This document shows positions 1 to 64,000 of a stretch of 64,000 bases of DNA, piece by piece. A model generated the notes under the pieces. The model had not been told where the DNA came from and ran no database searches. It was given only the letters and a program-made list of their open reading frames with translations. This DNA is from Sporichthya polymorpha DSM 43042 (GTDB taxonomy: Bacteria; Actinomycetota; Actinomycetes; Sporichthyales; Sporichthyaceae). A program made the position numbers and the translations under genes. Location of the stretch: positions 1,460,907 through 1,524,906 of the forward strand of contig NZ_KB913029.1 of the NCBI RefSeq assembly GCF_000384115.1, written 5' to 3'. Position 1 is the stretch's first letter; every line of letters begins with the position of its first letter.

Positions 1-584
1 CGACCGCGGCGGCCACCGTGATCGTCCGCGACGGCCTCGAGGGGGCGACCACCCGCGCGATCGCCGAGGAGGCCGGCGTCCCGCTCGGCCTGATCCACTA
101 CGCGTTCGAGGACAAGCAGGCGCTGTTCGCCGCGGTCTACGAGCACTGGATGACCGACTTGCTCACCGAGGGCATCGACGTCGTCGAACCCGGCAGCGGG
201 ATCGACGCGGCGGCCCGCACCCTCGCCCGGACCGCGTTCGACTGGATCACGCGGGACCTCAACCTCGCCGCCGCGCAGTACGAGCTGCTGCTGTGGGCCC
301 GCCGCAACGCCCCGGCGCTGGCGGTGTCGATGTACTCGCGCTGGACCGATCTCTGGCGCGCCTCGCTCCAGTCCGCCGCGGTGCCCGGCACCACACCGAC
401 GCAGGTCGAGGCGATGCTCGCGCACCTGCTCGTGACCGTCGACGGCGTCTTCGTCCGGCTGATCGCCACTGCCGACGTCGCCGACGCCCGCCGCGTTCTC
501 AACCGCGAGCTCCCCGTCGCCCCGAAGCCCCGGGCGGTCCCTCCCGCCCGGCGTTCCCGCACAACCAAACGATCGCAACTCTGA
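1..584 (+). CDS. TetR/AcrR family transcriptional regulator, 5' end outside the window
   Basis: The reading frame is open from base 3, so the true start lies before the window; an internal GTG at 18 is not a credible start because it falls inside the DNA-binding domain. The visible part begins in the helix-turn-helix (GATTRAIAEEAGVPLGLIHY, then the typical F-x-D-K-x-x-L turn) and continues into an alpha-helical ligand-binding domain rich in aromatic residues. TetR proteins are dimeric repressors released by small ligands. Its target cannot be named; the Fic gene 44 bases downstream is on the same strand but seems to have its own promoter. Family assignment is firm, ligand unknown. Confidence 0.85.
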   Translation, partial: TAAATVIVRDGLEGATTRAIAEEAGVPLGLIHYAFEDKQALFAAVYEHWMTDLLTEGIDVVEPGSGIDAAARTLARTAFDWITRDLNLAAAQYELLLWARRNAPALAVSMYSRWTDLWRASLQSAAVPGTTPTQVEAMLAHLLVTVDGVFVRLIATADVADARRVLNRELPVAPKPRAVPPARRSRTTKRSQL

Positions 585-616
585 CTCTTACCATCGCTTT
601 TGCGTCTAAGTGATTG

Positions 617-622
617 TAAGAT
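617..622 (+). promoter_or_regulatory. Putative -10 box of a leaderless transcript for the Fic gene
   Basis: TAAGAT lies 6 bases before the ATG at 629, with no Shine-Dalgarno sequence between. This spacing is the usual sign of a leaderless actinobacterial transcript starting on the start codon. No good -35 is visible. Inferred only. Confidence 0.4.
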
Positions 623-628
623 GGGGCC

Positions 629-1840
629 ATGCCGTCACCTGCCGCCCATCCGGCATGGCCGGCGCTGACTTTCGAAGAGCTCACCTGGACACCGACGATC
701 TCGCCAGAGCTCATCTCCAGGTCGATGCGGGAGCGGGCTGGACGTCCATATCGGGCCGCGATCGTTCCACCCATCGCCGACCGAAGTCCCCGACTGCCTT
801 CCTCGCTGGAGGCGTTGGTCTCTGATGCCACGGCGGCGATCGCCCGCTTCGACTCCGAGGTCGGCGGAGAGTTGGCGCCGTTCTCCTCGATGCTCCTCCG
901 CTCGGAGTCGACGTCATCGTCGCGAATCGAGAATCTGACGTCCGGAGCCAAGGCGATTCTGTTGGCCGAGATGGGCAGCCGCGGCAAGCGCAACGCCTCC
1001 GAGATCGTCGGCAACGTCGCGGCGATGCGAGCCGCCCTCCGACTCGCAGATCAGCTCGACGCCGACGCGATCCTGGCGATGCATTCGGCGCTGCTCACCC
1101 CGGTCGACCAGAACGCCGCCGGCAAATGGCGCACCGAGCAGGTGTGGATCGGTGGGGACGCGTACAGCCCTCACCAGGCGGACTTCGTCCCGCCGCACCA
1201 CTCGCAGGTGGCCGCGCTGATCGACGACCTCGTGCGGTTCGCGAGGCGCGCCGACCTGCCGTTGCTGACGCAGGTCGCGATCACGCATGCGCAGTTCGAG
1301 ACCATCCATCCCTTCACCGACGGGAACGGGCGAACCGGTCGGGCCCTGATCCACGCGATGCTCCGTGGTCACGGGTTGACCCGCTCCGTGACCGTCCCGG
1401 TCTCGGCCGGCCTGCTGATGGACACTGCGGGCTATTTTGCAGCGTTGACCGCGTACCGCGACGGTGATCCCGCGCCGATCACCACCGCCCTGGCACACGC
1501 TTCGTTCGCCGCCATCGACAACGGGCGTCGACTGGTCGACGACCTCCGCGCCATACGCGAGGGATGGAACTCGCTCATCAACGCCCGCCGGGACTCCGCG
1601 GCCTGGCGGCTGGCCGACCTGCTCCTTCGTCAGCCTGTGATCGACGCCGGTGTCGTCTCGCGGGAGCTCAGCCTGAACCCAGCCAACGTCATGCGCCCCG
1701 TCAAGCCGCTGGTCGAAGCGGGCGTCCTGACGGAATTCACCGGGTACGCGCGCAACCGGATGTGGCAGGCACGCGAAGTGCTCGACGCGTTGGATGCCTT
1801 CGCCGCACGGGCGGCACGGCGGCGGCCGTCTCAGACCTGA
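629..1840 (+). CDS. Fic domain protein (class II), probable AMP-transferase with C-terminal winged helix
   Basis: The 403-residue protein has the complete Fic motif HPFTDGNGRTGR at residues 227-238. In this family the His is the base and the following loop binds ATP phosphates, usually to move AMP onto a hydroxyl side chain of a target protein. An inhibitory motif of the form S-x-x-x-E-N (S97 to N102, SSRIEN) sits before the Fic core, which marks class II Fic proteins that inhibit themselves through a glutamate finger. The last 100 residues look like a winged-helix DNA-binding domain. It stands alone, without a separate antitoxin gene, as expected for a self-inhibited type. The target is unknown. 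Its stop codon forms one arm of a short palindrome shared with the convergent gene. Confidence 0.9.
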   Translation: MPSPAAHPAWPALTFEELTWTPTISPELISRSMRERAGRPYRAAIVPPIADRSPRLPSSLEALVSDATAAIARFDSEVGGELAPFSSMLLRSESTSSSRIENLTSGAKAILLAEMGSRGKRNASEIVGNVAAMRAALRLADQLDADAILAMHSALLTPVDQNAAGKWRTEQVWIGGDAYSPHQADFVPPHHSQVAALIDDLVRFARRADLPLLTQVAITHAQFETIHPFTDGNGRTGRALIHAMLRGHGLTRSVTVPVSAGLLMDTAGYFAALTAYRDGDPAPITTALAHASFAAIDNGRRLVDDLRAIREGWNSLINARRDSAAWRLADLLLRQPVIDAGVVSRELSLNPANVMRPVKPLVEAGVLTEFTGYARNRMWQAREVLDALDAFAARAARRRPSQT

Positions 1841-1850
1841 CGTGTCGTCA
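1838..1850. repeat. Short palindrome TGACG-TGT-CGTCA joining two convergent stop codons
   Basis: The TGA stop of the Fic gene (1838-1840) and the TGA stop of the trpB2-like gene (complement of 1848-1850) are the two ends of this 13-base palindrome. It could act as a small bidirectional terminator stem, but there is no T-run. The same motif recurs at 4246-4258, 32000-32012 and 63595-63607. Confidence 0.6.
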
Positions 1851-3137
1851 TGCGTCGATCAGCCGGCCGTTGAGGTAGTCGTCGTAGGCCGCGAGGTCGA
1901 GCAGGCCGTGGCCGGAGTAGCTGAAGAGGATGACCTTCTCCTCGCCGGACTCCCTGGCCGCGAGGGCCTCGTCGATCACCGCGCGGATGGCGTGCGAGGT
2001 CTCTGGAGCCGGGATCGAGCCCTGCGTCCGGGCGAACTGCACCGCGGCCTCGAAGACCTTGCCCTGCGGGTAGGCGACGGCCTCCATCCACCCGGCGTGG
2101 ACGAGGTTGGAGATGATCGGCGAGTCCCCGTGGTACCGCAGGCCACCGGCATGGATGGGCGGCGGGATGAAGTCGTGGCCGAGGGTGTGCATGAGCAGCT
2201 TCGGGGTCATGCCCGCGACGTCGCCGAAGTCGTACTCATAGGTGCCCTTGGTCAGCGTGGGGCACGAGGCGGGCTCGACCGCGACCAGACGGACACCCTC
2301 GTTGCGGTCGGGAACGAACGGCAGCGCGATGCCGCCGAGGTTGGATCCGCCCCCGCACGAGCCGATGACGACGTCCGGGAGTCCCTCGCCGGCCTCGGCC
2401 AGCTGCCGCTTGGCCTCGAGCCCGATGACCGTCTGGTGCAGCAGGACGTGGTTGAGCACCGAACCGAGCGCGTAGTGGGTGTCGGCGCGCCCGACGGCGT
2501 CCTCGACCGCCTCGGAGATCGCGATGCCGAGCGAGCCGGTGTGCTCGGGGTTCTCCTTGAGCAGCTGGCGACCGAACTCGGTCAGGTTCGACGGCGACGG
2601 GACGACCTGGCCGCCCCAGGTCTCCATCATCACGCGGCGGTACGGCTTCTGCCGGTACGAGGCGGCGACCATGTAGACCTGGCACTCGAGCCCGTAGAGC
2701 TGTGAGGCGAACGACACCGCGCTCCCCCACTGACCCGCGCCGGTCTCGGTCGCGATCCGGGAGATGCCCTCGGCCTTGTTGTAGAACACCTGCGGAACGG
2801 CCGTGTTCGGCTTGTGCGAACCGGCCGGGGAGACCGACTCGTCCTTGTAGTAGATCCGGGCCGGGGTGCCGAGGGCCTGCTCGAGCCGGGTCGCGCGCAC
2901 CAACGGGGTGGGCCGCCACAGCGACAGGACGTCGAGCACCTCCGCCGGGATCGGGATCCACTCCTCGGCCGAGACCTCCTGGCCGATCAGCGCCATCGGG
3001 AACAGCGGGGCCAGGTCGTCCGGCCCGACGGGCTCCCCGGTGCCGGGGTGCAGCGGCGGCGCCAGCGGCTCCGGCAGGTGGGGAGCCACGTTGAACCACG
3101 CCTGCGGAATCTCGTCGGAACCGAGCTGGTAGCGCAT
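1848..3137 (-). CDS. trpB2: TrpB2-type tryptophan synthase beta chain (PLP enzyme)
   Basis: The 429-residue protein is a fold-type II PLP enzyme of the TrpB2 group: Lys109 in GSHKPNT is the residue expected to hold PLP, and GGGSN at 262-266 cradles its phosphate. TrpB2 differs from TrpB1 by a longer N-terminus ([21 protein letters not shown]) and by not needing a TrpA partner; it condenses indole with serine. There is no trpA or other trp gene here, so it may salvage free indole or serve a related reaction. The start is ATG with GGAAGGTGA 6 bases before it. It is divergent from azlC across 41 bases. Family assignment is strong; the physiological substrate is an inference. Confidence 0.88.
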
Positions 3138-3170
3138 GCCGTCACCTTCCTCACGGGGCCGTCGGGGCCC

Positions 3171-3180
3171 AACGTACGGT
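3171..3180. promoter_or_regulatory. Overlapping divergent -10 boxes between trpB2 and azlC
   Basis: The decamer AACGTACGGT contains TACGGT (3175-3180) reading toward azlC and TACGTT reading toward trpB2. The azlC GTG at 3188 is 7 bases downstream of TACGGT, as in a leaderless start. The trpB2 box leaves room for a leader with a ribosome binding site. Back-to-back boxes would let one regulator control both genes. Inferred from spacing only. Confidence 0.35.
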
Positions 3181-3187
3181 GCAGACC

Positions 3188-3925
3188 GTGGGGGGCGCGA
3201 GAGCGGAGATGCGTGCCGGGGCGGCGGCGATGGCCCCGATGCTCATCGGCGTCATCCCGTTCGGGCTCGTCGCCGGCACGACGCCGGCCGCGGTCGGGAT
3301 GGACTGGGAGGCCGCGCTCGGGTTCTCGATCATCCTGTTCGCGGGGGCCTCGCAGCTCGCCGCGATCGACGTGCTGTCCCGGGACGGCTCGGCGCTGCTC
3401 GCTGCCGTCGTCGCGTGGACGATCAACCTGCGGATGCTGTTGTACTCCGCCTCGCTCGCGCCGTACCTCGCCCACGAGTCGTTCCGAAAACGGCTGGGCG
3501 CGTCCTACCTGATGGTCGACCAGAACTACGCGCTCTGCGTCACCCGATGGGCCGAGGGCAAGGGCGACCCGAAGGGCCGCGCGTGGTTCTTCATCGGCGG
3601 TGGGCTGCTGCTGTGGTCGGCCTGGCAGCTCGCCACCCTGGCCGGCGCGCTGCTCGGCGAGACCCTGCCCGACGAGCTCCCGCTCGACTTCGCCGTGCCG
3701 CTGGTCTTCCTCGTCCTGCTGATTCCTGCGATCAACTCACGGCCGGCCGCGGTGTCCGCCGTGGTCGGGGGCGCCGCGACGGTCGCGACGCTGGAGCTGG
3801 GCGCCGGCTCGCTCTCGATCGTGTGCGGGGCCGTCGCCGGAATCATCGGGGGCGTCGTCACCGAGATCGTCCTGCACCGCCGCGCCCCGAGCGGTCCGCC
3901 CGAGCCGCTGGAGGACCTCGGATGA
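3188..3925 (+). CDS. azlC: AzlC-family branched-chain amino acid exporter, large subunit
   Basis: About 245 residues with the AzlC signature: a conserved N-terminal segment ([13 protein letters not shown]), a repeat [19 protein letters not shown], and [16 protein letters not shown]. The membrane protein pairs with small AzlD to export branched-chain or other hydrophobic amino acids (BrnFE in corynebacteria). It ends in an ATGA overlap with azlD, so the two are translated together. Two GTG codons could start it, at 3179 or 3188; 3188 is preferred because 3179 falls inside the likely -10 box. Its position opposite a TrpB2 gene suggests, but does not prove, a role in tryptophan or related amino acid balance. 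Confidence 0.88.
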
Positions 3926-4233
3926 GCCGCACCTGGGCGGCCATCGTGCTCGCCGGCATCGGGACGTTCGCCATGCGCGCGTCGTTCCTGGCACTCGCTC
4001 ACCGGTTGAGCGAGGTCCCGCCGTGGGCGCAGCGCATCCTGCGTCAGATCCCGCCGGCGGCGCTCGCCGCGCTGGTGATCCCCGCCCTGGTCCGGCCCCA
4101 CGGGGAGATCGACCTGTTCCAGCCCCGCCTCGCCGCCGGACTGCTCGCCGCCCTCGTCGCCTGGCGGACGAAGAACGTCGCCCTGACGCTGGTGATCGGG
4201 ATCGGCGCGCTGATGCTGTTCCAGGAGTTCTGA
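3922..4233 (+). CDS. azlD: AzlD-family branched-chain amino acid exporter, small subunit
   Basis: The 103-residue protein has about four membrane segments and the AzlD pattern (TFAMRASFL near the start, IPPAALAALVIPALV, then AAGLLAALVAWRTKNVALTLVIG). The ATG overlaps the azlC stop by four bases. It is expected to form the hetero-oligomeric exporter with AzlC in the cytoplasmic membrane. A hairpin follows directly at 4238-4265. Confidence 0.88.
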   Translation: MSRTWAAIVLAGIGTFAMRASFLALAHRLSEVPPWAQRILRQIPPAALAALVIPALVRPHGEIDLFQPRLAAGLLAALVAWRTKNVALTLVIGIGALMLFQEF

Positions 4234-4237
4234 GGCC

Positions 4238-4265
4238 GCCGGCCCTGACGCGTCGTCAGGCCGGC
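4238..4265. terminator. Hairpin between convergent azlD and the 4256-4609 gene
   Basis: GCCGGCCCTGACG pairs with CGTCAGGCCGGC around the triplet CGT, with one bulged C: an 11-12 bp GC-rich stem. There is no T-run, so it would be an atypical or Rho-assisted bidirectional terminator. The right arm contains the TGA stop of the convergent gene. Confidence 0.5.
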
Positions 4266-4609
4266 ACGGGAACGCCGGTGGTGAAGGCCCGCAGCCGCAT
4301 CGCGGCCTTGGTGTCGACGGCGCCGTGGATGGTGACCGCCGTCCCGCCCTCGACTTCGGCGAACTCCAGTCGCGCGGTTTTCGTGCGGCGGACGAACGGC
4401 AGCAGGATGGGGATCAGGAACGCCCAGCCGGGCGTGTGCTTGATCGTGCGGGCGACGTAGCCGCCCTCCGGGGACCACTCGACGAGGACACGGCCCGGCT
4501 CCTGCAGCGCGTACCCCGTGGCGCTGATCGCCTCACGGAACGGCCTCGGCACCACGTAGGTGCGGCCCTCCATCTGGTCCAGGCTCGACAGGATCGACCA
4601 GTGCCCCAC
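4256..4609 (-). CDS. Conserved hypothetical protein, 117 residues
   Basis: A small soluble protein, not recognised. It starts at GTG with GAGGAGA 5 bases upstream, a good ribosome site. The sequence alternates short beta-like segments (VLVEWSPEGGYVARTIKHT, ARLEFAEVEGGTAVTIHG) around one hydrophobic stretch (AFLIPILLPFV, about residues 63-73), which resembles a small SRPBCC-like or lipid-binding fold, but this is only an impression. It is monocistronic and convergent with azlD. Confidence 0.65.
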   Translation of the reverse strand: MGHWSILSSLDQMEGRTYVVPRPFREAISATGYALQEPGRVLVEWSPEGGYVARTIKHTPGWAFLIPILLPFVRRTKTARLEFAEVEGGTAVTIHGAVDTKAAMRLRAFTTGVPVPA

Positions 4610-4860
4610 GACGTCTCCTCGTCCTCGAGGTCCCGGGCTCCAGTATTCAGGACCGCCGGCCCGATCCGGGCGGCGACGAGGATCGCGTCCCGTCCCGCCT
4701 GATCCGCGCGCACCCGCCGCGACGTCGTGGTCGCAAGCAGGTCAGGATTTGCGTTGTCGAGTGCCATTGCCGTCTGCTTGTCCCCGAGTTACGCGTAGAC
4801 GGCGGCGACCGGGGTAAGTCATCGGTCCGGGGCGGGCGAGTTGTGTGCGGGAGGGGTTTC

Positions 4861-6054
4861 ATGCGCGCGGTGCGGGTGCTGCTTGCGCTCGGCGTCGCTC
4901 TCGGCACCTTCAGCTGGGTCGGCGCGGCGGACGCGGCCCCGCGGTTCGCGCCCGCGGGCTCGATCGGGCACGACGTCTCGTACCCGCAGTGCGGCAAGCG
5001 GCTGCCGGTCGGCGCGTTCGGCATCGTCGGTGTGAACGGTGGCCGGACGTTCTCGAAGAACCCGTGCCTCGCCGAGCAGTACTCCTGGGCGAAGAGCCTG
5101 CCGTACCCGGCGATGGTCTACGTCAACACCGGCAACCCGGGGAGCAAGAGCACCTACTGGCCGAAGTCCGGTGCCAGGGAGGGTGGCGCCCGCTGTGTCA
5201 CGTCCTCCTCCGCGTCGGACGCCGGGTGCGCGTACATCTACGGCCGCCGCGCGGCCGAGTCGGCGCTGTCGGTCGCGACCGCCGCCGGCGTCACGAAGAA
5301 GACGACCTGGTGGCTGGACGTCGAGAAGGCCAACAGCTGGGACGGCAACGGCGTCGCCAACACCGCCGCGCTGCAGGGGATGTTCGACCACCTGCGCGCG
5401 AACGGCGTCTCGCAGGTCGGGCTGTACTCGACCCTGAAGCACTGGCCGGAGATCACCGGTGGCTTCACCCGCACGACGGCCGCGAACTACCGCAGCGAGT
5501 GGGCGGGCCGGTTCACCGCGCAGCACTCGATGGAGTCCGCTCCGGTCTGGGTCGCCGGCGCGACGGCGAAGAACGCCGCGTCGCGCTGCTCGCTGACCTT
5601 CACCGGCAACCCGACCTCCCTGACGCAGTACGTCGCCAACAGCCTCGACCACAACTACGTCTGCGGGAGCGCCAAGGCGACGCCCGCCGGCCCGCGCGCC
5701 TGCAAGCCCGGCGCCGGCATCCCCGCCGGGTACTTCGCGGTCTTCGGCACCCGCGGCAACGATCGCCTGAACGGGACCTCGAAGAAGGAGATCTTCTTCG
5801 GCGGCCCGGGCAACGACGTTATCCGCGGCCGCGGCGGGGACGACATCCTGTGCGGCGGCCCCGGCAACGATCAGCTCTACGGCGCGAAGGGCCGCGACGT
5901 CCTCGTCGGCGGCAACGGGAACGACACCCTCGTCGGCAGCTCCGGCCGCGACAAGCTCTACGGCAATCAGGGCAGCGACTCCCTCAACGGCGGCCCCAGC
6001 CCCGACCGCTGCTCCCCCGGCCCCGGCGCCGACCCGAAGCCCCGCCGCTGCTGA
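4861..6054 (+). CDS. Secreted DUF1906/GH25-like glycoside-hydrolase-like protein with C-terminal RTX-type repeats
   Basis: The 397-residue protein opens with a signal peptide (MRAVRVLLALGVALGTF, cut near ADA-APR). Residues about 35-230 look like a TIM-barrel domain related to Rv2525c-type DUF1906 proteins and GH25 lysozymes (GHDVSYPQC, FGIVGVNGG, YVNTGNPG, WWLDVE). From about residue 295 to 380 there are tandem glycine-aspartate nonapeptides of the hemolysin calcium-binding type (GGPGNDVI, GGDDIL, GGNGNDTL). The start is the ATG preceded by GGGAGGGG 4-5 bases upstream, not the in-frame GTG at 4843. Probable role: cell-wall or extracellular polymer binding or cleavage outside the cell. Catalysis is unproven. 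Confidence 0.8.
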   Translation: MRAVRVLLALGVALGTFSWVGAADAAPRFAPAGSIGHDVSYPQCGKRLPVGAFGIVGVNGGRTFSKNPCLAEQYSWAKSLPYPAMVYVNTGNPGSKSTYWPKSGAREGGARCVTSSSASDAGCAYIYGRRAAESALSVATAAGVTKKTTWWLDVEKANSWDGNGVANTAALQGMFDHLRANGVSQVGLYSTLKHWPEITGGFTRTTAANYRSEWAGRFTAQHSMESAPVWVAGATAKNAASRCSLTFTGNPTSLTQYVANSLDHNYVCGSAKATPAGPRACKPGAGIPAGYFAVFGTRGNDRLNGTSKKEIFFGGPGNDVIRGRGGDDILCGGPGNDQLYGAKGRDVLVGGNGNDTLVGSSGRDKLYGNQGSDSLNGGPSPDRCSPGPGADPKPRRC

Positions 6055-6090
6055 CGGCTGCTGACGCCTGCTGACGGGTACTGACGCCTG
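6048..6090 (+). repeat. Four imperfect 10-base tandem repeats at the end of the RTX gene
   Basis: Copies of TGCTGACGSC follow each other with a 10-base period, starting at the stop codon of the upstream gene. The third and fourth copies have diverged (TACTGACGCC). It runs into the 50-base palindrome at 6099. It may be replication slippage; no function is evident. Confidence 0.55.
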
Positions 6091-6098
6091 TCGCTGTC

Positions 6099-6148
6099 AA
6101 GAAAGGGTGACACCCCTTACTGCGCAGTAAGGGGTGTCACCCTTTCTT
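6099..6148. terminator. Perfect 50-base palindrome between convergent genes, copy 1
   Basis: Twenty-five bases (AAGAAAGGGTGACACCCCTT then ACTGC) are followed immediately by their exact reverse complement. The element ends in CCCTTTCTT on both strands, so each strand carries a strong stem followed by a short T-rich tail. It separates two convergent genes (ends at 6054 and 6192), as does the near-identical copy at 12247-12296. A bidirectional terminator made from a mobile palindromic repeat fits best. Confidence 0.8.
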
Positions 6149-6191
6149 CACGACGTGCCTCTTTCGCGCGTACCCCGGGGATGCGCGTCGG

Positions 6192-7376
6192 CTACATCGC
6201 CGCGACGAGGGCGGACCAGGTGAGGGGGATCGCGCCGCGGCCCTTGCCGGTCTGGGGGTTCCAGTGCTCGGCGTAGCCGCTGCGGAGGGCGCCGCGGATC
6301 GACATCTCCCGGATCGCGGCGACCAGGTCGGCGCGGTCCCAACGGAGGGCGGCGAGGCGGGCGAGGTAGTTCATCTGCATCCAGGCGCTGCCCCGCCAGT
6401 ACTGGTCGGGGTGGTAGCTGCGGGCCTCGCGGGCGACGAAGTTCAGCCCGTACGGGGCGGCGAAGCGGCGGTCGTCCGCGAGCTGGTCCAGCGCCCGTGT
6501 CGCCTTGGCCTCGTCGGTGGTCACCAGCGCCCCGAGGACACCGTCGAGCGTTGGGACGTGGACGCTCGGCCCGCCGCCGACGACGGCGACGTCGGACCAC
6601 AGGCCGGTGTCCTCGTTCCACATCTGACGATCCATCACCTCTACGAGCTCGGCCGACCGCGCCGCCCAGCCCGCGTCCCCGGTGACGGCCGCGTACTCCG
6701 CGGCGGCGTGGGCGCAGATCGCGTTGAACGCGGCGGGGGCACAGAGGAACGACTTCGACCCGACCGAGACGCCCTCGGTGTCGAACTCGGCCTGTTCGAC
6801 GAGGTGCCGGTCGAGCGCCGACCAGCGCCAGCGCCGCCACTTCAACCGGCTCCAGTCGGACGCGTGGAGGAAAGCGGCGGCCCAGCTGTCCCAGCGGGGT
6901 GAGTCGTCGGCGCCGGACTCCCACGGGTGCGTGAGGAAGATCAGCCCGTCCGCGGTGCGCCGCTTCTCCCACAGCCAGCCGAGGCCACGCTCGACCCGGG
7001 TCAGCACGTCCGCGGGCACCTCGACGTGCGCGGAGAGCACCCGCGCGGTGTAGGCGAAGATCGGCGGCTGGGTGAACGAGGAGACGTCGCTGCGCGGTCC
7101 GCGGCCCTTGCTCGGCCCGGCGTAGCGCATGTGCGGGACGAAGCCGTCGCCGAGCTGGCCGGAGAGCGCGTTGGTCAGCTCGCGCAGGCCGCGGTCGGGG
7201 CGGTCGATCGCGACCCAGGCGACGGCCGCGAAGCAGGAGTCCCAGAGCCACTGGTGCGGATAGGTCTTGCGGTGCGGGTAGGTGTGGCCGCGGTCGGAGT
7301 CCCAGTGCGCAGCGAGGAGGCGCTCGGCGCCGGCCCGGGCCGCGGCCTCATCGGCCGCTTGCGTCCCAGCGGTCAC
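6192..7376 (-). CDS. GH63-like (alpha/alpha)6 glycoside hydrolase, MGH1-type domain
   Basis: The 394-residue protein has the (alpha/alpha)6-barrel signatures of bacterial GH63-like enzymes such as mannosylglycerate/glucosylglycerate hydrolase: YPHQWLWDSCF near residue 40, GFVPHM, WRGSAWMQMNYL, and the C-terminal AEHWNPQTGKG, where an acidic residue next to HWNP is usually catalytic. There is no signal peptide, so the substrate is probably a cytoplasmic glycoside, perhaps a compatible solute. The GTG start has AGGTGG 6 bases upstream. It is convergent with the RTX gene and divergent from the next membrane-protein gene. Confidence 0.82.
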   Translation of the reverse strand: MTAGTQAADEAAARAGAERLLAAHWDSDRGHTYPHRKTYPHQWLWDSCFAAVAWVAIDRPDRGLRELTNALSGQLGDGFVPHMRYAGPSKGRGPRSDVSSFTQPPIFAYTARVLSAHVEVPADVLTRVERGLGWLWEKRRTADGLIFLTHPWESGADDSPRWDSWAAAFLHASDWSRLKWRRWRWSALDRHLVEQAEFDTEGVSVGSKSFLCAPAAFNAICAHAAAEYAAVTGDAGWAARSAELVEVMDRQMWNEDTGLWSDVAVVGGGPSVHVPTLDGVLGALVTTDEAKATRALDQLADDRRFAAPYGLNFVAREARSYHPDQYWRGSAWMQMNYLARLAALRWDRADLVAAIREMSIRGALRSGYAEHWNPQTGKGRGAIPLTWSALVAAM

Positions 7377-7552
7377 TGGAGGCCACCTGATCCCCGGACG
7401 TCGGCGGGAATTCGCTCACGAGCCATGTGACCTTCCCCCGGGACGGCGGCGGCACGCCTCCGCAGTCGATAGATTTGCCGGGCGCAGGGTAGCTGGCCAG
7501 CAGGAGGTTGCGCCGGTCCCGCGACCGGCGCCAGGCGGAAGACGGGACACAG

Positions 7553-9184
7553 GTGACAGCTGCTCGGACCCCCGTCCAGCTCGCCGGTGTCTCACCCAGC
7601 GCCCCCACCCGGGACGAGACCGCCTGGCGAGCCGGCTTCGTGCTGCTCGCGGTCGGTCTGTTCGGGCTCTACCTGCTCGACCCGCCGAACGTCCCCGACC
7701 TCGCCGCGCAGACCGCGCGGGCCGAGGCCGCGAAGGACGGTGCCTACCTGTGGTGGACCGGCTGGTTCGGCGGCGTCATCCAGCCGAGCTACTCGGTCTT
7801 CAGCCCGTTCGTCATGGCGAAGATCGGCGTCGGGCTCTCCGCCGCGCTGGCGGGCGTCGCCGCCTGCGCCGCCGCCCCGGTGCTCTTCGAAGGCACCCGG
7901 CGGCCCCGCGCGGCGTCGGCCGTCTTCGGCGTCGGCGTCCTGCTCAACGTGCTCGGCGGCCGCGTCACCTTCGCGCTCGGCTTCGCCGCGGCGGTCATCG
8001 CCGCCGCGCTGCTGCGCCGCCACCGGGCCTGGTGGGCCGCCGCCGCCGGCGTCGCGGCCTGCCTGCTCAGCCCGCTCGCGGGGCTGTGGCTCGGGCTCAT
8101 CGCCGTCACCGTCGCGATCGTCGACACCTCCCGGCGCCGGGCCGCGATCGGGATCTCCGCGGCCCTGATCACCGTGGCCCTGACCCTCGCCGTGGTCTTC
8201 CGCAACAGCGGCCCGATGGCGTTCCCCTGGTGGCACGTCGCGATGGCGTTGTGCGCGATCGGCGGCGTGCTCGCCGTCTGCCAGGACCGCGCGGTGCGCG
8301 TGGGCGCGCTGCTGTTCGGCCTGGCCGTCGTCGCGTTCGCGGTGGTCCCGACCGCTGTCGGGACGAACATGATGCGCCTGGTCTGGCTCACGGCCGGCCC
8401 GATCGTCGTCGCGACCGGGACGATCGCCGTCGGCCGCGCCGCGCTGCGCCGGACCGGCGTCGCGCTGCTGACGGTCGGGGCGCTGCTCTGGCCGAGCGTC
8501 GACCTCTCCCTCGAACTCGCCAAGGCCAGCAGCCCGGCCGCGAGCCCCACGTACTACGCGCCGCTGGTCGAGGAACTTCGCCGGCAGGCGGAGGCCGCCG
8601 GGCCGGCGGCGGTCGGGCAGCGGCTGGAGATCATCGACCCGGCGTCGCACTGGTCGGCGGCGTACGTCGCGCCGACCGTCCCGATCGCCCGCGGCTGGGA
8701 CCGGCAGGCGGACCGGGCCGCGAACCCGCTCTTCTACGACGGCACGTTGACCGCCGACACCTATCGGACCTGGCTGCACGAGCTCGCGGTCCGCTGGGTC
8801 GCACTGCCGAGCGAGGGCTCGCTCGACTACGCCGCGCGCGCCGAGGCGGACCTGGTCCGCTCCGGGCTGCCCTACCTGACCCCGGTGTGGAGCAACTCCT
8901 CCTGGCAGCTGTTCCGGGTCGCCGACGCCGCGCCGCTGGTCCGGGGAGCGTCGATCGTGGAGATGGACGCCTCCGAGATCACCTTCCTCGCCCCGCAGGC
9001 CGGGCCGGTCCACCTGCAGATCCGCTGGTCGCCGCTGCTCGCACTCACCGGGGCGGGCGGCGAGACCGGCTGCGTCCGCGAGCGCGGGCCCTGGACCAGC
9101 GTCGACGTCACCGAGCCGGGCACGTACACCCTGGTCTCCAAGCTGGCGCTCCCGACGGGCGACGACCGGACCGACTGCAACTGA
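7553..9184 (+). CDS. Polytopic membrane protein of unknown function with extracytoplasmic C-terminal domain
   Basis: About 543 residues, not recognised. After a short N-terminal tail there are roughly ten hydrophobic segments (first AGFVLLAVGLFGLYLL, last VALLTVGALLWPSV), then a soluble domain of about 230 residues with a beta-rich end (VHLQIRWSPLLALTG, TSVDVTEPGTYTLVSKL). The layout resembles large actinobacterial glycosyltransferase-like or PTPS-related membrane proteins, but no catalytic motif is visible. The start is uncertain: GTG 7553 is preferred over TTG 7508, which lies directly against its GGAGG. It is followed 83 bases later by an MFS gene with its own operator. Confidence 0.7.
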   Translation: MTAARTPVQLAGVSPSAPTRDETAWRAGFVLLAVGLFGLYLLDPPNVPDLAAQTARAEAAKDGAYLWWTGWFGGVIQPSYSVFSPFVMAKIGVGLSAALAGVAACAAAPVLFEGTRRPRAASAVFGVGVLLNVLGGRVTFALGFAAAVIAAALLRRHRAWWAAAAGVAACLLSPLAGLWLGLIAVTVAIVDTSRRRAAIGISAALITVALTLAVVFRNSGPMAFPWWHVAMALCAIGGVLAVCQDRAVRVGALLFGLAVVAFAVVPTAVGTNMMRLVWLTAGPIVVATGTIAVGRAALRRTGVALLTVGALLWPSVDLSLELAKASSPAASPTYYAPLVEELRRQAEAAGPAAVGQRLEIIDPASHWSAAYVAPTVPIARGWDRQADRAANPLFYDGTLTADTYRTWLHELAVRWVALPSEGSLDYAARAEADLVRSGLPYLTPVWSNSSWQLFRVADAAPLVRGASIVEMDASEITFLAPQAGPVHLQIRWSPLLALTGAGGETGCVRERGPWTSVDVTEPGTYTLVSKLALPTGDDRTDCN

Positions 9185-9223
9185 CCTGCAGCACCCCCGC
9201 AACTCGAGTCATGCTCAATGGGC

Positions 9224-9247
9224 ATGACCGACCGCTCGGTCGGGCAT
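9224..9247. promoter_or_regulatory. Palindromic operator upstream of the MFS gene
   Basis: ATG-n-CCGACCG-CT-CGGTCGG-n-CAT is a 24-base dyad with only the spacer and one flanking pair unpaired. It ends 20 bases before the MFS start. Dyads of this size and symmetry are typical of TetR repressor sites. No regulator gene is adjacent, so the repressor is probably encoded elsewhere. Confidence 0.65.
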
Positions 9248-9267
9248 CACTGCGGGCGATGGGGAGC

Positions 9268-10692
9268 ATGAACGTGACGACGGCGGTGGAGCACGCGCTC
9301 GCGGCACCGGTGGCGGTGCCGCGGGAGGTCGAGCAGCGCCGCACGCTCGCGGTCGCGGTGGCGGGGACGTTCCTCGCGCTCGTCGTCTACACCGTCCCGC
9401 TCGGGATCATGCCCTCGATCGCGGCCGGCCTGGACGCCGGGACGGGGACGCAGACCTGGCTGCTGGCCGCCGTCAGCCTCGGGATGGCGACGACGCTGAT
9501 CTCGGCCGGGGCGCTCGGCGACGACTACGGGCGCAAGCGGGTGCTGATCGGTGGCGCGTACGTGCTCGCCGTCGCGAGCGCGGTGTGCGCGTTCGCCCCG
9601 AACCCGGGCGTCTACCTCGCCGGCGCGCTCGCCCAAGGCGCGGGCGGCTCGGCGATCATGGCGTGCAGCCTCGGGCTGATCGCGCACGCCTTCCCCGAGG
9701 GCCCGCAGCGGGCCCGCGCCAGCGGGATCTGGGGCGCGGCGCTCGGCGCCGGGATCGGGTCCGGGCCGCTGCTCGGCGCGACCTTCGACTCCACGATCGG
9801 CTGGCACGCCGCCTTCGCGTTCAGCGGCGTCCTGGCACTCGTGCTCGCCGTCGCGGCCGGGCCGCTGCTCGTCGAGTCGAAGGCCGACGAGCACAAGCCG
9901 ATCGACCTGCCCGGGATGGCGCTGCTCGGCCTCGGCGTGGGGGCGCTGATCGGCGGGCTCGTCCGCGGCCGCAGCGGGTGGGGCGACGCCCCGACGCTCC
10001 TGCTGACCGGCGGCGGGGTGGTGCTGCTGGCGCTGTTCGTCCTCGTGGAGATCCGGCAGCGGGCCCCGATGCTCCCGATGGGGCTGTTCCGCAACCCGCG
10101 CTTCCAGGCGGTCACGACGGCCGCGGTGGCGACCGGCCTCGGCGTGATCTCGCTGCTGTCCTACTTGTGCACGATGTCGCAGCGGGGCATGGGCGACGAG
10201 CCGATCGTCGGGGCCGCGCTGATCGCGGTGTGGGCGGCGGCGAGCATCGCGACAGCCCTGTTGGTGCCGCGTCACTTCGCGGCGTTCTCGGGGCGCGCGC
10301 ACCTGGCCGGTGGACTCGTCGTGACCGGCGTCGGGATGCTCTCGCTCTACGGCGTCGACGCCGGCACGAACCCGTGGCTGATGGTGGCCGGGCTCGCGCT
10401 GGCCGGCATCGGCTCCGGCATCGCCAACTCCGCCCTCGGGCGGGAGGCCGTCACCGCTGTGCCCCACGGCCGCGGGTCCCTCGGCAGCGGGGCGAACAAC
10501 ACCGCGCGGTACGTCGGGTCGTCGGTCGGGGTCTCGATCGTCGCCACGATCGTCGCGGCGCAGGGCGACGGCCCCGACGCGATCATGGACGGCTGGAACG
10601 TCGTCGTGCTCGTGACCACGGCGCTGACGTTCCTCGGCGCACTCGCGGTCCTCGCCTGCCGTCCCCGCGCCAGGAGCGGCGGAGCGAAATAA
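9268..10692 (+). CDS. MFS transporter, DHA2-like drug efflux family
   Basis: A 474-residue, 12-14 helix major facilitator protein. The loop 2-3 motif ALGDDYGRKRVLIGG is the MFS signature A, and the antiporter motif C region is present (GAALGAGIGSGPLLGA). It is expected to expel lipophilic compounds with the proton gradient. The ATG is preceded by GATGGGGAG. The frame stays open far upstream, through most of the preceding gene, but only the segment after 9268 has MFS sequence. Regulation is likely by the dyad at 9224-9247. The substrate is unknown. Confidence 0.88.
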   Translation: MNVTTAVEHALAAPVAVPREVEQRRTLAVAVAGTFLALVVYTVPLGIMPSIAAGLDAGTGTQTWLLAAVSLGMATTLISAGALGDDYGRKRVLIGGAYVLAVASAVCAFAPNPGVYLAGALAQGAGGSAIMACSLGLIAHAFPEGPQRARASGIWGAALGAGIGSGPLLGATFDSTIGWHAAFAFSGVLALVLAVAAGPLLVESKADEHKPIDLPGMALLGLGVGALIGGLVRGRSGWGDAPTLLLTGGGVVLLALFVLVEIRQRAPMLPMGLFRNPRFQAVTTAAVATGLGVISLLSYLCTMSQRGMGDEPIVGAALIAVWAAASIATALLVPRHFAAFSGRAHLAGGLVVTGVGMLSLYGVDAGTNPWLMVAGLALAGIGSGIANSALGREAVTAVPHGRGSLGSGANNTARYVGSSVGVSIVATIVAAQGDGPDAIMDGWNVVVLVTTALTFLGALAVLACRPRARSGGAK

Positions 10693-10719
10693 GCTCGAAG
10701 GGCCGACAAGGAGGCCCCC

Positions 10720-12231
10720 ATGCGCGACGTCCGTTCCAGCACCATCGACGACATCCTGCGGCGCAGTGCGCTGCGTTCTCCCGGCTCGGTCGCCCTGGTG
10801 TTCGAGGACCGGACGTGGACCTACCGGGAACTCGACGACGCCGTCAGCCGTGCCGCGGCCCTGCTGCTCCAGCGCGGTTTCGCCAAGGGTGACCGGATTG
10901 CCGCCTACGGGCAGAACTCCGACTCCTACCTGATCGCGTTCCTCGCCTGCTGCCGCGCGGGGCTGGTGCACGTCCCGATCAACTACGCGCTCACCGGGGA
11001 GGAACTCGCCTACCTGCTGCAGCAGTCCGGCGCTTCGTTCGTCCTGACCGATCCGAAGCTCGCACCGAACCTCGGCAAGCTCGACGCCGCGCCCGACCAC
11101 CTGCTGCTCCGCGACTCCGACGGCTGTCTGCTCGAGCTCGTCCGCGACGGCGCGGTGCCGGACATCGACGTCGAGGTCGTCGACACCGACCTCGCGCAGC
11201 TGCTCTACACGTCGGGGACGACGTCACGCCCGAAGGGCGCGATGATGACCCACCGCGCCTACGTCCACCACTACGCGTCGGTGATCACCGCGCTCGACAT
11301 CAAGCCGGACGACGTCTCGGTGCAGGCCATGCCGCTGTACCACACGGCACAGATGCACGTGTTCATGCTGCCGGCGCTCGCGGTCGGAGCGCGGTCGTAC
11401 CTGCTGGAGGTGCCGGACATCCCGAAGATCCTCGAGCTGGTCGAGTCGAAGCAGGTCACTTCGCTGTTCCTCGCACCCACGGTGTGGGTGCCGCTCTCGC
11501 AGCACGCGGACTTCTCGACGCGTAATCTGACGAGTCTTCAGAAGGCGTACTACGGCGCCTCGATCATGCCCGGCCCGGTCCGCGAGCGGATCGCGCAGCA
11601 GCTGCCCGACCTCGGTTGGTACAACTGCTTCGGCCAGACCGAGATCGGCCCGCTCGCCACGGTGCTCCGACCCGAGGAACACGCCGCCCGCCCCGACTCG
11701 TGCGGCCGTCCGGTGCTGTTCGTCGACATGCGCGTCATCGACGCCAACGGCAACGACGTCGAGCCCGGTGGGGTCGGCGAGGTCGTCTACCGGTCCCCGC
11801 AGCTGTGCCTCGGGTACTGGGACAAGCCCGAGGAGACGGGCGAGGCCTTCGAGGGCGGTTGGTTCCACTCCGGCGACCTGGTCCGCATCGACGAGCAGGG
11901 GTACATCACCGTCGTCGACCGCATCAAGGACGTCATCAACACCGGCGGCGTCCTCGTCGCCTCCCGCGAGGTCGAGGACTGCCTCTACACCCACTCCGAC
12001 GTCGCCCAGGTCGCGGTCATCGGCACCCCCGACGAGAAGTGGATCGAGGCCGTCACCGCCGTCGTCGTCCGCAAGCCCGACGCCACCGTCACCGCGGACG
12101 ACCTCATCGCCCACGCCAAGGCCAACCTCGCGAAGTACAAGGTCCCGAAGTCGGTCCACTTCGTCGACGACCTCCCCCGCAACGCCTCGGGCAAGCTGCT
12201 CAAGCGCGTCCTCCGGGATCAGCTCGCCTGA
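10720..12231 (+). CDS. Acyl-CoA synthetase (AMP-dependent ligase, FadD-like)
   Basis: The 503-residue enzyme carries the full ANL set: the P-loop YTSGTTSRPKG at residues 163-173, the substrate/ATP motif NCFGQTE, GYWDKPEET and the hinge region SGDLVRIDEQGYITVVDRIKD, and the C-terminal catalytic Lys492 in ASGK. It activates a carboxylic acid, most likely a fatty acid, through an acyl-adenylate and transfers it to CoA. The start has AAGGAGG 6 bases upstream. It is 27 bases after the MFS gene and may be co-transcribed. The acyl chain preference cannot be read from sequence. Confidence 0.9.
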   Translation: MRDVRSSTIDDILRRSALRSPGSVALVFEDRTWTYRELDDAVSRAAALLLQRGFAKGDRIAAYGQNSDSYLIAFLACCRAGLVHVPINYALTGEELAYLLQQSGASFVLTDPKLAPNLGKLDAAPDHLLLRDSDGCLLELVRDGAVPDIDVEVVDTDLAQLLYTSGTTSRPKGAMMTHRAYVHHYASVITALDIKPDDVSVQAMPLYHTAQMHVFMLPALAVGARSYLLEVPDIPKILELVESKQVTSLFLAPTVWVPLSQHADFSTRNLTSLQKAYYGASIMPGPVRERIAQQLPDLGWYNCFGQTEIGPLATVLRPEEHAARPDSCGRPVLFVDMRVIDANGNDVEPGGVGEVVYRSPQLCLGYWDKPEETGEAFEGGWFHSGDLVRIDEQGYITVVDRIKDVINTGGVLVASREVEDCLYTHSDVAQVAVIGTPDEKWIEAVTAVVVRKPDATVTADDLIAHAKANLAKYKVPKSVHFVDDLPRNASGKLLKRVLRDQLA

Positions 12232-12246
12232 GCCTTTCCGGTTGTG

Positions 12247-12296
12247 AAAAAAGGGTGACACCCCTTACTGCGCAGTAAGGGGTGTCACCCTTTCTT
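12247..12296. terminator. 50-base palindrome between convergent genes, copy 2
   Basis: Same element as at 6099-6148, with one mismatched pair near the tips (A at 12249 against C at 12294). The inner 44 bases (12250-12293) are a perfect palindrome. It again lies exactly between two convergent genes (ends at 12231 and 12306). T-rich or A-rich tips lie on both sides, consistent with a bidirectional terminator. Confidence 0.8.
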
Positions 12297-12305
12297 GACG
12301 GAGGA

Positions 12306-12632
12306 CTACGAGGTGGGGTCGTCGCGGCGGCCGTAGAGGGTGCGGGAGCTGCGGGCGATCGCCGCGGGGGCGCGGCGGCGGGTGAGGATCAGGACGACGA
12401 TGCCCGCGACGCCGAGCGCGGAGCCGACGAGGCCGATCGCGACGCTCTCGGAGTCCGCGGCGTCGCGGCCGCCGTTGACGAGCAGGCAGCCGGCGAGGAG
12501 CAGGTGACCCAGCCCGTCGAGGCGGGGCTCGACCCGCGCGCCGAGCCCGGGCGTCGGGACGCCCCCGAGCGCGCCGACGAGGCCGATCAGCGCGAGGATC
12601 GCGCCGACGGTGATCGCCACCCAGGCCAGCAT
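12306..12632 (-). CDS. Small membrane protein, 108 residues
   Basis: Three hydrophobic segments are visible (AWVAITVGAILALIGLVGAL, GLGHLLLAGCLLV, AIGLVGSALGVAGIVVLIL), then a basic cytoplasmic tail (TRRRAPAAIARSSRTLYGRR). It is not recognised beyond a conserved actinobacterial membrane protein. The start ATG has CAGGAG about 7 bases upstream. It is convergent with the acyl-CoA synthetase gene and divergent from the lipoprotein gene at 12720. Confidence 0.65.
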   Translation of the reverse strand: MLAWVAITVGAILALIGLVGALGGVPTPGLGARVEPRLDGLGHLLLAGCLLVNGGRDAADSESVAIGLVGSALGVAGIVVLILTRRRAPAAIARSSRTLYGRRDDPTS

Positions 12633-12719
12633 TCGAAACTCCTGTGGGGTCGGGGTCCGTCGTCGAATCTAGCCGTAGGGTCGAGTCCCACGGGACGCAG
12701 CGGGGGAAGGACGGCGCGG

Positions 12720-13313
12720 GTGCGGGGACGACGTGGGGCGGGATCGGTCGCCTCCGTGGCGGCGGTGGCGTTGGCGCTGGGGCTGACGGCGGGGTGTTCG
12801 GGGGGCGGCGACGAGGACGCCGCGGCGCCGACGCCGAGCGTGACCAGGTCGCCCGCACCGACGACGCTGACGTGCGACGACACGCAGGGCGACAACGTCG
12901 ACCCGACCCTCGACCTGGTGGCGGTGCGGCTCGCGCGAGCGGGGGAGAACGTCCGCGTCGTGTTCGACACGACCGAGCCCCCGGGGGACGACCCGCTGCG
13001 GTGGGTGGTGGGCTTCGTGTCCGCGAACGGCCGGAAGTCGGTCGAGCTCATTACCGACCGGCGTAAGAACGGCGATCTCGTGCACGCGATCGTCGTCGAC
13101 GGCGACCGCCGCCCGGTGATGGACCCCGTCCGCGTCACGGCCGAGGGGATGACGACGGTCTTTCCGGTCGACCCGATCGACGACCTCGGCGCCGGCGTGC
13201 GCTGGTACGCGTCGATCGCGGTCGACGGCGAGGACGTCGACTTCTGCCCCGGCGGCCCCGAGGTGCGCGAGGTCCTCGACACCGTGCCGCTGACACTGCC
13301 CGACCGCTGGTGA
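12720..13313 (+). CDS. Lipoprotein of unknown function
   Basis: The 197-residue protein has a lipoprotein signal peptide with lipobox LTAGC (Cys26), followed by a Gly/Ala/Thr/Pro-rich linker (about 27-48) and a compact domain with alternating strands (LDLVAVRLARAGENVRVVFDT, WVVGFVSANGRKSVELITD). The domain resembles small beta-sandwich extracytoplasmic domains but is not identified. The GTG start has GGGGGAAGG about 9 bases upstream. It ends in a GTGA overlap with the DUF1990 gene, so the two form one operon. Confidence 0.75.
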   Translation: MRGRRGAGSVASVAAVALALGLTAGCSGGGDEDAAAPTPSVTRSPAPTTLTCDDTQGDNVDPTLDLVAVRLARAGENVRVVFDTTEPPGDDPLRWVVGFVSANGRKSVELITDRRKNGDLVHAIVVDGDRRPVMDPVRVTAEGMTTVFPVDPIDDLGAGVRWYASIAVDGEDVDFCPGGPEVREVLDTVPLTLPDRW

Positions 13314-13888
13314 CGATGCGCCTCCACCCGGCCCGCTCGCTGCGGACCGCCCTGGCCCGGGCCGAGTCGGACACCTTCACCTACCCCGACGTCGGCGCGA
13401 CCGCGGGCGACCTGCCCGCGGGCTACCACCACCTGCACCACCGCGTCCGGGTCGGCGCCGGACCGGACGCACTCGACCGGGCCGAGGCCGCGTTGACGAC
13501 GTGGCACGCCCAGTCCGGCTCCGGTCTGGTGGTCGCCGCCGACGGTCCGGTGGCGGAGGGACGCACCGTCGTGCTCGGCCTCGGCCGCCCGCTGTCGCTG
13601 GTGATCCCGTGCCGGGTCGTGTGGACGCTGCACGAGCCGGACCGGCGCGGCTTCGCCTACGGCACCCTGCCCGGCCACCCCGAGTCCGGCGAAGAGAGCT
13701 TCGTCCTCACCCCGGACGACGACGGCAGCGTCTGGCTCACGATCACCGCGTTCACCAACCCCGGCAACGCACTCGTGCGCGCACTCGGGCCCGGCGGCCG
13801 GGCGATCCAGACCTTCTTCGTCCGCCGTTACGGGGCAGCGATCCGACGGTCCGTCAGCTCGGAGCCGGGGACGTCGTCTCCTCGCTGA
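13310..13888 (+). CDS. DUF1990 family protein
   Basis: The 192-residue protein has the DUF1990 features: an N-terminal FTYPDVGAT segment, a central RVVWTLHEPDRRGFAYGTLPGHPESGEESF block, and a C-terminal ITAFTNPGNALVRALGP helix that precedes a basic end. The family is common in actinomycetes and has a lipocalin- or START-like predicted fold with no known reaction. The GTG start overlaps the stop of the lipoprotein gene. Its 3' end runs 35 bases into the convergent lipoprotein gene at 13854. Confidence 0.82.
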   Translation: MTMRLHPARSLRTALARAESDTFTYPDVGATAGDLPAGYHHLHHRVRVGAGPDALDRAEAALTTWHAQSGSGLVVAADGPVAEGRTVVLGLGRPLSLVIPCRVVWTLHEPDRRGFAYGTLPGHPESGEESFVLTPDDDGSVWLTITAFTNPGNALVRALGPGGRAIQTFFVRRYGAAIRRSVSSEPGTSSPR

Positions 13889-15155
13889 CGTTCGCCGGCG
13901 GCGCGGTCTCGCCGGAGTCGGTCTCGCCGGAGTCGGTGTCGGCGTGCCCGGAGGTCGCCGGGGCGTCCGGGTCGTCGAGGATGCCGAGCAGTTCCTCACC
14001 GTAGGCGGGCACCAAATTCGCGCCCGACACGAACGGAGCGACCACGTCGCGGCTGAGTTCGCGCTCGTCGGTCCCGTCGTCGAAACCGTTGGAGCAGCCG
14101 CCGTAACGCAGGTACACCTGCGAGATCCCCGCCGCGGTCGTGATGCGCAGGACGATCGCCTCGGTGCCGCGCACGGTGCGGGCGTCGTCGCCCTCGCAGC
14201 CGCCCTCGGCGTCGGGGCCGGTGCCGACGTCGGCGTCCCGGATCCGGCGGACCGCGTCCTTCGCCTCGTCCCCGGTCAGGCGGACGGACGACAGCAGCGT
14301 CGGCGTGCTCCGCGGCGTCCCGGACGGGAGCACGGGCGCGATCGTCGGCCGCAGGTTCGCGTCGGGGTCGATCTCGTCCAGGGGATCCGTGCCCTCCTCG
14401 GACTCGAACTCCCCCTCCGACTCGAACTCCCCCTCCGACTCGGCCTCCCCCTCGGGCTCGAGACCGGACTCGCCCTCGAACTCCTCCTCGAGCTCCTCCT
14501 CCTCGGGGACGTCGGCGAACCGGCCCCCGGGGACGGCGTAGCGGCAGGCCGCGACGGAAGTGACGCCGGACAGCGAGCTGACCGGGGTCGCAACCGCCGG
14601 CCGCCGCGTCGGGTCGGCGGAGATCGGATCGGTGATCGGGCACCCGTTGGAGTCGGTCGAGATCTGACGGAGTGTCGAGACGATCTGCTGACGGATGTCC
14701 GCCGGCGCCTGAACGCGAACGAGCACCGCGCCCTCGCGGATCGTCTCGCGGTCGCCCTCGGTGCCCTCCTCGACGTCGGGTTCGAGCGAGGCGAAGTTCA
14801 GCGAGACGAAGGTGCCCGCCTTCTCGACCAGCGTCGCCGGATCGGGATCGCCCTCGTTCTCGGGGCCGGCGCAGGTGGGCTCGACCGGGGTGCCCGGCCG
14901 GATCACGACCGGCTCGGAGACCGCGGCGTCCGAGATGCACCACAACGCGGCCGCGACGTCGCCGGTCTGGTGTCCCCAGAACGCGGGGACGGTCAGTTCG
15001 ACGTCGCCGAGCGACTCGGTGCGCGTGCCGGTCGGGGTCGCGGTGGCGGACGGCTTCGGCCGCGCGTCGACGTCGTCGGAGTCGGAGTCGTCGCTGCACG
15101 CGGCGAGGCCGCCGAGCAGGACCACCGCCGTCAACGCCGGCAGTGCCCGTCGCAT
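13854..15155 (-). CDS. Large lipoprotein with an acidic, repetitive central segment
   Basis: The 433-residue protein has a lipobox LAAC (Cys20) and an Asp/Ser-rich linker. Residues about 217-255 are almost entirely Glu, Gly, Ser and Phe in short repeats (EGEFESEGEFESEEG), and the C-terminal tail repeats TDSGE. The two flanking folded parts contain paired cysteines (for example CAGPENEG and GGCEGDD). It is not recognised. ATG 15155 is chosen because GGAGG lies 6 bases before it, whereas it is only 3 bases before the alternative GTG 15158. It is the last gene of a three-gene unit with two small membrane proteins. The acidic segment could bind cations, which is an inference. Confidence 0.72.
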   Translation of the reverse strand: MRRALPALTAVVLLGGLAACSDDSDSDDVDARPKPSATATPTGTRTESLGDVELTVPAFWGHQTGDVAAALWCISDAAVSEPVVIRPGTPVEPTCAGPENEGDPDPATLVEKAGTFVSLNFASLEPDVEEGTEGDRETIREGAVLVRVQAPADIRQQIVSTLRQISTDSNGCPITDPISADPTRRPAVATPVSSLSGVTSVAACRYAVPGGRFADVPEEEELEEEFEGESGLEPEGEAESEGEFESEGEFESEEGTDPLDEIDPDANLRPTIAPVLPSGTPRSTPTLLSSVRLTGDEAKDAVRRIRDADVGTGPDAEGGCEGDDARTVRGTEAIVLRITTAAGISQVYLRYGGCSNGFDDGTDERELSRDVVAPFVSGANLVPAYGEELLGILDDPDAPATSGHADTDSGETDSGETAPPANVSEETTSPAPS

Positions 15156-15571
15156 CACTTACCTCCGCCGGCCGGGGACGGCCGCTCGCTACCGACCCGT
15201 CCGAGCCACCACAGGGCGGCCGGCGGGAGGAACAACGGGACGAACCCGTACCCCGCACCGTAGATCGACCAGACCGAGGATTCGGGGAACCAGTCCCGTT
15301 CGACCAGACTCAGCGTGCCGACGACGAGCACGCCGACGAACTCGCTGATGCACACCCATTTCGCAGCCGTGCGCGCCCGCTCCGACGGGCGGCGCAGCAG
15401 CACCGCGCCCGCGATGTAGACGACGGCCGCGACGGCGGTCAGCCCGTACGCGAACGGCGCGTGACCCGGGTCGTCGGCGAGTTGGACGCTCGCTCGCCCA
15501 CCCGCGGCCAGCGCGAGCACCGTGTACAGCCCGACGATGACGGTGAGCGCCCCCGTGCCCCGCGCGCTCAC
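15155..15571 (-). CDS. Four-helix membrane protein, 138 residues
   Basis: Four hydrophobic segments fill the protein (ALTVIVGLYTVLALAAGG, APFAYGLTAVAAVVYIAGAVLL, CISEFVGVLVVGTLSLV, GYGFVPLFLPPAALWWLG). The helix 3 to 4 loop ERDWFPESSVWSIYGAGYG is typical of a conserved actinobacterial integral membrane family found near asd-lysC. Function unknown. The GTG start overlaps the upstream stop (GTGA), and its own stop touches the lipoprotein start, so translation is coupled on both sides. Confidence 0.72.
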   Translation of the reverse strand: MSARGTGALTVIVGLYTVLALAAGGRASVQLADDPGHAPFAYGLTAVAAVVYIAGAVLLRRPSERARTAAKWVCISEFVGVLVVGTLSLVERDWFPESSVWSIYGAGYGFVPLFLPPAALWWLGRVGSERPSPAGGGK

Positions 15572-16017
15572 GAGCCGCTCTTCCACGTCACCCACATGCG
15601 CTCGAGCATGACGAGCAGCGAGACGCAGGCCAGCGCCGCGACGACGGCGCGGAACCGGTCCGCGGACCCCGCACCGTCCGGGGGTTTGATCTCGATGCCG
15701 CCGACGAACTGCGGGTCCGCCCCCGGCGCCCCGGGCGACGACGGGAACCCGAGCCGCACCGGCACCCCGACCAGGAGCGGGAGCAGCAGCAGCGACCCGA
15801 GCGCGTAGACGACGTGTGTGCTCGTCTCGGCGGCGTCGTGGCCGGCCGCGAGCAAGATCAGCGACGCGAGCGTCTGGACGACCAGCGCCAGCTGCAGGCC
15901 CATCAGCGCGAGCACCTGCGCCCGGTTGAGCACCTGGCGTCGCGCCGCGGACCAGCCGACCCAACCCCCGACCGCCAGGGCCGCAACCATCAGCACGGCG
16001 GTGGTCGGGCGGGTCAC
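15568..16017 (-). CDS. Four-helix membrane protein, 149 residues
   Basis: Hydrophobic segments at AVLMVAALAVGGWVGWSA, VLALMGLQLALVVQTLASLILLAAG, YALGSLLLLPLLVGVPV and AALACVSLLVMLERMWVTW. The third and fourth are separated by a polar loop of about 35 residues. It is the first gene of the unit 16017-13854. The GTG start at 16017 is the most likely, since upstream codons lie outside the conserved-looking part, but the ribosome site is weak. It is not recognised. Confidence 0.68.
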   Translation of the reverse strand: MTRPTTAVLMVAALAVGGWVGWSAARRQVLNRAQVLALMGLQLALVVQTLASLILLAAGHDAAETSTHVVYALGSLLLLPLLVGVPVRLGFPSSPGAPGADPQFVGGIEIKPPDGAGSADRFRAVVAALACVSLLVMLERMWVTWKSGS

Positions 16018-16500
16018 CGGGACACCGTAATCCGCGCCCCCGGGACCCCACCGACCGGCCCCTGACCTGCGGAAACAGCCGTCCCGCCGGGGCCCGAGAA
16101 AATCCCCGAAAAAATTCCTGGCCGAACCCTCAAGGTCCCCCCGTGGCCGACCGAGACTCCTGGTGTCACCACCGCAGCACACCGGCAACGGCCGGTCGGA
16201 GCGGACGACGGGTCTCAGGATCGGGTTCTCCACCCTCCCCCAACCCGACTCTGGAACTCAGTCCCCCTTCCGGACTGAAACCGGGTAGACGGGAACCGGG
16301 GTCTCGACACTGGCCGTCGAGCCCCCGGCCCGGCTCCCAGCACGGACACCCAGCACGGACACCCGGCACCACCCCGCAGCAGGACACCGCAGTACCGGCA
16401 CCATCCCCCCGAACCCCGGCGGCGCTCACCCCCCTGGACGCCCCGGAGTGCGAGAACCACGACGCGGCACACCCCTCCGCGACGACGTCGCTCGCACAGA

Positions 16501-16540
16501 ACCGAAGGCCCCGGCCCCCCTGCCGGGGCCTCGGTCTTTT
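16501..16540 (+). terminator. Intrinsic terminator with no obvious upstream gene
   Basis: ACCGA-a-GGCCCCGGC pairs with GCCGGGGCC-TCGGT across a CCCCCT loop and is followed by CTTTT. The stem is 14 bp and the T-tail is on the plus strand only. The nearest plus-strand gene ends at 13888, beyond several minus-strand genes, so it probably ends a short RNA made within 16018-16500. Confidence 0.7.
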
Positions 16541-16575
16541 AAGCCGCGACCTTGAGCCCCGCCATGGCGCTGGGG

Positions 16576-16649
16576 GCGCTTCACTCGCTGGGAGCAGGCC
16601 TCACTCGCCCGGCCTGGCGAGTAAGGGCTGCTCCCAGCGAGTGAAGCGC
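16576..16649. repeat. Long nested hairpin downstream of asd
   Basis: Perfect 22-base arms (16576-16597 and 16628-16649, starting CGCTTCACTCGCTGGGAGCA) enclose a second dyad ACTCGCC/GGCGAGT (103-109 and 116-122 of 16500). The word CACTCGC occurs in both stems. It lies 22 bases past the asd stop and could form a cruciform or a Rho-independent-like end for the lysC-asd mRNA, although there is no T-run. Confidence 0.75.
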
Positions 16650-16670
16650 GTCCCAGGCGGCGAGGGTGGG

Positions 16671-17737
16671 TCAGCCTTCGGCGAGTTCCTCGGCGAGGAG
16701 CTCGGCGATCTGGGCGGTGTTCAGGGCCGCGCCCTTGCGGAGGTTGTCGCCGCAGAGGAACAGGTCGAGGGAGTTCGGGTCGTCCATGGCGCGGCGGACC
16801 CGGCCGACCCAGGTGGGGTCGGTGCCGACGACGTCGGCCGGGGTGGGGAACTCGCCGTTGGCGGGGTCGTCGACGAGGACGACGCCCGGGGCGTCGCGCA
16901 GGATCGCCTGGGCGCGGTCGACGGTGACCTCCCGCTCGAACGTCGCGTGGACGGCGAGCGAGTGGGTCGTGATGACCGGGACGCGGACGCAGGTCGCGGA
17001 GACCCGCAGGTCGGGCAGGCCGAGGATCTTGCGCGACTCGTTGCGGACCTTCAGCTCCTCGGAGGACCAGCCGTCCTCCTTGAGCGAGCCGGCCCACGGC
17101 ACGACGTTGAGCGCCAGCGGCGCCGGGAACGGCCCGAACTCACCGATCGCGCGGCGGACGTCCCCGGGCTGGGTGCCGAGCGTGTCCGAGCCGGCGACCT
17201 TGGAGATCTGCTCGCGCAGGGCGTCGATGCCGGGTTGGCCGGCCCCAGAGGCGGCCTGGTACGAGGCGACCACGAGCGCCTGCAGGTTGTACTCCGCGTG
17301 CAGCGCGCCCATCGCGACGATCATCGACAGCGTCGTGCAGTTCGGGTTCGAGATGATCCCCCGCGGCCGGCGCCGGGCGGCGGCCGGGTTGACCTCGGGC
17401 ACGACCAGCGGGACGTCGGAGTCCATGCGGAACGCGCCGGAGTTGTCGACCGCGATCGCGCCGCGCTCGACGGCGATCGGCGCCCACTCCTTGCTGATCT
17501 CGTCCGGCACGTCGAACATCGCGACGTCGACGCCGTCGAAGCACTCCGGCGAGAGCGCCACGACCTCGACCTCCTCGCCGCGGACGACGAGCTTCTTGCC
17601 CGCCGAGCGCGCCGAGGCAACCAGGCGGATCTCGCCCCACACGTCCTCACGCGTGGACAGCAGGTCGAGCATCACCGTGCCGACGGCGCCGGTGGCGCCG
17701 ACGACGGCGAGGGTGGGCTTTTCGTTGCGGGCGGGAC

Positions 17738-17741
<4 letters not shown>
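16671..17741 (-). CDS. asd: Aspartate-semialdehyde dehydrogenase
   Basis: The 356-residue enzyme reduces aspartyl-phosphate to aspartate semialdehyde with NADPH, the second step toward lysine, diaminopimelate, threonine and methionine. GATGAVG at 15-21 is the NADP-binding loop, Cys135 in NPNCTT is the active-site nucleophile, and the His of [10 protein letters not shown] is the acid-base residue. It overlaps the upstream lysC stop by four bases (ATGA), the usual actinobacterial lysC-asd operon. Length and motifs are normal. Confidence 0.95.
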
Positions 17742-19003
<1,262 letters not shown>

Positions 19004-19100
19004 GGCGAACAACCCCCTGACTCGGCCCCGAACGGGCGTGCGTCTGCCCGGTCTGCGGCGCTCATTCTACGGCCCGGCACGCTGCGTGATCTCCGCGCTT

Positions 19101-19129
19101 CCGACGAGGGGGTGTCACCCTTTCGTCGG
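19101..19129. promoter_or_regulatory. Hairpin in the lysC upstream region sharing a 15-base word with the 50-base palindromes
   Basis: CCGACGA pairs with TCGTCGG around an inner GGGTG/CACCC dyad. On the lysC strand it reads AAAGGGTGACACCCC, identical to one arm of the palindromes at 6099 and 12247. Here it lies between divergent genes, about 100 bases before lysC, not between convergent ones. It could be a leader structure or a remnant of the repeat. Confidence 0.5.
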
Positions 19130-19256
19130 GGTTGTCCACAGGCGCGAACACGGCGCGAACAATCCGGCAACAGATCTTTCAAGGCCTCCACGCCGAACGC
19201 CGATCCTGCTTAACGTCGAGAGCGCAGTCAGGCACCGGGATCGGGAGGGTCCGCAC

Positions 19257-20243
19257 GTGGCCAGGGGGCGCGGACGACGAGCGCACTCCACGCGAAATCG
19301 CGTCGGAGGCGTGATCGGTATGGCCGTGGCCCTCGTCGTCGCCGGCGGGACGATGGACACCGCCCGCGCGGCCACCGCGCCGGCTGAGCCGTTCGAGGGA
19401 TTCGGACCGGCCGGTGTCGTTGCGCTCACGCACGGTCACTCCCACAACGACTACACGCGCAACCGGCCGCTCGCCGACGCTCTCTCCCGCGGGTTCACCT
19501 CCGTCGAGGTCGACGTCGTCCTCGTCGGCGGCCAACTGCTCGTCGGGCACGACCTCGTCGAGGCCCTGGTCAGCGGCTCGACGCTGCGCTCGGCGTACCT
19601 GGACCCGCTCGCCGACTGGGTCGCCCGCAACGGCGGCAAGGTCTACGCCCCCGGCGACCCGCCGCTCACCCTGCTCGTCGACATCAAGTCCGAGGCGAAG
19701 AGCACCTGGCGGGCCCTGGAGGGCATCCTCACCGACTACGAGGCGATGCTCACCCGCTTCACCCCGGAGGGGGTCGAGCCCGGCGCGGTCACCGTCCTCG
19801 TCTCCGGGAACCGGCCGGTCGAGCTGATCGCCGAACGGTCCCAGCGGTTCACCGCGCTGGACGGCCGCATCTCCGACCTCGACGGCACCGCGCCGGAGAC
19901 CCTGATCCCGCTGATCAGCGCGCGCTGGGGCGCCCTGTTCTCCTGGTCCGGCAAGGGCCGCATGCCGGCGGCGGACGCCGCCCGCCTGCGCGCGCTGGTC
20001 GAGACCGCGCACTCCCAGGGCCGGCGGATCCGCTTCTACGCCACCCCCGCCTCGACGCCGGGGATCCGCGCGAACGTCTGGCGCGCCGAGCTGGAGGCGG
20101 GCGTGGACCTGCTCAACGTCGACCACCTCACCGAGGCGCAGCGCTTCCTGATGAGCGCGTCGAACGACGGACCCGCCGCGGACACGGGTCGGTCAGGGGC
20201 AGGACATAGGCTCCCGGCAGGAGGCGTCAGCCGGACGCCGTGA
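19257..20243 (+). CDS. Secreted PLC-like/glycerophosphodiester phosphodiesterase family protein
   Basis: The 328-residue protein has an N-terminal signal ([20 protein letters not shown]) and a TIM-barrel of the PI-PLC/GDPD-like class: GHSHNDY as the first catalytic strand, [18 protein letters not shown] as the metal/acid-base strand, VDIKSEAK, and NVDHL near the end. Such proteins hydrolyse phosphodiesters in lipids or their headgroups outside the cell. The GTG start has GGGAGGG 7 bases upstream, whereas the frame is open long before it. It is divergent from lysC. Substrate unknown. Confidence 0.82.
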
Positions 20244-20271
20244 CCTCGCCGCGACCTTCGAAGGAGCGCTC

Positions 20272-20676
20272 ATGACCACCGGCGGCATGCCCGACATGGG
20301 TGCCCTGCTCGCGCAGGCAGCGCAGATGCAGCAGCAGATCCTCGAGGTCCAAGCGCGGCTGGCCGAGACCAAGGTGACCGGCAGCGCCGGCGGCGGGGCG
20401 GTGCGCGCCACCGTGACCGGCAGCCTGGAGCTCGTCGGGCTGGACCTCGACCCCTCCGTCGTCGACCCGACCGACACCGAGACGCTCGCCGACCTGATCG
20501 TGGCCGCGGTCCGCGACGCGAACCGCGCCGCTCAGGAGATGCAGGCCCAGGCGATGGGCCCGTTCGCCGCCGCGATGGGCGGGATGGGTGGCATGGTCGA
20601 GGGCATGGGCCTGGACGCGAGTTCCTTCGGCCTCGGGGCGAGCGGCGGGCTCGGCGGCCTGCCGCCGGGCCGGTAG
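20272..20676 (+). CDS. YbaB/EbfC family nucleoid-associated protein
   Basis: The 134-residue protein has the YbaB core: a coiled N-terminal helix ([27 protein letters not shown]), the strands [25 protein letters not shown] and a second helix. The C-terminus is extended with Met/Gly repeats ([12 protein letters not shown]). It binds DNA as a dimer and is almost always next to recR. The ribosome site GAAGGAG is 6 bases upstream, and recR begins 9 bases after its stop. Confidence 0.9.
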
Positions 20677-20685
20677 CGGGTCTCG

Positions 20686-21285
20686 TTGTACGAAGGCATC
20701 GTCCAGGACCTCATCGACGAGCTCGGGCGCCTGCCCGGCGTCGGTCCGAAGAGTGCGCAGCGGATCGCGTTCCACCTGCTCGCCGCCGATCCCGCCGACG
20801 TGCGCCGCCTCGTCACGGCGATCGGGCAGGTCAAGGAGCGCATCCAGTTCTGCGAGCTGTGCGGCAACGTGACGGAGGACGTCCGCTGCCGGATCTGCCG
20901 CGATCCGCGGCGCGACCCCGCGGTGATCTGCGTGGTCGAGGAGGCCAAGGACGTCGTCGCGATCGAGCGGACCCGCGAGTTCCGCGGCCGGTACCACGTG
21001 CTCGGCGGCGCGATCAGCCCGATCGAGGGCGTGGGGCCGGACGACCTGCGCGTGCGCGAACTGATGGCGCGCCTCGCGGACGGGACCGTCACCGAGATCA
21101 TCCTGGCCACCGACCCCAACCTCGAGGGCGAGGCGACTGCGACATATCTCGCGCGCCTGATCAAGCCGATGGGGTTGAAAGTGACCCGCCCGGCTAGTGG
21201 ACTGCCCGTTGGTGGCGACCTGGAGTACGCCGACGAGGTGACCCTCGGGCGGGCGTTCGAAGGACGGCGACTGCTCGATGTGTGA
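20686..21285 (+). CDS. recR: Recombination protein RecR
   Basis: The 199-residue protein acts with RecF and RecO to load RecA at gaps. A helix-hairpin-helix is at [17 protein letters not shown], a C4 zinc finger at Cys56, Cys59, Cys68 and Cys71, followed by a TOPRIM domain ([16 protein letters not shown] ... [15 protein letters not shown]) and a C-terminal Walker-like end. The start is TTG, giving [14 protein letters not shown], which aligns with the normal RecR N-terminus; the ribosome site is poor, so it is likely coupled to ybaB. Confidence 0.95.
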
Positions 21286-21332
21286 GGCGCGCGGACAGAT
21301 GCCTGCGCGTCCGGACGTGAAGGGGTGACGCG

Positions 21333-21899
21333 GTGACCGAGGACCCGGCGAGCTTCGGGACGCAGATCGCGGACCAGGTCGAGAGCTTCCTGATCGCGCT
21401 GCGCGAGTGCGCGCTGGCCGCGACGCCCGAGGAAGCCGTGCCGATGCTGCACCTGGCCACCGCGCAGCTCCTGCTCGCGGGCGGCCGGCTCGGCACGATG
21501 GAGGACATCGTGCTGGAGGAGCAGTTCGAGCCCGACGCCGGCGCCGACCCGGACCTCGACGAGCTCCGCGCCGCCCTCGCCAACCTTCTCGAGCCGATCG
21601 ACGAGTACGCCGAGGTCTTCGACCCCTACGAGCGGCACCCCGAGCTGATGATCTGCCGGATGTCCGACGAGCTCGCCGAGGTCGCGGCCTCCCTGCTCCA
21701 TGGGCTCCAGCACTACAAGGCCGGCCGCGAGTCCGAGGCCCTGTGGTGGTGGCAGTACTCGTACCTGAACTCCTGGGGCGTCTCCGCCTCCACCGTGATG
21801 CGCGCGCTCCACAGCGTCCTCGCCCACGACCGGCTCGACACCTCGACCGGCGACACCGCCCTGCTCCAGGCCCTCGACCCCGCGGTCACCCGGATCTAG
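21333..21899 (+). CDS. DUF5063 domain protein
   Basis: A 188-residue, mostly helical acidic protein with the DUF5063 pattern (RDxxxFL-like start AFLIALRECALAA, EQFEPDAGADPDLDELRAALANLLEPIDEYAEVFDPY, and a Trp-rich segment ALWWWQYSYLNSWG). The family commonly follows recR in actinomycetes but has no known activity. The GTG start has AAGGGG 8 bases upstream. It is convergent with dnaX. Confidence 0.85.
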   Translation: MTEDPASFGTQIADQVESFLIALRECALAATPEEAVPMLHLATAQLLLAGGRLGTMEDIVLEEQFEPDAGADPDLDELRAALANLLEPIDEYAEVFDPYERHPELMICRMSDELAEVAASLLHGLQHYKAGRESEALWWWQYSYLNSWGVSASTVMRALHSVLAHDRLDTSTGDTALLQALDPAVTRI

Positions 21900-21933
21900 A
21901 GCCGCCGCGCCCCGCCCCAGGCCCTCGCACGCT

Positions 21934-21947
21934 GCTCATGCATGAGC
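21934..21947. repeat. Perfect palindrome GCTCATG-CATGAGC between recR-DUF5063 and dnaX
   Basis: A 14-base perfect dyad lies in the 82-base gap between convergent genes and is itself flanked by complementary CCCCGCCC and GGGCGGGG. The nested pairing could serve as a bidirectional transcription end. There is no T-run. Confidence 0.5.
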
Positions 21948-21981
21948 GAGTGGACAGGCGCCGCCGGGTGGGCGGGGCGGG

Positions 21982-23964
21982 TCAGTCGTGCTCGATCTCG
22001 CTGAGGACACTGGCGCCGAACTCCTTCATCAGCAGGTCGCGGCCGGAGAGGCCGTCGTCCGGGGCCGCGGCGTCGTCGGGGGCGGCGGCGTCGTACTCGT
22101 CCTCGTAGGCCGGCGGGGGCGGGGGCGGCGGAGGCTCGGGCTCCCGGACCGGCGGACGCGGGGCCGCGGCGGGCGCCGCCGCGGCAGCAGCCGGAGCGGC
22201 AGCGGCGGCCGGCGCAGCCGGAGCCGCGGGCGGCGGAGGCATCGGCGGCATCGGGGGCGCGGGGGCCGGGCGAGCGTTGGCCTTGGACGGGTCGTGAATC
22301 GCGTCGAGGCGGAACTGCGCGCGTAGGACCTCGGAGATCGCCTCCCGCAGCAGAGCATCGTGCGCGGAGTTGAGGAACCCCTTGCGGGTGCCCTCGTCGG
22401 AGAACGCGAGCGCGATCGTGTCCCCGTCGACCGAGGCCACCTGGACCTTGTCGAGCAGGATCATCCAGGTCACCTTGCGGCGCTGTTTGACGACCTCGAG
22501 GATCTCCGGCCACATCCGCCGGACCGCGACGATGTCGATCCCGCCGGACGCCACCGCGGGCGCCGGGGCGGGCGCCGGAGCCGGGGGAGCAGCCGCAGCG
22601 GGCGGGGCCGCCGCCGGCGGGGCGACGGGCTCGGAACGGGACGGGGCGGAAGCCCGCGGCGGCTCCGGCGCCCGCGGGGGCTCGGGGTCGCGGGCGGCCG
22701 GCGCCGTGGGAGTCGCAGAGGGAGTCGCCGGAGCCGGAGCGGACACGGGAGCCGGGGCTGCCGGAGCGGCGACCGGAGCGGCGAGCACCGGGATCGAAGC
22801 GTCCCCGGCGAGCCGGCGTTCGATGCGGTCGAGCCGGGCGTGGAGGTCGCGGTCGCTGTCGCCCGCGGCGGGCAGCAGGACCCGGGCGCAGATCAGTTCG
22901 AGCTGGAGCCGGGGGGCGGTGGCGCCGCGCATTTCGGTCAGGCCGGTGTTGACGATGTCGGCGGCGCGGGAGAGTTCGGCGGAGCCGAACCGGGCGGCCT
23001 GCTGCGCCATGCGCTCGACGGCGTCGGTGGGGGCGTCGATCAGACCGGTCGACCCGGCGTCGGGCACCGCGGCCAGGATCACCAGGTCGCGGAGCCGGTC
23101 GAGCAGGTCGGCGACGAAGCGCCGCGGGTCGTGACCGCCCTCGATGACGCGGTCGACGAGACGGAACACCGCGGCCCCGTCGTGCACCGCGAACGCGTCG
23201 ATGACGTCGTCAAGCAGGGTGGCGTCGGTGTACCCGAGCAGGGCGGTGGCACGGCCGAGCGTGAGGCCCTCGGACCCGGCGCCGGCCATGAGCTGGTCGA
23301 GGACCGAGAGGCTGTCCCGGACCGAACCCGCGCCGGCGCGGACGACCAGGGGCAGCACGGCCGGCTCGACCGGAACGCTCTCGCGCTCGCACAGCGTCGC
23401 GAGGTACTCCCGCAGCACGCCGGGCGGCACGAGGCGGAACGGGTAGTGGTGCGTGCGCGAGCGGATGGTCGGGATGACCTTCTCCGGCTCGGTGGTCGCG
23501 AAGATGAACTTCAGGTGCTCCGGCGGCTCCTCGACGACCTTGAGCAGCGCGTTGAAGCCGGCCGTCGTGACCATGTGCGCTTCGTCGACGATGTAGATCT
23601 TGTAGCGCGAGGCGGCCGGGGCGAACGCGGCGCGGTCGCGCAGGTCGCGGGCGTCGTCGACGCCCCCGTGCGAGGCGGCGTCGATCTCGATGACGTCGAG
23701 CCCGCCGCTGCCCCCGCGGGCGAGGTCCAGGCACGAGCGGCACGTGCCGCAGGGCGTCGGCGTCGGGCCCTGCTCGCAGTTCAGCGCGCGGGCGAGGATG
23801 CGCGCGCTGGTCGTCTTCCCGCAGCCGCGGGGGCCGCTGAACAGGTACGCGTGGTTGACCCGGCCGTTGCGGATCGCGTTCTGCAACGGCTCGGTGACGT
23901 GTTCCTGCCCGATGACCTCGGCGAACGTCTCGGGGCGGTAGCGGCGGTACAGCGCGAGCGACAC
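21982..23964 (-). CDS. dnaX: DNA polymerase III subunits gamma and tau
   Basis: The 660-residue clamp-loader ATPase has Walker A GPRGCGKTT at 44-52, four zinc-binding cysteines (63, 72, 75, 78), the YIVDEAHMV Walker B and an SRC-like arginine region. Residues about 380-460 and 560-640 are Pro/Ala-rich linkers; between them lies a small domain (VRRMWPEILEVVKQRRKVTWMILLDKVQVASVDGD) that belongs to the tau C-terminal part. In many genomes dnaX precedes ybaB-recR on the same strand; here it is reversed and convergent. The GTG start is 6 bases after a TAGGGT box. Confidence 0.95.
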   Translation of the reverse strand: MSLALYRRYRPETFAEVIGQEHVTEPLQNAIRNGRVNHAYLFSGPRGCGKTTSARILARALNCEQGPTPTPCGTCRSCLDLARGGSGGLDVIEIDAASHGGVDDARDLRDRAAFAPAASRYKIYIVDEAHMVTTAGFNALLKVVEEPPEHLKFIFATTEPEKVIPTIRSRTHHYPFRLVPPGVLREYLATLCERESVPVEPAVLPLVVRAGAGSVRDSLSVLDQLMAGAGSEGLTLGRATALLGYTDATLLDDVIDAFAVHDGAAVFRLVDRVIEGGHDPRRFVADLLDRLRDLVILAAVPDAGSTGLIDAPTDAVERMAQQAARFGSAELSRAADIVNTGLTEMRGATAPRLQLELICARVLLPAAGDSDRDLHARLDRIERRLAGDASIPVLAAPVAAPAAPAPVSAPAPATPSATPTAPAARDPEPPRAPEPPRASAPSRSEPVAPPAAAPPAAAAPPAPAPAPAPAVASGGIDIVAVRRMWPEILEVVKQRRKVTWMILLDKVQVASVDGDTIALAFSDEGTRKGFLNSAHDALLREAISEVLRAQFRLDAIHDPSKANARPAPAPPMPPMPPPPAAPAAPAAAAAPAAAAAAPAAAPRPPVREPEPPPPPPPPAYEDEYDAAAPDDAAAPDDGLSGRDLLMKEFGASVLSEIEHD

Positions 23965-23970
23965 GGAGCG

Positions 23971-23976
23971 ACCCTA
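23971..23976 (-). promoter_or_regulatory. Putative leaderless -10 box for dnaX
   Basis: TAGGGT on the minus strand is followed by six bases and the GTG start codon, with no Shine-Dalgarno in between. This matches the leaderless pattern of other genes in the window. Confidence 0.35.
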
Positions 23977-24153
23977 CGGCCCACCGGGGACGATCGGCAG
24001 ACCGCGGTCCTTCCCTGGGGAAACCCGAGGCGGTGGACGAACATCTCCAGCGAGTCCGGAGCATTTGGGGGTGGATTCCAGGCGATCGGGGCCGTACCGT
24101 CCGTAAATCTAAGACCTGTCGATAAATGTTCCCGCTCGCCCCCGGAGTGGCCC

Positions 24154-25623
24154 GTGCACCTCGGTATCGCCTCCCTCGCGTGCGTCCTCGCGCTCAGCCC
24201 GTTGGCCGTCGCGGCCGGCTCCCCGGCCCAGGCCGAGAGCTGGGACGCGGCCGTCCCGGTCGCCGACTGCGGCCCCGGGTCGAAACCGGAGACCGGCCTG
24301 CAGGGCCAGGTCCCCCTCGCCGACCGCACGAGCGGCCGCAGCCAGCAGGGCTACTCCTGCAACCTCGACCTGCTCGGGCAGTACCAGGGCGAGGGCACGA
24401 CCTGGGTGAACCAGTCGTACCGGCACTGCGCCTACAACGCGACGTCGTTCTTCGGGATGGGGCGCAAGGCCTCCGAGGGCGTCCAGGTCATCGACGCCTC
24501 GAACCCCCGCAAGCCGCGCCTGGCCGGCAACCTCACGAGCCCGGCGATGCTGACCGACACGTGGGAGAGTCTGAAGGTCAACGAGGCGCGGGGCCTGCTG
24601 GCCGGCGTCTCGGTCGGCCCGGCGCTCGGGACGCTCGCGTTCGACGTCTACGACATTCAGACCGACTGCACGCGCCCGAAGCTGCTCAACGGGCTCTCGA
24701 CGTCGAACTTCACGCTGCCCGCGTCGACGGTCAACCACGAGGGTCAGTGGTCCCCGGACGGGCGGACGTACTGGGCGACCAGCGTCGCCGGCGGCGCGAT
24801 CACCGCCATCGACGTCGACGACCCGGCGAACCCGAGCATCGCCGCCGTGAGCGCGATCGGCTACGCCAACCACGGCTTCGAGCTGTCCGCGGACGGCAAC
24901 CGCATGTACCTGACGACGGCGGTCCCGGCCGGCGTGGTGGTGCTCGACGTCAGCGAGGTGCAGGCCCGCGAGCCGGCGCCGGTCATTCGCGAGCTGGGAC
25001 GCGTCGCCTGGGGCGGACCGGCCACGATCGGGCAACACACGATTCCGGTCACGTGGGGCGGCAAGTCGTATCTCGTGGCGGTCGACGAGTTCGCGGGCGA
25101 GGACATCCACATCGTCGACATCTCCGACGAGACGAAGCCCCGCGTCGTCCGCCAGATCCAGCTCGAGATCAGTCGCCCGAAGCACGCCGACCTGGCCGCC
25201 TCCGAGACCAAGGGCAACGGCCTGTTCGGCTACGACGCGCACTACTGCAGCGTCGACCGCCGCACCGACCCGACCGCGCTCGCCTGCGGGTTCTTCCAGT
25301 CCGGCGTGCGCGTCTTCGACGTCGTCGACCCGCTCAACCCGCGCGAGATCGCGTACTTCAACCCGCCGGCCCAGGTGGGGAAGAACGCCGAGCTGCTCGG
25401 CTCGGAGCACGCCGCGCACGGGGTCACCTATGTCGGCAACGCCTCCAACGTGCGGGACGCCGGGCCGGGCGGCGTCGGCTTCACCGGTCAACCGGCGGAC
25501 CTGACCGCCGACTGGTGCAGCTCCCCGCCGCGGTTCGTCGGCACGAACCAGCTCTGGGTCAGCTGCCAGGACAACGGATTCCTCGCGCTGCGCTTCACGA
25601 ACTCGGCCTACCGCGCGCCGTGA
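24154..25623 (+). CDS. Secreted LVIVD-repeat beta-propeller-like protein
   Basis: The 489-residue protein has a signal peptide cut near AQA-ES and then repeats of the LVIVD type, each with a hydrophobic-x-VIDASNP or IDVDDPANP signature (VQVIDASNPRKPRLAG, ITAIDVDDPANPSIAA, VVVLDVSE, IHIVDISDETKPRV, VRVFDVVDPLNPREIAY). Such repeats build beta-propellers at the cell surface. Cysteines (for example CGPGSKPE, YSCNLD, HYCSVD, WCSSPP) suggest disulfides. The GTG start has GGAG 6 bases upstream. Its stop overlaps the DUF305 start (GTGA). The function is unknown; a sensing or sequestering role is possible. Confidence 0.75.
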   Translation: MHLGIASLACVLALSPLAVAAGSPAQAESWDAAVPVADCGPGSKPETGLQGQVPLADRTSGRSQQGYSCNLDLLGQYQGEGTTWVNQSYRHCAYNATSFFGMGRKASEGVQVIDASNPRKPRLAGNLTSPAMLTDTWESLKVNEARGLLAGVSVGPALGTLAFDVYDIQTDCTRPKLLNGLSTSNFTLPASTVNHEGQWSPDGRTYWATSVAGGAITAIDVDDPANPSIAAVSAIGYANHGFELSADGNRMYLTTAVPAGVVVLDVSEVQAREPAPVIRELGRVAWGGPATIGQHTIPVTWGGKSYLVAVDEFAGEDIHIVDISDETKPRVVRQIQLEISRPKHADLAASETKGNGLFGYDAHYCSVDRRTDPTALACGFFQSGVRVFDVVDPLNPREIAYFNPPAQVGKNAELLGSEHAAHGVTYVGNASNVRDAGPGGVGFTGQPADLTADWCSSPPRFVGTNQLWVSCQDNGFLALRFTNSAYRAP

Positions 25624-26237
25624 GGTGGCGGTCCGCGCCGGTCGCGATCGCGGGCGGCGCGCTGGTGCTCGGACTCGGCGCCGGACTCGGGATCGGCGCT
25701 GCCCTCGACGACGGCTCCGACGCCGCGGTGACCGCGGCAGCCGCGCCGAGCGCGGTGGACATCGGCTTCAGCCAGGACATGATCGTCCACCACGAGCAGG
25801 CCGTCCTGATGGCGCAGCTGGTCCGGGGCCGCACGTCCGACCCGAAGATCGCCGCGCTCGCGGCGGGGATCGAGTCCGAGCAGCTCCTGGAGATCGGGAC
25901 CCTGCGCGGATACCTGGCGCTCTGGGACGCCCCGGTCCTGCCCGCCGGCCCGCCGATGACGTGGATGGCCGACCACCACGGGCACGCCGGCGGGATGCCG
26001 GGGATGGCGACGACCGCCCAGCTCAACGCCCTGCGGACCGCGAAGGGCGCCGCGCTGGACCGGATGTTCCTGCGTCTCATGCTCCGCCACCACGAGGGCG
26101 GCCAGCCGATGCTCAGCGACGCCGCGACGAACGCCGCGATCCCCGCCGTCCGCGCCCTCGCGAGCCGGATCTCGTTCGACCAGGCCGAGGAGACCCGGAC
26201 GATCCAGTCGCTGCTGGCGGCGAAGCAGCGCTCCTGA
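25620..26237 (+). CDS. DUF305 family membrane-anchored protein
   Basis: The 205-residue protein starts with one membrane segment (APVAIAGGALVLGLGAGLGIGAAL) followed by an extracytoplasmic DUF305 domain with two copies of the family motif: MIVHHEQAVLMA and LMLRHHEGGQPML. The domain is a ferritin-like four-helix bundle whose His/Met-rich motifs suggest metal binding, often copper. A Met/His-rich loop (MTWMADHHGHAGGMPGM) strengthens that idea. It is translationally coupled to the LVIVD-repeat protein, so both may act together at the cell surface. Confidence 0.85.
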   Translation: MRWRSAPVAIAGGALVLGLGAGLGIGAALDDGSDAAVTAAAAPSAVDIGFSQDMIVHHEQAVLMAQLVRGRTSDPKIAALAAGIESEQLLEIGTLRGYLALWDAPVLPAGPPMTWMADHHGHAGGMPGMATTAQLNALRTAKGAALDRMFLRLMLRHHEGGQPMLSDAATNAAIPAVRALASRISFDQAEETRTIQSLLAAKQRS

Positions 26238-26274
26238 CGCGGGGCTCTCGCCGGGTCACGGCTTAACGAAAAGG

Positions 26275-26365
26275 ACCCCCCGCGCACCTACCAGAGCCCA
26301 CCTACCCTTGCTGCCTTCCGGCCCTGGGGGGGTTCAGCAGGATGGCACCACGCGGGGAGCCGGGA
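26275..26365 (-). ncRNA. ffs: Small bacterial signal recognition particle RNA (4.5S type)
   Basis: On the minus strand the apical SRP domain is clear: CCAGGGCCGGAAGGCAGCAAGGG, read from about 26330 to 26308, holds the GGAA tetraloop and the two internal loops bound by Ffh. The outer helix pairs CTCCCCGCG near 26360 with CGCGGGGG near 26285, and the 3' end is followed by CCTTTT. Its place near dnaX and tRNA-Ser is usual for actinobacteria. The exact ends are estimated from pairing. Confidence 0.9.
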
Positions 26366-26396
26366 CCAGTGTACGGGGCGCCCGGCGAGGACTGAC

Positions 26397-26463
26397 TGGA
26401 CGAGTTGAAACAGCTGAGGCGAACCGGTCGTCCCACGAGTACCCCCGCGTTGCAACTCGTCCA
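26397..26463. repeat. Inverted repeat between SRP RNA and tRNA-Ser
   Basis: TGGACGAGTTG (26397-26407) has its exact reverse complement at 26453-26463, with 45 bases between. It is not part of either RNA gene. It may mark a processed stem or a terminator-like structure. Confidence 0.55.
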
Positions 26464-26529
26464 CTGGGTCCATGGCCCCGCTCCCGTCGGCGCGACCTCC
26501 GCCTCCTAGTACCCTGGTCCACGCTCCAG

Positions 26530-26614
26530 GGAGGATTCGCCTAGTGGCCTAGGGCGCACGCTTGGAAAGCGTGTTGGGGGCAACCCCTCACGAGTTCAAA
26601 TCTCGTATCCTCCG
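26530..26614 (+). tRNA. tRNA-Ser (anticodon GGA)
   Basis: An 85-base cloverleaf with acceptor GGAGGAT/ATCCTCC, D arm starting TCGCCTAGTGG, anticodon stem CACGC/GCGTG enclosing loop TTGGAAA (anticodon GGA, reading UCC and UCU), a long variable arm (TTGGGGGCAACCCCTCA) typical of serine tRNA, and T arm ACGAGTTCAAATCTCGT. The discriminator is G and CCA is not encoded. Confidence 0.95.
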
Positions 26615-26691
26615 CCGGTTGAGCAGCGAAGGCCGGGCGTCCACCGTGACGCCCGGCCTTTGGCGTTTGCGGGTGGGAACACGTCCCGCTG

Positions 26692-27612
26692 TCAGAAGAC
26701 CGACAGCTTTGCCCTTTCAGCGAGCAGATGGAGCGCCGCTCCACCGGCCCGCGAGTTCCCGGACGCATCCAGCGGCGGCGACCACGCGCACATACCCAGC
26801 CGACCCGGGGCGTCGGCGACGATCGCACCGGCCACCCCGCTCTTGCACGGCAGGCCGACCTCATAGGCGAACTGCCCCGCGGAGTCGTAGGTGCCGCAGG
26901 TCAGCATGACGGCGTTGATGCGCCGTGCGAGCGCCTCGGGGACGACGCGGTGACCGGTCTTCGGGTCCACACCGCCGTTGGCGAGGAAGCGGATCGCCCG
27001 TGCCAGCTGCCGGGTCGTCATGGTGACGGCACAGAGCCCGGCGTAGGTGGACATGACCGCCTCCACCGAGGTGTGCAGGTTGCCGAACGCGCTCATCAGG
27101 TGGGCCATTGCAGTGTTGCGGTGCCCGGCCCGCCGCTCGGCCTCCCTTATCTCGTCGTCGATCCCGATGGGCTCGCCGCAGAGCTCGCTGAGGAGTGCCC
27201 TCACCTCGCCGTCCGGGTCGTCGCACCGCTCGAGCAGCACGTCGCACACCGCAAGCGCTCCGGCGTTGATCATCGGGTTTCGCGGCACGCCCTCGTCGAG
27301 CTCCAGCTGGATCAGGGAGTTGAAGGGGTCGCCGGACGGTTCGCGATCCACTCGCTTCCACAGATCCTCGCCGACGTGCTGCAGGGCGAGCGTCAACGAG
27401 AACACCTTGGCGATGCTCTGGATGGCGAAGGGCACGTCGGCGTCACCAACGGCGTGCTCGGCGCCGGTCAGGTCGCAGGTGGCCAGGGCGAACCGGTTCG
27501 GATCTGCGTCGGCGAGTGCGGGGATGTAGTCGGCCTGCTGACCCTGCCGCGCCAGCGGTTGAACCTGAGCGGCGATCTCCGGCAGCAGCGCGTCGAGGTC
27601 GAGCGTCCTCAC
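26692..27612 (-). CDS. glsA: Glutaminase (beta-lactamase fold)
   Basis: The 306-residue enzyme hydrolyses glutamine to glutamate and ammonia. The Ser66-x-x-Lys69 pair in IQSIAKVF is the catalytic dyad; NPMINAGAL, the Tyr in STYAGLCAVTMT and GLPCKSGVAGAI are the other glutaminase signatures. Length is normal for the family (about 305-310). There is no signal peptide. It is alone between the tRNA and the toxin-antitoxin genes and may supply ammonia for nitrogen balance or acid resistance. Confidence 0.93.
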   Translation of the reverse strand: MRTLDLDALLPEIAAQVQPLARQGQQADYIPALADADPNRFALATCDLTGAEHAVGDADVPFAIQSIAKVFSLTLALQHVGEDLWKRVDREPSGDPFNSLIQLELDEGVPRNPMINAGALAVCDVLLERCDDPDGEVRALLSELCGEPIGIDDEIREAERRAGHRNTAMAHLMSAFGNLHTSVEAVMSTYAGLCAVTMTTRQLARAIRFLANGGVDPKTGHRVVPEALARRINAVMLTCGTYDSAGQFAYEVGLPCKSGVAGAIVADAPGRLGMCAWSPPLDASGNSRAGGAALHLLAERAKLSVF

Positions 27613-27708
27613 AAGCCTCCTCGCCGGCGTCGGTGTGTGCGGTGATCCAGCCGGCCTCGAGCACCCCCTGCCCGGCCCGGGCGCCGTTCACGCTCCTGTA
27701 TCGGTTCC

Positions 27709-28113
27709 TCAGGACGGGTCGAGCGGCCCGACCAGGACGTCGGCGCGGACGCCGGGGACGACGCGCAGTCGTGCGTCGAAGGTGATCAGCGGCGCGTCGA
27801 CCTGCTCCGCGAGGGCCAGGTAGGACGCGTCGTAGGTCGTGGCGTTGCGGCGCAGTTCCCAGACCCGGGCCGCCAGCAGTTCGTAGGGCCACAGCCCGAG
27901 GTCGAGGTCCAGCAGGTCCCGGTGGGCGAGGGCGGCCTGGTCCGAACTGATCAGCTCGGCCGCGGCGCGCCGGCGGAGGACGTTCGCCGTCTCGAACAGC
28001 ACGAGGTGAGGAGCGACCAGCGGTCCGCGCCCGATCGCGCCGACGACCCAGGCGCCGGCCGGTCCGGCATCGGTCAGCAACGCGACGAGAGCGGACGCGT
28101 CGACCACCTTCAC
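27709..28113 (-). CDS. VapC-type PIN-domain toxin
   Basis: A 134-residue PIN ribonuclease: VVDASALVALL carries the first acidic residue, LFETANVLRR the second, TTYDASYLALAEQ the third and LITFDARL the fourth, as needed for a Mg-dependent nuclease active site. VapC toxins cut tRNA or rRNA when freed from the antitoxin. The GTG start overlaps the antitoxin stop by four bases, the standard toxin-antitoxin arrangement. RNA target unknown. Confidence 0.88.
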   Translation of the reverse strand: MKVVDASALVALLTDAGPAGAWVVGAIGRGPLVAPHLVLFETANVLRRRAAAELISSDQAALAHRDLLDLDLGLWPYELLAARVWELRRNATTYDASYLALAEQVDAPLITFDARLRVVPGVRADVLVGPLDPS

Positions 28114-28346
28114 CGGCGGTCCTGGTCCAACTCCGCGACGACGTACGCCATGTCGAGCCGGGTGCCGGTCTCGGCCACGCGAGATCGTGCCCGCGCGATG
28201 ACGTCGGGGAGCGACGGCCGGGAAGCAGCCTCGATCAGGTGCGCCCGCAGGTACTCCTGCAAGCTCTGGCCCGCGCCGGCGGCCCGGGCGGCCAGCACGT
28301 CGCGGACCTCGTCGGGAACGTTCCGAATGGTGATGGCGACGCTCAT
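28110..28346 (-). CDS. FitA/VapB-type ribbon-helix-helix antitoxin
   Basis: The 78-residue protein begins with a ribbon-helix-helix DNA-binding domain (VAITIRNVPDEVRDVLAARAAGAGQSLQEYLRAHL) followed by a flexible C-terminal segment that would wrap the PIN toxin. The ATG is six bases from a TATTAT box, with no ribosome site, so the mRNA is probably leaderless. The start codon itself lies in one arm of the operator at 28345-28374, consistent with autorepression. Confidence 0.88.
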   Translation of the reverse strand: MSVAITIRNVPDEVRDVLAARAAGAGQSLQEYLRAHLIEAASRPSLPDVIARARSRVAETGTRLDMAYVVAELDQDRR

Positions 28347-28374
28347 GCCTGCATAATAGCTGCACTGCAGGCAT
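28345..28374. promoter_or_regulatory. VapB operator and promoter
   Basis: ATGCCTGCA (28345-28353) and TGCAGGCAT (28366-28374) form a perfect 9-base inverted repeat. Between them, on the minus strand, TATTAT (28353-28358) is a near-consensus -10 box six to seven bases from the vapB ATG. Binding of the antitoxin here would cover both promoter and start codon. Confidence 0.7.
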
Positions 28375-28420
28375 TTCGCAGCTCCCCTCAGTTGTCGCCG
28401 CTCGGTGCCAGGCTGGGGCG

Positions 28421-29155
28421 ATGACGGAGATCGCGGACCGGTCGGTGACGGGTGTCCGGTGCCGGGACCTGGACGTCCGGCAGGCGGGGTTCTGGAACAT
28501 CCGGATGCGGGACGCCTGGATTCAGGACGTCGAGATCGACGGCGACGTCGAGAACCTCCGCATCAACGGCATCGACGTCGGGCCGCTGATCGAGGCCGAA
28601 CTCGACCGCCGGTACCCGCTGCGGCCGAAGATGCGCCCCACCGACCTCGCCGGGTTCCGGGAGGCCGTGGACATCCTCGAGACGCTGTGGGCGCGCACGG
28701 CCACGCGGGCGCGGGCCCTGCCGCCGGAGCTGCTCCACGAGCGGGTCGACGACGAGTGGTCGTTCGTCCAGACGCTGCGTCACCTGCTGTTCGCGACCGA
28801 CATCTGGATCAGCCGCGCGATCCTCGGCAACCCGCGGCCCTGGCACCCGCTCGGGCTCCCGTTCGAGGAGATGGAGCCGCACCCCGAGATCCCGGTCGAT
28901 CACGACGCCCGGCCCTTCCTCGACGAGGTCCTCACCCTCCGCGCCGAGCGGTACGCCCTCCTCCGCCGTGTGCTGGACGACCTCACCCCCGAAGGCCTCG
29001 TCGCCACGACCGAGCCCGTCGAAGGACCGGGGTACCCGCCGGCCGGCCGGTACCCCGTCGCCAAGTGCCTGACGACCGTCCTGAACGAGGAGTGGCAGCA
29101 CCGCCTCTACGCGGAGCGGGACCTCGACGCCCTGGAGAGTCGACGGACACGCTGA
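28421..29155 (+). CDS. DinB/DfsB-like family protein
   Basis: The 244-residue protein has a short pentapeptide-like N-terminal region (RDLDVRQAGFWNIRMRDAWIQDVEIDGDVENLRING) and a DinB-type four-helix domain. The putative metal ligands are His in QTLRHLLFATDIW and His in NEEWQHRLYAERD. DinB-like enzymes include mycothiol- or bacillithiol-dependent transferases, so a role in thiol chemistry of toxic compounds is plausible for an actinomycete but not shown. It is placed between two toxin-antitoxin pairs on the opposite strand to the first. Confidence 0.8.
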   Translation: MTEIADRSVTGVRCRDLDVRQAGFWNIRMRDAWIQDVEIDGDVENLRINGIDVGPLIEAELDRRYPLRPKMRPTDLAGFREAVDILETLWARTATRARALPPELLHERVDDEWSFVQTLRHLLFATDIWISRAILGNPRPWHPLGLPFEEMEPHPEIPVDHDARPFLDEVLTLRAERYALLRRVLDDLTPEGLVATTEPVEGPGYPPAGRYPVAKCLTTVLNEEWQHRLYAERDLDALESRRTR

Positions 29156-29194
29156 GCCTGTGCCGCCGGCCCATGCGAGATGGGTGGCAAATGG

Positions 29195-29200
29195 TAGCGT
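29195..29200 (+). promoter_or_regulatory. Putative leaderless -10 box of the second toxin-antitoxin operon
   Basis: TAGCGT is followed by six bases (GATCCC) and then the ATG of the AbrB-type antitoxin. No ribosome site is present. Confidence 0.4.
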
Positions 29201-29206
29201 GATCCC

Positions 29207-29443
29207 ATGGAGACCACGATGGACTCGGGTGGGCGCATCGTCATCCCCAAAGCACTCCGCGACGCCCTCGGCCTCGTCCCCGGAGCAACGGTGGACATCT
29301 CCCGGTACGGGGTCGGGCTCCAGGTGGTCCCGGCCGGGCGCACGGCCCGGCTGGTCGAGCGCGACGGCGTTCTCGTCGCGACCGGAGAGACCACGATCGA
29401 CGACGACGACGTGTTCGCCCTGATCGACGCTGGACGCCGGTGA
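29207..29443 (+). CDS. AbrB/MazE-like (VapB) antitoxin
   Basis: The 78-residue protein opens with a swapped-hairpin AbrB DNA-binding domain ([21 protein letters not shown], then [18 protein letters not shown]), the pattern of AbrB-type VapB antitoxins. The acidic tail ([14 protein letters not shown]) is expected to bind the toxin. Start and stop are coupled to the downstream toxin by a GTGA overlap. It probably represses its own operon. Confidence 0.88.
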
Positions 29444-29853
29444 GCGAACGCCTCGCCGTCGACACGAGCGTCGCCGTTCCTCTACTCGTGGCCACCCACG
29501 TCGCGCACCCCACCGTCGAGCGGTGGCGCGCCGGCCGGGAACTGTCGCTGTGCGGCCACGCTCTGGCCGAGACCTACGCGGTCCTCACCCGGCTGCCCGG
29601 CGACATCCGCCTCTCTGCCCCCGACGCCGCGCGTCTGATCGCCGCGCGCTTCGCCACTCCGCTCCTGCTGACGACGAAAGCGACTCGCACGTTGCCCACG
29701 ACCCTGGCCAAGTTCGGCATCGCCGGCGGCGCCGTGTACGACGCCCTCGTCGCCCTGGCCGCGCGGGAGAACAACGCCACCCTGGCGACCCGCGATGCGC
29801 GGGCCCGCGGCACCTACGAGGCAGTCGGCGCGAATGTCGTGATCGTGGCCTGA
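29440..29853 (+). CDS. VapC-type PIN-domain toxin
   Basis: A 137-residue PIN nuclease with acidic residues in [37 protein letters not shown] and TLATRDARA. The Glu in [12 protein letters not shown] and the following loop match the VapC group that pairs with AbrB-type antitoxins. It is unrelated in detail to the VapC at 27709, so the two modules were acquired or evolved separately. Confidence 0.88.
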
Positions 29854-29858
29854 CGCAC

Positions 29859-30455
29859 TCAGCGCGCGAGCGCGAGCAAGGCGTCGCGGGCGTCGGCGCG
29901 GGCCTGGGTCCAGGCGCGGTCGAGCGGTTCGGTCGGGGCGCCGGTGGCGTGCATCAGGGCAAGGCCGCGCATCGTGTTGAGCAGGACGTCGGCGCGGACA
30001 TCTAGGCGCTTGGGACTGCGGACCGGGCCGGCCATCGCGCGGATCACGGCGCGGATCGCCTCGTCGAGGTCCTCCTCGAGCTGCAGCACCCGCGGGTGGA
30101 GCTTCGGGTCGGTGCGGGCGGCGACGTAGACCTCGAGCGCGGCCGTGTAGATCGGGTCGTGAAACTTGTCCCACAGCGCGTCGAGGCCGACCTCGACGCG
30201 GCGGGGCCCGACCGGGATGTCCTCCAGCATCGCGAGCACCTCGTCGGTGCGGCGGCGCCCGATCTCCTCGACGACCTCGACGACCAGCCGCGCCTTGTCC
30301 GGGTACTGGTGGGTGACCGCCCCCCGGGAGACGCCGGCACGCTCGGCGACCGCCGCGATCGTCACGCCGGGGTACCCGCGCTCGACCAGGCAGGCGATGG
30401 TCGCGGCGATCACCTTCTCCCGGGTCGCGGAACTGCGCTCCACCTGCGTCGCCAC
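29859..30455 (-). CDS. TetR family regulator divergent from a monooxygenase
   Basis: The 198-residue protein has the N-terminal TetR helix-turn-helix (VTIAAVAERAGVSRGAVTHQYPDKARLV) and a C-terminal ligand domain. The GTG at 30455 is chosen since codons further upstream fall in the operator region; a TAAGCT box lies 7 bases before it, so it may be leaderless. Two tandem operators between it and the monooxygenase overlap its promoter, which implies autorepression and control of the monooxygenase. The ligand is probably a substrate of that enzyme. Confidence 0.87.
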   Translation of the reverse strand: MATQVERSSATREKVIAATIACLVERGYPGVTIAAVAERAGVSRGAVTHQYPDKARLVVEVVEEIGRRRTDEVLAMLEDIPVGPRRVEVGLDALWDKFHDPIYTAALEVYVAARTDPKLHPRVLQLEEDLDEAIRAVIRAMAGPVRSPKRLDVRADVLLNTMRGLALMHATGAPTEPLDRAWTQARADARDALLALAR

Positions 30456-30465
30456 GACCCCTAGC

Positions 30466-30487
30466 TTACGGGACGCCTGTCCGGTAA
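30466..30487. promoter_or_regulatory. TetR operator 1
   Basis: TTACGGGA-N6-TCCGGTAA is a 22-base dyad with one mismatch. It overlaps the TAAGCT -10 box of the TetR gene, so binding should shut off the repressor gene. Confidence 0.7.
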
Positions 30488-30488
30488 C

Positions 30489-30510
30489 TTGCGGGATACA
30501 CGTCCCGTAA
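30489..30510. promoter_or_regulatory. TetR operator 2
   Basis: TTGCGGGA-N6-TCCCGTAA repeats operator 1 exactly 23 bases further on. It overlaps the probable -10 box TAACTT (30508-30513) of the monooxygenase gene. The shared consensus is TTRCGGGA-N6-TCCSGTAA. Confidence 0.7.
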
Positions 30511-30529
30511 CTTGTCCCAGGGAGCTCAC

Positions 30530-31996
30530 GTGAGCCGACGTGACCCACGCATCGCCGTCATCGGGGCCGGCATGTCCGGCCTCTGCCTCGCCGCCAAGAT
30601 GCGCGCGGCCGGGATGGAGAACGTCGTCCTGTTCGAGAAGGCCGACCGGGTCGGCGGGACGTGGCGGGAGAACACCTACCCGGGCCTGAGTTGTGACGTA
30701 CCGTCACGTTACTACTCCTACAGCTTCGCGCCGAACCCGCACTGGACCCGTCTCTACTCGCCGGGCGCGGAGATCCAGGAGTACCTGCGCCGGGTCGCGC
30801 GGGACCTCGATCTCGAACGGCACATCCGCTTCCGCACCGAGGTGCAGGAAGCCGAGTGGATCGACGGCCGCTGGCGCGTCCGCACCACGGACGGCGCGGA
30901 GGAGGACTTCGACTTCCTCGTCTCCGCTGCCGGCGTCCTGCACCACCCACGCGTCGCCGACATCCCCGGCCTCGACTCCTTCGCGGGCGCGTCGTTCCAC
31001 TCCGCCCAGTGGGACCACTCCGTCCCGCTCGACGGCCGCCGGGTCGCGGTCATCGGCAGCGGCTCGACCGCCACGCAGATCACCGTCGCGCTCGCCCCGC
31101 GGTGCGCGGAATTCAAACTCTTCGCCCGCACCCCGCAGTGGGTGTACCCGACCCCGAACCCGCAGTACCGGCCGTGGAGCCGGTTGATGCTCGCCTCGTT
31201 CCCCGCCCTGAACCGCCGCTGGGGCCGGATCTCCTACCGGTTCTGGCAGACCGTGCTCGAGCAGGTCTTCGGCATGGCGGTCATCCGGCCCGGGTGGCAG
31301 CGGCACCTGGTCACGGTGTCCTGCCACCTCCACCTGCGCCGGGTGAAGGACCCGGCCCTCCGCGAGCGACTGCGGCCGAAGGACAAGCCCGCGTGCAAGC
31401 GGATGATCTTCGCGTCGAGGTTCTACAAGCGCTTCAACGACGGGGACGCCACGCTCGTCGACACCCCGATCGACCGGGTGACGGAGCAGGGCATCCGCAC
31501 CACCGACGGGCAGCTGCACGAGGTCGACGTGATCGTGCTCGCGACCGGGTTCCACGCCCACACCTACCTGCGCCCCGTCGAGCTGATCGGCCCCGACGGC
31601 CTGCGCCTGTCGAAGGTCTGGAGCGGTGAGCCCCGCGGGTACCGCACGATCGCCCTGCCCGGTTTCCCGAACTTCTTCCTGCTGCTCGGCCCGCACTCGC
31701 CGATCGGCAACCAGTCGCTGTTCATGATCACCGAGACGCAGGTCGACTATCTGCTGCAGTGGGTGGAGCGTTGGCGCGCCGGCGAGTACGACGCCGCCAC
31801 CCCGACCGAGGACGCCACCGACGCCTTCCAGGCCGAGATGCGCCGCGCCTACCCGGACACGATCTGGACCAGCGGCTGCCAGAGCTGGTACCTCGGTGCC
31901 GACGGGCTCCCCGCGCTGTGGCCGTTCACCCCGCAGGACCACCGCGACATGCTCGCTGAGCCGAACCTCGCCGAGTGGGAGCTGACGAAGGCCTGA
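30530..31996 (+). CDS. Type I Baeyer-Villiger monooxygenase-like flavoprotein
   Basis: The 488-residue enzyme has two Rossmann loops (GAGMSG at 12-17 for FAD, GSGSTA near 176-181 for NADPH) on either side of the fingerprint F-x-G-x-x-x-H-x-x-x-W-D (FAGASFHSAQWD, 151-162) that marks type I Baeyer-Villiger monooxygenases. GGTWRENTYPG and CDVPS near the N-terminus are also typical. These enzymes insert oxygen next to a ketone to make an ester or lactone. GTG 30530 has AGGGAG 6 bases before it, better than TTG 30512. Substrate unknown; a ketone or steroid-like compound is likely. Confidence 0.9.
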   Translation: MSRRDPRIAVIGAGMSGLCLAAKMRAAGMENVVLFEKADRVGGTWRENTYPGLSCDVPSRYYSYSFAPNPHWTRLYSPGAEIQEYLRRVARDLDLERHIRFRTEVQEAEWIDGRWRVRTTDGAEEDFDFLVSAAGVLHHPRVADIPGLDSFAGASFHSAQWDHSVPLDGRRVAVIGSGSTATQITVALAPRCAEFKLFARTPQWVYPTPNPQYRPWSRLMLASFPALNRRWGRISYRFWQTVLEQVFGMAVIRPGWQRHLVTVSCHLHLRRVKDPALRERLRPKDKPACKRMIFASRFYKRFNDGDATLVDTPIDRVTEQGIRTTDGQLHEVDVIVLATGFHAHTYLRPVELIGPDGLRLSKVWSGEPRGYRTIALPGFPNFFLLLGPHSPIGNQSLFMITETQVDYLLQWVERWRAGEYDAATPTEDATDAFQAEMRRAYPDTIWTSGCQSWYLGADGLPALWPFTPQDHRDMLAEPNLAEWELTKA

Positions 31997-31999
31997 AGC

Positions 32000-32012
32000 T
32001 GACGATCCGTCA
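32000..32012. repeat. Short palindrome TGACG-ATC-CGTCA between convergent genes
   Basis: Same motif as at 1838-1850. It starts 3 bases after the monooxygenase stop, and its right arm contains the TGA stop of the convergent secreted protein gene. It could be a small termination stem. Confidence 0.55.
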
Positions 32013-32690
32013 GACGCGAGCGACCCGCTGGGCGGCCCGGCCCGCGAGCCGCTCGACCTGGCCGAGCGAGGGCCACCGGCCGTCGGGGCGGACCGACGTC
32101 ACGATCACCTCGGCCGCACCCACCTGGGCGTGCAGGTCGATGCCCCGGATGCGGACGACCGCCCCTTCGAGCCGGGCCTGCACCTCGTACCGGAACCCGA
32201 TCGCCAGGCTCGCCGCGCCCACGTCGACCGGCACCTGCTCGATCAGCACCCGCCGAACCTCCGCCCCCTGCTCGGTGAACAGCGCCGTGAGCGCCTGCCC
32301 GTAGCAGTCGACGCCCCGGACGGTCGCCAGCCGCGCGAGGTCCGCCCGCGCACGCTCGGGTGTTCCCAGCACGACGGACCGCGAACCGATCTGCGACGGG
32401 CGCTTCGTGAAGGCCCGGCCGTCGTGGCGCGCGGCGTAGCTCGGCGCCTCCACCCCGAGGCACTCGTACCGCGCGGCGTCCTTTTCGAGCGCACTTGTCC
32501 GGGATTGTTCCTGCACCGAGTACCCCGGCAGGTCGCGACGGCGCAGCACGGCGGCCTTCGCGAGCCGCTCGGCCTTCGCCTCCCGGATCGCCACCCGGTC
32601 CGGCGACGACCCCAAAGCCGCGACCGCCGGCACCGGCACCAGCGAGGTCAGGGCCAGAGCTGCCGAGGTCACCACGACTCGCAGAAACAT
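32010..32690 (-). CDS. Secreted protein, 226 residues, paralogue of the next gene
   Basis: A signal peptide (MFLRVVVTSAALALTSLVPVPAVA) is followed by a domain of about 200 residues. It shares with the next gene the segment AERLAKAAVLRRRDLPGYS, paired cysteines (YECLGVE, VDCYGQAL), the central strand pattern VRRVLIEQVPVDVGAASLAIGFRYEV and the C-terminal AGRAAQRVARV. The fold resembles small extracytoplasmic sensor-like domains, but no family is recognised. Tandem duplication with the following gene is clear from equal length and order of motifs. Confidence 0.72.
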   Translation of the reverse strand: MFLRVVVTSAALALTSLVPVPAVAALGSSPDRVAIREAKAERLAKAAVLRRRDLPGYSVQEQSRTSALEKDAARYECLGVEAPSYAARHDGRAFTKRPSQIGSRSVVLGTPERARADLARLATVRGVDCYGQALTALFTEQGAEVRRVLIEQVPVDVGAASLAIGFRYEVQARLEGAVVRIRGIDLHAQVGAAEVIVTSVRPDGRWPSLGQVERLAGRAAQRVARV

Positions 32691-32755
32691 GCGTCATCCC
32701 TCCCGCCCCGGTCGTTTCCGGGTGGCGGTGGGTCGAAACCCCCGCGGGCGGCGGC

Positions 32756-33436
32756 TCAGAGCGCAGCGACGCGTTGCGCGGCCCTGGCGGCGAGCGCCTC
32801 GACGGCCGGCAGTTCGGGCCGCCGACCGTCGTAGCGGGCGGCGTCCACGCTGAACTGCGTCTGCCCGACCAAAACCGCGACGCTGTAGCCACGCATCCGG
32901 ACGGGGTAGCCGAAGACGGAGGCGCGGACGTCGTAGCGGAGTCCCAGCGCGACGTCGGCTCCCTCGACGCGCACCGGGACCCGCCGGATCGACAGCCTCG
33001 TCACCTCCCCGCCCACCTCCCGCAGGCTGCTCGCCATCGAGCGCCGGATGCACGTGAGGGCCCGCTTCCCCGCCGCCACCTTCATGTCGGCCCGGGCCGC
33101 CCGCTCGGTGGAGACCACGGTGGCCACGGTTCCGATGTCGAGGGCACCCTTGGTGAAGGTGAAGCCTGCGTCGATCGCTCGATAGGTCGGCTCCTGGGCC
33201 CGCAGGCACGCGTAGAACGCGGTGTTGTCTGCGTCGTCGCCGGGTCGAACCCGGTCACGCTGCGCCCGGAAGCCCGGAAAGTCCTTCGGCGTCAGTACCG
33301 CTGCCTTCGCGAGCTTCGCGGCTTTTGCCCGCGTCACGGTGGGCTTCACCGCCTGGTCGGCCGCCCCGGCGGGTAACGGCGTCAGCGGAACCGTGGCCAG
33401 GGCGGCGGCGACCACCAGCGTGCGCAGAGCCTTCAT
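32756..33436 (-). CDS. Secreted protein, 226 residues, tandem paralogue
   Basis: The signal peptide (MKALRTLVVAAALATVPLTPLPAGA) and length match the neighbour at 32010. Shared positions include AKLAKAAVLTPKDFPGF, FYACLRAQEPTY, TCIRRSMASSLREVGGEVTRLSIRRVPVRVEG and AARAAQRVAAL. The ATG at 33436 has GGGAAG 4-5 bases upstream, whereas the frame runs open much further. Function unknown; both products are probably periplasmic or surface proteins. Confidence 0.73.
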   Translation of the reverse strand: MKALRTLVVAAALATVPLTPLPAGAADQAVKPTVTRAKAAKLAKAAVLTPKDFPGFRAQRDRVRPGDDADNTAFYACLRAQEPTYRAIDAGFTFTKGALDIGTVATVVSTERAARADMKVAAGKRALTCIRRSMASSLREVGGEVTRLSIRRVPVRVEGADVALGLRYDVRASVFGYPVRMRGYSVAVLVGQTQFSVDAARYDGRRPELPAVEALAARAAQRVAAL

Positions 33437-33610
33437 TGCTTCCCGCTTCCCCGTGCATCTCGTCGATCGGCCTCGCCGAGGCACGCCGAACGGCGCCGCG
33501 TTCTTCGGCATCTCCCGTGTCGGTCGGCGCGAAAGGAATCTGAAGACGCGTTCGCGACGAAGTGACGTCCGGCCGTCAAGTGGGGACCTTGGTCCTCCGA
33601 AGCGGAGTGC

Positions 33611-35368
33611 ATGACCTCGCTCCTGGACCGCCGGAACGTCCTCACCCTGGCGGCCCTGGTCGCCGCCTCGGGCGTCGTCGGAGTCGCCGAGGCCGACGGC
33701 GCCGAGGCGGCCACCACGGCCACGACGTCTCAGGCCAAGCGCAAGACCAAGAAGAAGCTGACGCCGAAGCAGCTCCGCGCCCGCCGACGCCGCCAGGCCC
33801 GCAAACGCGCCGCCGAGAAGGCCAGGAAGAAGAAGAAGCCCGCGCCCGCACCGGCCCCGAAGCCGACGCCGACACCGACGCCGACGCCGACCCCGGCCCC
33901 CAGCCCGAGCCCGTCCCCCAGCCCGCTGCCGGCGACGGATGCGTTCACCCTCCACCTGCTCCGGCGGGCGACGTTCGGGATCACGCCCGAGCTGCTGACG
34001 GACGTCACGAAGGCGGGCGGGGCCCAGGGCTGGCTCGACCAGCAACTGAACCCGAGCGGGCTGGCGGACGTCCCCGCTGCCGTCCTCGGCCGCTGGCCGC
34101 TGCACGCCGCGGACCCGCCCGTCGTCCACGCCGCCGGCGACTTCGGCCACTGGAAGTCGATGGAGGACCTCGTCCGCGCGACCGTGGCGCGCCAGCTCTG
34201 GTCGAAGCGTCAGCTGTTCGAGGTGATGGTCGACTTCTGGTCGAACCACCTCAACATCACGTGCCCGAGCAGCGAGGTCTGGTCGACCAAGGCCTGGGAC
34301 GACAGGAACGTCATCCGCAAGCACGCCCTCGGGAGGTTCGAGGACATGCTCACCGCCTCGATGACCTCCCCCGCGATGCTGCTGTACCTGGACAACGCCA
34401 CCTCGCGCGGCGCCGCCCCGAACGAGAACTACGCCCGCGAGCTCCTCGAGCTGCACACCGTCGGGGTCGACGCCGGCTACGGCCGCGCCGACATCCTCGG
34501 CGCCGCGCGAGCCCTGAGCGGCTTGACGGTCTGGGACCCGTGGAACGGCGGCAACGCCACCAACGTCGGGACGTTCCGCTACAACGCGAACTGGCACTAC
34601 GTCGGCAAGGTGACGGTGCTGGGCTGGTCGCACGCGAACGCGACCAAGAACGACGGGCCCGCCGCCGCGGCGTCGCTCGCCACCTACCTCGCGCGGCACC
34701 CCGCGACCGCGGAGCGGATCGCCGCCAAACTCGCCGTCCGGTTCGTGTCCGACACCCCGCCTGCGGCGCTGGTCGAGCGTCTGGCCCGGGTCTACCTCGA
34801 CAACAACACGGCGATCGTCCCCGTCCTGCGGGCACTGTTCGCCTCCGCGGAGTTCGCCGCCGCGGCGGGCAAGAAGGTGCGCCGGCCGCTCGAGGACCTG
34901 ATCGCCGCCTGGCGTGCGGTCGGCGTGCAGCCGAACCCGCTCGACACGAATCCCGACGGCGCGGTCGCCGGGATGCGCTGGATGCTCATGCTGCTCGGCC
35001 ACGCGCCGCTCGGCTGGGCACCGCCGAACGGCTACCCCGACGTGGCCTCGGCGTGGGGCGGCGCCGGACGGACGCTGAACCGCTGGAACGCGCACATCGC
35101 GACCACCCAGCAGTGGTGGCCCGAGGGCGTGAAGTGGCCCGACCTCGCCGACCACCTCCTCGACGGCAAGACCCCCGCGACCCGGGGCGCGCTCATCGAC
35201 ACGTTGATCGCGCGACTGCTTCCGGGGATCTCGGTCTCCACCGCCCACCGCAACGCGATGCTCGCCTTCCTCGGCGCGGACGGCCGGATCCGCGACGGCG
35301 ACACCACGTGGCTCTTCCCCGTCCTCGTCGCCGTCGTCCTCGACAGCCCGTACTGGAGCATCCGATGA
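33611..35368 (+). CDS. DUF1800 family protein, Tat-exported
   Basis: The 585-residue protein begins with a twin-arginine-like signal (DRRNVLTLAALVAASG), a Lys/Arg-rich stretch, and a Pro-Thr/Pro-Ser linker at about residues 83-108. The DUF1800 domain follows (FTLHLLRRATFGITPELL, WLDQQLNPS, FWSNHLNI, NENYARELLELHTVGVD, ARALSGLTVW). The family nearly always travels with a DUF1501 partner, as here through an ATGA overlap. The role is unknown; an extracytoplasmic enzyme or assembly pair is assumed. The start has GGAG about 5 bases upstream. Confidence 0.87.
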   Translation: MTSLLDRRNVLTLAALVAASGVVGVAEADGAEAATTATTSQAKRKTKKKLTPKQLRARRRRQARKRAAEKARKKKKPAPAPAPKPTPTPTPTPTPAPSPSPSPSPLPATDAFTLHLLRRATFGITPELLTDVTKAGGAQGWLDQQLNPSGLADVPAAVLGRWPLHAADPPVVHAAGDFGHWKSMEDLVRATVARQLWSKRQLFEVMVDFWSNHLNITCPSSEVWSTKAWDDRNVIRKHALGRFEDMLTASMTSPAMLLYLDNATSRGAAPNENYARELLELHTVGVDAGYGRADILGAARALSGLTVWDPWNGGNATNVGTFRYNANWHYVGKVTVLGWSHANATKNDGPAAAASLATYLARHPATAERIAAKLAVRFVSDTPPAALVERLARVYLDNNTAIVPVLRALFASAEFAAAAGKKVRRPLEDLIAAWRAVGVQPNPLDTNPDGAVAGMRWMLMLLGHAPLGWAPPNGYPDVASAWGGAGRTLNRWNAHIATTQQWWPEGVKWPDLADHLLDGKTPATRGALIDTLIARLLPGISVSTAHRNAMLAFLGADGRIRDGDTTWLFPVLVAVVLDSPYWSIR

Positions 35369-36648
35369 CCCGTCAGATCCCGTCACAGAACGACGGCTGC
35401 CCGGAGTGCGCCGAGGTCGGCACGCTGAACCGACGCCGCTTCCTCCAGGCGCTCGGCGTCACCGGCGCGGCCGTCGCGGCGACCCCGGTGCTCTCCGCCC
35501 GCGCGGCCTACGCCGCCGGCGCGTACTCCGGGCCGATCCTGCTCGTGATCTCGCTGCGCGGCGGCATGGACGGGCTCAGCCTCGTGCCGCCGGTCGGAGA
35601 CCCGGACTACGCCCGCAAGCGGCCGAACATCGCAATCCCCACCTCGACCGCGATCCCGACCGGCAACCCGACGTTCGGCCTGCACCCCGCGCTCGCACCC
35701 CTTCAGCCGTTGTGGAACGACGGCCGCCTGGCGTTCGTCCATGCCGTCGGGTCGCCGGACGCGAGCCGCAGCCACTTCTCCGCCACCGACGAACTCGAGC
35801 GCGCCGCACCGGGCACGAGCATCCGCACCGGCTGGCTCGACCGCGTCCTCGGCGTCGCGGGGACCGGGACCACCTTCGAGGCCGTCGCGCTCGGGACCGG
35901 GGGCGTGCCGCGCCTGATGTCGGGGCCGAACGAGGCGCTCGGCCTGGCGTCGCTGGCGACGTTCAAGCTGCAGAGCCTCGACTGGGTCGGGCCGCGTCTG
36001 ACCACCGCCCTGCGCACGCTGCACGACAACGCGACCCTGCCGCACGCTGCCGCGGCCACCGCGACCCTCGACGCGCTCGACACGGCGGCGTCGGTCGTCA
36101 CCAACCACGCCGGTCCGCGCAACGGCGCCGTGTATCCGAAGAACAGCTCACTCGGTGCCGCGCTCGCGGACGCCGCCGCGCTCATCCGCGCGAACGTCGG
36201 GTTGCAGGCGCTCGCCGTCGACGTCGGCGACTGGGACATGCACAGCGGTCTCGGCAACCGCGGCGAGGGCGCGTTCGCCGTCAAGGCCGGGGACATCGCC
36301 GCCAGCCTGGCGGCGTTCGCCACCGACCTCGGCGAGTCCTTCAACCGCGTCACGGTCGTGACGCTGAGCGAGTTCGGTCGCCGGGTTCAGGAGAACGGCA
36401 GCGGCGGCGTCGACCACGGCTACGGCAACGCCGTGCTGCTCGCCGGTGGCGGCCTGGTGGGCACCAAGGTGCACGGCACCTGGCCCACTCTGGCCGACGC
36501 CAAACTCGACCACGGCGACCTCGCCGGGACCACGGACTTCCGCAACGTCCTCGGCGAGTACCTCGTCAAGCGGGCCGGTCTGACGACCAGTCAGCTCGGG
36601 ACGGTGTTCCCCGGCGTTACGCCGTCGTTCGTGGGCGCCTTCCGCTGA
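35365..36648 (+). CDS. DUF1501 family protein, Tat-exported
   Basis: The 427-residue protein has a twin-arginine signal (NRRRFLQALG at about 22-31) and the DUF1501 fold, which is related to sulfatases and alkaline phosphatases: LVISLRGGMDGLSLVPP near the N-terminus, AVGSPDASRSHFSATDELE in the middle, and VTLSEFGRRVQENGSGGVDHGYGNAVLL at the C-terminus. Asp and His residues in these motifs may bind metal. It is translated together with the DUF1800 gene. An N-terminal CPEC pair before the Tat motif is unusual. Confidence 0.87.
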   Translation: MTRQIPSQNDGCPECAEVGTLNRRRFLQALGVTGAAVAATPVLSARAAYAAGAYSGPILLVISLRGGMDGLSLVPPVGDPDYARKRPNIAIPTSTAIPTGNPTFGLHPALAPLQPLWNDGRLAFVHAVGSPDASRSHFSATDELERAAPGTSIRTGWLDRVLGVAGTGTTFEAVALGTGGVPRLMSGPNEALGLASLATFKLQSLDWVGPRLTTALRTLHDNATLPHAAAATATLDALDTAASVVTNHAGPRNGAVYPKNSSLGAALADAAALIRANVGLQALAVDVGDWDMHSGLGNRGEGAFAVKAGDIAASLAAFATDLGESFNRVTVVTLSEFGRRVQENGSGGVDHGYGNAVLLAGGGLVGTKVHGTWPTLADAKLDHGDLAGTTDFRNVLGEYLVKRAGLTTSQLGTVFPGVTPSFVGAFR

Positions 36649-36657
36649 CAGGCCGGT

Positions 36658-37749
36658 TCAGCTCTCGGTCGGCTCCGGCGAAGCGGTCTCGACCTCCTCC
36701 GCGGGTTCCGGAGTCGCCGCGGGCGGGGTGCCGTACTCGCCGGAGAGCGTGAACTCCTTGCCGGCGAACGCGGATTCGAGCCCGGTGATCGTGCCGAACA
36801 GGGCCTCGACGACTTCGAGCGCCCAGATGTCCCGAGGGACACGGAAGAACTGGCCGTTGCGCACCGCGTAGGTGTTCGCGAGCAGCCGCTCGGTGGTGGC
36901 GTCCATCTCCTCGCCCTCGGGGAGGCCGAAGAAGAGAACGTCGGCGTCGTAGGAGGCGAGGTTCTCCCGGCTGACCTGGAAGTACTCCTCGGTGATCGAA
37001 CGCGTCGTCGAGGACGGCACCATCCCGAGGTCCTTGAGCACGACCGGGCCCGGGCTGTAGTCGCTCCGGACGACGTAGCACTCCTCCGGGCCGTAGCTCT
37101 CCATGTAGGTGTAACCGGCGCCCACCAGGCCGGCCGCGGCGCCCGCCTTGAGCGCGGCGAGCTTGTCGCGGTACTCGCCGAGGCGCCGATCCATCGCCTC
37201 CTCGACGCCGACGACCCGGGCGAGGTCGCGCTGGCGCTGGAACGGCGGGCGCGCGCCCTGGACGAGGTCGATGATCACCGTCGGCGCGATCGAGGAGAGC
37301 TTGTCGTAGACCGGGTCGGCCTCGTAGGGCAGGCCGAGGATCAGGTCCGGCTTCGCCGCGGCGATCGCCTCCAGGTCGGGCTGGTCGTGCGTGCCGATGT
37401 CGAGCAGCGTCGACCAGACCGGCGGGACCGTCCCGAGCGGTCGGATCGCCTGCGCGGGGTCGGCCGTGTCGCGGACCGTCGCCGCGATCAGCTTGTCGAA
37501 CCCGAGGCTCGCGACGGCGTAGCCGACCAGCTGGTCGTGCAGCGCCACCACCCGGGTCGGGTTCAGCGGGATCTCGACGGGGCCGTGGGAGCTGTCGACC
37601 GTTCGCGTCGTGGGCGCGGACGGCGTCGGCTGCGCCTCGGGGTCGTCATCGTCGGCGCACGCGGTCAGCATCCCGGCGGCGACGAGCATCGAGAGGAACT
37701 GACGGCGCGTCGCCTCGTCGGTGATCTCCAGCAGGGTCGCGGTCGGCAT
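36658..37749 (-). CDS. Iron-siderophore ABC transporter substrate-binding lipoprotein
   Basis: A 363-residue FecB/FepB-like binding protein. The N-terminus combines a twin-arginine motif (TRRQFLSMLVAAG) with a lipobox (LTAC), so it is probably a Tat-exported lipoprotein. The binding domain shows PTRVVALHDQLVGYAVASLG, IGTHDQPDLEAIAAAKPDLILG and the second lobe VVLKDLGM. An IdeR/DtxR-like box 22 bases upstream indicates iron control. No permease or ATPase gene is next to it, so it must share a transporter encoded elsewhere. ATG 37749 is chosen over GTG 37755 on ribosome-site spacing. Confidence 0.87.
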   Translation of the reverse strand: MPTATLLEITDEATRRQFLSMLVAAGMLTACADDDDPEAQPTPSAPTTRTVDSSHGPVEIPLNPTRVVALHDQLVGYAVASLGFDKLIAATVRDTADPAQAIRPLGTVPPVWSTLLDIGTHDQPDLEAIAAAKPDLILGLPYEADPVYDKLSSIAPTVIIDLVQGARPPFQRQRDLARVVGVEEAMDRRLGEYRDKLAALKAGAAAGLVGAGYTYMESYGPEECYVVRSDYSPGPVVLKDLGMVPSSTTRSITEEYFQVSRENLASYDADVLFFGLPEGEEMDATTERLLANTYAVRNGQFFRVPRDIWALEVVEALFGTITGLESAFAGKEFTLSGEYGTPPAATPEPAEEVETASPEPTES

Positions 37750-37770
37750 GTCCACTCCAGGGTCCGCGGA

Positions 37771-37789
37771 TCAGGTTAGGCAACCCTAA
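37771..37789. promoter_or_regulatory. IdeR/DtxR iron box
   Basis: TCAGGTTAGGCAACCCTAA matches 16 of 19 positions of the actinobacterial iron box TTAGGTTAGGCTAACCTAA. It lies just before the siderophore-binding lipoprotein gene, where Fe-loaded IdeR would repress transcription. Confidence 0.75.
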
Positions 37790-37815
37790 CGAACCGGCCG
37801 ACCGGCGCGCCGGAT

Positions 37816-38973
37816 TCAGCGCAGGCCGTACGTGGAGGCGATGATCTCGCGCTGGATCTCGTTGGTCCCGGCGTAGATCGTCGGGGAGATCGCGTCGCGC
37901 AGGTGACGCTCCATCTCGTACTCGGTGGCGTACCCGTAACCGCCCATGAGCTGGACGCCCTCGAGCGCGAGCGCCTTCGCCGTCTCGGTCACCTTCACCT
38001 TGGCCATCGAGGTGAGGCGGACGAGGTCCTGCGGGTCGCCCAGGTTGTGGTGGGCCCGGTAGACGGTGTCGTAGGCGAGGCTGCGGGCGGCCTCGAGTTC
38101 CAGCGCCATCGTCGCGATCCGGTGCCGGACGGCCTGGAACGTCCCGATCTTCTGACCGAACTGGGCCCGGACGGTGACGTAGGCGAGCAGGTCGTCGAAC
38201 GTCCGCTGCGCCATGCCGATCCCCTGCGCCGCGCACACCAGACGCTCGCCGTTGAGGCCGGCCATCAGCTGGTTCCAGGCCCCGCCGCGCTCCCCGACCA
38301 GCGCCTCGTCGGCGACGAAGACGTCGGTGAAGAAGATGTCGTTGACCTCCTTGCCGCCCATCGTCGAGATCGGCCGGACCTCCACGCCCGGCGCGTTCGC
38401 CGGCACCTCGAGCATCGACAGCCCCGTGCGCGGGTTGTCGCCGCGCTCGGTCCGGACGGTCACGAGGATGACGTCGGCGAAGTGCGCGTCCGAGCACCAC
38501 GTCTTCTGCCCGTTGATCACGTAGCCGCCGTCGACGGGCTCGGCCTTGCACGCGATCCCGGACAGATCCGATCCCGCGCCCGGCTCGGAGATGCTGATCG
38601 AGTAGAGCGTGCCCTCGGTGATCGCGCTCAGAACCCGCTTGCGCTGCGCGTCGCTCCCGAACCGCTTGAAGATCCCCGCGCACGTGTGCGAGGTCCCCGC
38701 CCCGTGTACGGGGGCCATCCCGTACCAGAGCTCCTCGAAGAACAGGAACTGCTCGATCAGCCCACCCCCGCTCCCCCCGAACTCCTCCGGCAGCGAGACG
38801 CCGAGATACCCGGTCGCCGCGAGCTTGCGGTACAGGTCCGGGCTGTGGGACTCCAGCCCGTTCTGGGTGTAGGCGTCCCGCTGCTCCTTCGTCCCCACCT
38901 CGCGGCGGCAGAACGCCCGCACCGCCTCGGCGAAGTCCTCCTGCTCGGAGGTGAACCGCCAGGACTTCGCCAC
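37816..38973 (-). CDS. Acyl-CoA dehydrogenase
   Basis: The 385-residue flavoenzyme has the acyl-CoA dehydrogenase signatures: SISISEPGAGSDLSGI and INGQKTWCSDA in the beta domain, RAQFGQKIGTFQAVRHRIA in the C-terminal helices, and MGGYGYATEYEMERHLRDA with IYAGTNEIQREII near the end; the Glu/Gly of that last region is where the catalytic base lies in many members. It oxidises acyl-CoA to enoyl-CoA. The GTG start has GAGGAG 6 bases upstream. A dyad at 38991-39005 lies at its promoter. Confidence 0.9.
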   Translation of the reverse strand: MAKSWRFTSEQEDFAEAVRAFCRREVGTKEQRDAYTQNGLESHSPDLYRKLAATGYLGVSLPEEFGGSGGGLIEQFLFFEELWYGMAPVHGAGTSHTCAGIFKRFGSDAQRKRVLSAITEGTLYSISISEPGAGSDLSGIACKAEPVDGGYVINGQKTWCSDAHFADVILVTVRTERGDNPRTGLSMLEVPANAPGVEVRPISTMGGKEVNDIFFTDVFVADEALVGERGGAWNQLMAGLNGERLVCAAQGIGMAQRTFDDLLAYVTVRAQFGQKIGTFQAVRHRIATMALELEAARSLAYDTVYRAHHNLGDPQDLVRLTSMAKVKVTETAKALALEGVQLMGGYGYATEYEMERHLRDAISPTIYAGTNEIQREIIASTYGLR

Positions 38974-38990
38974 GCCCGCTCCTCGGATAA

Positions 38991-39005
38991 AGATACGCAG
39001 TATCT
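38991..39005. promoter_or_regulatory. Operator-like dyad upstream of the acyl-CoA dehydrogenase
   Basis: AGATAC-GCA-GTATCT is a perfect 6-base inverted repeat around three bases, 17 bases before the start codon. It lies in an AT-rich patch that is otherwise rare here, and could be the site of a TetR-type fatty-acid regulator. Confidence 0.6.
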
Positions 39006-39068
39006 CAATATTCGCGGCCGGGCCCGGCGGTGTCAATCGGGACGCCCTCCTCCCCGCCCCGGCGTCCC

Positions 39069-39168
39069 GTGCCCATCTCCACCGCGTGCGCAGATAAGCA
39101 CCACCCCGAGGCCGCTCCCCCGTGCCGACCTCCACCGAATGCGCAGATAAGCACCACCCGAGGCCGCC
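39069..39168. repeat. Two direct repeats of about 48 bases
   Basis: 39069-39116 and 39122-39168 are nearly identical, with a 53-base period; the shared core is TGCGCAGATAAGCACCACC. They fill the gap between the GNAT gene and the acyl-CoA dehydrogenase promoter and encode no credible protein. On the minus strand the core carries TTATCT, a possible -10 box. Confidence 0.7.
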
Positions 39169-39177
39169 GAGCGGACC

Positions 39178-39681
39178 TCACACCCCGAACGGGGCGGCGT
39201 AGCGGACGAGGCCGGCGGGGAGGGGGGTGCCGTCGAGGCTGCGGGCCATCAGGGCCTCGTCGGGGACCTCGATGCTCAGCCGGATCCCCGCGACCGAGGC
39301 GCGGTCGAATCCGAAGCGGGGGTAGTACTCCGGGTGGCCGAGGACGACGACGAACCGCTCGCCGCGGGCGGTGGCGGCGGCGAGAGCGGCCCGGACCGCG
39401 GCGCCGCCGGCCCCGGTGCGTTGGAACTCCGGCAGGACGGCGCAGGGGCCGAGGCACAGAGCCGGGACGTCATCGATGTGACACCGCGTCAGCAACGCCT
39501 GGCCGACCGGGGTTCCGCTCGCGTCGAGGGCGAGCAGCGACAGCCCGTCGAGCCAGGCCGGGTCGGCGCGGAGGGCCTCCACGAGGTCCGCCTCGTCCGG
39601 ACGCTCGAACGCGGCGAGGTTGATCCGGCGGACCGCGTCGACATCGCCCGCCGTCTCAGGCCGGGTGACCCAGTCGTTCAC
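39178..39681 (-). CDS. GNAT family N-acetyltransferase
   Basis: A 167-residue YhbS-like acetyltransferase: the acetyl-CoA-binding strand and loop are LGPCAVLPEFQRTGAGGAAVRAAL, followed by VVLGHPEYYPRFGF, a signature of this subgroup. The GTG start overlaps the stop of the upstream efflux gene (GTGA), so the two are coupled. It may modify the same class of compound that the pump exports, which is a guess from position. Confidence 0.87.
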   Translation of the reverse strand: MNDWVTRPETAGDVDAVRRINLAAFERPDEADLVEALRADPAWLDGLSLLALDASGTPVGQALLTRCHIDDVPALCLGPCAVLPEFQRTGAGGAAVRAALAAATARGERFVVVLGHPEYYPRFGFDRASVAGIRLSIEVPDEALMARSLDGTPLPAGLVRYAAPFGV

Positions 39682-41204
39682 GTGGCGTCCGCGTCCGTCG
39701 TCTCCGCGGACCGCTGCCGACCGGGCGCCGCGAGGGCGACGGCGGCGGCGCAGACGACGGTGACGATCGCGCAGGCGAGCATCGCGCCGTGGAGCCCGCT
39801 GAGGAACGCGGTCTGCGCCTCGGCCACCGCCGGAGCAGCCGCGGGGCCGAGCTCCGCGCCGACCTGCAGCGCACCGGCCAGCGACGCCTCCGCCGCCTCC
39901 CGCGCCGGCGGCGGCAGCGCCTCGACGGCCGGACCGAGCTCCCGGTTGTACCCGGTCGCGAGCAGCGATCCGGCGACCGCGATCCCGATCGCGGCGCCGA
40001 CCTCACGCACGGCGTCGTTGACCGCGCTCGCGACACCCTGCTTCGCGGCGGGGACGCTGCGCAGGATCGCGACCGTCGCGGGGGTGACGCACAGGCCGAG
40101 CGTCGCGCCGATCGACAGCAGCCCGGTCTGGAACAGGACGGTGTCGCCCTTCTCCAGTTGGGTCAGCAGCAGGAACCCGATCGTCAACGGCACGAAGCCC
40201 AGCGCCGAGACCACGCGGAGCCCGAACCGCTCGACGAGCGGCGGGCCGGCGAGCGCGAACGGCAGGATCGTGAGCGCGGCCGGCAGCAGCATCAGGCCGG
40301 CGTTCAACGGCGAGCGCCCCTCGATCAGCTGCAGGTACTGCACGACGAGGAAGAAGAACCCGAACAGCATCGCGAACTGGACGACGAGCGAGACACTGCC
40401 GGCCAGCACGCGGCGGGAACGGAAGATCCGGATGTCGAGCAGCGGATGCGCGCGACGCACCTGGCTGACGCCGAACAGCACGGCGCAGGCGACGCCACTC
40501 GCGACGCAGCCGAGGAACACCGCCGAGTCCCAGCCGTGGCTGGGGGCCTCGTTGATGCCGAACACCACGAGACCGATGGCTGCGGCGCTCGTGACCGCGC
40601 CGAAGCTGTCGAAGCGATGGCGCTCGTCGTCGCGGGACTCCTCGATCAGCGGACCGGCGAGCGTCGTGAGCAGCGCAGCCGCCGCGGAGACGTAGAGGAT
40701 CGCCGGCCAGTCCGCGAACTCCAGGATCAGCCCGCCGAACGCGAGGCCGAGCGCGCCGCCGAGCGTCGCGGTCGTGACCCACACCGCGACCGCGCGTTCC
40801 TGCGCGGCGCCGCGCATCGTGGTCGTGATCAGCGACAGCGTCGCCGGCATCACCAGCGCCGCACCCACACCGGCGAGGGCGCGGGAGGCGATCAGGACGT
40901 CGGGGTTCTCGCCGAGCGGGCCGAGCAGGCACGCGAGCGAGAAGACGACCAGGCCCGCCATCAACGCGCGGCGCCGGCCGTAGCGGTCGCCGAGCGCCCC
41001 GCAGGGCAGCAGCAGGCCCGCGAAGACAACCGTGTAGGAGTCGATGACCCACGTCAGCTGGCCCTGCGTCGCGCCCGTCGCCCGGCCGATCTCGGGCAGC
41101 GCCGTGTTCAACGAGGTCATCGAGCCCATGACCATCGCGAGGGCGCCACAGATCACCGCCAGCCCGACGATCGGGCTGCGGGGCCGGAAGTCAGCGCGGT
41201 GCAT
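39678..41204 (-). CDS. MFS multidrug efflux transporter, DHA2 (EmrB/QacA) family
   Basis: A 508-residue, 14-helix transporter. The DHA2 pattern LTWVIDSYTVVFAGLLLPCGALGDRYGRRRAL contains motif D1 and motif A, and a long extracellular loop near the C-terminus is present (REAAEASLAGALQVGAELGP). It would extrude drugs or metabolites with protons. The start at ATG 41204 (MHRADFRPRSP) is the most plausible of several in-frame codons. It is followed by the coupled GNAT gene. No adjacent regulator is visible. Confidence 0.88.
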   Translation of the reverse strand: MHRADFRPRSPIVGLAVICGALAMVMGSMTSLNTALPEIGRATGATQGQLTWVIDSYTVVFAGLLLPCGALGDRYGRRRALMAGLVVFSLACLLGPLGENPDVLIASRALAGVGAALVMPATLSLITTTMRGAAQERAVAVWVTTATLGGALGLAFGGLILEFADWPAILYVSAAAALLTTLAGPLIEESRDDERHRFDSFGAVTSAAAIGLVVFGINEAPSHGWDSAVFLGCVASGVACAVLFGVSQVRRAHPLLDIRIFRSRRVLAGSVSLVVQFAMLFGFFFLVVQYLQLIEGRSPLNAGLMLLPAALTILPFALAGPPLVERFGLRVVSALGFVPLTIGFLLLTQLEKGDTVLFQTGLLSIGATLGLCVTPATVAILRSVPAAKQGVASAVNDAVREVGAAIGIAVAGSLLATGYNRELGPAVEALPPPAREAAEASLAGALQVGAELGPAAAPAVAEAQTAFLSGLHGAMLACAIVTVVCAAAVALAAPGRQRSAETTDADAT

Positions 41205-41331
41205 GCGCTCAGCCAACACCCGGCCCGGGGCGCACCGCACCGTCACGTTGTTCACAGGTGGGCGGTTCGTCCTCGGCCGAAAGATCGATTCCGCGAGGTC
41301 CGGGTCGCCCGGCGACGGCCCATGTCCCACC

Positions 41332-42144
41332 ATGGACCCCGTGGACACCCCTGCCGAGGCGTCCCGTCGATCCTTCCTGCGCATGGCGGGCGTCGGCGTG
41401 GCCGGAACCGTGGGCGCGGGCGCGCTGGTCGGCACCGCCGTCGGCGCCGAGCGCTACCACGAGGTCTCGTCCGCGCGCCGGCGCGGCGACGGCGCGACGG
41501 TGGCCCAGCTCTCCAGCGCGACCAGCATCAGCGTTCTGTGGCGGGCGCGGACCGACCGCAAGGTCGTCGCGCTGACCTTCGACGACGGCCCCGGCGCGGA
41601 GCACACGGAGCGCCTCCTCGACGACCTGCGCGCCGCGGACGTGCGCGCCACCTTCGCGGTCGTCGGCCGTAACGCCGCCCGGTTCCCCGACCTGATCCGC
41701 CGCCAGCACGACGACGGCCACGAGATCGCCAACCACACCTGGGGTCACACCGACCTGAGCATGCGCGAGTACGACGGCTGCCGCCGCGAGTTGGAGCGCA
41801 CCGACGACCTCGTTGCCGAACTCACCGGCTCGCCGACGGCGGTGATCCGCCCGCCGTGGGGCCGGATCAACGGCAACCTGCTCCAGTACGCCGCCCAGAC
41901 CGGGCAGAAGGTCGTGCTGTGGGACATGCGCCTGCTCGAGGACGAGCTCGACAGCGCCGGCAACACCGCCTACGTCCTCGACCACCTGCGGCCCGGCTCC
42001 GTCGTCCTCGCCCACGACGCCGGCCTGGCCAGGCGCAAGGTCGGGATGGCCGCGATCCCCGACATCCTCGCCGGGGCCAAGGAGCTCGGCTACGAGTTCG
42101 TCAGCGCGAGCGAGATGTTCGCCCTCGACCACGCCGCCCGATAG
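41332..42144 (+). CDS. Polysaccharide deacetylase (NodB domain), Tat-exported
   Basis: The 270-residue protein has a twin-arginine signal (ASRRSFLRMAGVGVAG) and a NodB deacetylase domain: TFDDGPG supplies the catalytic base and first metal ligand, HEIANHTWGH the metal-binding histidines, RPPWGRIN the active-site groove, and VLAHD the last motif. It probably removes acetyl groups from peptidoglycan or another cell-envelope polysaccharide. The start at ATG 41332 gives a proper signal; the ribosome site is weak. Confidence 0.88.
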   Translation: MDPVDTPAEASRRSFLRMAGVGVAGTVGAGALVGTAVGAERYHEVSSARRRGDGATVAQLSSATSISVLWRARTDRKVVALTFDDGPGAEHTERLLDDLRAADVRATFAVVGRNAARFPDLIRRQHDDGHEIANHTWGHTDLSMREYDGCRRELERTDDLVAELTGSPTAVIRPPWGRINGNLLQYAAQTGQKVVLWDMRLLEDELDSAGNTAYVLDHLRPGSVVLAHDAGLARRKVGMAAIPDILAGAKELGYEFVSASEMFALDHAAR

Positions 42145-42164
42145 GGGGCCTACGCTCGGGTTCC

Positions 42165-42872
42165 GTGACCTCTCCGGAGCCCCTGCACCTCCCCGAGGGT
42201 CAGGTCGCGATCTGGTGGGCGCACGCCCGCCCCCGGTCGGCCGGCCTGCTGGGCCTGCTCGACCCCATCGAGTCGACGCGGCTCGCGGCGCTGCCCCGGG
42301 CCGGGGACCGCGACCGCTTCGCGTCCGCGCACATCCTGACCCGGCTCGTCCTCGCGGCCTACCTCTACGCCTACACGGACGACCTGCTGTTGCGCGCGAC
42401 CTGCCGGATCTGCGGCGCGCAGGGGCACGGCAAGCCCGGCTTCCACACCCTCGACGACCCGCAGTACCACTACTCGCTCGCCTACGCGGGCGCGCGCGTC
42501 GGCGTCGCGGTGGCGCGGGTGCCGGTCGGGCTCGACGTCGTCGTGATGACCGACGACCGTCCCCACCCCGCCGCGGTGACCTGGGCCCGGACGGAGTCGC
42601 TGCTCAAGGCGACCGGTCACGGGCTGGCGGTCTCCCCGGACGACGTGCGGGTCACCGGCCCCGACGACGAGCCCGCCCTGCTCGACTGGGCGGAGGGCCC
42701 GGACCCGAAGGACGTCCAGCTCGCGGACCTCGCCCCGGGCGCCGGCCACGTCGCCGCTCTCGCGGTGCTCACCGCGGACACGATCGACCCCGAGCGGAAC
42801 CTGCCCCTGCGCGTCACCGAGCACGACGGGGAGCCACTGATCGCCGCCGCCGAGCCGCCCTCGATTGCCTAG
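42165..42872 (+). CDS. Sfp-type 4'-phosphopantetheinyl transferase superfamily protein
   Basis: The 235-residue protein has the Sfp features ASAHILTRLVL near residue 50, the CRICGAQGHGKP motif that contacts CoA, GLDVVVM in place of the usual G-[IV]-D metal motif, and WARTESLLKATGHGL as the W-x-x-K/T-E-x-x-x-K motif. It transfers phosphopantetheine from CoA onto carrier proteins of fatty acid, polyketide or peptide synthases. The motif D-x-E seems partly altered (LDVVV), so activity needs checking. No synthase gene is nearby. A TACGCT box lies 9 bases before the GTG. Confidence 0.82.
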   Translation: MTSPEPLHLPEGQVAIWWAHARPRSAGLLGLLDPIESTRLAALPRAGDRDRFASAHILTRLVLAAYLYAYTDDLLLRATCRICGAQGHGKPGFHTLDDPQYHYSLAYAGARVGVAVARVPVGLDVVVMTDDRPHPAAVTWARTESLLKATGHGLAVSPDDVRVTGPDDEPALLDWAEGPDPKDVQLADLAPGAGHVAALAVLTADTIDPERNLPLRVTEHDGEPLIAAAEPPSIA

Positions 42873-42952
42873 GCTGGGGAAACCCGCTGGGCGGTCGTCG
42901 GGGGCGGGAGGCAGACTGTCGCGGTGCGCTTCGGAAACCCCCGGGGCCGCGC

Positions 42953-44689
42953 GTGCTGATCCCCCTCCTGCGGGAGCACCTGCGCCCCTACCGCCGACTC
43001 CTGGTCGCGGTGGTGGTTCTCCAACTCGGGTCGACCCTGGCCGCGCTGTACCTGCCGACCCTGAACGCGGACCTCATCGACAACGGCATCGTCCGCGGCG
43101 ACACCGGCCACATCCTGCGGGTCGGCGCCGTCATGCTCGTCTTCACCGCACTGCAGGTGGCGGCCGCGATCGCCGCCGTCCACGTGGGCGCGAAGGTGTC
43201 GATGGCGGTCGGGCGTGACCTGCGCGCCGCGGTCTTCCACCGGGTCCAGTCCTTCTCCGGCGCGGAGATCGCCCGCTTCGGCGCCCCGTCGCTGATCACG
43301 CGGACGACGAACGACGCGCAGCAGGTCCAGGCGTTCCTGCAGGTCACGTTCACGATGGCCGTTCCGGCGCCCGTGTCCGCGATCGGTGGCATCGCACTCG
43401 CGCTGCACCAGGACGTGCCGCTGTCCGCGGTGTTCGTGGTCGTCCTGCCGGCCCTGGTCGTCGCCGTCACGCTGCTGATCCGCGCGATGCACCCGCTGTT
43501 CCGGGAGATGCAGTCCGGCATCGACGAGGTGAACCGGATCCTGCGGGAGCAGATCACCGGCGTCCGCGTCATCCGGGCCTTCGTGCGCGAGGAGCACGAG
43601 ACCGCCCGCTTCACCCGCGCGAGCGCCGAGCTCCGCGACGTCGCCCTCTCGAGCGGCCGGCTGTTCGCGCTGATGTTCCCGACGGTGCTGTTCGTCGTGA
43701 ACGCGGCCAGCGTCGGCGTCCTGTGGTTCGGCGGGCACCGCATCGACGACGGCGGGATGCAGCTCGGGGCCCTGACCGCGTTCCTGTCGTACCTGATGCA
43801 GATCCTGTTCGCGGTCATGATGGCCACGTTCACGCTCTCGCAGATGCCGCGCGCCGAGGTCTGCGCGGAGCGCATCACCGACGTGCTCGACACCGAGCCC
43901 ACGGTCGCCCCGCCGGTCGACGGGGTCACCGAGATGCCGACGCCGGGCACCCTCGAGCTCCGCGGGGTCGAGTTCCGCTTCCCCGGCGCGGAGGACCCGG
44001 TGCTGCGCGGCGTCGACCTGACGGTCGTCCCCGGCGGCGTCACCGCGATCGTCGGCGGGACGGGCGCGGGCAAGACGACGCTGTGCTCGCTGATTCCGCG
44101 CCTCATCGACCCCAGCGCCGGCGTCGTCCGCGTCGGCGGGGTGGACGCCCGGGAGCTCGACCCCGCGGCGCTGGCTCGTGCGATCGGCTACGTACCGCAG
44201 CGGCCGTACCTGTTCTCGGGGACGATCGCCACCAACCTGGAGTTCGGCCGACCGGGCGCGACCGAGGACGAGATGTGGGCCGCGCTCGAGGTGGCGCAGG
44301 CCGCAGGCTTCGTGCGCGCGATGCCCGAGAAGCTGCACGCCCCGATCGCGCAGGGCGGGTCGAACGTCTCCGGCGGCCAGCGGCAGCGGCTCGCGATCGC
44401 CCGCGCGCTGATCGCCCGCCCGGACCTCTACGTCTTCGACGACGCCTTCTCCGCCCTCGACAACGCGACCGACGCCGCGCTGCGTGCCGCCCTCGTCCCG
44501 TGGACCGCGGGCGCAACCGTGCTCATCGTCGCCCAGCGGGTCGGGACGATCCGCAACGCGGACCGCGTTGTCGTCCTCGACGGCGGCCGCGTCGTCGGCA
44601 CCGGCACCCACGACGAGCTGATGGCGTCGAACCCGACGTACCAGGAGATCGTGCTCTCCCAGCTCTCGGCCGCGGAGGCGGCCCGATGA
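42953..44689 (+). CDS. ABC exporter half-transporter with degenerate ATP site
   Basis: The 578-residue protein has a six-helix membrane domain followed by an ATPase domain: Walker A GGTGAGKTT, signature VSGGQRQRL and Walker B VFDDAFSALD. The catalytic glutamate after Walker B is replaced by Asp, as in the degenerate subunit of heterodimeric exporters such as TM287/288 or BmrCD. It is coupled to the next gene by ATGA. Together they would form one exporter of drugs, lipids or peptides. The start is a GTG without a strong ribosome site; upstream frame is open. Confidence 0.88.
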   Translation: MLIPLLREHLRPYRRLLVAVVVLQLGSTLAALYLPTLNADLIDNGIVRGDTGHILRVGAVMLVFTALQVAAAIAAVHVGAKVSMAVGRDLRAAVFHRVQSFSGAEIARFGAPSLITRTTNDAQQVQAFLQVTFTMAVPAPVSAIGGIALALHQDVPLSAVFVVVLPALVVAVTLLIRAMHPLFREMQSGIDEVNRILREQITGVRVIRAFVREEHETARFTRASAELRDVALSSGRLFALMFPTVLFVVNAASVGVLWFGGHRIDDGGMQLGALTAFLSYLMQILFAVMMATFTLSQMPRAEVCAERITDVLDTEPTVAPPVDGVTEMPTPGTLELRGVEFRFPGAEDPVLRGVDLTVVPGGVTAIVGGTGAGKTTLCSLIPRLIDPSAGVVRVGGVDARELDPAALARAIGYVPQRPYLFSGTIATNLEFGRPGATEDEMWAALEVAQAAGFVRAMPEKLHAPIAQGGSNVSGGQRQRLAIARALIARPDLYVFDDAFSALDNATDAALRAALVPWTAGATVLIVAQRVGTIRNADRVVVLDGGRVVGTGTHDELMASNPTYQEIVLSQLSAAEAAR

Positions 44690-46659
44690 GCGCCCCGGCG
44701 CGCGGCCCCGCCCCACCGGGCGCCCGCCCGGTCGGCGGCGGGCCGCAGGCGACCGCCATGTTGCTCTCGATGCCGGCCGAGAAGTCGTTGCACTTTCAGG
44801 CCTCCTCGCTGCGTCTGCTTCGGCTGATGCGGCCCGAGCGGGTGCTCGTCGTCGTCGCCGTCCTGTGCGGTCTGCTGTCGGTGGCCCTGAGCGTGCTCGG
44901 TCCTTACCTGCTCGGAAAGGCGACCGACGTCATCGTCGGCGGCGTGGTCACCCGCGACCTGCCGCCGAATCTGACGAACAATCAGGTCGTCGCCGAGTTG
45001 GAGCAGTCCGGGCGCGGCGAACTCGCCGACCTCGTGCGGAACGTCGACGCCACCCCCGGTCAGGGCGTCGACTTCGACCGCCTCGGCAACGTGCTGCTGC
45101 TCGCGTTCGCGGTGTACGCGTTCGGGGCGGTGTTCTCCCTCGTGCAGGGCCGGCTCGCGACGACGGTCGTCCAGCGCCTGGTCTACCGGCTGCGCCAGGA
45201 CGCCCAGGCCAAGCTGGACCGCCTCCCGCTGCGGTACTTCGACACCCACCCGCGCGGGGAGATCCTCTCCCGCACCACCAACGACCTCGACAACATCGCG
45301 CAGACCCTTCAGCAGTCGCTGAGCCAGTTGCTCACGGCGCTGATCACGATCGTCGGCGTCCTCGCGATGATGTTCTGGATCTCACCGCTGCTCGCGGTCA
45401 TCGTGCTGATCAGCGTCCCGCTGTCGATCCGCATCACGAAGGCGATCGGCAAGCGCTCGCAGCCGCAGTTCGTGAAGCAGTGGTCGACGACGGGGCGGCT
45501 GAACGCGCACGTCGAGGAGATGTACACCGGCCATGCACTGGTCCGCGCGTTCGGCCGCAGCCCCGAGTCGGCGGAGATCTTCGACCGCCACAACGACGAG
45601 CTCTACGCGAGCTCGTTCCGGGCGCAGTTCATCTCCGGGGTCATCGGCCCGACGATGCAGCTGGTCGGCAACCTGACCTACGTGATCGTCGCGGTGGTCG
45701 GCGGCCTGCGGGTCGCGAGCGGGTCGCTCTCGCTCGGCGAGGTGCAGGCGTTCATCCAGTACACGCGGCAGTTCTCGATGCCCGTCACCCAGGCGGCGTC
45801 GATGGCGAACCTGCTGCAGTCGGGCATCGCGTCGGCGGAGCGGGTGTTCGACCTCCTCGACGCCGAGGAGCAGAGCCCCGAGCCGGCGCCGGTCGCTCGC
45901 GAGGGCCGCACCCGCGGGGCGGTCGAGTTCGAGGACGTGTCGTTTCGGTACGAGGCGGACCGCCCGCTCATCGAGAACCTCTCGCTCTCGGTCCCGGCCG
46001 GTGCGACCGTCGCGATCGTCGGTCCGACCGGCGCCGGCAAGACGACGCTGGTCAACCTGCTGCTGCGGTTCTACGACCTCGACGCCGGCCGCATCACGAT
46101 CGACGGCGTCGACGTCGCGTCGATGCCGCGGCCCCAGGTGCGCGCGGACATCGGCATGGTCCTGCAGGACACCTGGCTCTTCGGCGGCACGATCGCGGAG
46201 AACATTGCTTATGGACGCCCCGGCGTGGGCCGTGACGAGGTCGTGGCCGCGGCGAAGGCGACACACGTGGACCACCTCGTCCGGACCCTGCCCGACGGCT
46301 ACGACACCGTGCTCGACGCCGCCGGCTCCGATCTCTCCGCCGGTGAACGCCAGCTGGTGACGATCGCTCGCGCGTTCCTGGCCGACCCGCCGATCCTGAT
46401 CCTCGACGAGGCGACGAGCTTCGTCGACACTCGCACGGAACTGCTGATCCAGCGCGGCACCTCTACCCTCGCCCAGGGCCGGACGTGCTTCGTCATCGCG
46501 CACCGGCTCTCGACGATCCGCGACGCCGACGTCATCCTCGTTCTCGAGGATGGCCGCATCGTCGAGCAGGGCAATCACCAGACCCTGCTCGCCGCGAACG
46601 GCCCGTACGCCCGCCTCTACAACGCCCAGTTCTCGGCCGCGATCACCGAGACGGACTGA
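44686..46659 (+). CDS. ABC exporter half-transporter with consensus ATP site
   Basis: The 657-residue partner of the upstream gene. A 40-residue Pro/Gly-rich N-terminus precedes the membrane domain, which has an extra extracellular insert (about residues 85-125, DVIVGG to VDFDRLG). The ATPase domain shows Walker A GPTGAGKTT, signature LSAGERQLV in place of LSGGQ, and Walker B LILDEATS with the catalytic Glu intact. This asymmetry is the rule for heterodimeric exporters. A strong terminator follows at 46659-46684. Confidence 0.9.
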   Translation: MSAPARGPAPPGARPVGGGPQATAMLLSMPAEKSLHFQASSLRLLRLMRPERVLVVVAVLCGLLSVALSVLGPYLLGKATDVIVGGVVTRDLPPNLTNNQVVAELEQSGRGELADLVRNVDATPGQGVDFDRLGNVLLLAFAVYAFGAVFSLVQGRLATTVVQRLVYRLRQDAQAKLDRLPLRYFDTHPRGEILSRTTNDLDNIAQTLQQSLSQLLTALITIVGVLAMMFWISPLLAVIVLISVPLSIRITKAIGKRSQPQFVKQWSTTGRLNAHVEEMYTGHALVRAFGRSPESAEIFDRHNDELYASSFRAQFISGVIGPTMQLVGNLTYVIVAVVGGLRVASGSLSLGEVQAFIQYTRQFSMPVTQAASMANLLQSGIASAERVFDLLDAEEQSPEPAPVAREGRTRGAVEFEDVSFRYEADRPLIENLSLSVPAGATVAIVGPTGAGKTTLVNLLLRFYDLDAGRITIDGVDVASMPRPQVRADIGMVLQDTWLFGGTIAENIAYGRPGVGRDEVVAAAKATHVDHLVRTLPDGYDTVLDAAGSDLSAGERQLVTIARAFLADPPILILDEATSFVDTRTELLIQRGTSTLAQGRTCFVIAHRLSTIRDADVILVLEDGRIVEQGNHQTLLAANGPYARLYNAQFSAAITETD

Positions 46660-46684
46660 GTTCTCCCGGACAGCCGGGAGAACT
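46659..46684. terminator. Hairpin terminator between ABC exporter and malic enzyme genes
   Basis: AGTTCTCCCGG pairs exactly with CCGGGAGAACT around an ACAG tetraloop: an 11-bp stem. It begins at the exporter stop and ends 10 bases before the convergent malic enzyme stop. There is no T-run, so a bidirectional, possibly Rho-assisted end is likely. Confidence 0.65.
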
Positions 46685-46693
46685 GATGGAGCG

Positions 46694-48406
46694 TCAGACC
46701 GCGACGATCGTCGGGTACTCGGGCCGCCACATGTTCTGGTGGACGAGCTGGACGAGGTCGGAGAGGTCGGCCTGCGCGAGACCCTCCTTCTCGGCGGCCT
46801 GGGCGACGGCGATCGCGACGGCGGCGGAGACCTTGCGGAGGGAGTCGACCGGCGGCAGGAGCGGCGCCCCCGGGCCGGTGCCGACGGCGACCTTCGCGAC
46901 GGCCTCGGCGGCGGCCAGGAGCATGCCGTCGCTGACCCGCTTCGCCCGCGCGACGGCGACACCGAGGCCGAGGCCCGGGAACACCAGCGCGTTGTTGGCC
47001 TGGGCGATCGCGTACTTACGGCCCTTGTGCTCGACCGGGGCGAAGGGGCTGCCGGTCGCGATCAGCGCGCGACCCTCGGTCCACTCGAGGAGGTCGGAGG
47101 GCAGGGCCTCGGCCTTCGAGGTCGGGTTCGAGAGCGGCATGATCACGGGACGCTCGCAGTGGGCGGCCATCTCGCGGACGATCGCCTCGTGAAACGAGGC
47201 CGGCTGCGCGGAGGTCCCGATCAGCATCGTCGGGTGGACCTCGCGGACCACGTCGGCGAGCTTGGCGACCTGACCCTCCGGCGCCCAGCCGGCGACCTCG
47301 GCCGCGGGCCGGGCGTAGGGGACCTGGAAGTCGCGGATCAGCGCGGCCTGGTCGTCGGAGATCAGGCCCTTGCTGCCGATCGCGTAGAAGCGCGCGGTGG
47401 CCTCCGCGGGCGAGAGCCCCTCCGCGATCATCAGGTCGCGCATCATGTCCGCGATGCCGATGCCCGCGGTGCCGGCGCCGTGGATGACGACGGTGTGGTC
47501 GCGCATCCGCGTGCCCGAGGCGCGCAGGGCGGCGAGCGCCGCGGCGACGACGACGGCCGCGGTGCCCTGCATGTCGTCGTTGAACGTGCAGCAGGTGTCC
47601 CGGTACTTGTTCAGTACGCGCCGCGCGTTGGAGGCCCCGAGGTCCTCCCAGTGCAGCATCGCGTGCGGGAAGTACTGCCCGGCGGCCTCGACGAAGGCGT
47701 CGAGCAGGGCGTCGTAGCGCTCGTCGCGCACGCGGGCGTGCCGGTTGCCGAGGTAGAGCTCGTCGTTGAGGAGCTCGAGGTTGTCGGTGCCGGCGTCGAG
47801 CATTACGGGCACGACGCGGGCCGGGTGGATGCCGGCCGCCGCGGTGTAGACCGCGAGCTTGCCGACCGCGATCTGCGCACCGCCGACGCCCCAGTCGCCG
47901 ATGCCGAGGATGCCCTCGCCGTCGGTGGCGACGATCAGGTCGACGTCGTCGGGGTCGAGGCCCAGGTTCGCGAACGCCTGCGGCACCTCGTCGATGTTGT
48001 TCACCGACAGGTAGAGGCCGCGCGGGCGCCGGAACTCGTGGCTGAACCGCTCGATGGCCTCACCGATGGTCGGGGTGTAGACGATCGGGAGCATCTCGTC
48101 GAGGTGGTCCGCGAGCACGCGGTAGAAGAGGACCTCGTTGCGGTCGCGCAGGTTCGTCAGGAAGACGTGCTTGTCCAGCGGGGTCGGCTGCCGCAGGTAC
48201 TGGGCGTAGATCCGGCGCGCCTGCTTCGAGATGTCGATGGACCGCTGGGGCAGCAGACCGGTCAGCCCGAGGGCGCGACGCTCACTGTCGGAGAAGGCGG
48301 TACCGCGGTTCAGCAGGGGCAGCTGGAGCACCGCCTGGCCACGAACGCGTACATGGGCGGTCCAGCCGTCCGGTCCGGACGTGAGCTCGAAAGGCTGTTC
48401 CGACAT
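46694..48406 (-). CDS. NAD-dependent malic enzyme (oxaloacetate-decarboxylating type)
   Basis: The 570-residue enzyme is of the large, eukaryote-like class: YTPTIGEAIERFSHEFRRPRGLYLS, VATDGEGILGIGDWGVGG, the divalent-metal segment HWEDLGASNARRVL with FNDDMQGTAAVV, and the second Rossmann loop HGAGTAGIGIADM. It decarboxylates malate to pyruvate with NAD(P), feeding gluconeogenic or redox needs. ATG 48406 has GGGAGG 8 bases upstream, better than the GTG-type starts above it. It is convergent with the ABC operon. Confidence 0.92.
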   Translation of the reverse strand: MSEQPFELTSGPDGWTAHVRVRGQAVLQLPLLNRGTAFSDSERRALGLTGLLPQRSIDISKQARRIYAQYLRQPTPLDKHVFLTNLRDRNEVLFYRVLADHLDEMLPIVYTPTIGEAIERFSHEFRRPRGLYLSVNNIDEVPQAFANLGLDPDDVDLIVATDGEGILGIGDWGVGGAQIAVGKLAVYTAAAGIHPARVVPVMLDAGTDNLELLNDELYLGNRHARVRDERYDALLDAFVEAAGQYFPHAMLHWEDLGASNARRVLNKYRDTCCTFNDDMQGTAAVVVAAALAALRASGTRMRDHTVVIHGAGTAGIGIADMMRDLMIAEGLSPAEATARFYAIGSKGLISDDQAALIRDFQVPYARPAAEVAGWAPEGQVAKLADVVREVHPTMLIGTSAQPASFHEAIVREMAAHCERPVIMPLSNPTSKAEALPSDLLEWTEGRALIATGSPFAPVEHKGRKYAIAQANNALVFPGLGLGVAVARAKRVSDGMLLAAAEAVAKVAVGTGPGAPLLPPVDSLRKVSAAVAIAVAQAAEKEGLAQADLSDLVQLVHQNMWRPEYPTIVAV

Positions 48407-48458
48407 CGCGTTTTCCTCCCCAGGAAGACCCTCCATCTTGGCCCACGGGCCGGAGTGG

Positions 48459-49106
48459 TCAGCGCCGGGAGGTGCGTCCGACCTCGTTGATGCGATCGAT
48501 CTCCGCAGGAACGAGCGGCGGAACCGTGAACGACGTCACACCCGACCGCTTGGCGCGTAGACCGTCGAGCAGCACCTCCAGGTACCGGCGCCAGACGTCC
48601 GGACGGACGTCGCGGGTCGCCTCGGCGATGCCCCCGAGCATGCGCAGGAGCATCGGGAAGTCCGTCGGTGCGGCGTCGGCCCGCAGGTGCCCGTCGGCCT
48701 GGGCCCGCTCGAAGACGGCGGTGACGATCGGCAGCATCGTCTGCCGCACCTCCTCGCGGCCGCCGGGACGGCAGATCAGGACCTCGAACAGGCCCTGATC
48801 CCGCGTCACCACGTCGGCCAGGCTCTCCAGCAGCAGACGCAGCGCCTGCCACGAGTCGGTCTCCTCCCGCGCCTTCGCGGCGAGCGCGGCGACGCCCTGC
48901 AGGCGCTCCAGGAACAACGCGTCGACGAGCGCGTCGCGGTTCTCGAACCGGCGGTAGACGGTCCCGACGCCGAGCCCGGCGTGCGCGGCGATCTCGTCGA
49001 GCGTCGCGTCCAGGCCGCGGGTCGCGAAAACCTCCTCGGCCGCGGCCAGGATCCGCTCCCGGTTCCGCGCAGCATCCGCGCGCAGCGGCTTGTCGGGGGC
49101 GGTCAT
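48459..49106 (-). CDS. TetR family regulator of the divergent MFS pump
   Basis: The 215-residue protein has a TetR helix-turn-helix (ATLDEIAAHAGLGVGTVYRRFENRDALV). The C-terminal domain is typical of TetR_C group regulators of efflux pumps. It is divergent from the MFS gene at 49211, and two 23-base dyads lie in the 104-base gap, so it probably represses both. The effector is unknown but likely a pump substrate. Confidence 0.88.
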   Translation of the reverse strand: MTAPDKPLRADAARNRERILAAAEEVFATRGLDATLDEIAAHAGLGVGTVYRRFENRDALVDALFLERLQGVAALAAKAREETDSWQALRLLLESLADVVTRDQGLFEVLICRPGGREEVRQTMLPIVTAVFERAQADGHLRADAAPTDFPMLLRMLGGIAEATRDVRPDVWRRYLEVLLDGLRAKRSGVTSFTVPPLVPAEIDRINEVGRTSRR

Positions 49107-49124
49107 GTGACGAGGATATCAAAT

Positions 49125-49147
49125 AAGCGGAGGTGGAACCTCCGCTT
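49125..49147. promoter_or_regulatory. Operator dyad 1 of the TetR-MFS pair
   Basis: AAGCGGAGGT-GGA-ACCTCCGCTT is a perfect 10-base inverted repeat around three bases. It lies nearest the TetR gene. Confidence 0.75.
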
Positions 49148-49167
49148 CGGTGCTACCGTCTCAGCGG

Positions 49168-49190
49168 AAGCGGAGGACGGTCCTCCGGTT
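49168..49190. promoter_or_regulatory. Operator dyad 2 of the TetR-MFS pair
   Basis: AAGCGGAGGA-CGG-TCCTCCGGTT repeats dyad 1 with one mismatch, 43 bases away centre to centre. It lies just before the MFS ribosome site; a TACCGT box at 49154-49159 between the dyads is a possible -10. Confidence 0.75.
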
Positions 49191-49210
49191 AGAGCACGGA
49201 GGCACCGCCC

Positions 49211-50764
49211 ATGTCCGCCACCACCGTTCCGGCCTCACGGCCGGACGACGCCGCCCGTCCGGACGTCGTCCACCGGGAGATCCCGCGCCAGGTCGCACCC
49301 GACGCTTCCGCGGAAGCGGCCGCCGCCGCCCGGGCCCACCGGCACCGCTGGCTGGTGCTCGGGGTCCTCGGCATCGCGCAGCTGATGGTCGTCCTCGACG
49401 CGACGATCATGAACGTCGCGCTCCCGGCCGCGCAGAACGCCCTCGTGTTCTCCGACAGCGACCGGCAGTGGGTCGTCACCGCGTACGCCCTCGCGTTCGG
49501 CAGCCTGCTGCCCCTCGGCGGCCGACTCTCGGACCTGTTCGGCCGGCGCGCGACACTCCTCGTCGGGCTGTTCGGCTTCGCGGGGGCCTCGGCGCTCGGC
49601 GGTGCGGCGCAGAACTTCGAGGTGCTCGTGACCGCCCGCGCGCTCCAGGGCGTGTTCGGCGCGCTGCTGGCCCCCGCCTGCCTGAGCCTGCTGACGACGA
49701 CGTTCACCGACCCGAAGGAGCGGGCGAAGGCCTTCGGCGTCTTCGGTGCCCTCGCCGGCATCGGCGGCGCGATCGGCCTGCTGCTCGGCGGCGCGCTGAC
49801 CACCTACGTCTCGTGGCGCTGGGCGCTGTACATCAACCTGGCCTTCGCGGCCGTGGCGATCGCCGGTACCGCCGCCCTGCTCCCCCGCATGAAGCGCAGC
49901 GGCCGGGTCCACCTCGACCTGCCGGGCACGCTGACGATCTCCGCCGGCCTGTTCTCCCTGGTCTACGGGTTCTCGCACGCCGAGACCGACGGCTGGAGCA
50001 ACGGCGTCACGATCGGGTTCCTCGCGGCCTCCGCCGTGCTGCTCGTGCTCTTCGTGGTCCTGCAGACCCGGGTCTCCGACCCGCTGCTCCCGATGCGCGT
50101 CCTCGCCGACCGCACCCGGTCCGGCGCGTACCTCGCGGTGCTGATCTCGGGCGCCGGGATGTTCGCGGTGTTCCTGTACCTGACCTACTACCTGCAGGCG
50201 GTTCTGGGCTTCTCGGCCATCCGCACCGGTGTGGCCTTCCTGCCGATGGTGGTGGCCCTCGTCTTCATGGCGCAGATCGCCAACACCGTTCTGCTGCGCC
50301 GCATGGGCCCGCGGATTCTGGTCACCCTCGGCATGGCCGTCGCCGCGCTCGGCATGAGCGACTTCACCGTCATCACGGTCGAGGGCGACTACGCGACGCA
50401 GGTCCTGCCCGGCCTGATCGTGATGGGCATGGGCATCGGCCTGATCTTCGCCCCGGCCATGCAGGCCGCGATCACGGGCATCGAGGCGCGGGACTCCGGC
50501 GTCGCCTCCGCGATCGTGAACACGGCGCAGCAGGTCGGCGGTTCCGTGGGCCTGGCCCTGCTCGGCACCGTGGCCGGCGACGCACTGACCTCGCACCTGG
50601 GCAAGGGCGACGACGTCCCCACGGCGATGGTCGAGTCCTACGTGACGACCTTCTGGTGGGCGACCGCGATCTTCGCCGTCGGCGCGGTCCTGGTGGGGCT
50701 GCTCCTCCGCTCGGGCCGCCTGCCCGAGCCCGCCGAAGGGACCGAGCACGTGATGGCGCACTGA
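49211..50764 (+). CDS. MFS efflux transporter, DHA2 family
   Basis: A 517-residue, 14-helix DHA2 transporter. Loop and helix motifs are complete: QWVVTAYALAFGSLLPLGGRLSDLFGRRATL (motifs D1 and A) and GIGGAIGLLLGGALTTY (motif C region). An 80-residue C-terminal part with GVASAIVNTAQQVGGSVGLALLG is present, which is missing in the damaged copy downstream. GGAGG lies 8 bases before the ATG. It is expected to be induced when the TetR ligand releases the two operators. Confidence 0.9.
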   Translation: MSATTVPASRPDDAARPDVVHREIPRQVAPDASAEAAAAARAHRHRWLVLGVLGIAQLMVVLDATIMNVALPAAQNALVFSDSDRQWVVTAYALAFGSLLPLGGRLSDLFGRRATLLVGLFGFAGASALGGAAQNFEVLVTARALQGVFGALLAPACLSLLTTTFTDPKERAKAFGVFGALAGIGGAIGLLLGGALTTYVSWRWALYINLAFAAVAIAGTAALLPRMKRSGRVHLDLPGTLTISAGLFSLVYGFSHAETDGWSNGVTIGFLAASAVLLVLFVVLQTRVSDPLLPMRVLADRTRSGAYLAVLISGAGMFAVFLYLTYYLQAVLGFSAIRTGVAFLPMVVALVFMAQIANTVLLRRMGPRILVTLGMAVAALGMSDFTVITVEGDYATQVLPGLIVMGMGIGLIFAPAMQAAITGIEARDSGVASAIVNTAQQVGGSVGLALLGTVAGDALTSHLGKGDDVPTAMVESYVTTFWWATAIFAVGAVLVGLLLRSGRLPEPAEGTEHVMAH

Positions 50765-50776
50765 CACCATGGAGCG

Positions 50777-52080
50777 GTGACGATCCCGACCCCGCGGCCC
50801 GCGTCCGAGCCGCCGGACCCCGCACCACCGACCGAGCCACCGGCGCCCGCGCGCCGGTGGCTCGTCATGTCGGTCCTGGGAATCGCGCAGCTGATGGTCG
50901 TGCTCGACGCGACGATCATGAACGTCGCCCTGCCGTCCACAGGCGGCGCTCGGCATCTCCGAAGCGGACCGGCAGTGGGTCGTCACCGCCTACGCCCTCG
51001 CGTTCGGCAGCCTGCTCCTGCTCGGCGGCCGGGTCAGCGACCTGCTCGGCCGGCGGACCACTTTCCTGCTCGGGCTGGTCGGCTTCGCGACCGCGTCCGC
51101 GATCGGCGGCGCGGCCCAGAACTTCGCGACGCTCGTGAGCGCCCGCGTCGGTCAGGGCGTCTTCGCGGCGCTGCTCGCGCCGGCGGCCCTGAGCCTGCTC
51201 ACCACGACGTTCACCGACCCGCGCGAGCGGGCGAAAGCCTTCGCGATCTTCGGGGCGCTGGCCGGCACCGGTGGGGCCGTCGGCCTCCTGCTCGGCGGGA
51301 GCCTGACGACCTACGCGTCGTGGCGCTGGGCGCTCTACGTCAACATCGCGTTCGCGGCCGTCGCCTTCCTCGGCGCGGTCGCGCTCCTGCCGAAGGTGCC
51401 GCGCGGGCCGCGGCCGAAGCTCGACCTGCTCGGCACGCTGACGGCCTCGACCGGCCTGTTCACGCTCGTGTTCGGCCTGTCGCGCGCGGAGACCGAGGGG
51501 TGGTCGGACGACCTCACCGTCTTCTGCCTGGTCGCGTCGTCGGCGCTGCTGACGAGCTTCGTCGCCCGGCAGCGCACGTTTGCTCGCTCGGGCCGGCACC
51601 CCCTGCTGCCGCCGTCGATCGTGGCCGACCGCGACCGCGCCGGTGCGTTCCTCGCGATGCTCATCGTGGGCTCGGGGATGTTCGCCGTGTTCCTGTTCCT
51701 GACCTACTACCTGCAGACGGTCATGGGGTACTCGGCGATCCGCACCGGCTGCGCGTTCCTGCCGATGGTCGCGATGATCGTCGTGTTCTCGCAGTTGACG
51801 AACCTCGTGCTGCTGCCCCGGATGGGCGCGCGTGTGCTGATCCCGCTGGGGATGGCGGTCGCCGCGCTCGCGATGAGCGACTGGACGACGATCGACGCCC
51901 GGGGCGACTACGCGACCGAGGTGCTGCCCGGCTTCCTCGTCCTGTGCATGGGCCTGGGGCTGATCTTCTCGCCCTCGATCCAGGGCGCCGTGTCCCGCGT
52001 GCACCCGCGGGACGCCGGCGTGCGCGATCTTCGCGGTCGGCGCGGTGGTGGTGGCGCTGCTGCTGCGCTCCCCGGGTCAG
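50777..52080 (+). pseudogene. Broken second DHA2 MFS transporter gene
   Basis: A close paralogue of the gene just upstream (VLGIAQLMVVLDATIMNVALP is shared) with two lesions. Near 50936-50942, after codons for LPS, one extra base shifts the frame; the correct sequence QAALGISEADRQWVV continues in another frame and runs intact to about 52018 (VHPRDAGV). There a deletion removes about 54 codons: the text jumps from GV to AIFAVGAVVVALLLRS in a third frame, at a GCGATC word that occurs at both edges of the missing segment in the intact paralogue. The native stop is gone. It is unlikely to be functional unless the frameshift is a sequencing error, which would not explain the deletion. Confidence 0.85.
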
Positions 52081-52316
52081 CCGGCGAGCAGCAGCTCGCT
52101 CAGCGGGCGCCGTTCGCGCGGGGCGCGCTCCCGGGCCGCGTAGGGCTCCGGGAGGTCCGCCTCGGGGTCGAGCTGCCCGATCGCGACGACCGAGACCGGC
52201 CGTAGCTCCGGGGCCAGCTGAAAGCGAGTCACGACGCCGTCGGCGTCGAAGCCGCCCATCTGATGCACCGCCAGGCCCAGTTCCTCGGCCTGGACCGACA
52301 GGTGGGCCACGGCCTG
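52077..52316 (-). pseudogene. Nitroreductase gene, 3' fragment
   Basis: The last 78 codons of a nitroreductase-family gene (AVAHLSVQAEELGLAVHQMG ... LSELLLAG), cut off from the first 122 codons by the 10.9-kb element. The combined 200 residues are the normal length of the family. A GTG at 52337 inside the element would add seven foreign residues to this piece (VKLHHRQ), so a short product is possible but cannot form the flavin site. Its 3' end abuts the broken MFS gene. Confidence 0.88.
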
Positions 52317-52333
52317 ACGATGATGCAGCTTTA
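52298..52333. other. Left attachment site (attL) of the integrated element
   Basis: The plus strand reads GGGCCACGGCC-TG-ACGATGATGCAGCTTTA. Bases left of TG (52315-52316) are nitroreductase sequence, bases right of it belong to the element. The four bases CCTG (52313-52316) are shared with the right end. The phage arm ends in AGCTTTA, the mirror image of TAAAGCT at the other end. Confidence 0.85.
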
Positions 52334-52348
52334 CCACTCAGAAAATGG

Positions 52349-52399
52349 GAGAGCCCCACCGGGCGGGACAAGGTGAGTTGGTCGCCCGGTGGGGCTCTC
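52349..52399. terminator. Strong hairpin terminator at the end of the element's operon
   Basis: GAGAGCCCCACCGGGCG (52349-52365) and its exact reverse complement (52383-52399) form a 17-bp stem with a 17-base loop. It lies between the last phage gene and attL, so it isolates phage transcription from the host gene fragment in both directions. Confidence 0.8.
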
Positions 52400-52501
52400 T
52401 CCGACACCTCGCGGGCTGGAAGCTCGACCGGCTGGTCCGCGCACGCCGACTGTAGATGTTGGCTTGCTAGGTCAGGTGGTTGAACCCGCGAGGGGCGGTC
52501 T

Positions 52502-52906
52502 CTATGCGGAGCGCCTTCGGTAGTTGTCGAGAACCATTCGCTCGCTGAGCAAGAACCCGTCGAACGGTCGCATCACTTCTGAGTAGCCGCCGATCTCGAT
52601 CCGGGTGGACGCCGTCGGGTTGCTTGCGCTGCGGCCGGCGCACTGGACGAGCACCCCGGCCACGTCTTCCCGGACCTCGAGGGTGCCCGGCTCCACGCCT
52701 GGACGGAACGCCGTCCCTCGCGTGTAGGCCCGGACCATCGAGATCACCGAGTTCAAGTGGATCTGGAGGTGCGCGAGAGTCTCGGACTGCTCGTCCAGCC
52801 GCAAGAACTTGGCGACGTCGCGGGCCGTGGGGCAGGACGTGAAGAGGCCCGGCCTCGGCGTGAGTGTGCCGAAGACGATCTGGGCCTCTTCGAGGTCGTC
52901 GGTCAT
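52502..52906 (-). CDS. Head-tail connector (gp6-like adaptor)
   Basis: The 134-residue protein has the pattern of small phage head-completion adaptors: an N-terminal segment with DVAKFLRLDEQ, a helical core (IHLNSVISMVRAYTRG), AGRSASNPTASTRIEIGGYSE and a C-terminal LLSERMVLDNYRRR. The A-S-N-P-T followed by GGYS is characteristic of this group in actinophages. It is the last gene of the operon, with its start overlapping the capsid stop (TGATG). It would close the portal vertex and form the tail attachment site, although no tail gene follows. Confidence 0.75.
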   Translation of the reverse strand: MTDDLEEAQIVFGTLTPRPGLFTSCPTARDVAKFLRLDEQSETLAHLQIHLNSVISMVRAYTRGTAFRPGVEPGTLEVREDVAGVLVQCAGRSASNPTASTRIEIGGYSEVMRPFDGFLLSERMVLDNYRRRSA

Positions 52907-53823
52907 CAGCCGATGTTCTTGATCTTCACGATCGCCGTCGGGTTGGTCGGGACAGCGTCGTAGCGCGTTGTCACGCGCACCCCAATTTCATCCGTCTCGG
53001 CGTACAGCTCGGTCAGGATCTTCACCGACGGCGCGAGATCTCTGGCGACCAGGATTTGGCTCATGTCGGCCAAGATCACGTTCTGCTCGTCCGCGTCGCT
53101 GTCGCCGTCCGCGCTGTCCGGTCCCTTGGCGAGGTGCTGCGACACGATGACCGGAGCGCCGAGGATGCGGAACCCACCCGCCTCCGTGATGTCCGGCTGA
53201 ATGAGGGGGCGGTTCGAGCCGGTGGCCTCCTTGATCAGGTGCATGGCCGTGAGCTGCTCCGGTCGCATGATCCACTTCAGCGCGCCCATGTTGACGTTGG
53301 CCGTCATGCACATGCCCATCGCGGTGATCATGTCGTCGTAGGTGAGGGCGGCGTTCGCCTTGTCCATCACCTGCACGCCCGAGTACCCAAGGATTCCCTT
53401 GGGCGTCGTGATGCCGTCACCCCCGACGCCGAGGAAGTTCCGATCGATCTTCTCGACGACCTTGAAGATCAACTCGCTCTGCATCACCGCGTCCAGGGCG
53501 AGCACGGACTGCCGGGCCATCTCGGCGGTCCACTTCGTGATGATCTTGACGGACTCCATGGTCGACGGCAGGAGCTGGATGCTTCCGAAGTCGACGTCGG
53601 CCTTCGGGATCAGCTCCCCCTCGCCGACCCAGCTCGGGTCCTCGGGGGTCGTGGTGTTCTCGGCGACCAGGCCCTTGAGCACCGGGACGCGGAGGGGGCC
53701 GGCGGAGTCAACGATCTTCACGCCGGAGTTCAAAAACTTGGAGGACTCGCGGAGCGGCTGGACCAGGAACTTGAGGACCTGTTCCTGGGTCAGCTCGGGA
53801 GCGGTGCTGGTCTTGACCGACAT
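52906..53823 (-). CDS. Major capsid protein (HK97 fold)
   Basis: The 305-residue protein has the HK97-type capsid pattern: an N-terminal helix, PLRESSKFLNSGVKIVDSAGPLRVPVLKG, EDPSWVGEGELIPKADVDFGSIQLLPSTMESVKIITKWTAEMARQS, a P domain with LIFKVVEKIDRNFLGVGGDG, and ILGAPVIVSQHLA followed by DMSQILVARDLAPSVKI. No separate protease gene is seen; a scaffold gene stands upstream. The ATG at 53823 has GAGGCAGG upstream. It would build the icosahedral shell. Confidence 0.88.
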   Translation of the reverse strand: MSVKTSTAPELTQEQVLKFLVQPLRESSKFLNSGVKIVDSAGPLRVPVLKGLVAENTTTPEDPSWVGEGELIPKADVDFGSIQLLPSTMESVKIITKWTAEMARQSVLALDAVMQSELIFKVVEKIDRNFLGVGGDGITTPKGILGYSGVQVMDKANAALTYDDMITAMGMCMTANVNMGALKWIMRPEQLTAMHLIKEATGSNRPLIQPDITEAGGFRILGAPVIVSQHLAKGPDSADGDSDADEQNVILADMSQILVARDLAPSVKILTELYAETDEIGVRVTTRYDAVPTNPTAIVKIKNIG

Positions 53824-53936
53824 GGCCTGCCTCGTCTGTGCGATCCGGATGTGGGATCGCGACCGGCACCAGGCCGTGCGTCGCGGCCGGGCACCCGGCC
53901 CGACGTTTCGTGGATCGGCACCGCATCGGCAGTTCG

Positions 53937-54350
53937 TCACCACCTGTTCAGGAACTGCCGGACCGCCTGGGCCTTCGGACCGGTCCGGCCCGCGCCGTCG
54001 TCACCTCTCAGCCATTCGAGAAGGCGGTCTCGCCACTCCGTAGGGATCTCGGCCCTGTTGCGCGCCACCGTGAACTCTCGCCAGAGCCTGAACCACATCC
54101 AGTGGTGGTCGCCGCACTCGTCCCGCAGACAGGCGGCGATCTTCGTCTGCCGGTTCCCGTCGAGCGTGCGCATCATCCAGTCCAGCGGGGCGCCGCCGCC
54201 GGACGTGTTGTGTCCGTTCCCGCAGTAGTACGTGCCGCAGTCGCGGCAGCACGCTCTCGTGATTGGGTAGCCAGTGACGCTCTGGAATCCGGACACGCTC
54301 TCAAAGTGACGGATAGTCAGATTATGTCGGCAGCAGATCGGTCTCGGCAT
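53937..54350 (-). CDS. Cysteine/histidine-rich phage protein of unknown function
   Basis: The 137-residue protein starts with a probable zinc-binding region (ICCRHN, ITRACCRDCGTYYC), followed by a helical second half with many Trp and Arg residues (HHWMWFRLWREFTVARN, WRDRLLEWLRG). It is not recognised. It lies between the scaffold cluster and the capsid gene, an unusual place for a regulatory-looking protein. A strong hairpin precedes it. Confidence 0.65.
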   Translation of the reverse strand: MPRPICCRHNLTIRHFESVSGFQSVTGYPITRACCRDCGTYYCGNGHNTSGGGAPLDWMMRTLDGNRQTKIAACLRDECGDHHWMWFRLWREFTVARNRAEIPTEWRDRLLEWLRGDDGAGRTGPKAQAVRQFLNRW

Positions 54351-54703
54351 CTCTCTCGCCTCAGGACGCAGCTCGCCCCAACCCGTTTCCGGGGCGGTTG
54401 CGTCCTGAGGCGTTCGCCATTAGACGGGGAGGTCTCGCACCTCCCGCCACGGTTGCCCATGGCCAGCCGAGCCGGTGTTCTCCACCGGACCTAGCGCGGG
54501 TCTGTGGTGCGGAGTCGAGATCGTCGTGACCGCCGGGAGGTAGCTGGCTGTTCAGCGTTTCTCCGGCCCAGCCGGGGCGCTCCTTGTCCGGCTGGTGCTC
54601 CGCACCTCGCCCGTTTCGTGGGCTAGACGGCGGTGGCTGATTGCCGGGACTCGGCGCAGGGTGCCTCTCGCTAAGACCGATCCTAGTGCCAGTGCAGGTG
54701 GTG
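54351..54703. other. 350-base gene-poor stretch inside the element
   Basis: It holds a long hairpin at 54358-54411 (GCCTCAGGACGCA pairs with TGCGTCCTGAGGC, with an inner CGCCCC/GGGGCG stem), a shorter one at 54427-54445 (GGGAGGT/ACCTCCC), and no credible frame. Such structured gaps in phage operons may be terminators, RNA elements or packaging signals. Confidence 0.6.
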
Positions 54704-54949
54704 TCAACGTCCGATGAGGCCGAACTTCACGAGGTAGCGGACGACCTGGCGCGGGTTCTCGCAGGGCGGCCCGAGGAGCTTCGGCCTGGCCCGTCCCCGG
54801 CGGGGTGGGCGGGCCTTCCAGCCGGTCGGTGTCCGCACGATGTCGTAGATCGTGCCCTCGACGCGGTAGCTCGCCACCCGCTGCCAGACGTCGTACTCGT
54901 ACTCGCTGATGGGCCACTCGTCGGCCCGCTGTTCGTTCGGAGTAGCCAC
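54704..54949 (-). CDS. Small phage protein, 81 residues
   Basis: A basic protein (ATPNEQRADEWPISEYEYDVW ... CENPRQVVRYLVKFGLIGR) with an Arg/Pro stretch in the middle (ARPPRRGRARPKLLGP). Not recognised. Its own start is ATG 54949. Its place between scaffold and capsid genes suggests a minor structural or assembly role, without direct evidence. Confidence 0.6.
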   Translation of the reverse strand: MATPNEQRADEWPISEYEYDVWQRVASYRVEGTIYDIVRTPTGWKARPPRRGRARPKLLGPPCENPRQVVRYLVKFGLIGR

Positions 54950-54984
54950 GCACGATTCTACTGACAGTGCGTCAGATGTTCGAC

Positions 54985-55158
54985 CTACGAGGGGCTCGGC
55001 ACGCTGGGCATCGCCGACAGGATCGCGATCGCTCGGCTCTCGTCGATGCCGTAGGCCGGTGAGAACAGCTGGTCGTCACGGACGAGCCATACGCGGCCGG
55101 TCTTGCCTCGCCGGACGGTGAACCCGCGCTTGCGCGCCAGACTGTCGAGGGTGGACAT
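54985..55158 (-). CDS. Small basic phage protein, 57 residues
   Basis: MSTLDSLARKRGFTVRRGKT is followed by VWLVRDDQLFSPAYGIDESR and a short tail. The ATG overlaps the scaffold stop (TGATG), so it is translated from the same message. The sequence looks like a compact DNA- or protein-binding domain. Unidentified. Confidence 0.6.
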   Translation of the reverse strand: MSTLDSLARKRGFTVRRGKTGRVWLVRDDQLFSPAYGIDESRAIAILSAMPSVPSPS

Positions 55159-55613
55159 CAGACGCCTCCGCGCATGAGCGCCGACAGGCTCACGGCGTCC
55201 GGATCCTCCTGGCTGTGCCGCCCTTGGCCGACGTCGCCGCGCGGGCGGGCCAGGTAGGGCTTCGCCTTGATCAGCTCTTCGGCGGCGGCGAGGATCTTCT
55301 CCGGGTCGGGGAAGCCGTTCTCGTCGGCGTAGGCGTCGTTCCAGGCCAGGTCGTCGGGCTGGGTCAGGATGTCCCGGACGGCGTTGGCGATGGCCAGGTC
55401 CCGGAGCCGCTTCTCGGCCTCCTCGCCCCGCTTCGCCTTGACGCGGGCGGTGGCCGCCTCGTCGCGGAGGTTCTTGACGTAGTCCTCGTCGTAGGTCTTC
55501 GGCTCGGTGCCCTCGCCGCCGCCAGGTTGGTCCCCCGCGCCGCCAGGAGGCTCCACCGGCGGCGCGGAGTCCGAGGTCTGCCCAACCCCCTTGGGGTCTT
55601 GTTCGTTCGCCAC
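55158..55613 (-). CDS. Phage scaffolding protein
   Basis: The 151-residue protein has a disordered Pro/Gly/Glu N-terminus (PPVEPPGGAGDQPGGGEG), a charged coiled-coil-like centre (YDEDYVKNLRDEAATARVKAKRGEEAEKRLRDLAI) and a C-terminal helical part (ILAAAEELIKAKPYLARP). This is the standard build of siphovirus scaffolds encoded just before the capsid gene. It would template shell assembly and leave the mature capsid. Confidence 0.78.
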   Translation of the reverse strand: MANEQDPKGVGQTSDSAPPVEPPGGAGDQPGGGEGTEPKTYDEDYVKNLRDEAATARVKAKRGEEAEKRLRDLAIANAVRDILTQPDDLAWNDAYADENGFPDPEKILAAAEELIKAKPYLARPRGDVGQGRHSQEDPDAVSLSALMRGGV

Positions 55614-55622
55614 AGCGGGCCC

Positions 55623-56258
55623 CTATCGGATCGAGATTCCTGAGGAGAACCGGACCTGCCCGGCGCTCGTGTTCCACGTACGGCGTAACTGGACTTGTCG
55701 CTCTCGCTGGCGGTCGGCCCACGACTCCGAGGCCACCGGGGCGAGGGAGCACCGGCACCCGGGGTGGTCGGTGAAGTCGACCTCGGTGGGGTGGATCGTC
55801 CCGGCGAGCGGCGCACACCTGTCGCACGCGTCGGGGCGCACGACCCGCCTCCACTGCTCCACGCCTCGCGCGCGTAGCGCTTCGAGGTAGGCGCGGTGTC
55901 CCCGCTGGAGCGGCTCGGAGTGTGCGACGCGGGCCGCGCGGGTCTGCACCCGCGCCATGGCCTGCCCGTGCGCCGAGAGGGTGGCGAACGCCCGAACGAG
56001 GCGCTCCTGCTCTTCTCGGGGCGGCAGCAATCCGAGCGCGCCGGACGGTAGGCCGACCGTGGCGAGCTGCCAGGCCGCGACGGCGGTGTCGGCGTAAGAG
56101 GTCGCCGCGACGTTGGCGGCGTACACCGATGCCGCCGCCGACTCGACGAACGACGTGCGGGAAACCGCGCCGGCGGAGTAGGCGGCTGCCGTTGCCGCGA
56201 CCTGCGCCTCGGCCCGGGCTGCCAGCGCCGCCCAGACGGCGACGAGGGCCTCACTCAT
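55623..56258 (-). CDS. MuF-like minor head protein
   Basis: The 211-residue protein has a long helical N-terminus and the MuF/SPP1 gp7 C-terminal signature: RPDACDRCAPLAGT, then HPGCRCSLAPV, a conserved set of Cys and His residues. Such proteins sit inside the portal vertex and can be ejected with the DNA. It overlaps the portal stop by 8 bases. The domain can carry a C-terminal toxin in other phages, but here it ends right after the MuF motif. Confidence 0.78.
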   Translation of the reverse strand: MSEALVAVWAALAARAEAQVAATAAAYSAGAVSRTSFVESAAASVYAANVAATSYADTAVAAWQLATVGLPSGALGLLPPREEQERLVRAFATLSAHGQAMARVQTRAARVAHSEPLQRGHRAYLEALRARGVEQWRRVVRPDACDRCAPLAGTIHPTEVDFTDHPGCRCSLAPVASESWADRQRERQVQLRRTWNTSAGQVRFSSGISIR

Positions 56259-57621
56259 CGGTCGGCAGCGCCGTCGGCGGCGCGACGATCTGGCGGTCCA
56301 GAGATTCGCGCAGGCGCATGGCCCGGAAACTCTCGACCTGCTCCGGCGTGTACCCGAGGCGGGCGAGCCCGGCCTCCGTCGGGAGGATGTTGGCCTGCAC
56401 GAGCTTGGTGACGGCGTCGGCGGTCTGGGCCTCGGTGCGGGTCTCCGGGTTGTCCCAGATGATCTCCACCCGTGCCGGGCGCTCGCCCTGGACGGCCGCG
56501 ATCAACTGGGCGACCTTCGCCCACTCCGGGGTGAACGTCCGCATCCTCGCGTGGCAGCGGGCCACGAGGGATGCCTCCGCCGACCGGATGGCGTCGGCCG
56601 ACGGAGGCTGCTCGTTGATGACGCCCAAGTAGTGGGCGGGCAAGCCGCTGACGGTCGCGACTCCCTGGAGCATCAGGTCCACGCCGGAGGTGAAGCCGCC
56701 GAGGTCCGCCGAGGGGAACTGGCCCAGGCGGGCCTCAGGCTCCTCGACCTGCCACACGCGGCCCGCCTCGCCGGTGAACGGGTTCACCGCGACCTTGACG
56801 GGCTCGCCGTCGGCGTCGACCACGGGGTTGCCGTCGGCGTCCAGCAGGTCCTCCTCCTTCACCTCCAGCCCGGTGATCCAGCGGCGCGGGCGGGAGCCAA
56901 ATTCCGAGGCGACCATGAGGTCCGCCATCAACTTGCCGATGGCGTCGGTGAGGCCGAGGACCGGCGTCATCTCCGAGACGCCGTCGTGGTCGAGCAGGCG
57001 GCCGCGGTTCGTGAGCTGGACGACCGGCACCGTGCCCAGCGGGTTCGGCGTGGACTTCGCGTGGTTCCAGCCCTCGGCCGGGATCACGCCGCCGGTCGGC
57101 ACGTCGGCGCCGGACACGTACTCGTGGATCTTGTCGGGCAGGAACACCAGCGCCCGTGCCCGGCCGTCCTCGACCCAGCGCTTCGCTCCGGCCGTGACCT
57201 TGCGCGTCACCGGGTCCCGGACGACCGCGAACTCGTGCGGCGATTCGACGGTGACCGACGGTGCGCCGGAGTCGTCGGTCCAGACAAGGACGTAGGACCG
57301 GCCCAGGGTCAGCGCCTCGACGTGGGCGACGGCCTGGCCGTCCTCCATGCCCGACCGCTCCCACGCCTGCCAGATCTGGTCGTCCGCCTCGCCGTTCACC
57401 GAGAAGCCGATGACGCGCAGCCGCTCCGCGATGGAGTCGACGACGACGCGGGGGTAATTGACCGTCAGGGCGGTCAGCCGGTTGCCGAGGGCCTCCTTCG
57501 CCTCCCGCGACAGGAACGCCAGGGGCTGCTCGCCCGCGTAGTACTGGTCGAGCTGCGTCAACCGGTGCGAGGTCTCGTCCAGCCGCCGGGACAGGCCTTC
57601 GAGGATCTTCACGACGCTCAC
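56251..57621 (-). CDS. Phage portal protein
   Basis: The 456-residue protein matches SPP1 gp6-like portals: LDQYYAGEQPLAFLSREAKEALGNRLTALTVNYPRVVVDSIAERL near the N-terminus, the stem region GIVTPAEG-like GGVIPAEGWN and PNPLGTVPVVQLTNRG, and GVDLMLQGVATVSGLPAHYLG followed by EQPPSADAIRSAEA in the crown-side helices. It forms the DNA entry ring on the head and docks the terminase. The GTG at 57621 overlaps the terL stop (GTGA). Confidence 0.88.
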   Translation of the reverse strand: MSVVKILEGLSRRLDETSHRLTQLDQYYAGEQPLAFLSREAKEALGNRLTALTVNYPRVVVDSIAERLRVIGFSVNGEADDQIWQAWERSGMEDGQAVAHVEALTLGRSYVLVWTDDSGAPSVTVESPHEFAVVRDPVTRKVTAGAKRWVEDGRARALVFLPDKIHEYVSGADVPTGGVIPAEGWNHAKSTPNPLGTVPVVQLTNRGRLLDHDGVSEMTPVLGLTDAIGKLMADLMVASEFGSRPRRWITGLEVKEEDLLDADGNPVVDADGEPVKVAVNPFTGEAGRVWQVEEPEARLGQFPSADLGGFTSGVDLMLQGVATVSGLPAHYLGVINEQPPSADAIRSAEASLVARCHARMRTFTPEWAKVAQLIAAVQGERPARVEIIWDNPETRTEAQTADAVTKLVQANILPTEAGLARLGYTPEQVESFRAMRLRESLDRQIVAPPTALPTDE

Positions 57622-59078
57622 CAGACGGCCACCTTTGATCGCTTCTTCTTGCTCGCGTGGAACGTGGCGCGGGACCAGGCCATGACCGCGCACACGGCCA
57701 GGTCGATGCGGTGCGTGCTGTTCTTCGAGTCCTTGCGCAGGCGGGTGCCGCGCACGTCCTCGGTGACCCGGGCGTTGGCCACGTGGGCGGCGAGCGCCTT
57801 CTCGCCGGAGTGGGTGACCTGGCCGTTGAGGGCCGCCTCGTGGAGGCCGATGGTCGCCGGTGACATGCGCGCCGCCGACTGCGGGAACTCGGTCACCGGC
57901 AGGCCCTCCTTGGCGAGCACCTGGAGAGTGCGCTGCCACCTATACGGGTCGGCGGTGATCTCCTTGACCCGCCACTTCGAGCAGGCCAGCCGGATCGCGT
58001 CCTCGACCGCGAGCACGTCCACCCGCCAGTCCTCGTCGCCCGGGTTCGCCCAGTGTCCGGCCACGTCGATGTGCGGGGCGGCGCTGATCGTCGCCGCGAC
58101 GAGGCCGGTGGAGTCCTGCGAGAACGAGCCGTCCAAGGCGAGCACGACCTCGGCGTCCTTCGGGATCGGGACTCCCGTCGACCGCGAGGGCCACAGGCCC
58201 GGCGGCATGTAGCTGTCGTCCGCGCCGGAGGTCCACTGGCCCAGCCGTGCGCGGCGGAAGCGGGCCTCCCGTGTCTTCGGCGGCAGTGACGCCCGCAGCG
58301 CGTCCGGGAACAGGAAGTCGTGCAGCGCCGGGTTGGCGACGGCCCAGGCCTCCTCGTCGTCCAGGGCGCATCCGGCCGGTGCGGCGAACTCGGTGAACGT
58401 CGTCAGCGGGTCGTCCGGGTTCTCCAGCATGTCCCGGCGGAGGTCGTACATGACGCTGTCCGTGCCGTGCTCGGACGGGGTGCCGATGCACAACGTCAAG
58501 GAGGTTGGGCGCTTGCCGGAGGCGTCGAGCATGACCTCGAACGTCGCCCGGTCCACGACTCCGATCTCGTCGATCAGGGCCAGGCTCGGGTCCAGCCCTT
58601 CGAGGGATCGGGGGTCGGCCGGGTACATCTGGAGGGTCGATCCGCTGCCCGGCACGTAGATCCGGTCCGTGTAGACGTAGGACCTCTTCGCCAGCAGCGG
58701 GTTCAGCTCGGTCATGCGGACGGCGGTCCGGAAGATCAGGGAGGCCTGCCGCTCGTCCCGGGCCACCACGCAGACCTGGGCCCCCATCACGCCGTCGCCG
58801 TGGGTGGCGTAGAGGCCGAGGGCTGCGGCGAGCGACGACTTGCCCTGGCCTCGTGGGAGTGACCACAGCCCGAGGCGGGGGCGGGGCTCGTCGAACGCCG
58901 AGGAGATGAGGTCCCTCTGCCACGGGCGCAGCGACATCGGCTTCCCCGCGCCGGCCCCCTTGGGCACCACGACGAACTGCTCGATCCACGCCGAGACGCG
59001 GTCGCCGCCGCCGGTGGGCAGGTCGTGCTCCACCAGCGGGCGGTTCGATGCGCCGGTCTTCGGCCCCGCGTTCGCCAT
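57618..59078 (-). CDS. Phage terminase large subunit
   Basis: The 486-residue DNA packaging motor has Walker A SLPRGQGKSS at 73-82, Walker B LALID-E at 166-171, a coupling motif region SLTLCIGTPSE, and an RNase H-like nuclease domain with Asp316 in LALDGSFSQDSTG. It cuts and pumps DNA into the head through the portal. No clear small terminase subunit is visible. It is followed directly by portal, so a full packaging machine is present. Confidence 0.9.
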   Translation of the reverse strand: MANAGPKTGASNRPLVEHDLPTGGGDRVSAWIEQFVVVPKGAGAGKPMSLRPWQRDLISSAFDEPRPRLGLWSLPRGQGKSSLAAALGLYATHGDGVMGAQVCVVARDERQASLIFRTAVRMTELNPLLAKRSYVYTDRIYVPGSGSTLQMYPADPRSLEGLDPSLALIDEIGVVDRATFEVMLDASGKRPTSLTLCIGTPSEHGTDSVMYDLRRDMLENPDDPLTTFTEFAAPAGCALDDEEAWAVANPALHDFLFPDALRASLPPKTREARFRRARLGQWTSGADDSYMPPGLWPSRSTGVPIPKDAEVVLALDGSFSQDSTGLVAATISAAPHIDVAGHWANPGDEDWRVDVLAVEDAIRLACSKWRVKEITADPYRWQRTLQVLAKEGLPVTEFPQSAARMSPATIGLHEAALNGQVTHSGEKALAAHVANARVTEDVRGTRLRKDSKNSTHRIDLAVCAVMAWSRATFHASKKKRSKVAVW

Positions 59079-59167
59079 CTCGGCGGGTGGATCGGCACGG
59101 GCTCGAAAGTGACCGCCCAGGGGCCTGCTGGGAGGGTGAACCTCGCGGGTCGGTTGGGCCTACTCCC

Positions 59168-59713
59168 CTAGGTGCGCGGTCTTCCGCTCGCGTCGCACCG
59201 GACGGTGGGGACCTTGGTCGCCGTCGGTGGACGGTGGCCCGGCGCGGTGCGGTCGTGGCGCGGGTCGATGCCTCCGTCGATGAGCACCAGGTGCCCGTCC
59301 TCGTCGAGGCCCATGTTCTCCGGGCTCTCCTCGCCCGCCCAACTCTCCCGCAGCGCCAGCAGCTCGCCCGGGTCAGCGGTGCCCTCGGTCAACGGGGCGT
59401 AGGGCTTCATCGCCATGACCTTCTGGGTGGGGTACGGCCACCAGTCCGGGCACCACGGCTTGTCCGCGTGGCGGGTGAACGTGGCCACCTCGTGGTCGAA
59501 CGTCTCCGTCCTGTCGTCGGTGTGCGCCTTGTACGCGACGCCGTCCGGGCCGAGGAACGCGACGCGGGCTCCCTTGCCGAGGAAGGTCCACGTCTCGCCC
59601 TCGTGCTCCATGGTCGTCGCGTGGTTCGGGTGGTCGGGTGGCAGGTCCGGGAACCTTCTCGCGACGGCTCGGGCCTTCCGGGCGTTCGCCTCGGATCCCA
59701 GCGGGGTCTTCAC
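59168..59713 (-). CDS. Phage protein with a kinase-like terminal motif, 181 residues
   Basis: Not assigned to a family. The N-terminal half contains WTFLGKGARVAFLGPDGVAYK, similar to a nucleotide-loop strand and Lys strand of a kinase fold, and the C-terminal half has SPENMGLDEDGHLVLIDGGI, similar to the N-x...D-x-G catalytic/metal motif of protein kinases and aminoglycoside phosphotransferases. The protein is too short for a full kinase. It overlaps the upstream gene (GTGA). The kinase likeness is an impression from two motifs only. Confidence 0.6.
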   Translation of the reverse strand: MKTPLGSEANARKARAVARRFPDLPPDHPNHATTMEHEGETWTFLGKGARVAFLGPDGVAYKAHTDDRTETFDHEVATFTRHADKPWCPDWWPYPTQKVMAMKPYAPLTEGTADPGELLALRESWAGEESPENMGLDEDGHLVLIDGGIDPRHDRTAPGHRPPTATKVPTVRCDASGRPRT

Positions 59714-60084
59714 TTCTCGGCCTGGATCTCGGCGCGCCGCTCGGCGAGGGACTTCTGCCGCCCGTGCTTCGGGCCGATGGGGACGTCCTCGTAAGGGTCG
59801 CCGTGGGTCTGGAAACGCTTCTCGTGCGTCGAGCAGTAGCGGCGGTGGCGGGGCAGGTCGCAGGACTCCAGCTCGCAGTCCTGTCCCTCGATTGTGGCGC
59901 GTGGCCGCCAGGTCCGGCCCTCTCTCTCGGCCCGCTCCTTGGCCGCCTTCTGGGCGGCGGCCTTCTGGGCTGCCGCGCGGCACGGCCTGCACTGTCGCTC
60001 GCCGTTCGCCTTCGGGAACACGTTCGCGGGGTCGGTGAGGTCGTGCAGTCCCTTGCCGCACGTCGTCCACTTCGTCTTAGGCAC
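59710..60084 (-). CDS. Zinc-motif phage protein, 124 residues
   Basis: Two cysteine clusters suggest metal binding: TTCGKGLHDL with CRPCRAAA near the N-terminus, and CELESCDLPRHRRYCSTHEKRF near the C-terminus, separated by an Ala/Lys/Glu helix. The layout resembles actinophage proteins encoded next to HNH nucleases. It overlaps the HNH gene by 8 bases. It may assist the terminase or act as a small nuclease, which is an inference. Confidence 0.65.
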   Translation of the reverse strand: MPKTKWTTCGKGLHDLTDPANVFPKANGERQCRPCRAAAQKAAAQKAAKERAEREGRTWRPRATIEGQDCELESCDLPRHRRYCSTHEKRFQTHGDPYEDVPIGPKHGRQKSLAERRAEIQAEK

Positions 60085-60430
60085 TGCGCGCCTCCCACTC
60101 CTCGTACCGGCGGGAGCCCGGGATGGCCGGGCCCCTCTTCGCGTTGCAGCTCGCGCACACCACCTCGACCATGGCCAGCGTGATCGGCCGGCGGTTCAGG
60201 CGGGCGTGGTGCGCGGCGGGCGTGTGGTCCGTCGTCAGGTTGGCCTTGGTCCCGCAGTCCTGGCAGAACGGCTGTAGGCGGCGGGCGCGCTTCGAGAGGT
60301 TCCGCCAGGCCCGGCCGTACTGCGTCTCGTCCCGCTCCCTCGCGCGCGTAGCTCGTGGGTGCTCCGGGCAGCGGGTCTGCGGGCTGGGTACCCCGCAGAT
60401 TCCGCACGGGACCAGGACGCCGGGGATCAT
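60077..60430 (-). CDS. HNH endonuclease
   Basis: The 117-residue protein has the HNH core: CQDCGTKANLTTDHTPAAHH with the first His, a central Asn, and VVCASCNAKRG with the zinc cysteines. A second Cys pair at the N-terminus (CGICGVPSPQTRCPEH) may bind another zinc. HNH proteins next to terminase genes are needed for packaging in many head-tail phages. It overlaps the upstream stop (ATGA). Confidence 0.85.
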   Translation of the reverse strand: MIPGVLVPCGICGVPSPQTRCPEHPRATRARERDETQYGRAWRNLSKRARRLQPFCQDCGTKANLTTDHTPAAHHARLNRRPITLAMVEVVCASCNAKRGPAIPGSRRYEEWEARSA

Positions 60431-60807
60431 GCGAGGTGCGCCCGGATGTGGGCGTCGATGGTCGCCTCGATGGCGTCGTCGTACTCGTGCGAGTCGCGGA
60501 GCCAGTCGTGCTGGCCCCCTTCCGCCTGCTCGAAAATTGCTTGGTCCACGGCCCTGCCGCCGTGCTCCCCGCCCCACGCCATCCACCCGATCCAGGTGTC
60601 CCCGTCGTCCCTCACTGACGTGCCGTGGCGGCCCGACGCGGCGAGCGCTCCGCTGTCGCGGTGGATCTTCGACTGGGCGTCGGCGAACGCTCCCGTCATG
60701 ACGGCGTCCAGCGCTGCTCGGAGGGCTGGCGTGATGACCTTCGCGTCCCGCTCGGCCTGGCGGATCGCGGCTCGGGTGGAGTGGCGGTTGTCCTGGCGGA
60801 GTGTCAC
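60427..60807 (-). CDS. gp10-like head-tail or tail-completion protein
   Basis: The 126-residue protein has the pattern of HK97 gp10-like proteins: a helical start (TRAAIRQAERDAKVITPALRAALDAVM), DSGALAASGRHGTSVRD, a short strand pair and VDQAIFEQAEGGQHDWLRDS. Such proteins usually act after the capsid at the head-tail joint. Here it precedes the HNH gene, far from the connector gene, which is unusual. The GTG start overlaps the previous stop. Medium confidence in the family. Confidence 0.6.
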   Translation of the reverse strand: MTLRQDNRHSTRAAIRQAERDAKVITPALRAALDAVMTGAFADAQSKIHRDSGALAASGRHGTSVRDDGDTWIGWMAWGGEHGGRAVDQAIFEQAEGGQHDWLRDSHEYDDAIEATIDAHIRAHLA

Positions 60808-61055
60808 GGGGTCTCCCCCGCCCGCGTGCCGTCCCGGTCGGCCTCGGCGATGGCCAGGAACCAGTTGTCGATGGTCGCCGTGGCCCGCTCCCGGCTGCCC
60901 ACGCCGTGCTCCAGCATCGCGGCCGCGAGGCTCACCGTCTGCGCGAACAGCTCCGGGGTCGGCGGGTTCTCGCGCATCAGGATCGAGAGCACCTCCGGGT
61001 CCCGGTCGATGCTGCCCCGCAGGAAGGCCAGCGCCAGCAGGCGGTCCCGGTTCAC
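60804..61055 (-). CDS. Small helical phage protein, 83 residues
   Basis: VNRDRLLALAFLRGSIDRDP is followed by MRENPPTPELFAQTVSLAAAMLEHG and an acidic helix (DNWFLAIAEADRDG). It is all-helical, possibly a small regulatory or packaging protein; a small terminase is conceivable from its place before HNH-terL but its length is below the usual range. The start at GTG 61055 is uncertain; the frame is open further upstream. Confidence 0.5.
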   Translation of the reverse strand: MNRDRLLALAFLRGSIDRDPEVLSILMRENPPTPELFAQTVSLAAAMLEHGVGSRERATATIDNWFLAIAEADRDGTRAGETP

Positions 61056-61225
61056 GCGCCCGCCCTGGTCGGGCGGCTGGCGCGGTGGTCGCTGTTCGGC
61101 ACGGTGTCCTCCTAGGGGTTCTCCCGTCACGTACGCCCTCCTCGCGCCCTCGCGGCGTGGGATGCCGAAAGGGAGAACGGGGGAGCCCTCCACCGCGCGA
61201 CACGTGCGTTGCACGTGCGTGACCC

Positions 61226-61522
61226 TCAGCCGGGTTCGCGTCGGTGGACTGACCGGGATGCCGATGAGGTGTCCGGGGTCGCCCTCCACCCTCCGGTATC
61301 GGCCTCAGGTGCGTTTGTCCTCGGCGGCCGTGGCCTGTGCGACGGTGGCGGCGGCTCGGGCACCCTCGTCGGGTCGGCTCGGTGCGCCCACAGCAGCTGC
61401 TTGTAGGTGATCGTGTTGGCCGCCTCGACCATGTCCGCCCAGTAGTCCGGCGTCGAGCCGAAGGCCCTGATCGCCTCCCACAGCAGGGCGCCGAACTCCA
61501 GGAGGATGGCGTCGTCGTCCAT
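61226..61522 (-). CDS. Small phage protein, 98 residues
   Basis: MDDDAILLEFGALLWEAIRAF is followed by a helical part (DYWADMVEAANTITYKQLLWAHR) and a long Pro/Arg-rich disordered tail. Not recognised. The helical head could be a short protein-protein module. The start at ATG 61522 is preferred to TTG 61630, because the added residues look non-coding. The two frames before and after it are small too, so this is the accessory part of the element. Confidence 0.5.
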   Translation of the reverse strand: MDDDAILLEFGALLWEAIRAFGSTPDYWADMVEAANTITYKQLLWAHRADPTRVPEPPPPSHRPRPPRTNAPEADTGGWRATPDTSSASRSVHRREPG

Positions 61523-61660
61523 CTCCGGACGGCCGAGGTCCGAGGCCAGCAGCGGTCGCCTGGCCGCCCGCTCCGTGTCCTGTGAGCTAGTGCTCAGGTA
61601 GGGCGTGGTCGACGGACCTTCCTGTAGCAACGCTTGCCCCTCGGGTCGTGTCGTCGGGCG

Positions 61661-63193
61661 CTACACCGCCTCGTCGTGCTCCCAACCCATGTACTGCTGG
61701 CCCGTCGGCAAGTAGACGGTCACCCGGTCCTCGACCGGCACCCGCGTCGAGCTGCCCGCGTCGAGCTTCTGCACGACGATCTTCGGGAACAGCGTCTTGA
61801 CGATGCTGCGCTGCTGGTCCAGCGGGAGCGCGTCGAACTTCTGTCCGACCTCCTTGCGGGCTGCCGCCGCGTCGGTCAGCGAGACCCTCTTGACCCTCAC
61901 CCGCTCGCTCAACATCGCCGCGAACGCGTTGTCGGCCTGGGCCTGGTCGAGCTTCTCCTGCGTGGCGTCGATCAGGAGGTTCAGCGGCTTGTTCAGCCTG
62001 CGCAGGTCCTCGGCGTTGATCGTGCGGTCGCGGAGCAGCGACACGTTCTCGTCGCGCTCCTGCTTCAGCCGGCCGAGTTCCTCGCGGAGGCTCATCGCCC
62101 GCTCCAGGTTCCGCGACGCCGGGGCGAGCGTCTGCACGTCCGTGAACGTCAGCCGGTAGACGGCCATGTCCCGGAGCAGCTTGTCGAGCGGCTCGCGGCG
62201 GACGGCGGCGGCGCAGCCCTTGCCGGTGCACCGGTACTGCGCCGAGCGCGTTCCGGTCTCCCGGTCCGGCCGCTTGGTCGGGTTGATGCCCGCGTTCAGC
62301 TTGTGGCCGTTCGAGCACGTGGCGAGGCCCGACAGCAGCCTGCTCGGTGGTCGGTGGGCGCGCTTGTTCGCGGTGGCGATGGCCACGCACCGCCGCCACT
62401 CGTCCTCGGTGCAGACGGCCTCGGTCTGGGCGGTCGCGCCCTCCACGATCTGCCGTCCGGCGCCGGGCTTCTCCGGGTCGATGCGGCGGTCGACCAGTCC
62501 GGCGTTCCTCGCCCGGATCAGCACCTTCTTGACCGCGTCCTGCGACCACTCGACCGTCTTGCCGGTCTTGGATGCTGTCTGACGCTGGCGATGCGACAGC
62601 GCGCCGCGCTCGTTCCACTCGCGGGCGATGGCGGACAGTGAGCCGCCAGCCAGGTACTCCTGGATTCCCCAGCGCAGTGCCTCGGTCTGGGCGGGGTTCT
62701 CCCAGCCGAACGGCGGCGGACCGCCGAGGCTCTTGCCCTCCAGGATGGCCCGTTCGTTGCGCAGCGTGTGCCGCTCCGACTTCCTCTCGGACTCGGCCTC
62801 CGCGACGGCCGCGAGGATCGTGGCGACCAGCTTCCCGGCCGACGTGCTCAGGTCGAACGCGCCGGACTCGCAGGTGTGGAGCTGCGCGCCGGTCCGCCGG
62901 GCGATGACGATGAAGTCGAGCATGTCCTGCGTGGACCGCAGGAAGCGGTCCATGTGCAGCGTCAGGACGACGTCGATCTCGCCCTCTTCGAGCGCCTTCC
63001 ACAGCTCATCGCGTTTCGGGAGTTCGCCGCTGTACGCGCTCCCGGTCTCGTCGTAGATGGTGACGACCTTGAAGTCCGCCGACTTGGCGAGGCTGCGGCA
63101 CCGCGAGAGCTGGCGCTCCGGCTTGGCGCGGTCGTCGTTGCGGTTCTGCGAGACGCGGATGTAGATCGCTGCTCGGAGCTGCTCAGTTGTCAT
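61661..63193 (-). CDS. Large serine integrase
   Basis: The 510-residue recombinase has catalytic Ser15 in YIRVS, the arginine region DRFLRS, and the small resolvase helix (SAGKLVATILAAVAEAESERKSER), then the recombinase domain (FGWENPAQTEALRWG, SLSAIAREWNERG), a zinc ribbon (TCSNGHKL and RCTGKGCAAAV) and a coiled coil (ERAMSLREELGRLKQERDENVSLLRDR). It integrates by two-base staggered cuts at short dissimilar att sites. The ATG lies 20 bases inside attR, so host transcription enters it directly. Confidence 0.93.
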   Translation of the reverse strand: MTTEQLRAAIYIRVSQNRNDDRAKPERQLSRCRSLAKSADFKVVTIYDETGSAYSGELPKRDELWKALEEGEIDVVLTLHMDRFLRSTQDMLDFIVIARRTGAQLHTCESGAFDLSTSAGKLVATILAAVAEAESERKSERHTLRNERAILEGKSLGGPPPFGWENPAQTEALRWGIQEYLAGGSLSAIAREWNERGALSHRQRQTASKTGKTVEWSQDAVKKVLIRARNAGLVDRRIDPEKPGAGRQIVEGATAQTEAVCTEDEWRRCVAIATANKRAHRPPSRLLSGLATCSNGHKLNAGINPTKRPDRETGTRSAQYRCTGKGCAAAVRREPLDKLLRDMAVYRLTFTDVQTLAPASRNLERAMSLREELGRLKQERDENVSLLRDRTINAEDLRRLNKPLNLLIDATQEKLDQAQADNAFAAMLSERVRVKRVSLTDAAAARKEVGQKFDALPLDQQRSIVKTLFPKIVVQKLDAGSSTRVPVEDRVTVYLPTGQQYMGWEHDEAV

Positions 63194-63196
63194 GCC

Positions 63197-63232
63197 TAAA
63201 GCTACTGCAACCCTGCCCGGTGTCGTAGACGG
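63197..63232. other. Right attachment site (attR)
   Basis: The plus strand reads TAAAGCTACTGCAACCC-TG-CCCGGTGTCGTAG. Bases left of TG (63214-63215) belong to the element, bases right of it to the nitroreductase. Joining the phage arms gives a dyad centred on TG: TAAAGCT, then matching C, CA and C positions, mirrored by AGCTTTA 17 bases either side. This symmetry supports TG (CA on the other strand) as the two-base crossover. Confidence 0.85.
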
Positions 63233-63578
63233 CCCACGGGGCCGTGCTCGCCGGCGCTGTGTCGGCGACGGCCACGATCAGCAGCGAGGCCCGCGGGGCC
63301 CAGGCCTGGTTGCCCGGGTGAAGCAGGTCGACGATCGCGTCGAAGGTCCCCTCACCCCGGCGGCCGACCAGGAAGCGCCACGGCTGGGCGTTCGCGGCCG
63401 AGGGCGCCCAGCGGGCGGCCTCGAGCAGCGTGTGCAGGTCGGCGTCGGAGACCCGGTGCGCGGGGTCGAACCCGCGCGGGCTCCAGCGCCCGGCGAGCAA
63501 CGGATGCAGTTGGGCCGGCGTGTCCGCCTGCCGGGCCGGCAGGGGCGCGCGCACGGCGGTGAGAGGTGTTGCAGGCAT
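63214..63578 (-). pseudogene. Nitroreductase gene, 5' fragment
   Basis: The first 122 codons of a nitroreductase-family FMN protein (AGRWSPRGFDPAH, DLHTLLEAARWAPSAANAQPWRF). The frame runs through attR, adds nine foreign residues (GCSSFRHDN) and stops at 63183, 11 bases past the integrase start codon, so the two are overlapping frames on one message. GGGGGA lies 6 bases before the ATG. Without the C-terminal part the flavin pocket and dimer are incomplete, so the product is probably inactive. Confidence 0.9.
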
Positions 63579-63594
63579 GGCTGTCCCCCAGCAA

Positions 63595-63607
63595 TGACGA
63601 ATCGTCA
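63595..63607. promoter_or_regulatory. Palindrome TGACGA-A-TCGTCA upstream of the nitroreductase
   Basis: A 13-base dyad 17 bases before the start codon, between the pirin gene and the nitroreductase. It has the same TGACG-NNN-CGTCA form as the intergenic palindromes at 1838 and 32000, but at a promoter. It could be a repressor site that now controls the integrase. Confidence 0.45.
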
Positions 63608-63642
63608 GAAAATTCGGCCGGCCGCGGGAGCGCGGCCTTGAC

Positions 63643-64000
63643 TCAGCTCGCCAGCGTGGCGTGCATCTCCCAGACGAGGATCTCGGCCGGCTCCGTCCCG
63701 GCGGTGACGCGCTGCCCGCCGGTGGCGGTGAAGCGCACTGCGTCGCCGGGGGCGAGCACCCCGGCGCCCTCGAGCTCGACCGAGCCGCGGGGCACGAACA
63801 GGTGCAGGTACGGAGCCTCGGGCAGCGTCACGCTCTGCCCGGGTGCGAGCCGGGCGGCGTGCAGCGCGGCGTAGCGGTTGCGGATCCGGATCGCCGCGGC
63901 GTCGGCGTGCTGCGGCATGCCGGACGCCACCGGGATCAGTCCGCCGGAGAGCAGCTCACCGTCGATCTCGAGCTGCTCGTACCCCGGGTCCACGCCGTTC
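63643..64000 (-). CDS. Pirin family protein, C-terminal part (start outside the window)
   Basis: The frame is open to the right window edge (DPGYEQLEIDGELLSGGLIPVASG ... GSVELEGAGVLAPGDAVRFTATGG), so the N-terminal cupin with the metal ligands is not visible. The visible part is the pirin C-terminal cupin barrel. Pirins are metal-dependent, some with quercetinase activity, and are often stress-induced. The gene is just upstream of the split nitroreductase and both may belong to one oxidative or electrophile response unit. Confidence 0.82.
   Translation of the reverse strand, partial: NGVDPGYEQLEIDGELLSGGLIPVASGMPQHADAAAIRIRNRYAALHAARLAPGQSVTLPEAPYLHLFVPRGSVELEGAGVLAPGDAVRFTATGGQRVTAGTEPAEILVWEMHATLAS

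Follow-up and report, generated by a model that had tools for sequence, protein, structure and literature searches.

The locus analysed here raises the question of whether a mobile element that splits a host gene also governs its integrase through that gene. The window (the whole stretch of 64,000 nucleotides, G000:C1:1460907-1524906) comes from the 5.5-Mb single-contig genome of Sporichthya polymorpha. An earlier note on this DNA had proposed that the integrase is expressed from a host nitroreductase promoter only while the element is integrated, and that excision both repairs the host gene and silences the integrase.

Mapping against intact orthologues revealed a 200-codon nitroreductase gene split between Gln122 and Ala123 by an element of 10,899 bp. 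The alignment of the window with L009, from the same genus, extends up to position 52316 and resumes from 63212, the gap being the element. The bases common to both element ends, judged from the empty sites of L009 and L010, are CCTG (52313-52316 and 63212-63215). When the flanks are joined they encode a 200-aa protein in which Gln122 is followed by Ala123, with no gap at the join when it is aligned with the products of the intact genes (199 and 196 aa), in agreement with the frame reconstructed in the earlier note. That note had also suggested looking for intact genes in relatives, and an uninterrupted homologue was found in each of the four other family genomes compared (57-100% identity to the L009 protein). 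The host features are as follows:

63643-64000, minus strand: host pirin gene upstream of the nitroreductase gene, continuing to 64419
63212-63578, minus strand: N-terminal part of the nitroreductase, codons 1-122 (PF00881 and orthologue comparison)
63183-63578, minus strand: truncated nitroreductase frame (stub) of 131 aa, which runs through the junction and stops 11 bases into the integrase gene
52077-52316, minus strand: C-terminal part of the nitroreductase, codons 123-200 with the stop (orthologue comparison; outside the coordinates covered by the earlier note)

Both halves are still in frame, with dN/dS of 0.08-0.23 against L009 and L010, values which mostly reflect the time before the insertion. 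The stub matches the Pfam Nitroreductase family over residues 29-96, and its stop TGA (63183-63185) closes an 11-base overlap with the integrase gene, ATGACAACTGA. Coordinates and overlap are as first described, as are the pirin gene next to the nitroreductase gene and the integrase ATG some 20 bases from the core (ATG at 63193, about 18-20 bp from CCTG). A stub frame open past the integrase ATG is expected in 93% of cases by chance and is not significant; the junction-crossing frame was therefore dropped as evidence by itself. Chance was excluded for the split because of its exact match to the empty sites and because a second element has a like layout. Insertion, gene disruption and a frame that excision could restore are thus solidly supported by sequence comparison.

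The element spans 52317-63215 with one copy of the CCTG core included, and has a G+C content of 70.0% against 72.1% in the flank. Its recognised genes all run in one direction, the integrase first:

61661-63193, minus strand: large serine integrase of 510 aa, first gene of the element (PF00239 and PF07508)
61226-61630, minus strand: small gene after the integrase, conserved in the second element (L024)
60077-60586, minus strand: HNH endonuclease-like (phrog_144)
57618-59078, minus strand: terminase large subunit
56251-57939, minus strand: SPP1-like portal protein, true start probably within the frame
55623-56258, minus strand: minor head/head maturation protein
55158-55613, minus strand: head scaffolding-like protein
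52906-53943, minus strand: HK97-type major capsid protein, probably starting nearer 53826
52502-52906, minus strand: conserved small gene after the capsid gene
52349-52399, minus strand: terminator-like structure separating the head operon from attL, a 17-bp perfect hairpin with a T-rich stretch behind it

The integrase carries both domains of the large serine class, an N-terminal resolvase (PF00239, E=3e-26) and a recombinase domain (PF07508, E=9e-7). From their positions, the gene at 61226-61630 is a candidate directionality factor and that at 52502-52906 probably encodes a head-tail connector; several further small conserved genes had no recognised function. No tail, lysis, replication or repressor genes were recognised among the element proteins scanned. 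Neither AlpA nor a primase was found among the scanned proteins, which included only part of the short frames, and the element was therefore not classed as a PICI. It does have the features of a capsid-forming satellite, with its own terminase, portal and capsid genes, no tail genes and a size in the range of 10-15 kb. Since terminase, portal, scaffold, capsid and HNH genes are present and tail, lysis and replication genes were not recognised, the element looks like a capsid-encoding phage satellite. The phiRv1-like elements of M. tuberculosis are about 10 kb in size and carry a serine integrase and encapsidation genes, with no replication genes. Capsid-forming satellites and the Streptomyces satellites Mulch and Flayer (PMC10690885) likewise have encapsidation genes and lack replication genes.

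Relatives were sought widely. The integrase alone and a two-row alignment found no relative in 84,980 genomes, nor was one found among 394 genomes of the class (E 1e-60) or 396 of the phylum (E 1e-50). The search of IMG/VR gave one close relative, L024, on the same contig as L022 and L037 and with both element junctions on that contig. A second match of the right-end pattern search beside it, the AT-rich L036, has no integrase frame and was discarded as a chance match. The L024 element is 11,553 bp long and has the same gene order as that of S. polymorpha, with integrases 54% and terminases 70% identical; the integrase and all head genes of the window element are open frames with L024 counterparts. 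It splits a gene, between ..CDVGQ and GDALVL.., which from this motif we take to be comEC-like. The core reads CAGG on the integrase strand, host gene and integrase run in the same sense, 19 bp separate the integrase ATG from the core, and the stub TGA overlaps this ATG. The layout is therefore conserved and a property of the element family, as judged from two elements (n=2) homologous to each other; the sense orientation in two cases may be chance. Both left ends also provide an in-frame start codon to the C-terminal host part, a GTG for the nitroreductase (52077-52337) and an ATG for the comEC part, possibly by chance.

Recombination sites could be placed as follows:

63212-63215: attR core CCTG, with TG at 63214-63215 as the predicted central dinucleotide (empty sites of L009 and L010, symmetry of the attP arms)
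52313-52316: attL core CCTG (empty-site comparison)
63197-63204: P' arm of the inferred attP, TAAAGCTA (layout as in PMC5311408)
52326-52333: P arm of the inferred attP, CAGCTTTA, an inverted copy of the P' arm
63221-63226, minus strand: ACGACA, a host hexamer weakly resembling a -35 element (4/6), 16 nt upstream of a -10-like box, integrated state only

Two other candidates for attL, 11-bp matches to the attR region at 13664 and 31653, were ruled out, the C-terminal half of the host gene being at 52316. The predicted circular junction is TAAAGCT-ACTGCAACCC-TG-ACGATGATGC-AGCTTTA, that is, 7-bp inverted arms (TAAAGCT/AGCTTTA) around a 22-bp spacer centred on the TG inside the core. These are the features of a serine integrase attP: about 50 bp, inverted arms, a spacer near 20 bp, an adjoining integrase gene and a very short core. 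The nearness of the integrase to the core is ordinary for serine integrases, because published attP sites of this class commonly adjoin the integrase gene; that of phiJoe lies 18 bp upstream (PMC5311408), and the phiBT1 record has 33 bp between the annotated attP and the integrase. The enzyme now has exact predicted attB, attP, attL and attR sequences, which would make it useful as a tool.

The P' arm contains the complement of TAGCTT (63199-63204), a TANNNT box resembling a -10 element 5 nt before the integrase ATG. Read on the integrase strand, the window element has CAG-TAGCTT with 5 nt to the ATG and L024 has GAG-TAGCTT with 6 nt; the former fits the actinobacterial SRN-TANNNT -10 box and falls inside the 22 bp before the ATG. 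TANNNT stands 5-7 nt upstream of 0.57% of the ATGs in the window, which holds 49 TANNNT sites on both strands. In M. tuberculosis the main -10 motif is TANNNT, in many cases with SRN in front of it; no -35 motif is conserved there, and many messages are leaderless (PMC3898074). On reading the sequence, no Shine-Dalgarno was seen before the integrase in either element, and a strict sigma-70 scan of 63100-63760 returned no promoter. Because TANNNT lies 5-6 nt before the ATG in both elements and is rare at this distance in the window, the simplest reading of the sequence is that a leaderless integrase message begins on the ATG or right beside it, which would make the host promoter dispensable; the integrase is probably served by a leaderless promoter of its own whether integrated or excised. 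As the two elements are homologous, TAGCTT may also be conserved purely for integrase binding. A strong promoter within 63193-63215 had been named in the earlier note as evidence against host control; the putative TAGCTT box would resemble such a promoter, if strong enough.

The window element has ACGACA-16-TAGCTT (4/6) in attR and no -35-like hexamer above threshold in its circular attP. In L024 the attP has ATGACA-17-TAGCTT (5/6; 8/12 overall) and the attR only 3/6, so that its better promoter-like pair is in the circular and not the integrated form. Hexamers of at least 4/6 and at least 5/6 accompany only 6% and 2% of window TANNNT sites. These pairs would suit a promoter swap, in which the -10 in the P' arm takes its -35 from the host in attR or from the other element end in attP and integration retunes the integrase up or down according to the target. 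However, the matches are weak (7-8 of 12) and mapped mycobacterial promoters have no conserved -35 (PMC3898074). Moreover, the -35 zones change in opposite directions in the two elements, so they give no general rule, and we consider a swap of this kind possible but less likely.

Genes for YceI, pirin and nitroreductase lie on one strand in that order, with a MarR gene divergent from YceI. In the integrated state the integrase is the first gene downstream of this same-sense operon, with only the att arm between the core and its ATG. Read-through from the host is a plausible additional source of integrase message, and re-initiation at the integrase through the stub ending just inside it could occur; a stop in coupling range is expected by chance in 5% of such cases. 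A palindrome, TGACGAATCGTCA, precedes the nitroreductase gene (63595-63607), stands in the same place in both congeners (TGACN5GTCA) and is a possible operator; since there are 9 instances of the pattern across the window, it was dropped as evidence of regulation. Another, GTTGATGTATCAAC, lies outside the window between the divergent MarR and YceI genes (L040, 65051-65064 on the scale of the window) and is a likely MarR operator.

The best explanation of the locus as a whole, to which we give a probability of about 0.5, is an integrated capsid-encoding satellite whose integrase is served by a weak core promoter of its own whether the element is integrated or circular, with host read-through in addition. 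The alignments show that a satellite-like element with a serine integrase has entered host coding sequence at a CAGG core, and that the integrase begins inside the element's own attP arm. Besides being part of this arm, TAGCTT is most likely the -10 box of a leaderless transcript, giving a weak core promoter in either state, and recombination would swap the DNA upstream of it, the host gene when integrated and the left end of the element in the circle. While integrated, read-through from YceI-pirin-nitroreductase, perhaps with translational coupling via the stub, would add to integrase expression. In the circle, the 17-bp perfect hairpin (-54.6 kcal/mol, z -5.5), then lying between the head operon and attP, would shield the integrase from that operon; in L024 the corresponding place is taken by a hairpin of 10 bp with a T-rich stretch after it. 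Repair of the host gene would be a side effect of excision. With a start codon inside the attachment site, integration itself changes the upstream DNA, and in this way a minimal capsid-encoding satellite could regulate its integrase while carrying next to no regulatory genes.

The switch first proposed, an integrase without a promoter of its own that is driven by the nitroreductase promoter while integrated and falls silent on excision, as in active lysogeny, would account for an integrase gene that comes first after a host operon of the same sense, lies only 18 bp from the core, overlaps the stub and has no Shine-Dalgarno. No strict sigma-70 promoter at attR, a hairpin insulating the integrase from the head operon in the circle and the host-driven integrase documented for integrated ICEKp1 are likewise in its favour. 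Yet a promoter-like TANNNT directly precedes the ATG in both elements and the circular form of L024 has the better promoter-like pair, which argues against expression from the host promoter only. Complete silence in the circle is unlikely, because the circle could not integrate without integrase, and such a design would work only if protein were carried over; ICEKp1 itself turns to a second promoter once excised. Precise excision would repair the gene, in agreement with the intact joined frame, but silencing of the integrase is not supported. The switch would also require regulated excision, of which the sequence analysis gave no sign. We therefore regard it as unlikely in this strong form, on only when integrated, whereas a weakened form, in which the upstream DNA varies with the state, is a reasonable hypothesis. 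A more elaborate version is improbable: a family of serine-integrase satellites would choose sense sites in coding genes, fusing the integrase start to the host frame through transcription and stop/start overlap, and the binding arm would also be the -10 box. Excision would then proceed at a rate governed by the activity of the host gene, here part of a MarR-linked redox operon, and the integrase would repress itself by binding.

It is also doubtful that the element is an inert remnant, a decaying piece of prophage unable to excise, with the nitroreductase permanently lost. Such a remnant would explain why no directionality factor, tail, lysis or replication genes were recognised, and the neighbouring MFS transporter gene (50978-52080, convergent with the nitroreductase gene) has, compared with L009, lost 173 bp close to its 3' end, which shifts its frame. 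However, the integrase and all head genes are open and have counterparts in L024, and both nitroreductase parts remain in frame under low dN/dS, even if that ratio covers mostly the time before insertion.

State-dependent integrase promoters are already known; in ICEKp1, a host promoter drives the integrase when integrated and a promoter at the element's own 3' end does so when excised (PMC13023037). ICEKp1 and ICEclc resemble the present case in having the integrase at the element end beside host DNA able to transcribe it, with the upstream DNA swapped on excision, but they target tRNA genes and their circle promoter was shown experimentally, whereas the present case is read from sequence only and has a serine integrase whose gene starts within attP, and a target that encodes a protein (PMC13023037). 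The closest precedents for an in-sense satellite inside a gene are the helper-embedded PICIs (PMC10111431), in which the integrase leads, excision restores the gene and transcription of the target enters the element. Those reside in a late gene of a prophage and have a tyrosine integrase, AlpA and a primase, whereas the target here is a chromosomal metabolic gene and neither of the latter two was found. In active lysogeny, as described for the Listeria prophage phi10403S in work cited in PMC6814406, a mobile element likewise splits a gene that its excision would mend; that account demonstrated both the regulation of excision and a benefit to the host, whereas the present element is known from its sequence alone. 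An element that splits a gene should not be assumed to be a host switch.

Two further regions differ between the elements. Unrelated small genes on opposite strands lie between the scaffold and capsid genes (53937-54350 in the window, 9555-10040 in L024), which makes this a likely cargo slot. Before the terminase, L024 has a gene (4295-5185, minus strand) with a PADLOC match to the candidate defence family PDC-S32 (E=2e-9), and the same slot holds other genes in the window element. Lastly, a second MFS copy lies just before the gene at 50978-52080 (49471-50710), the two being 73% identical at the DNA level.
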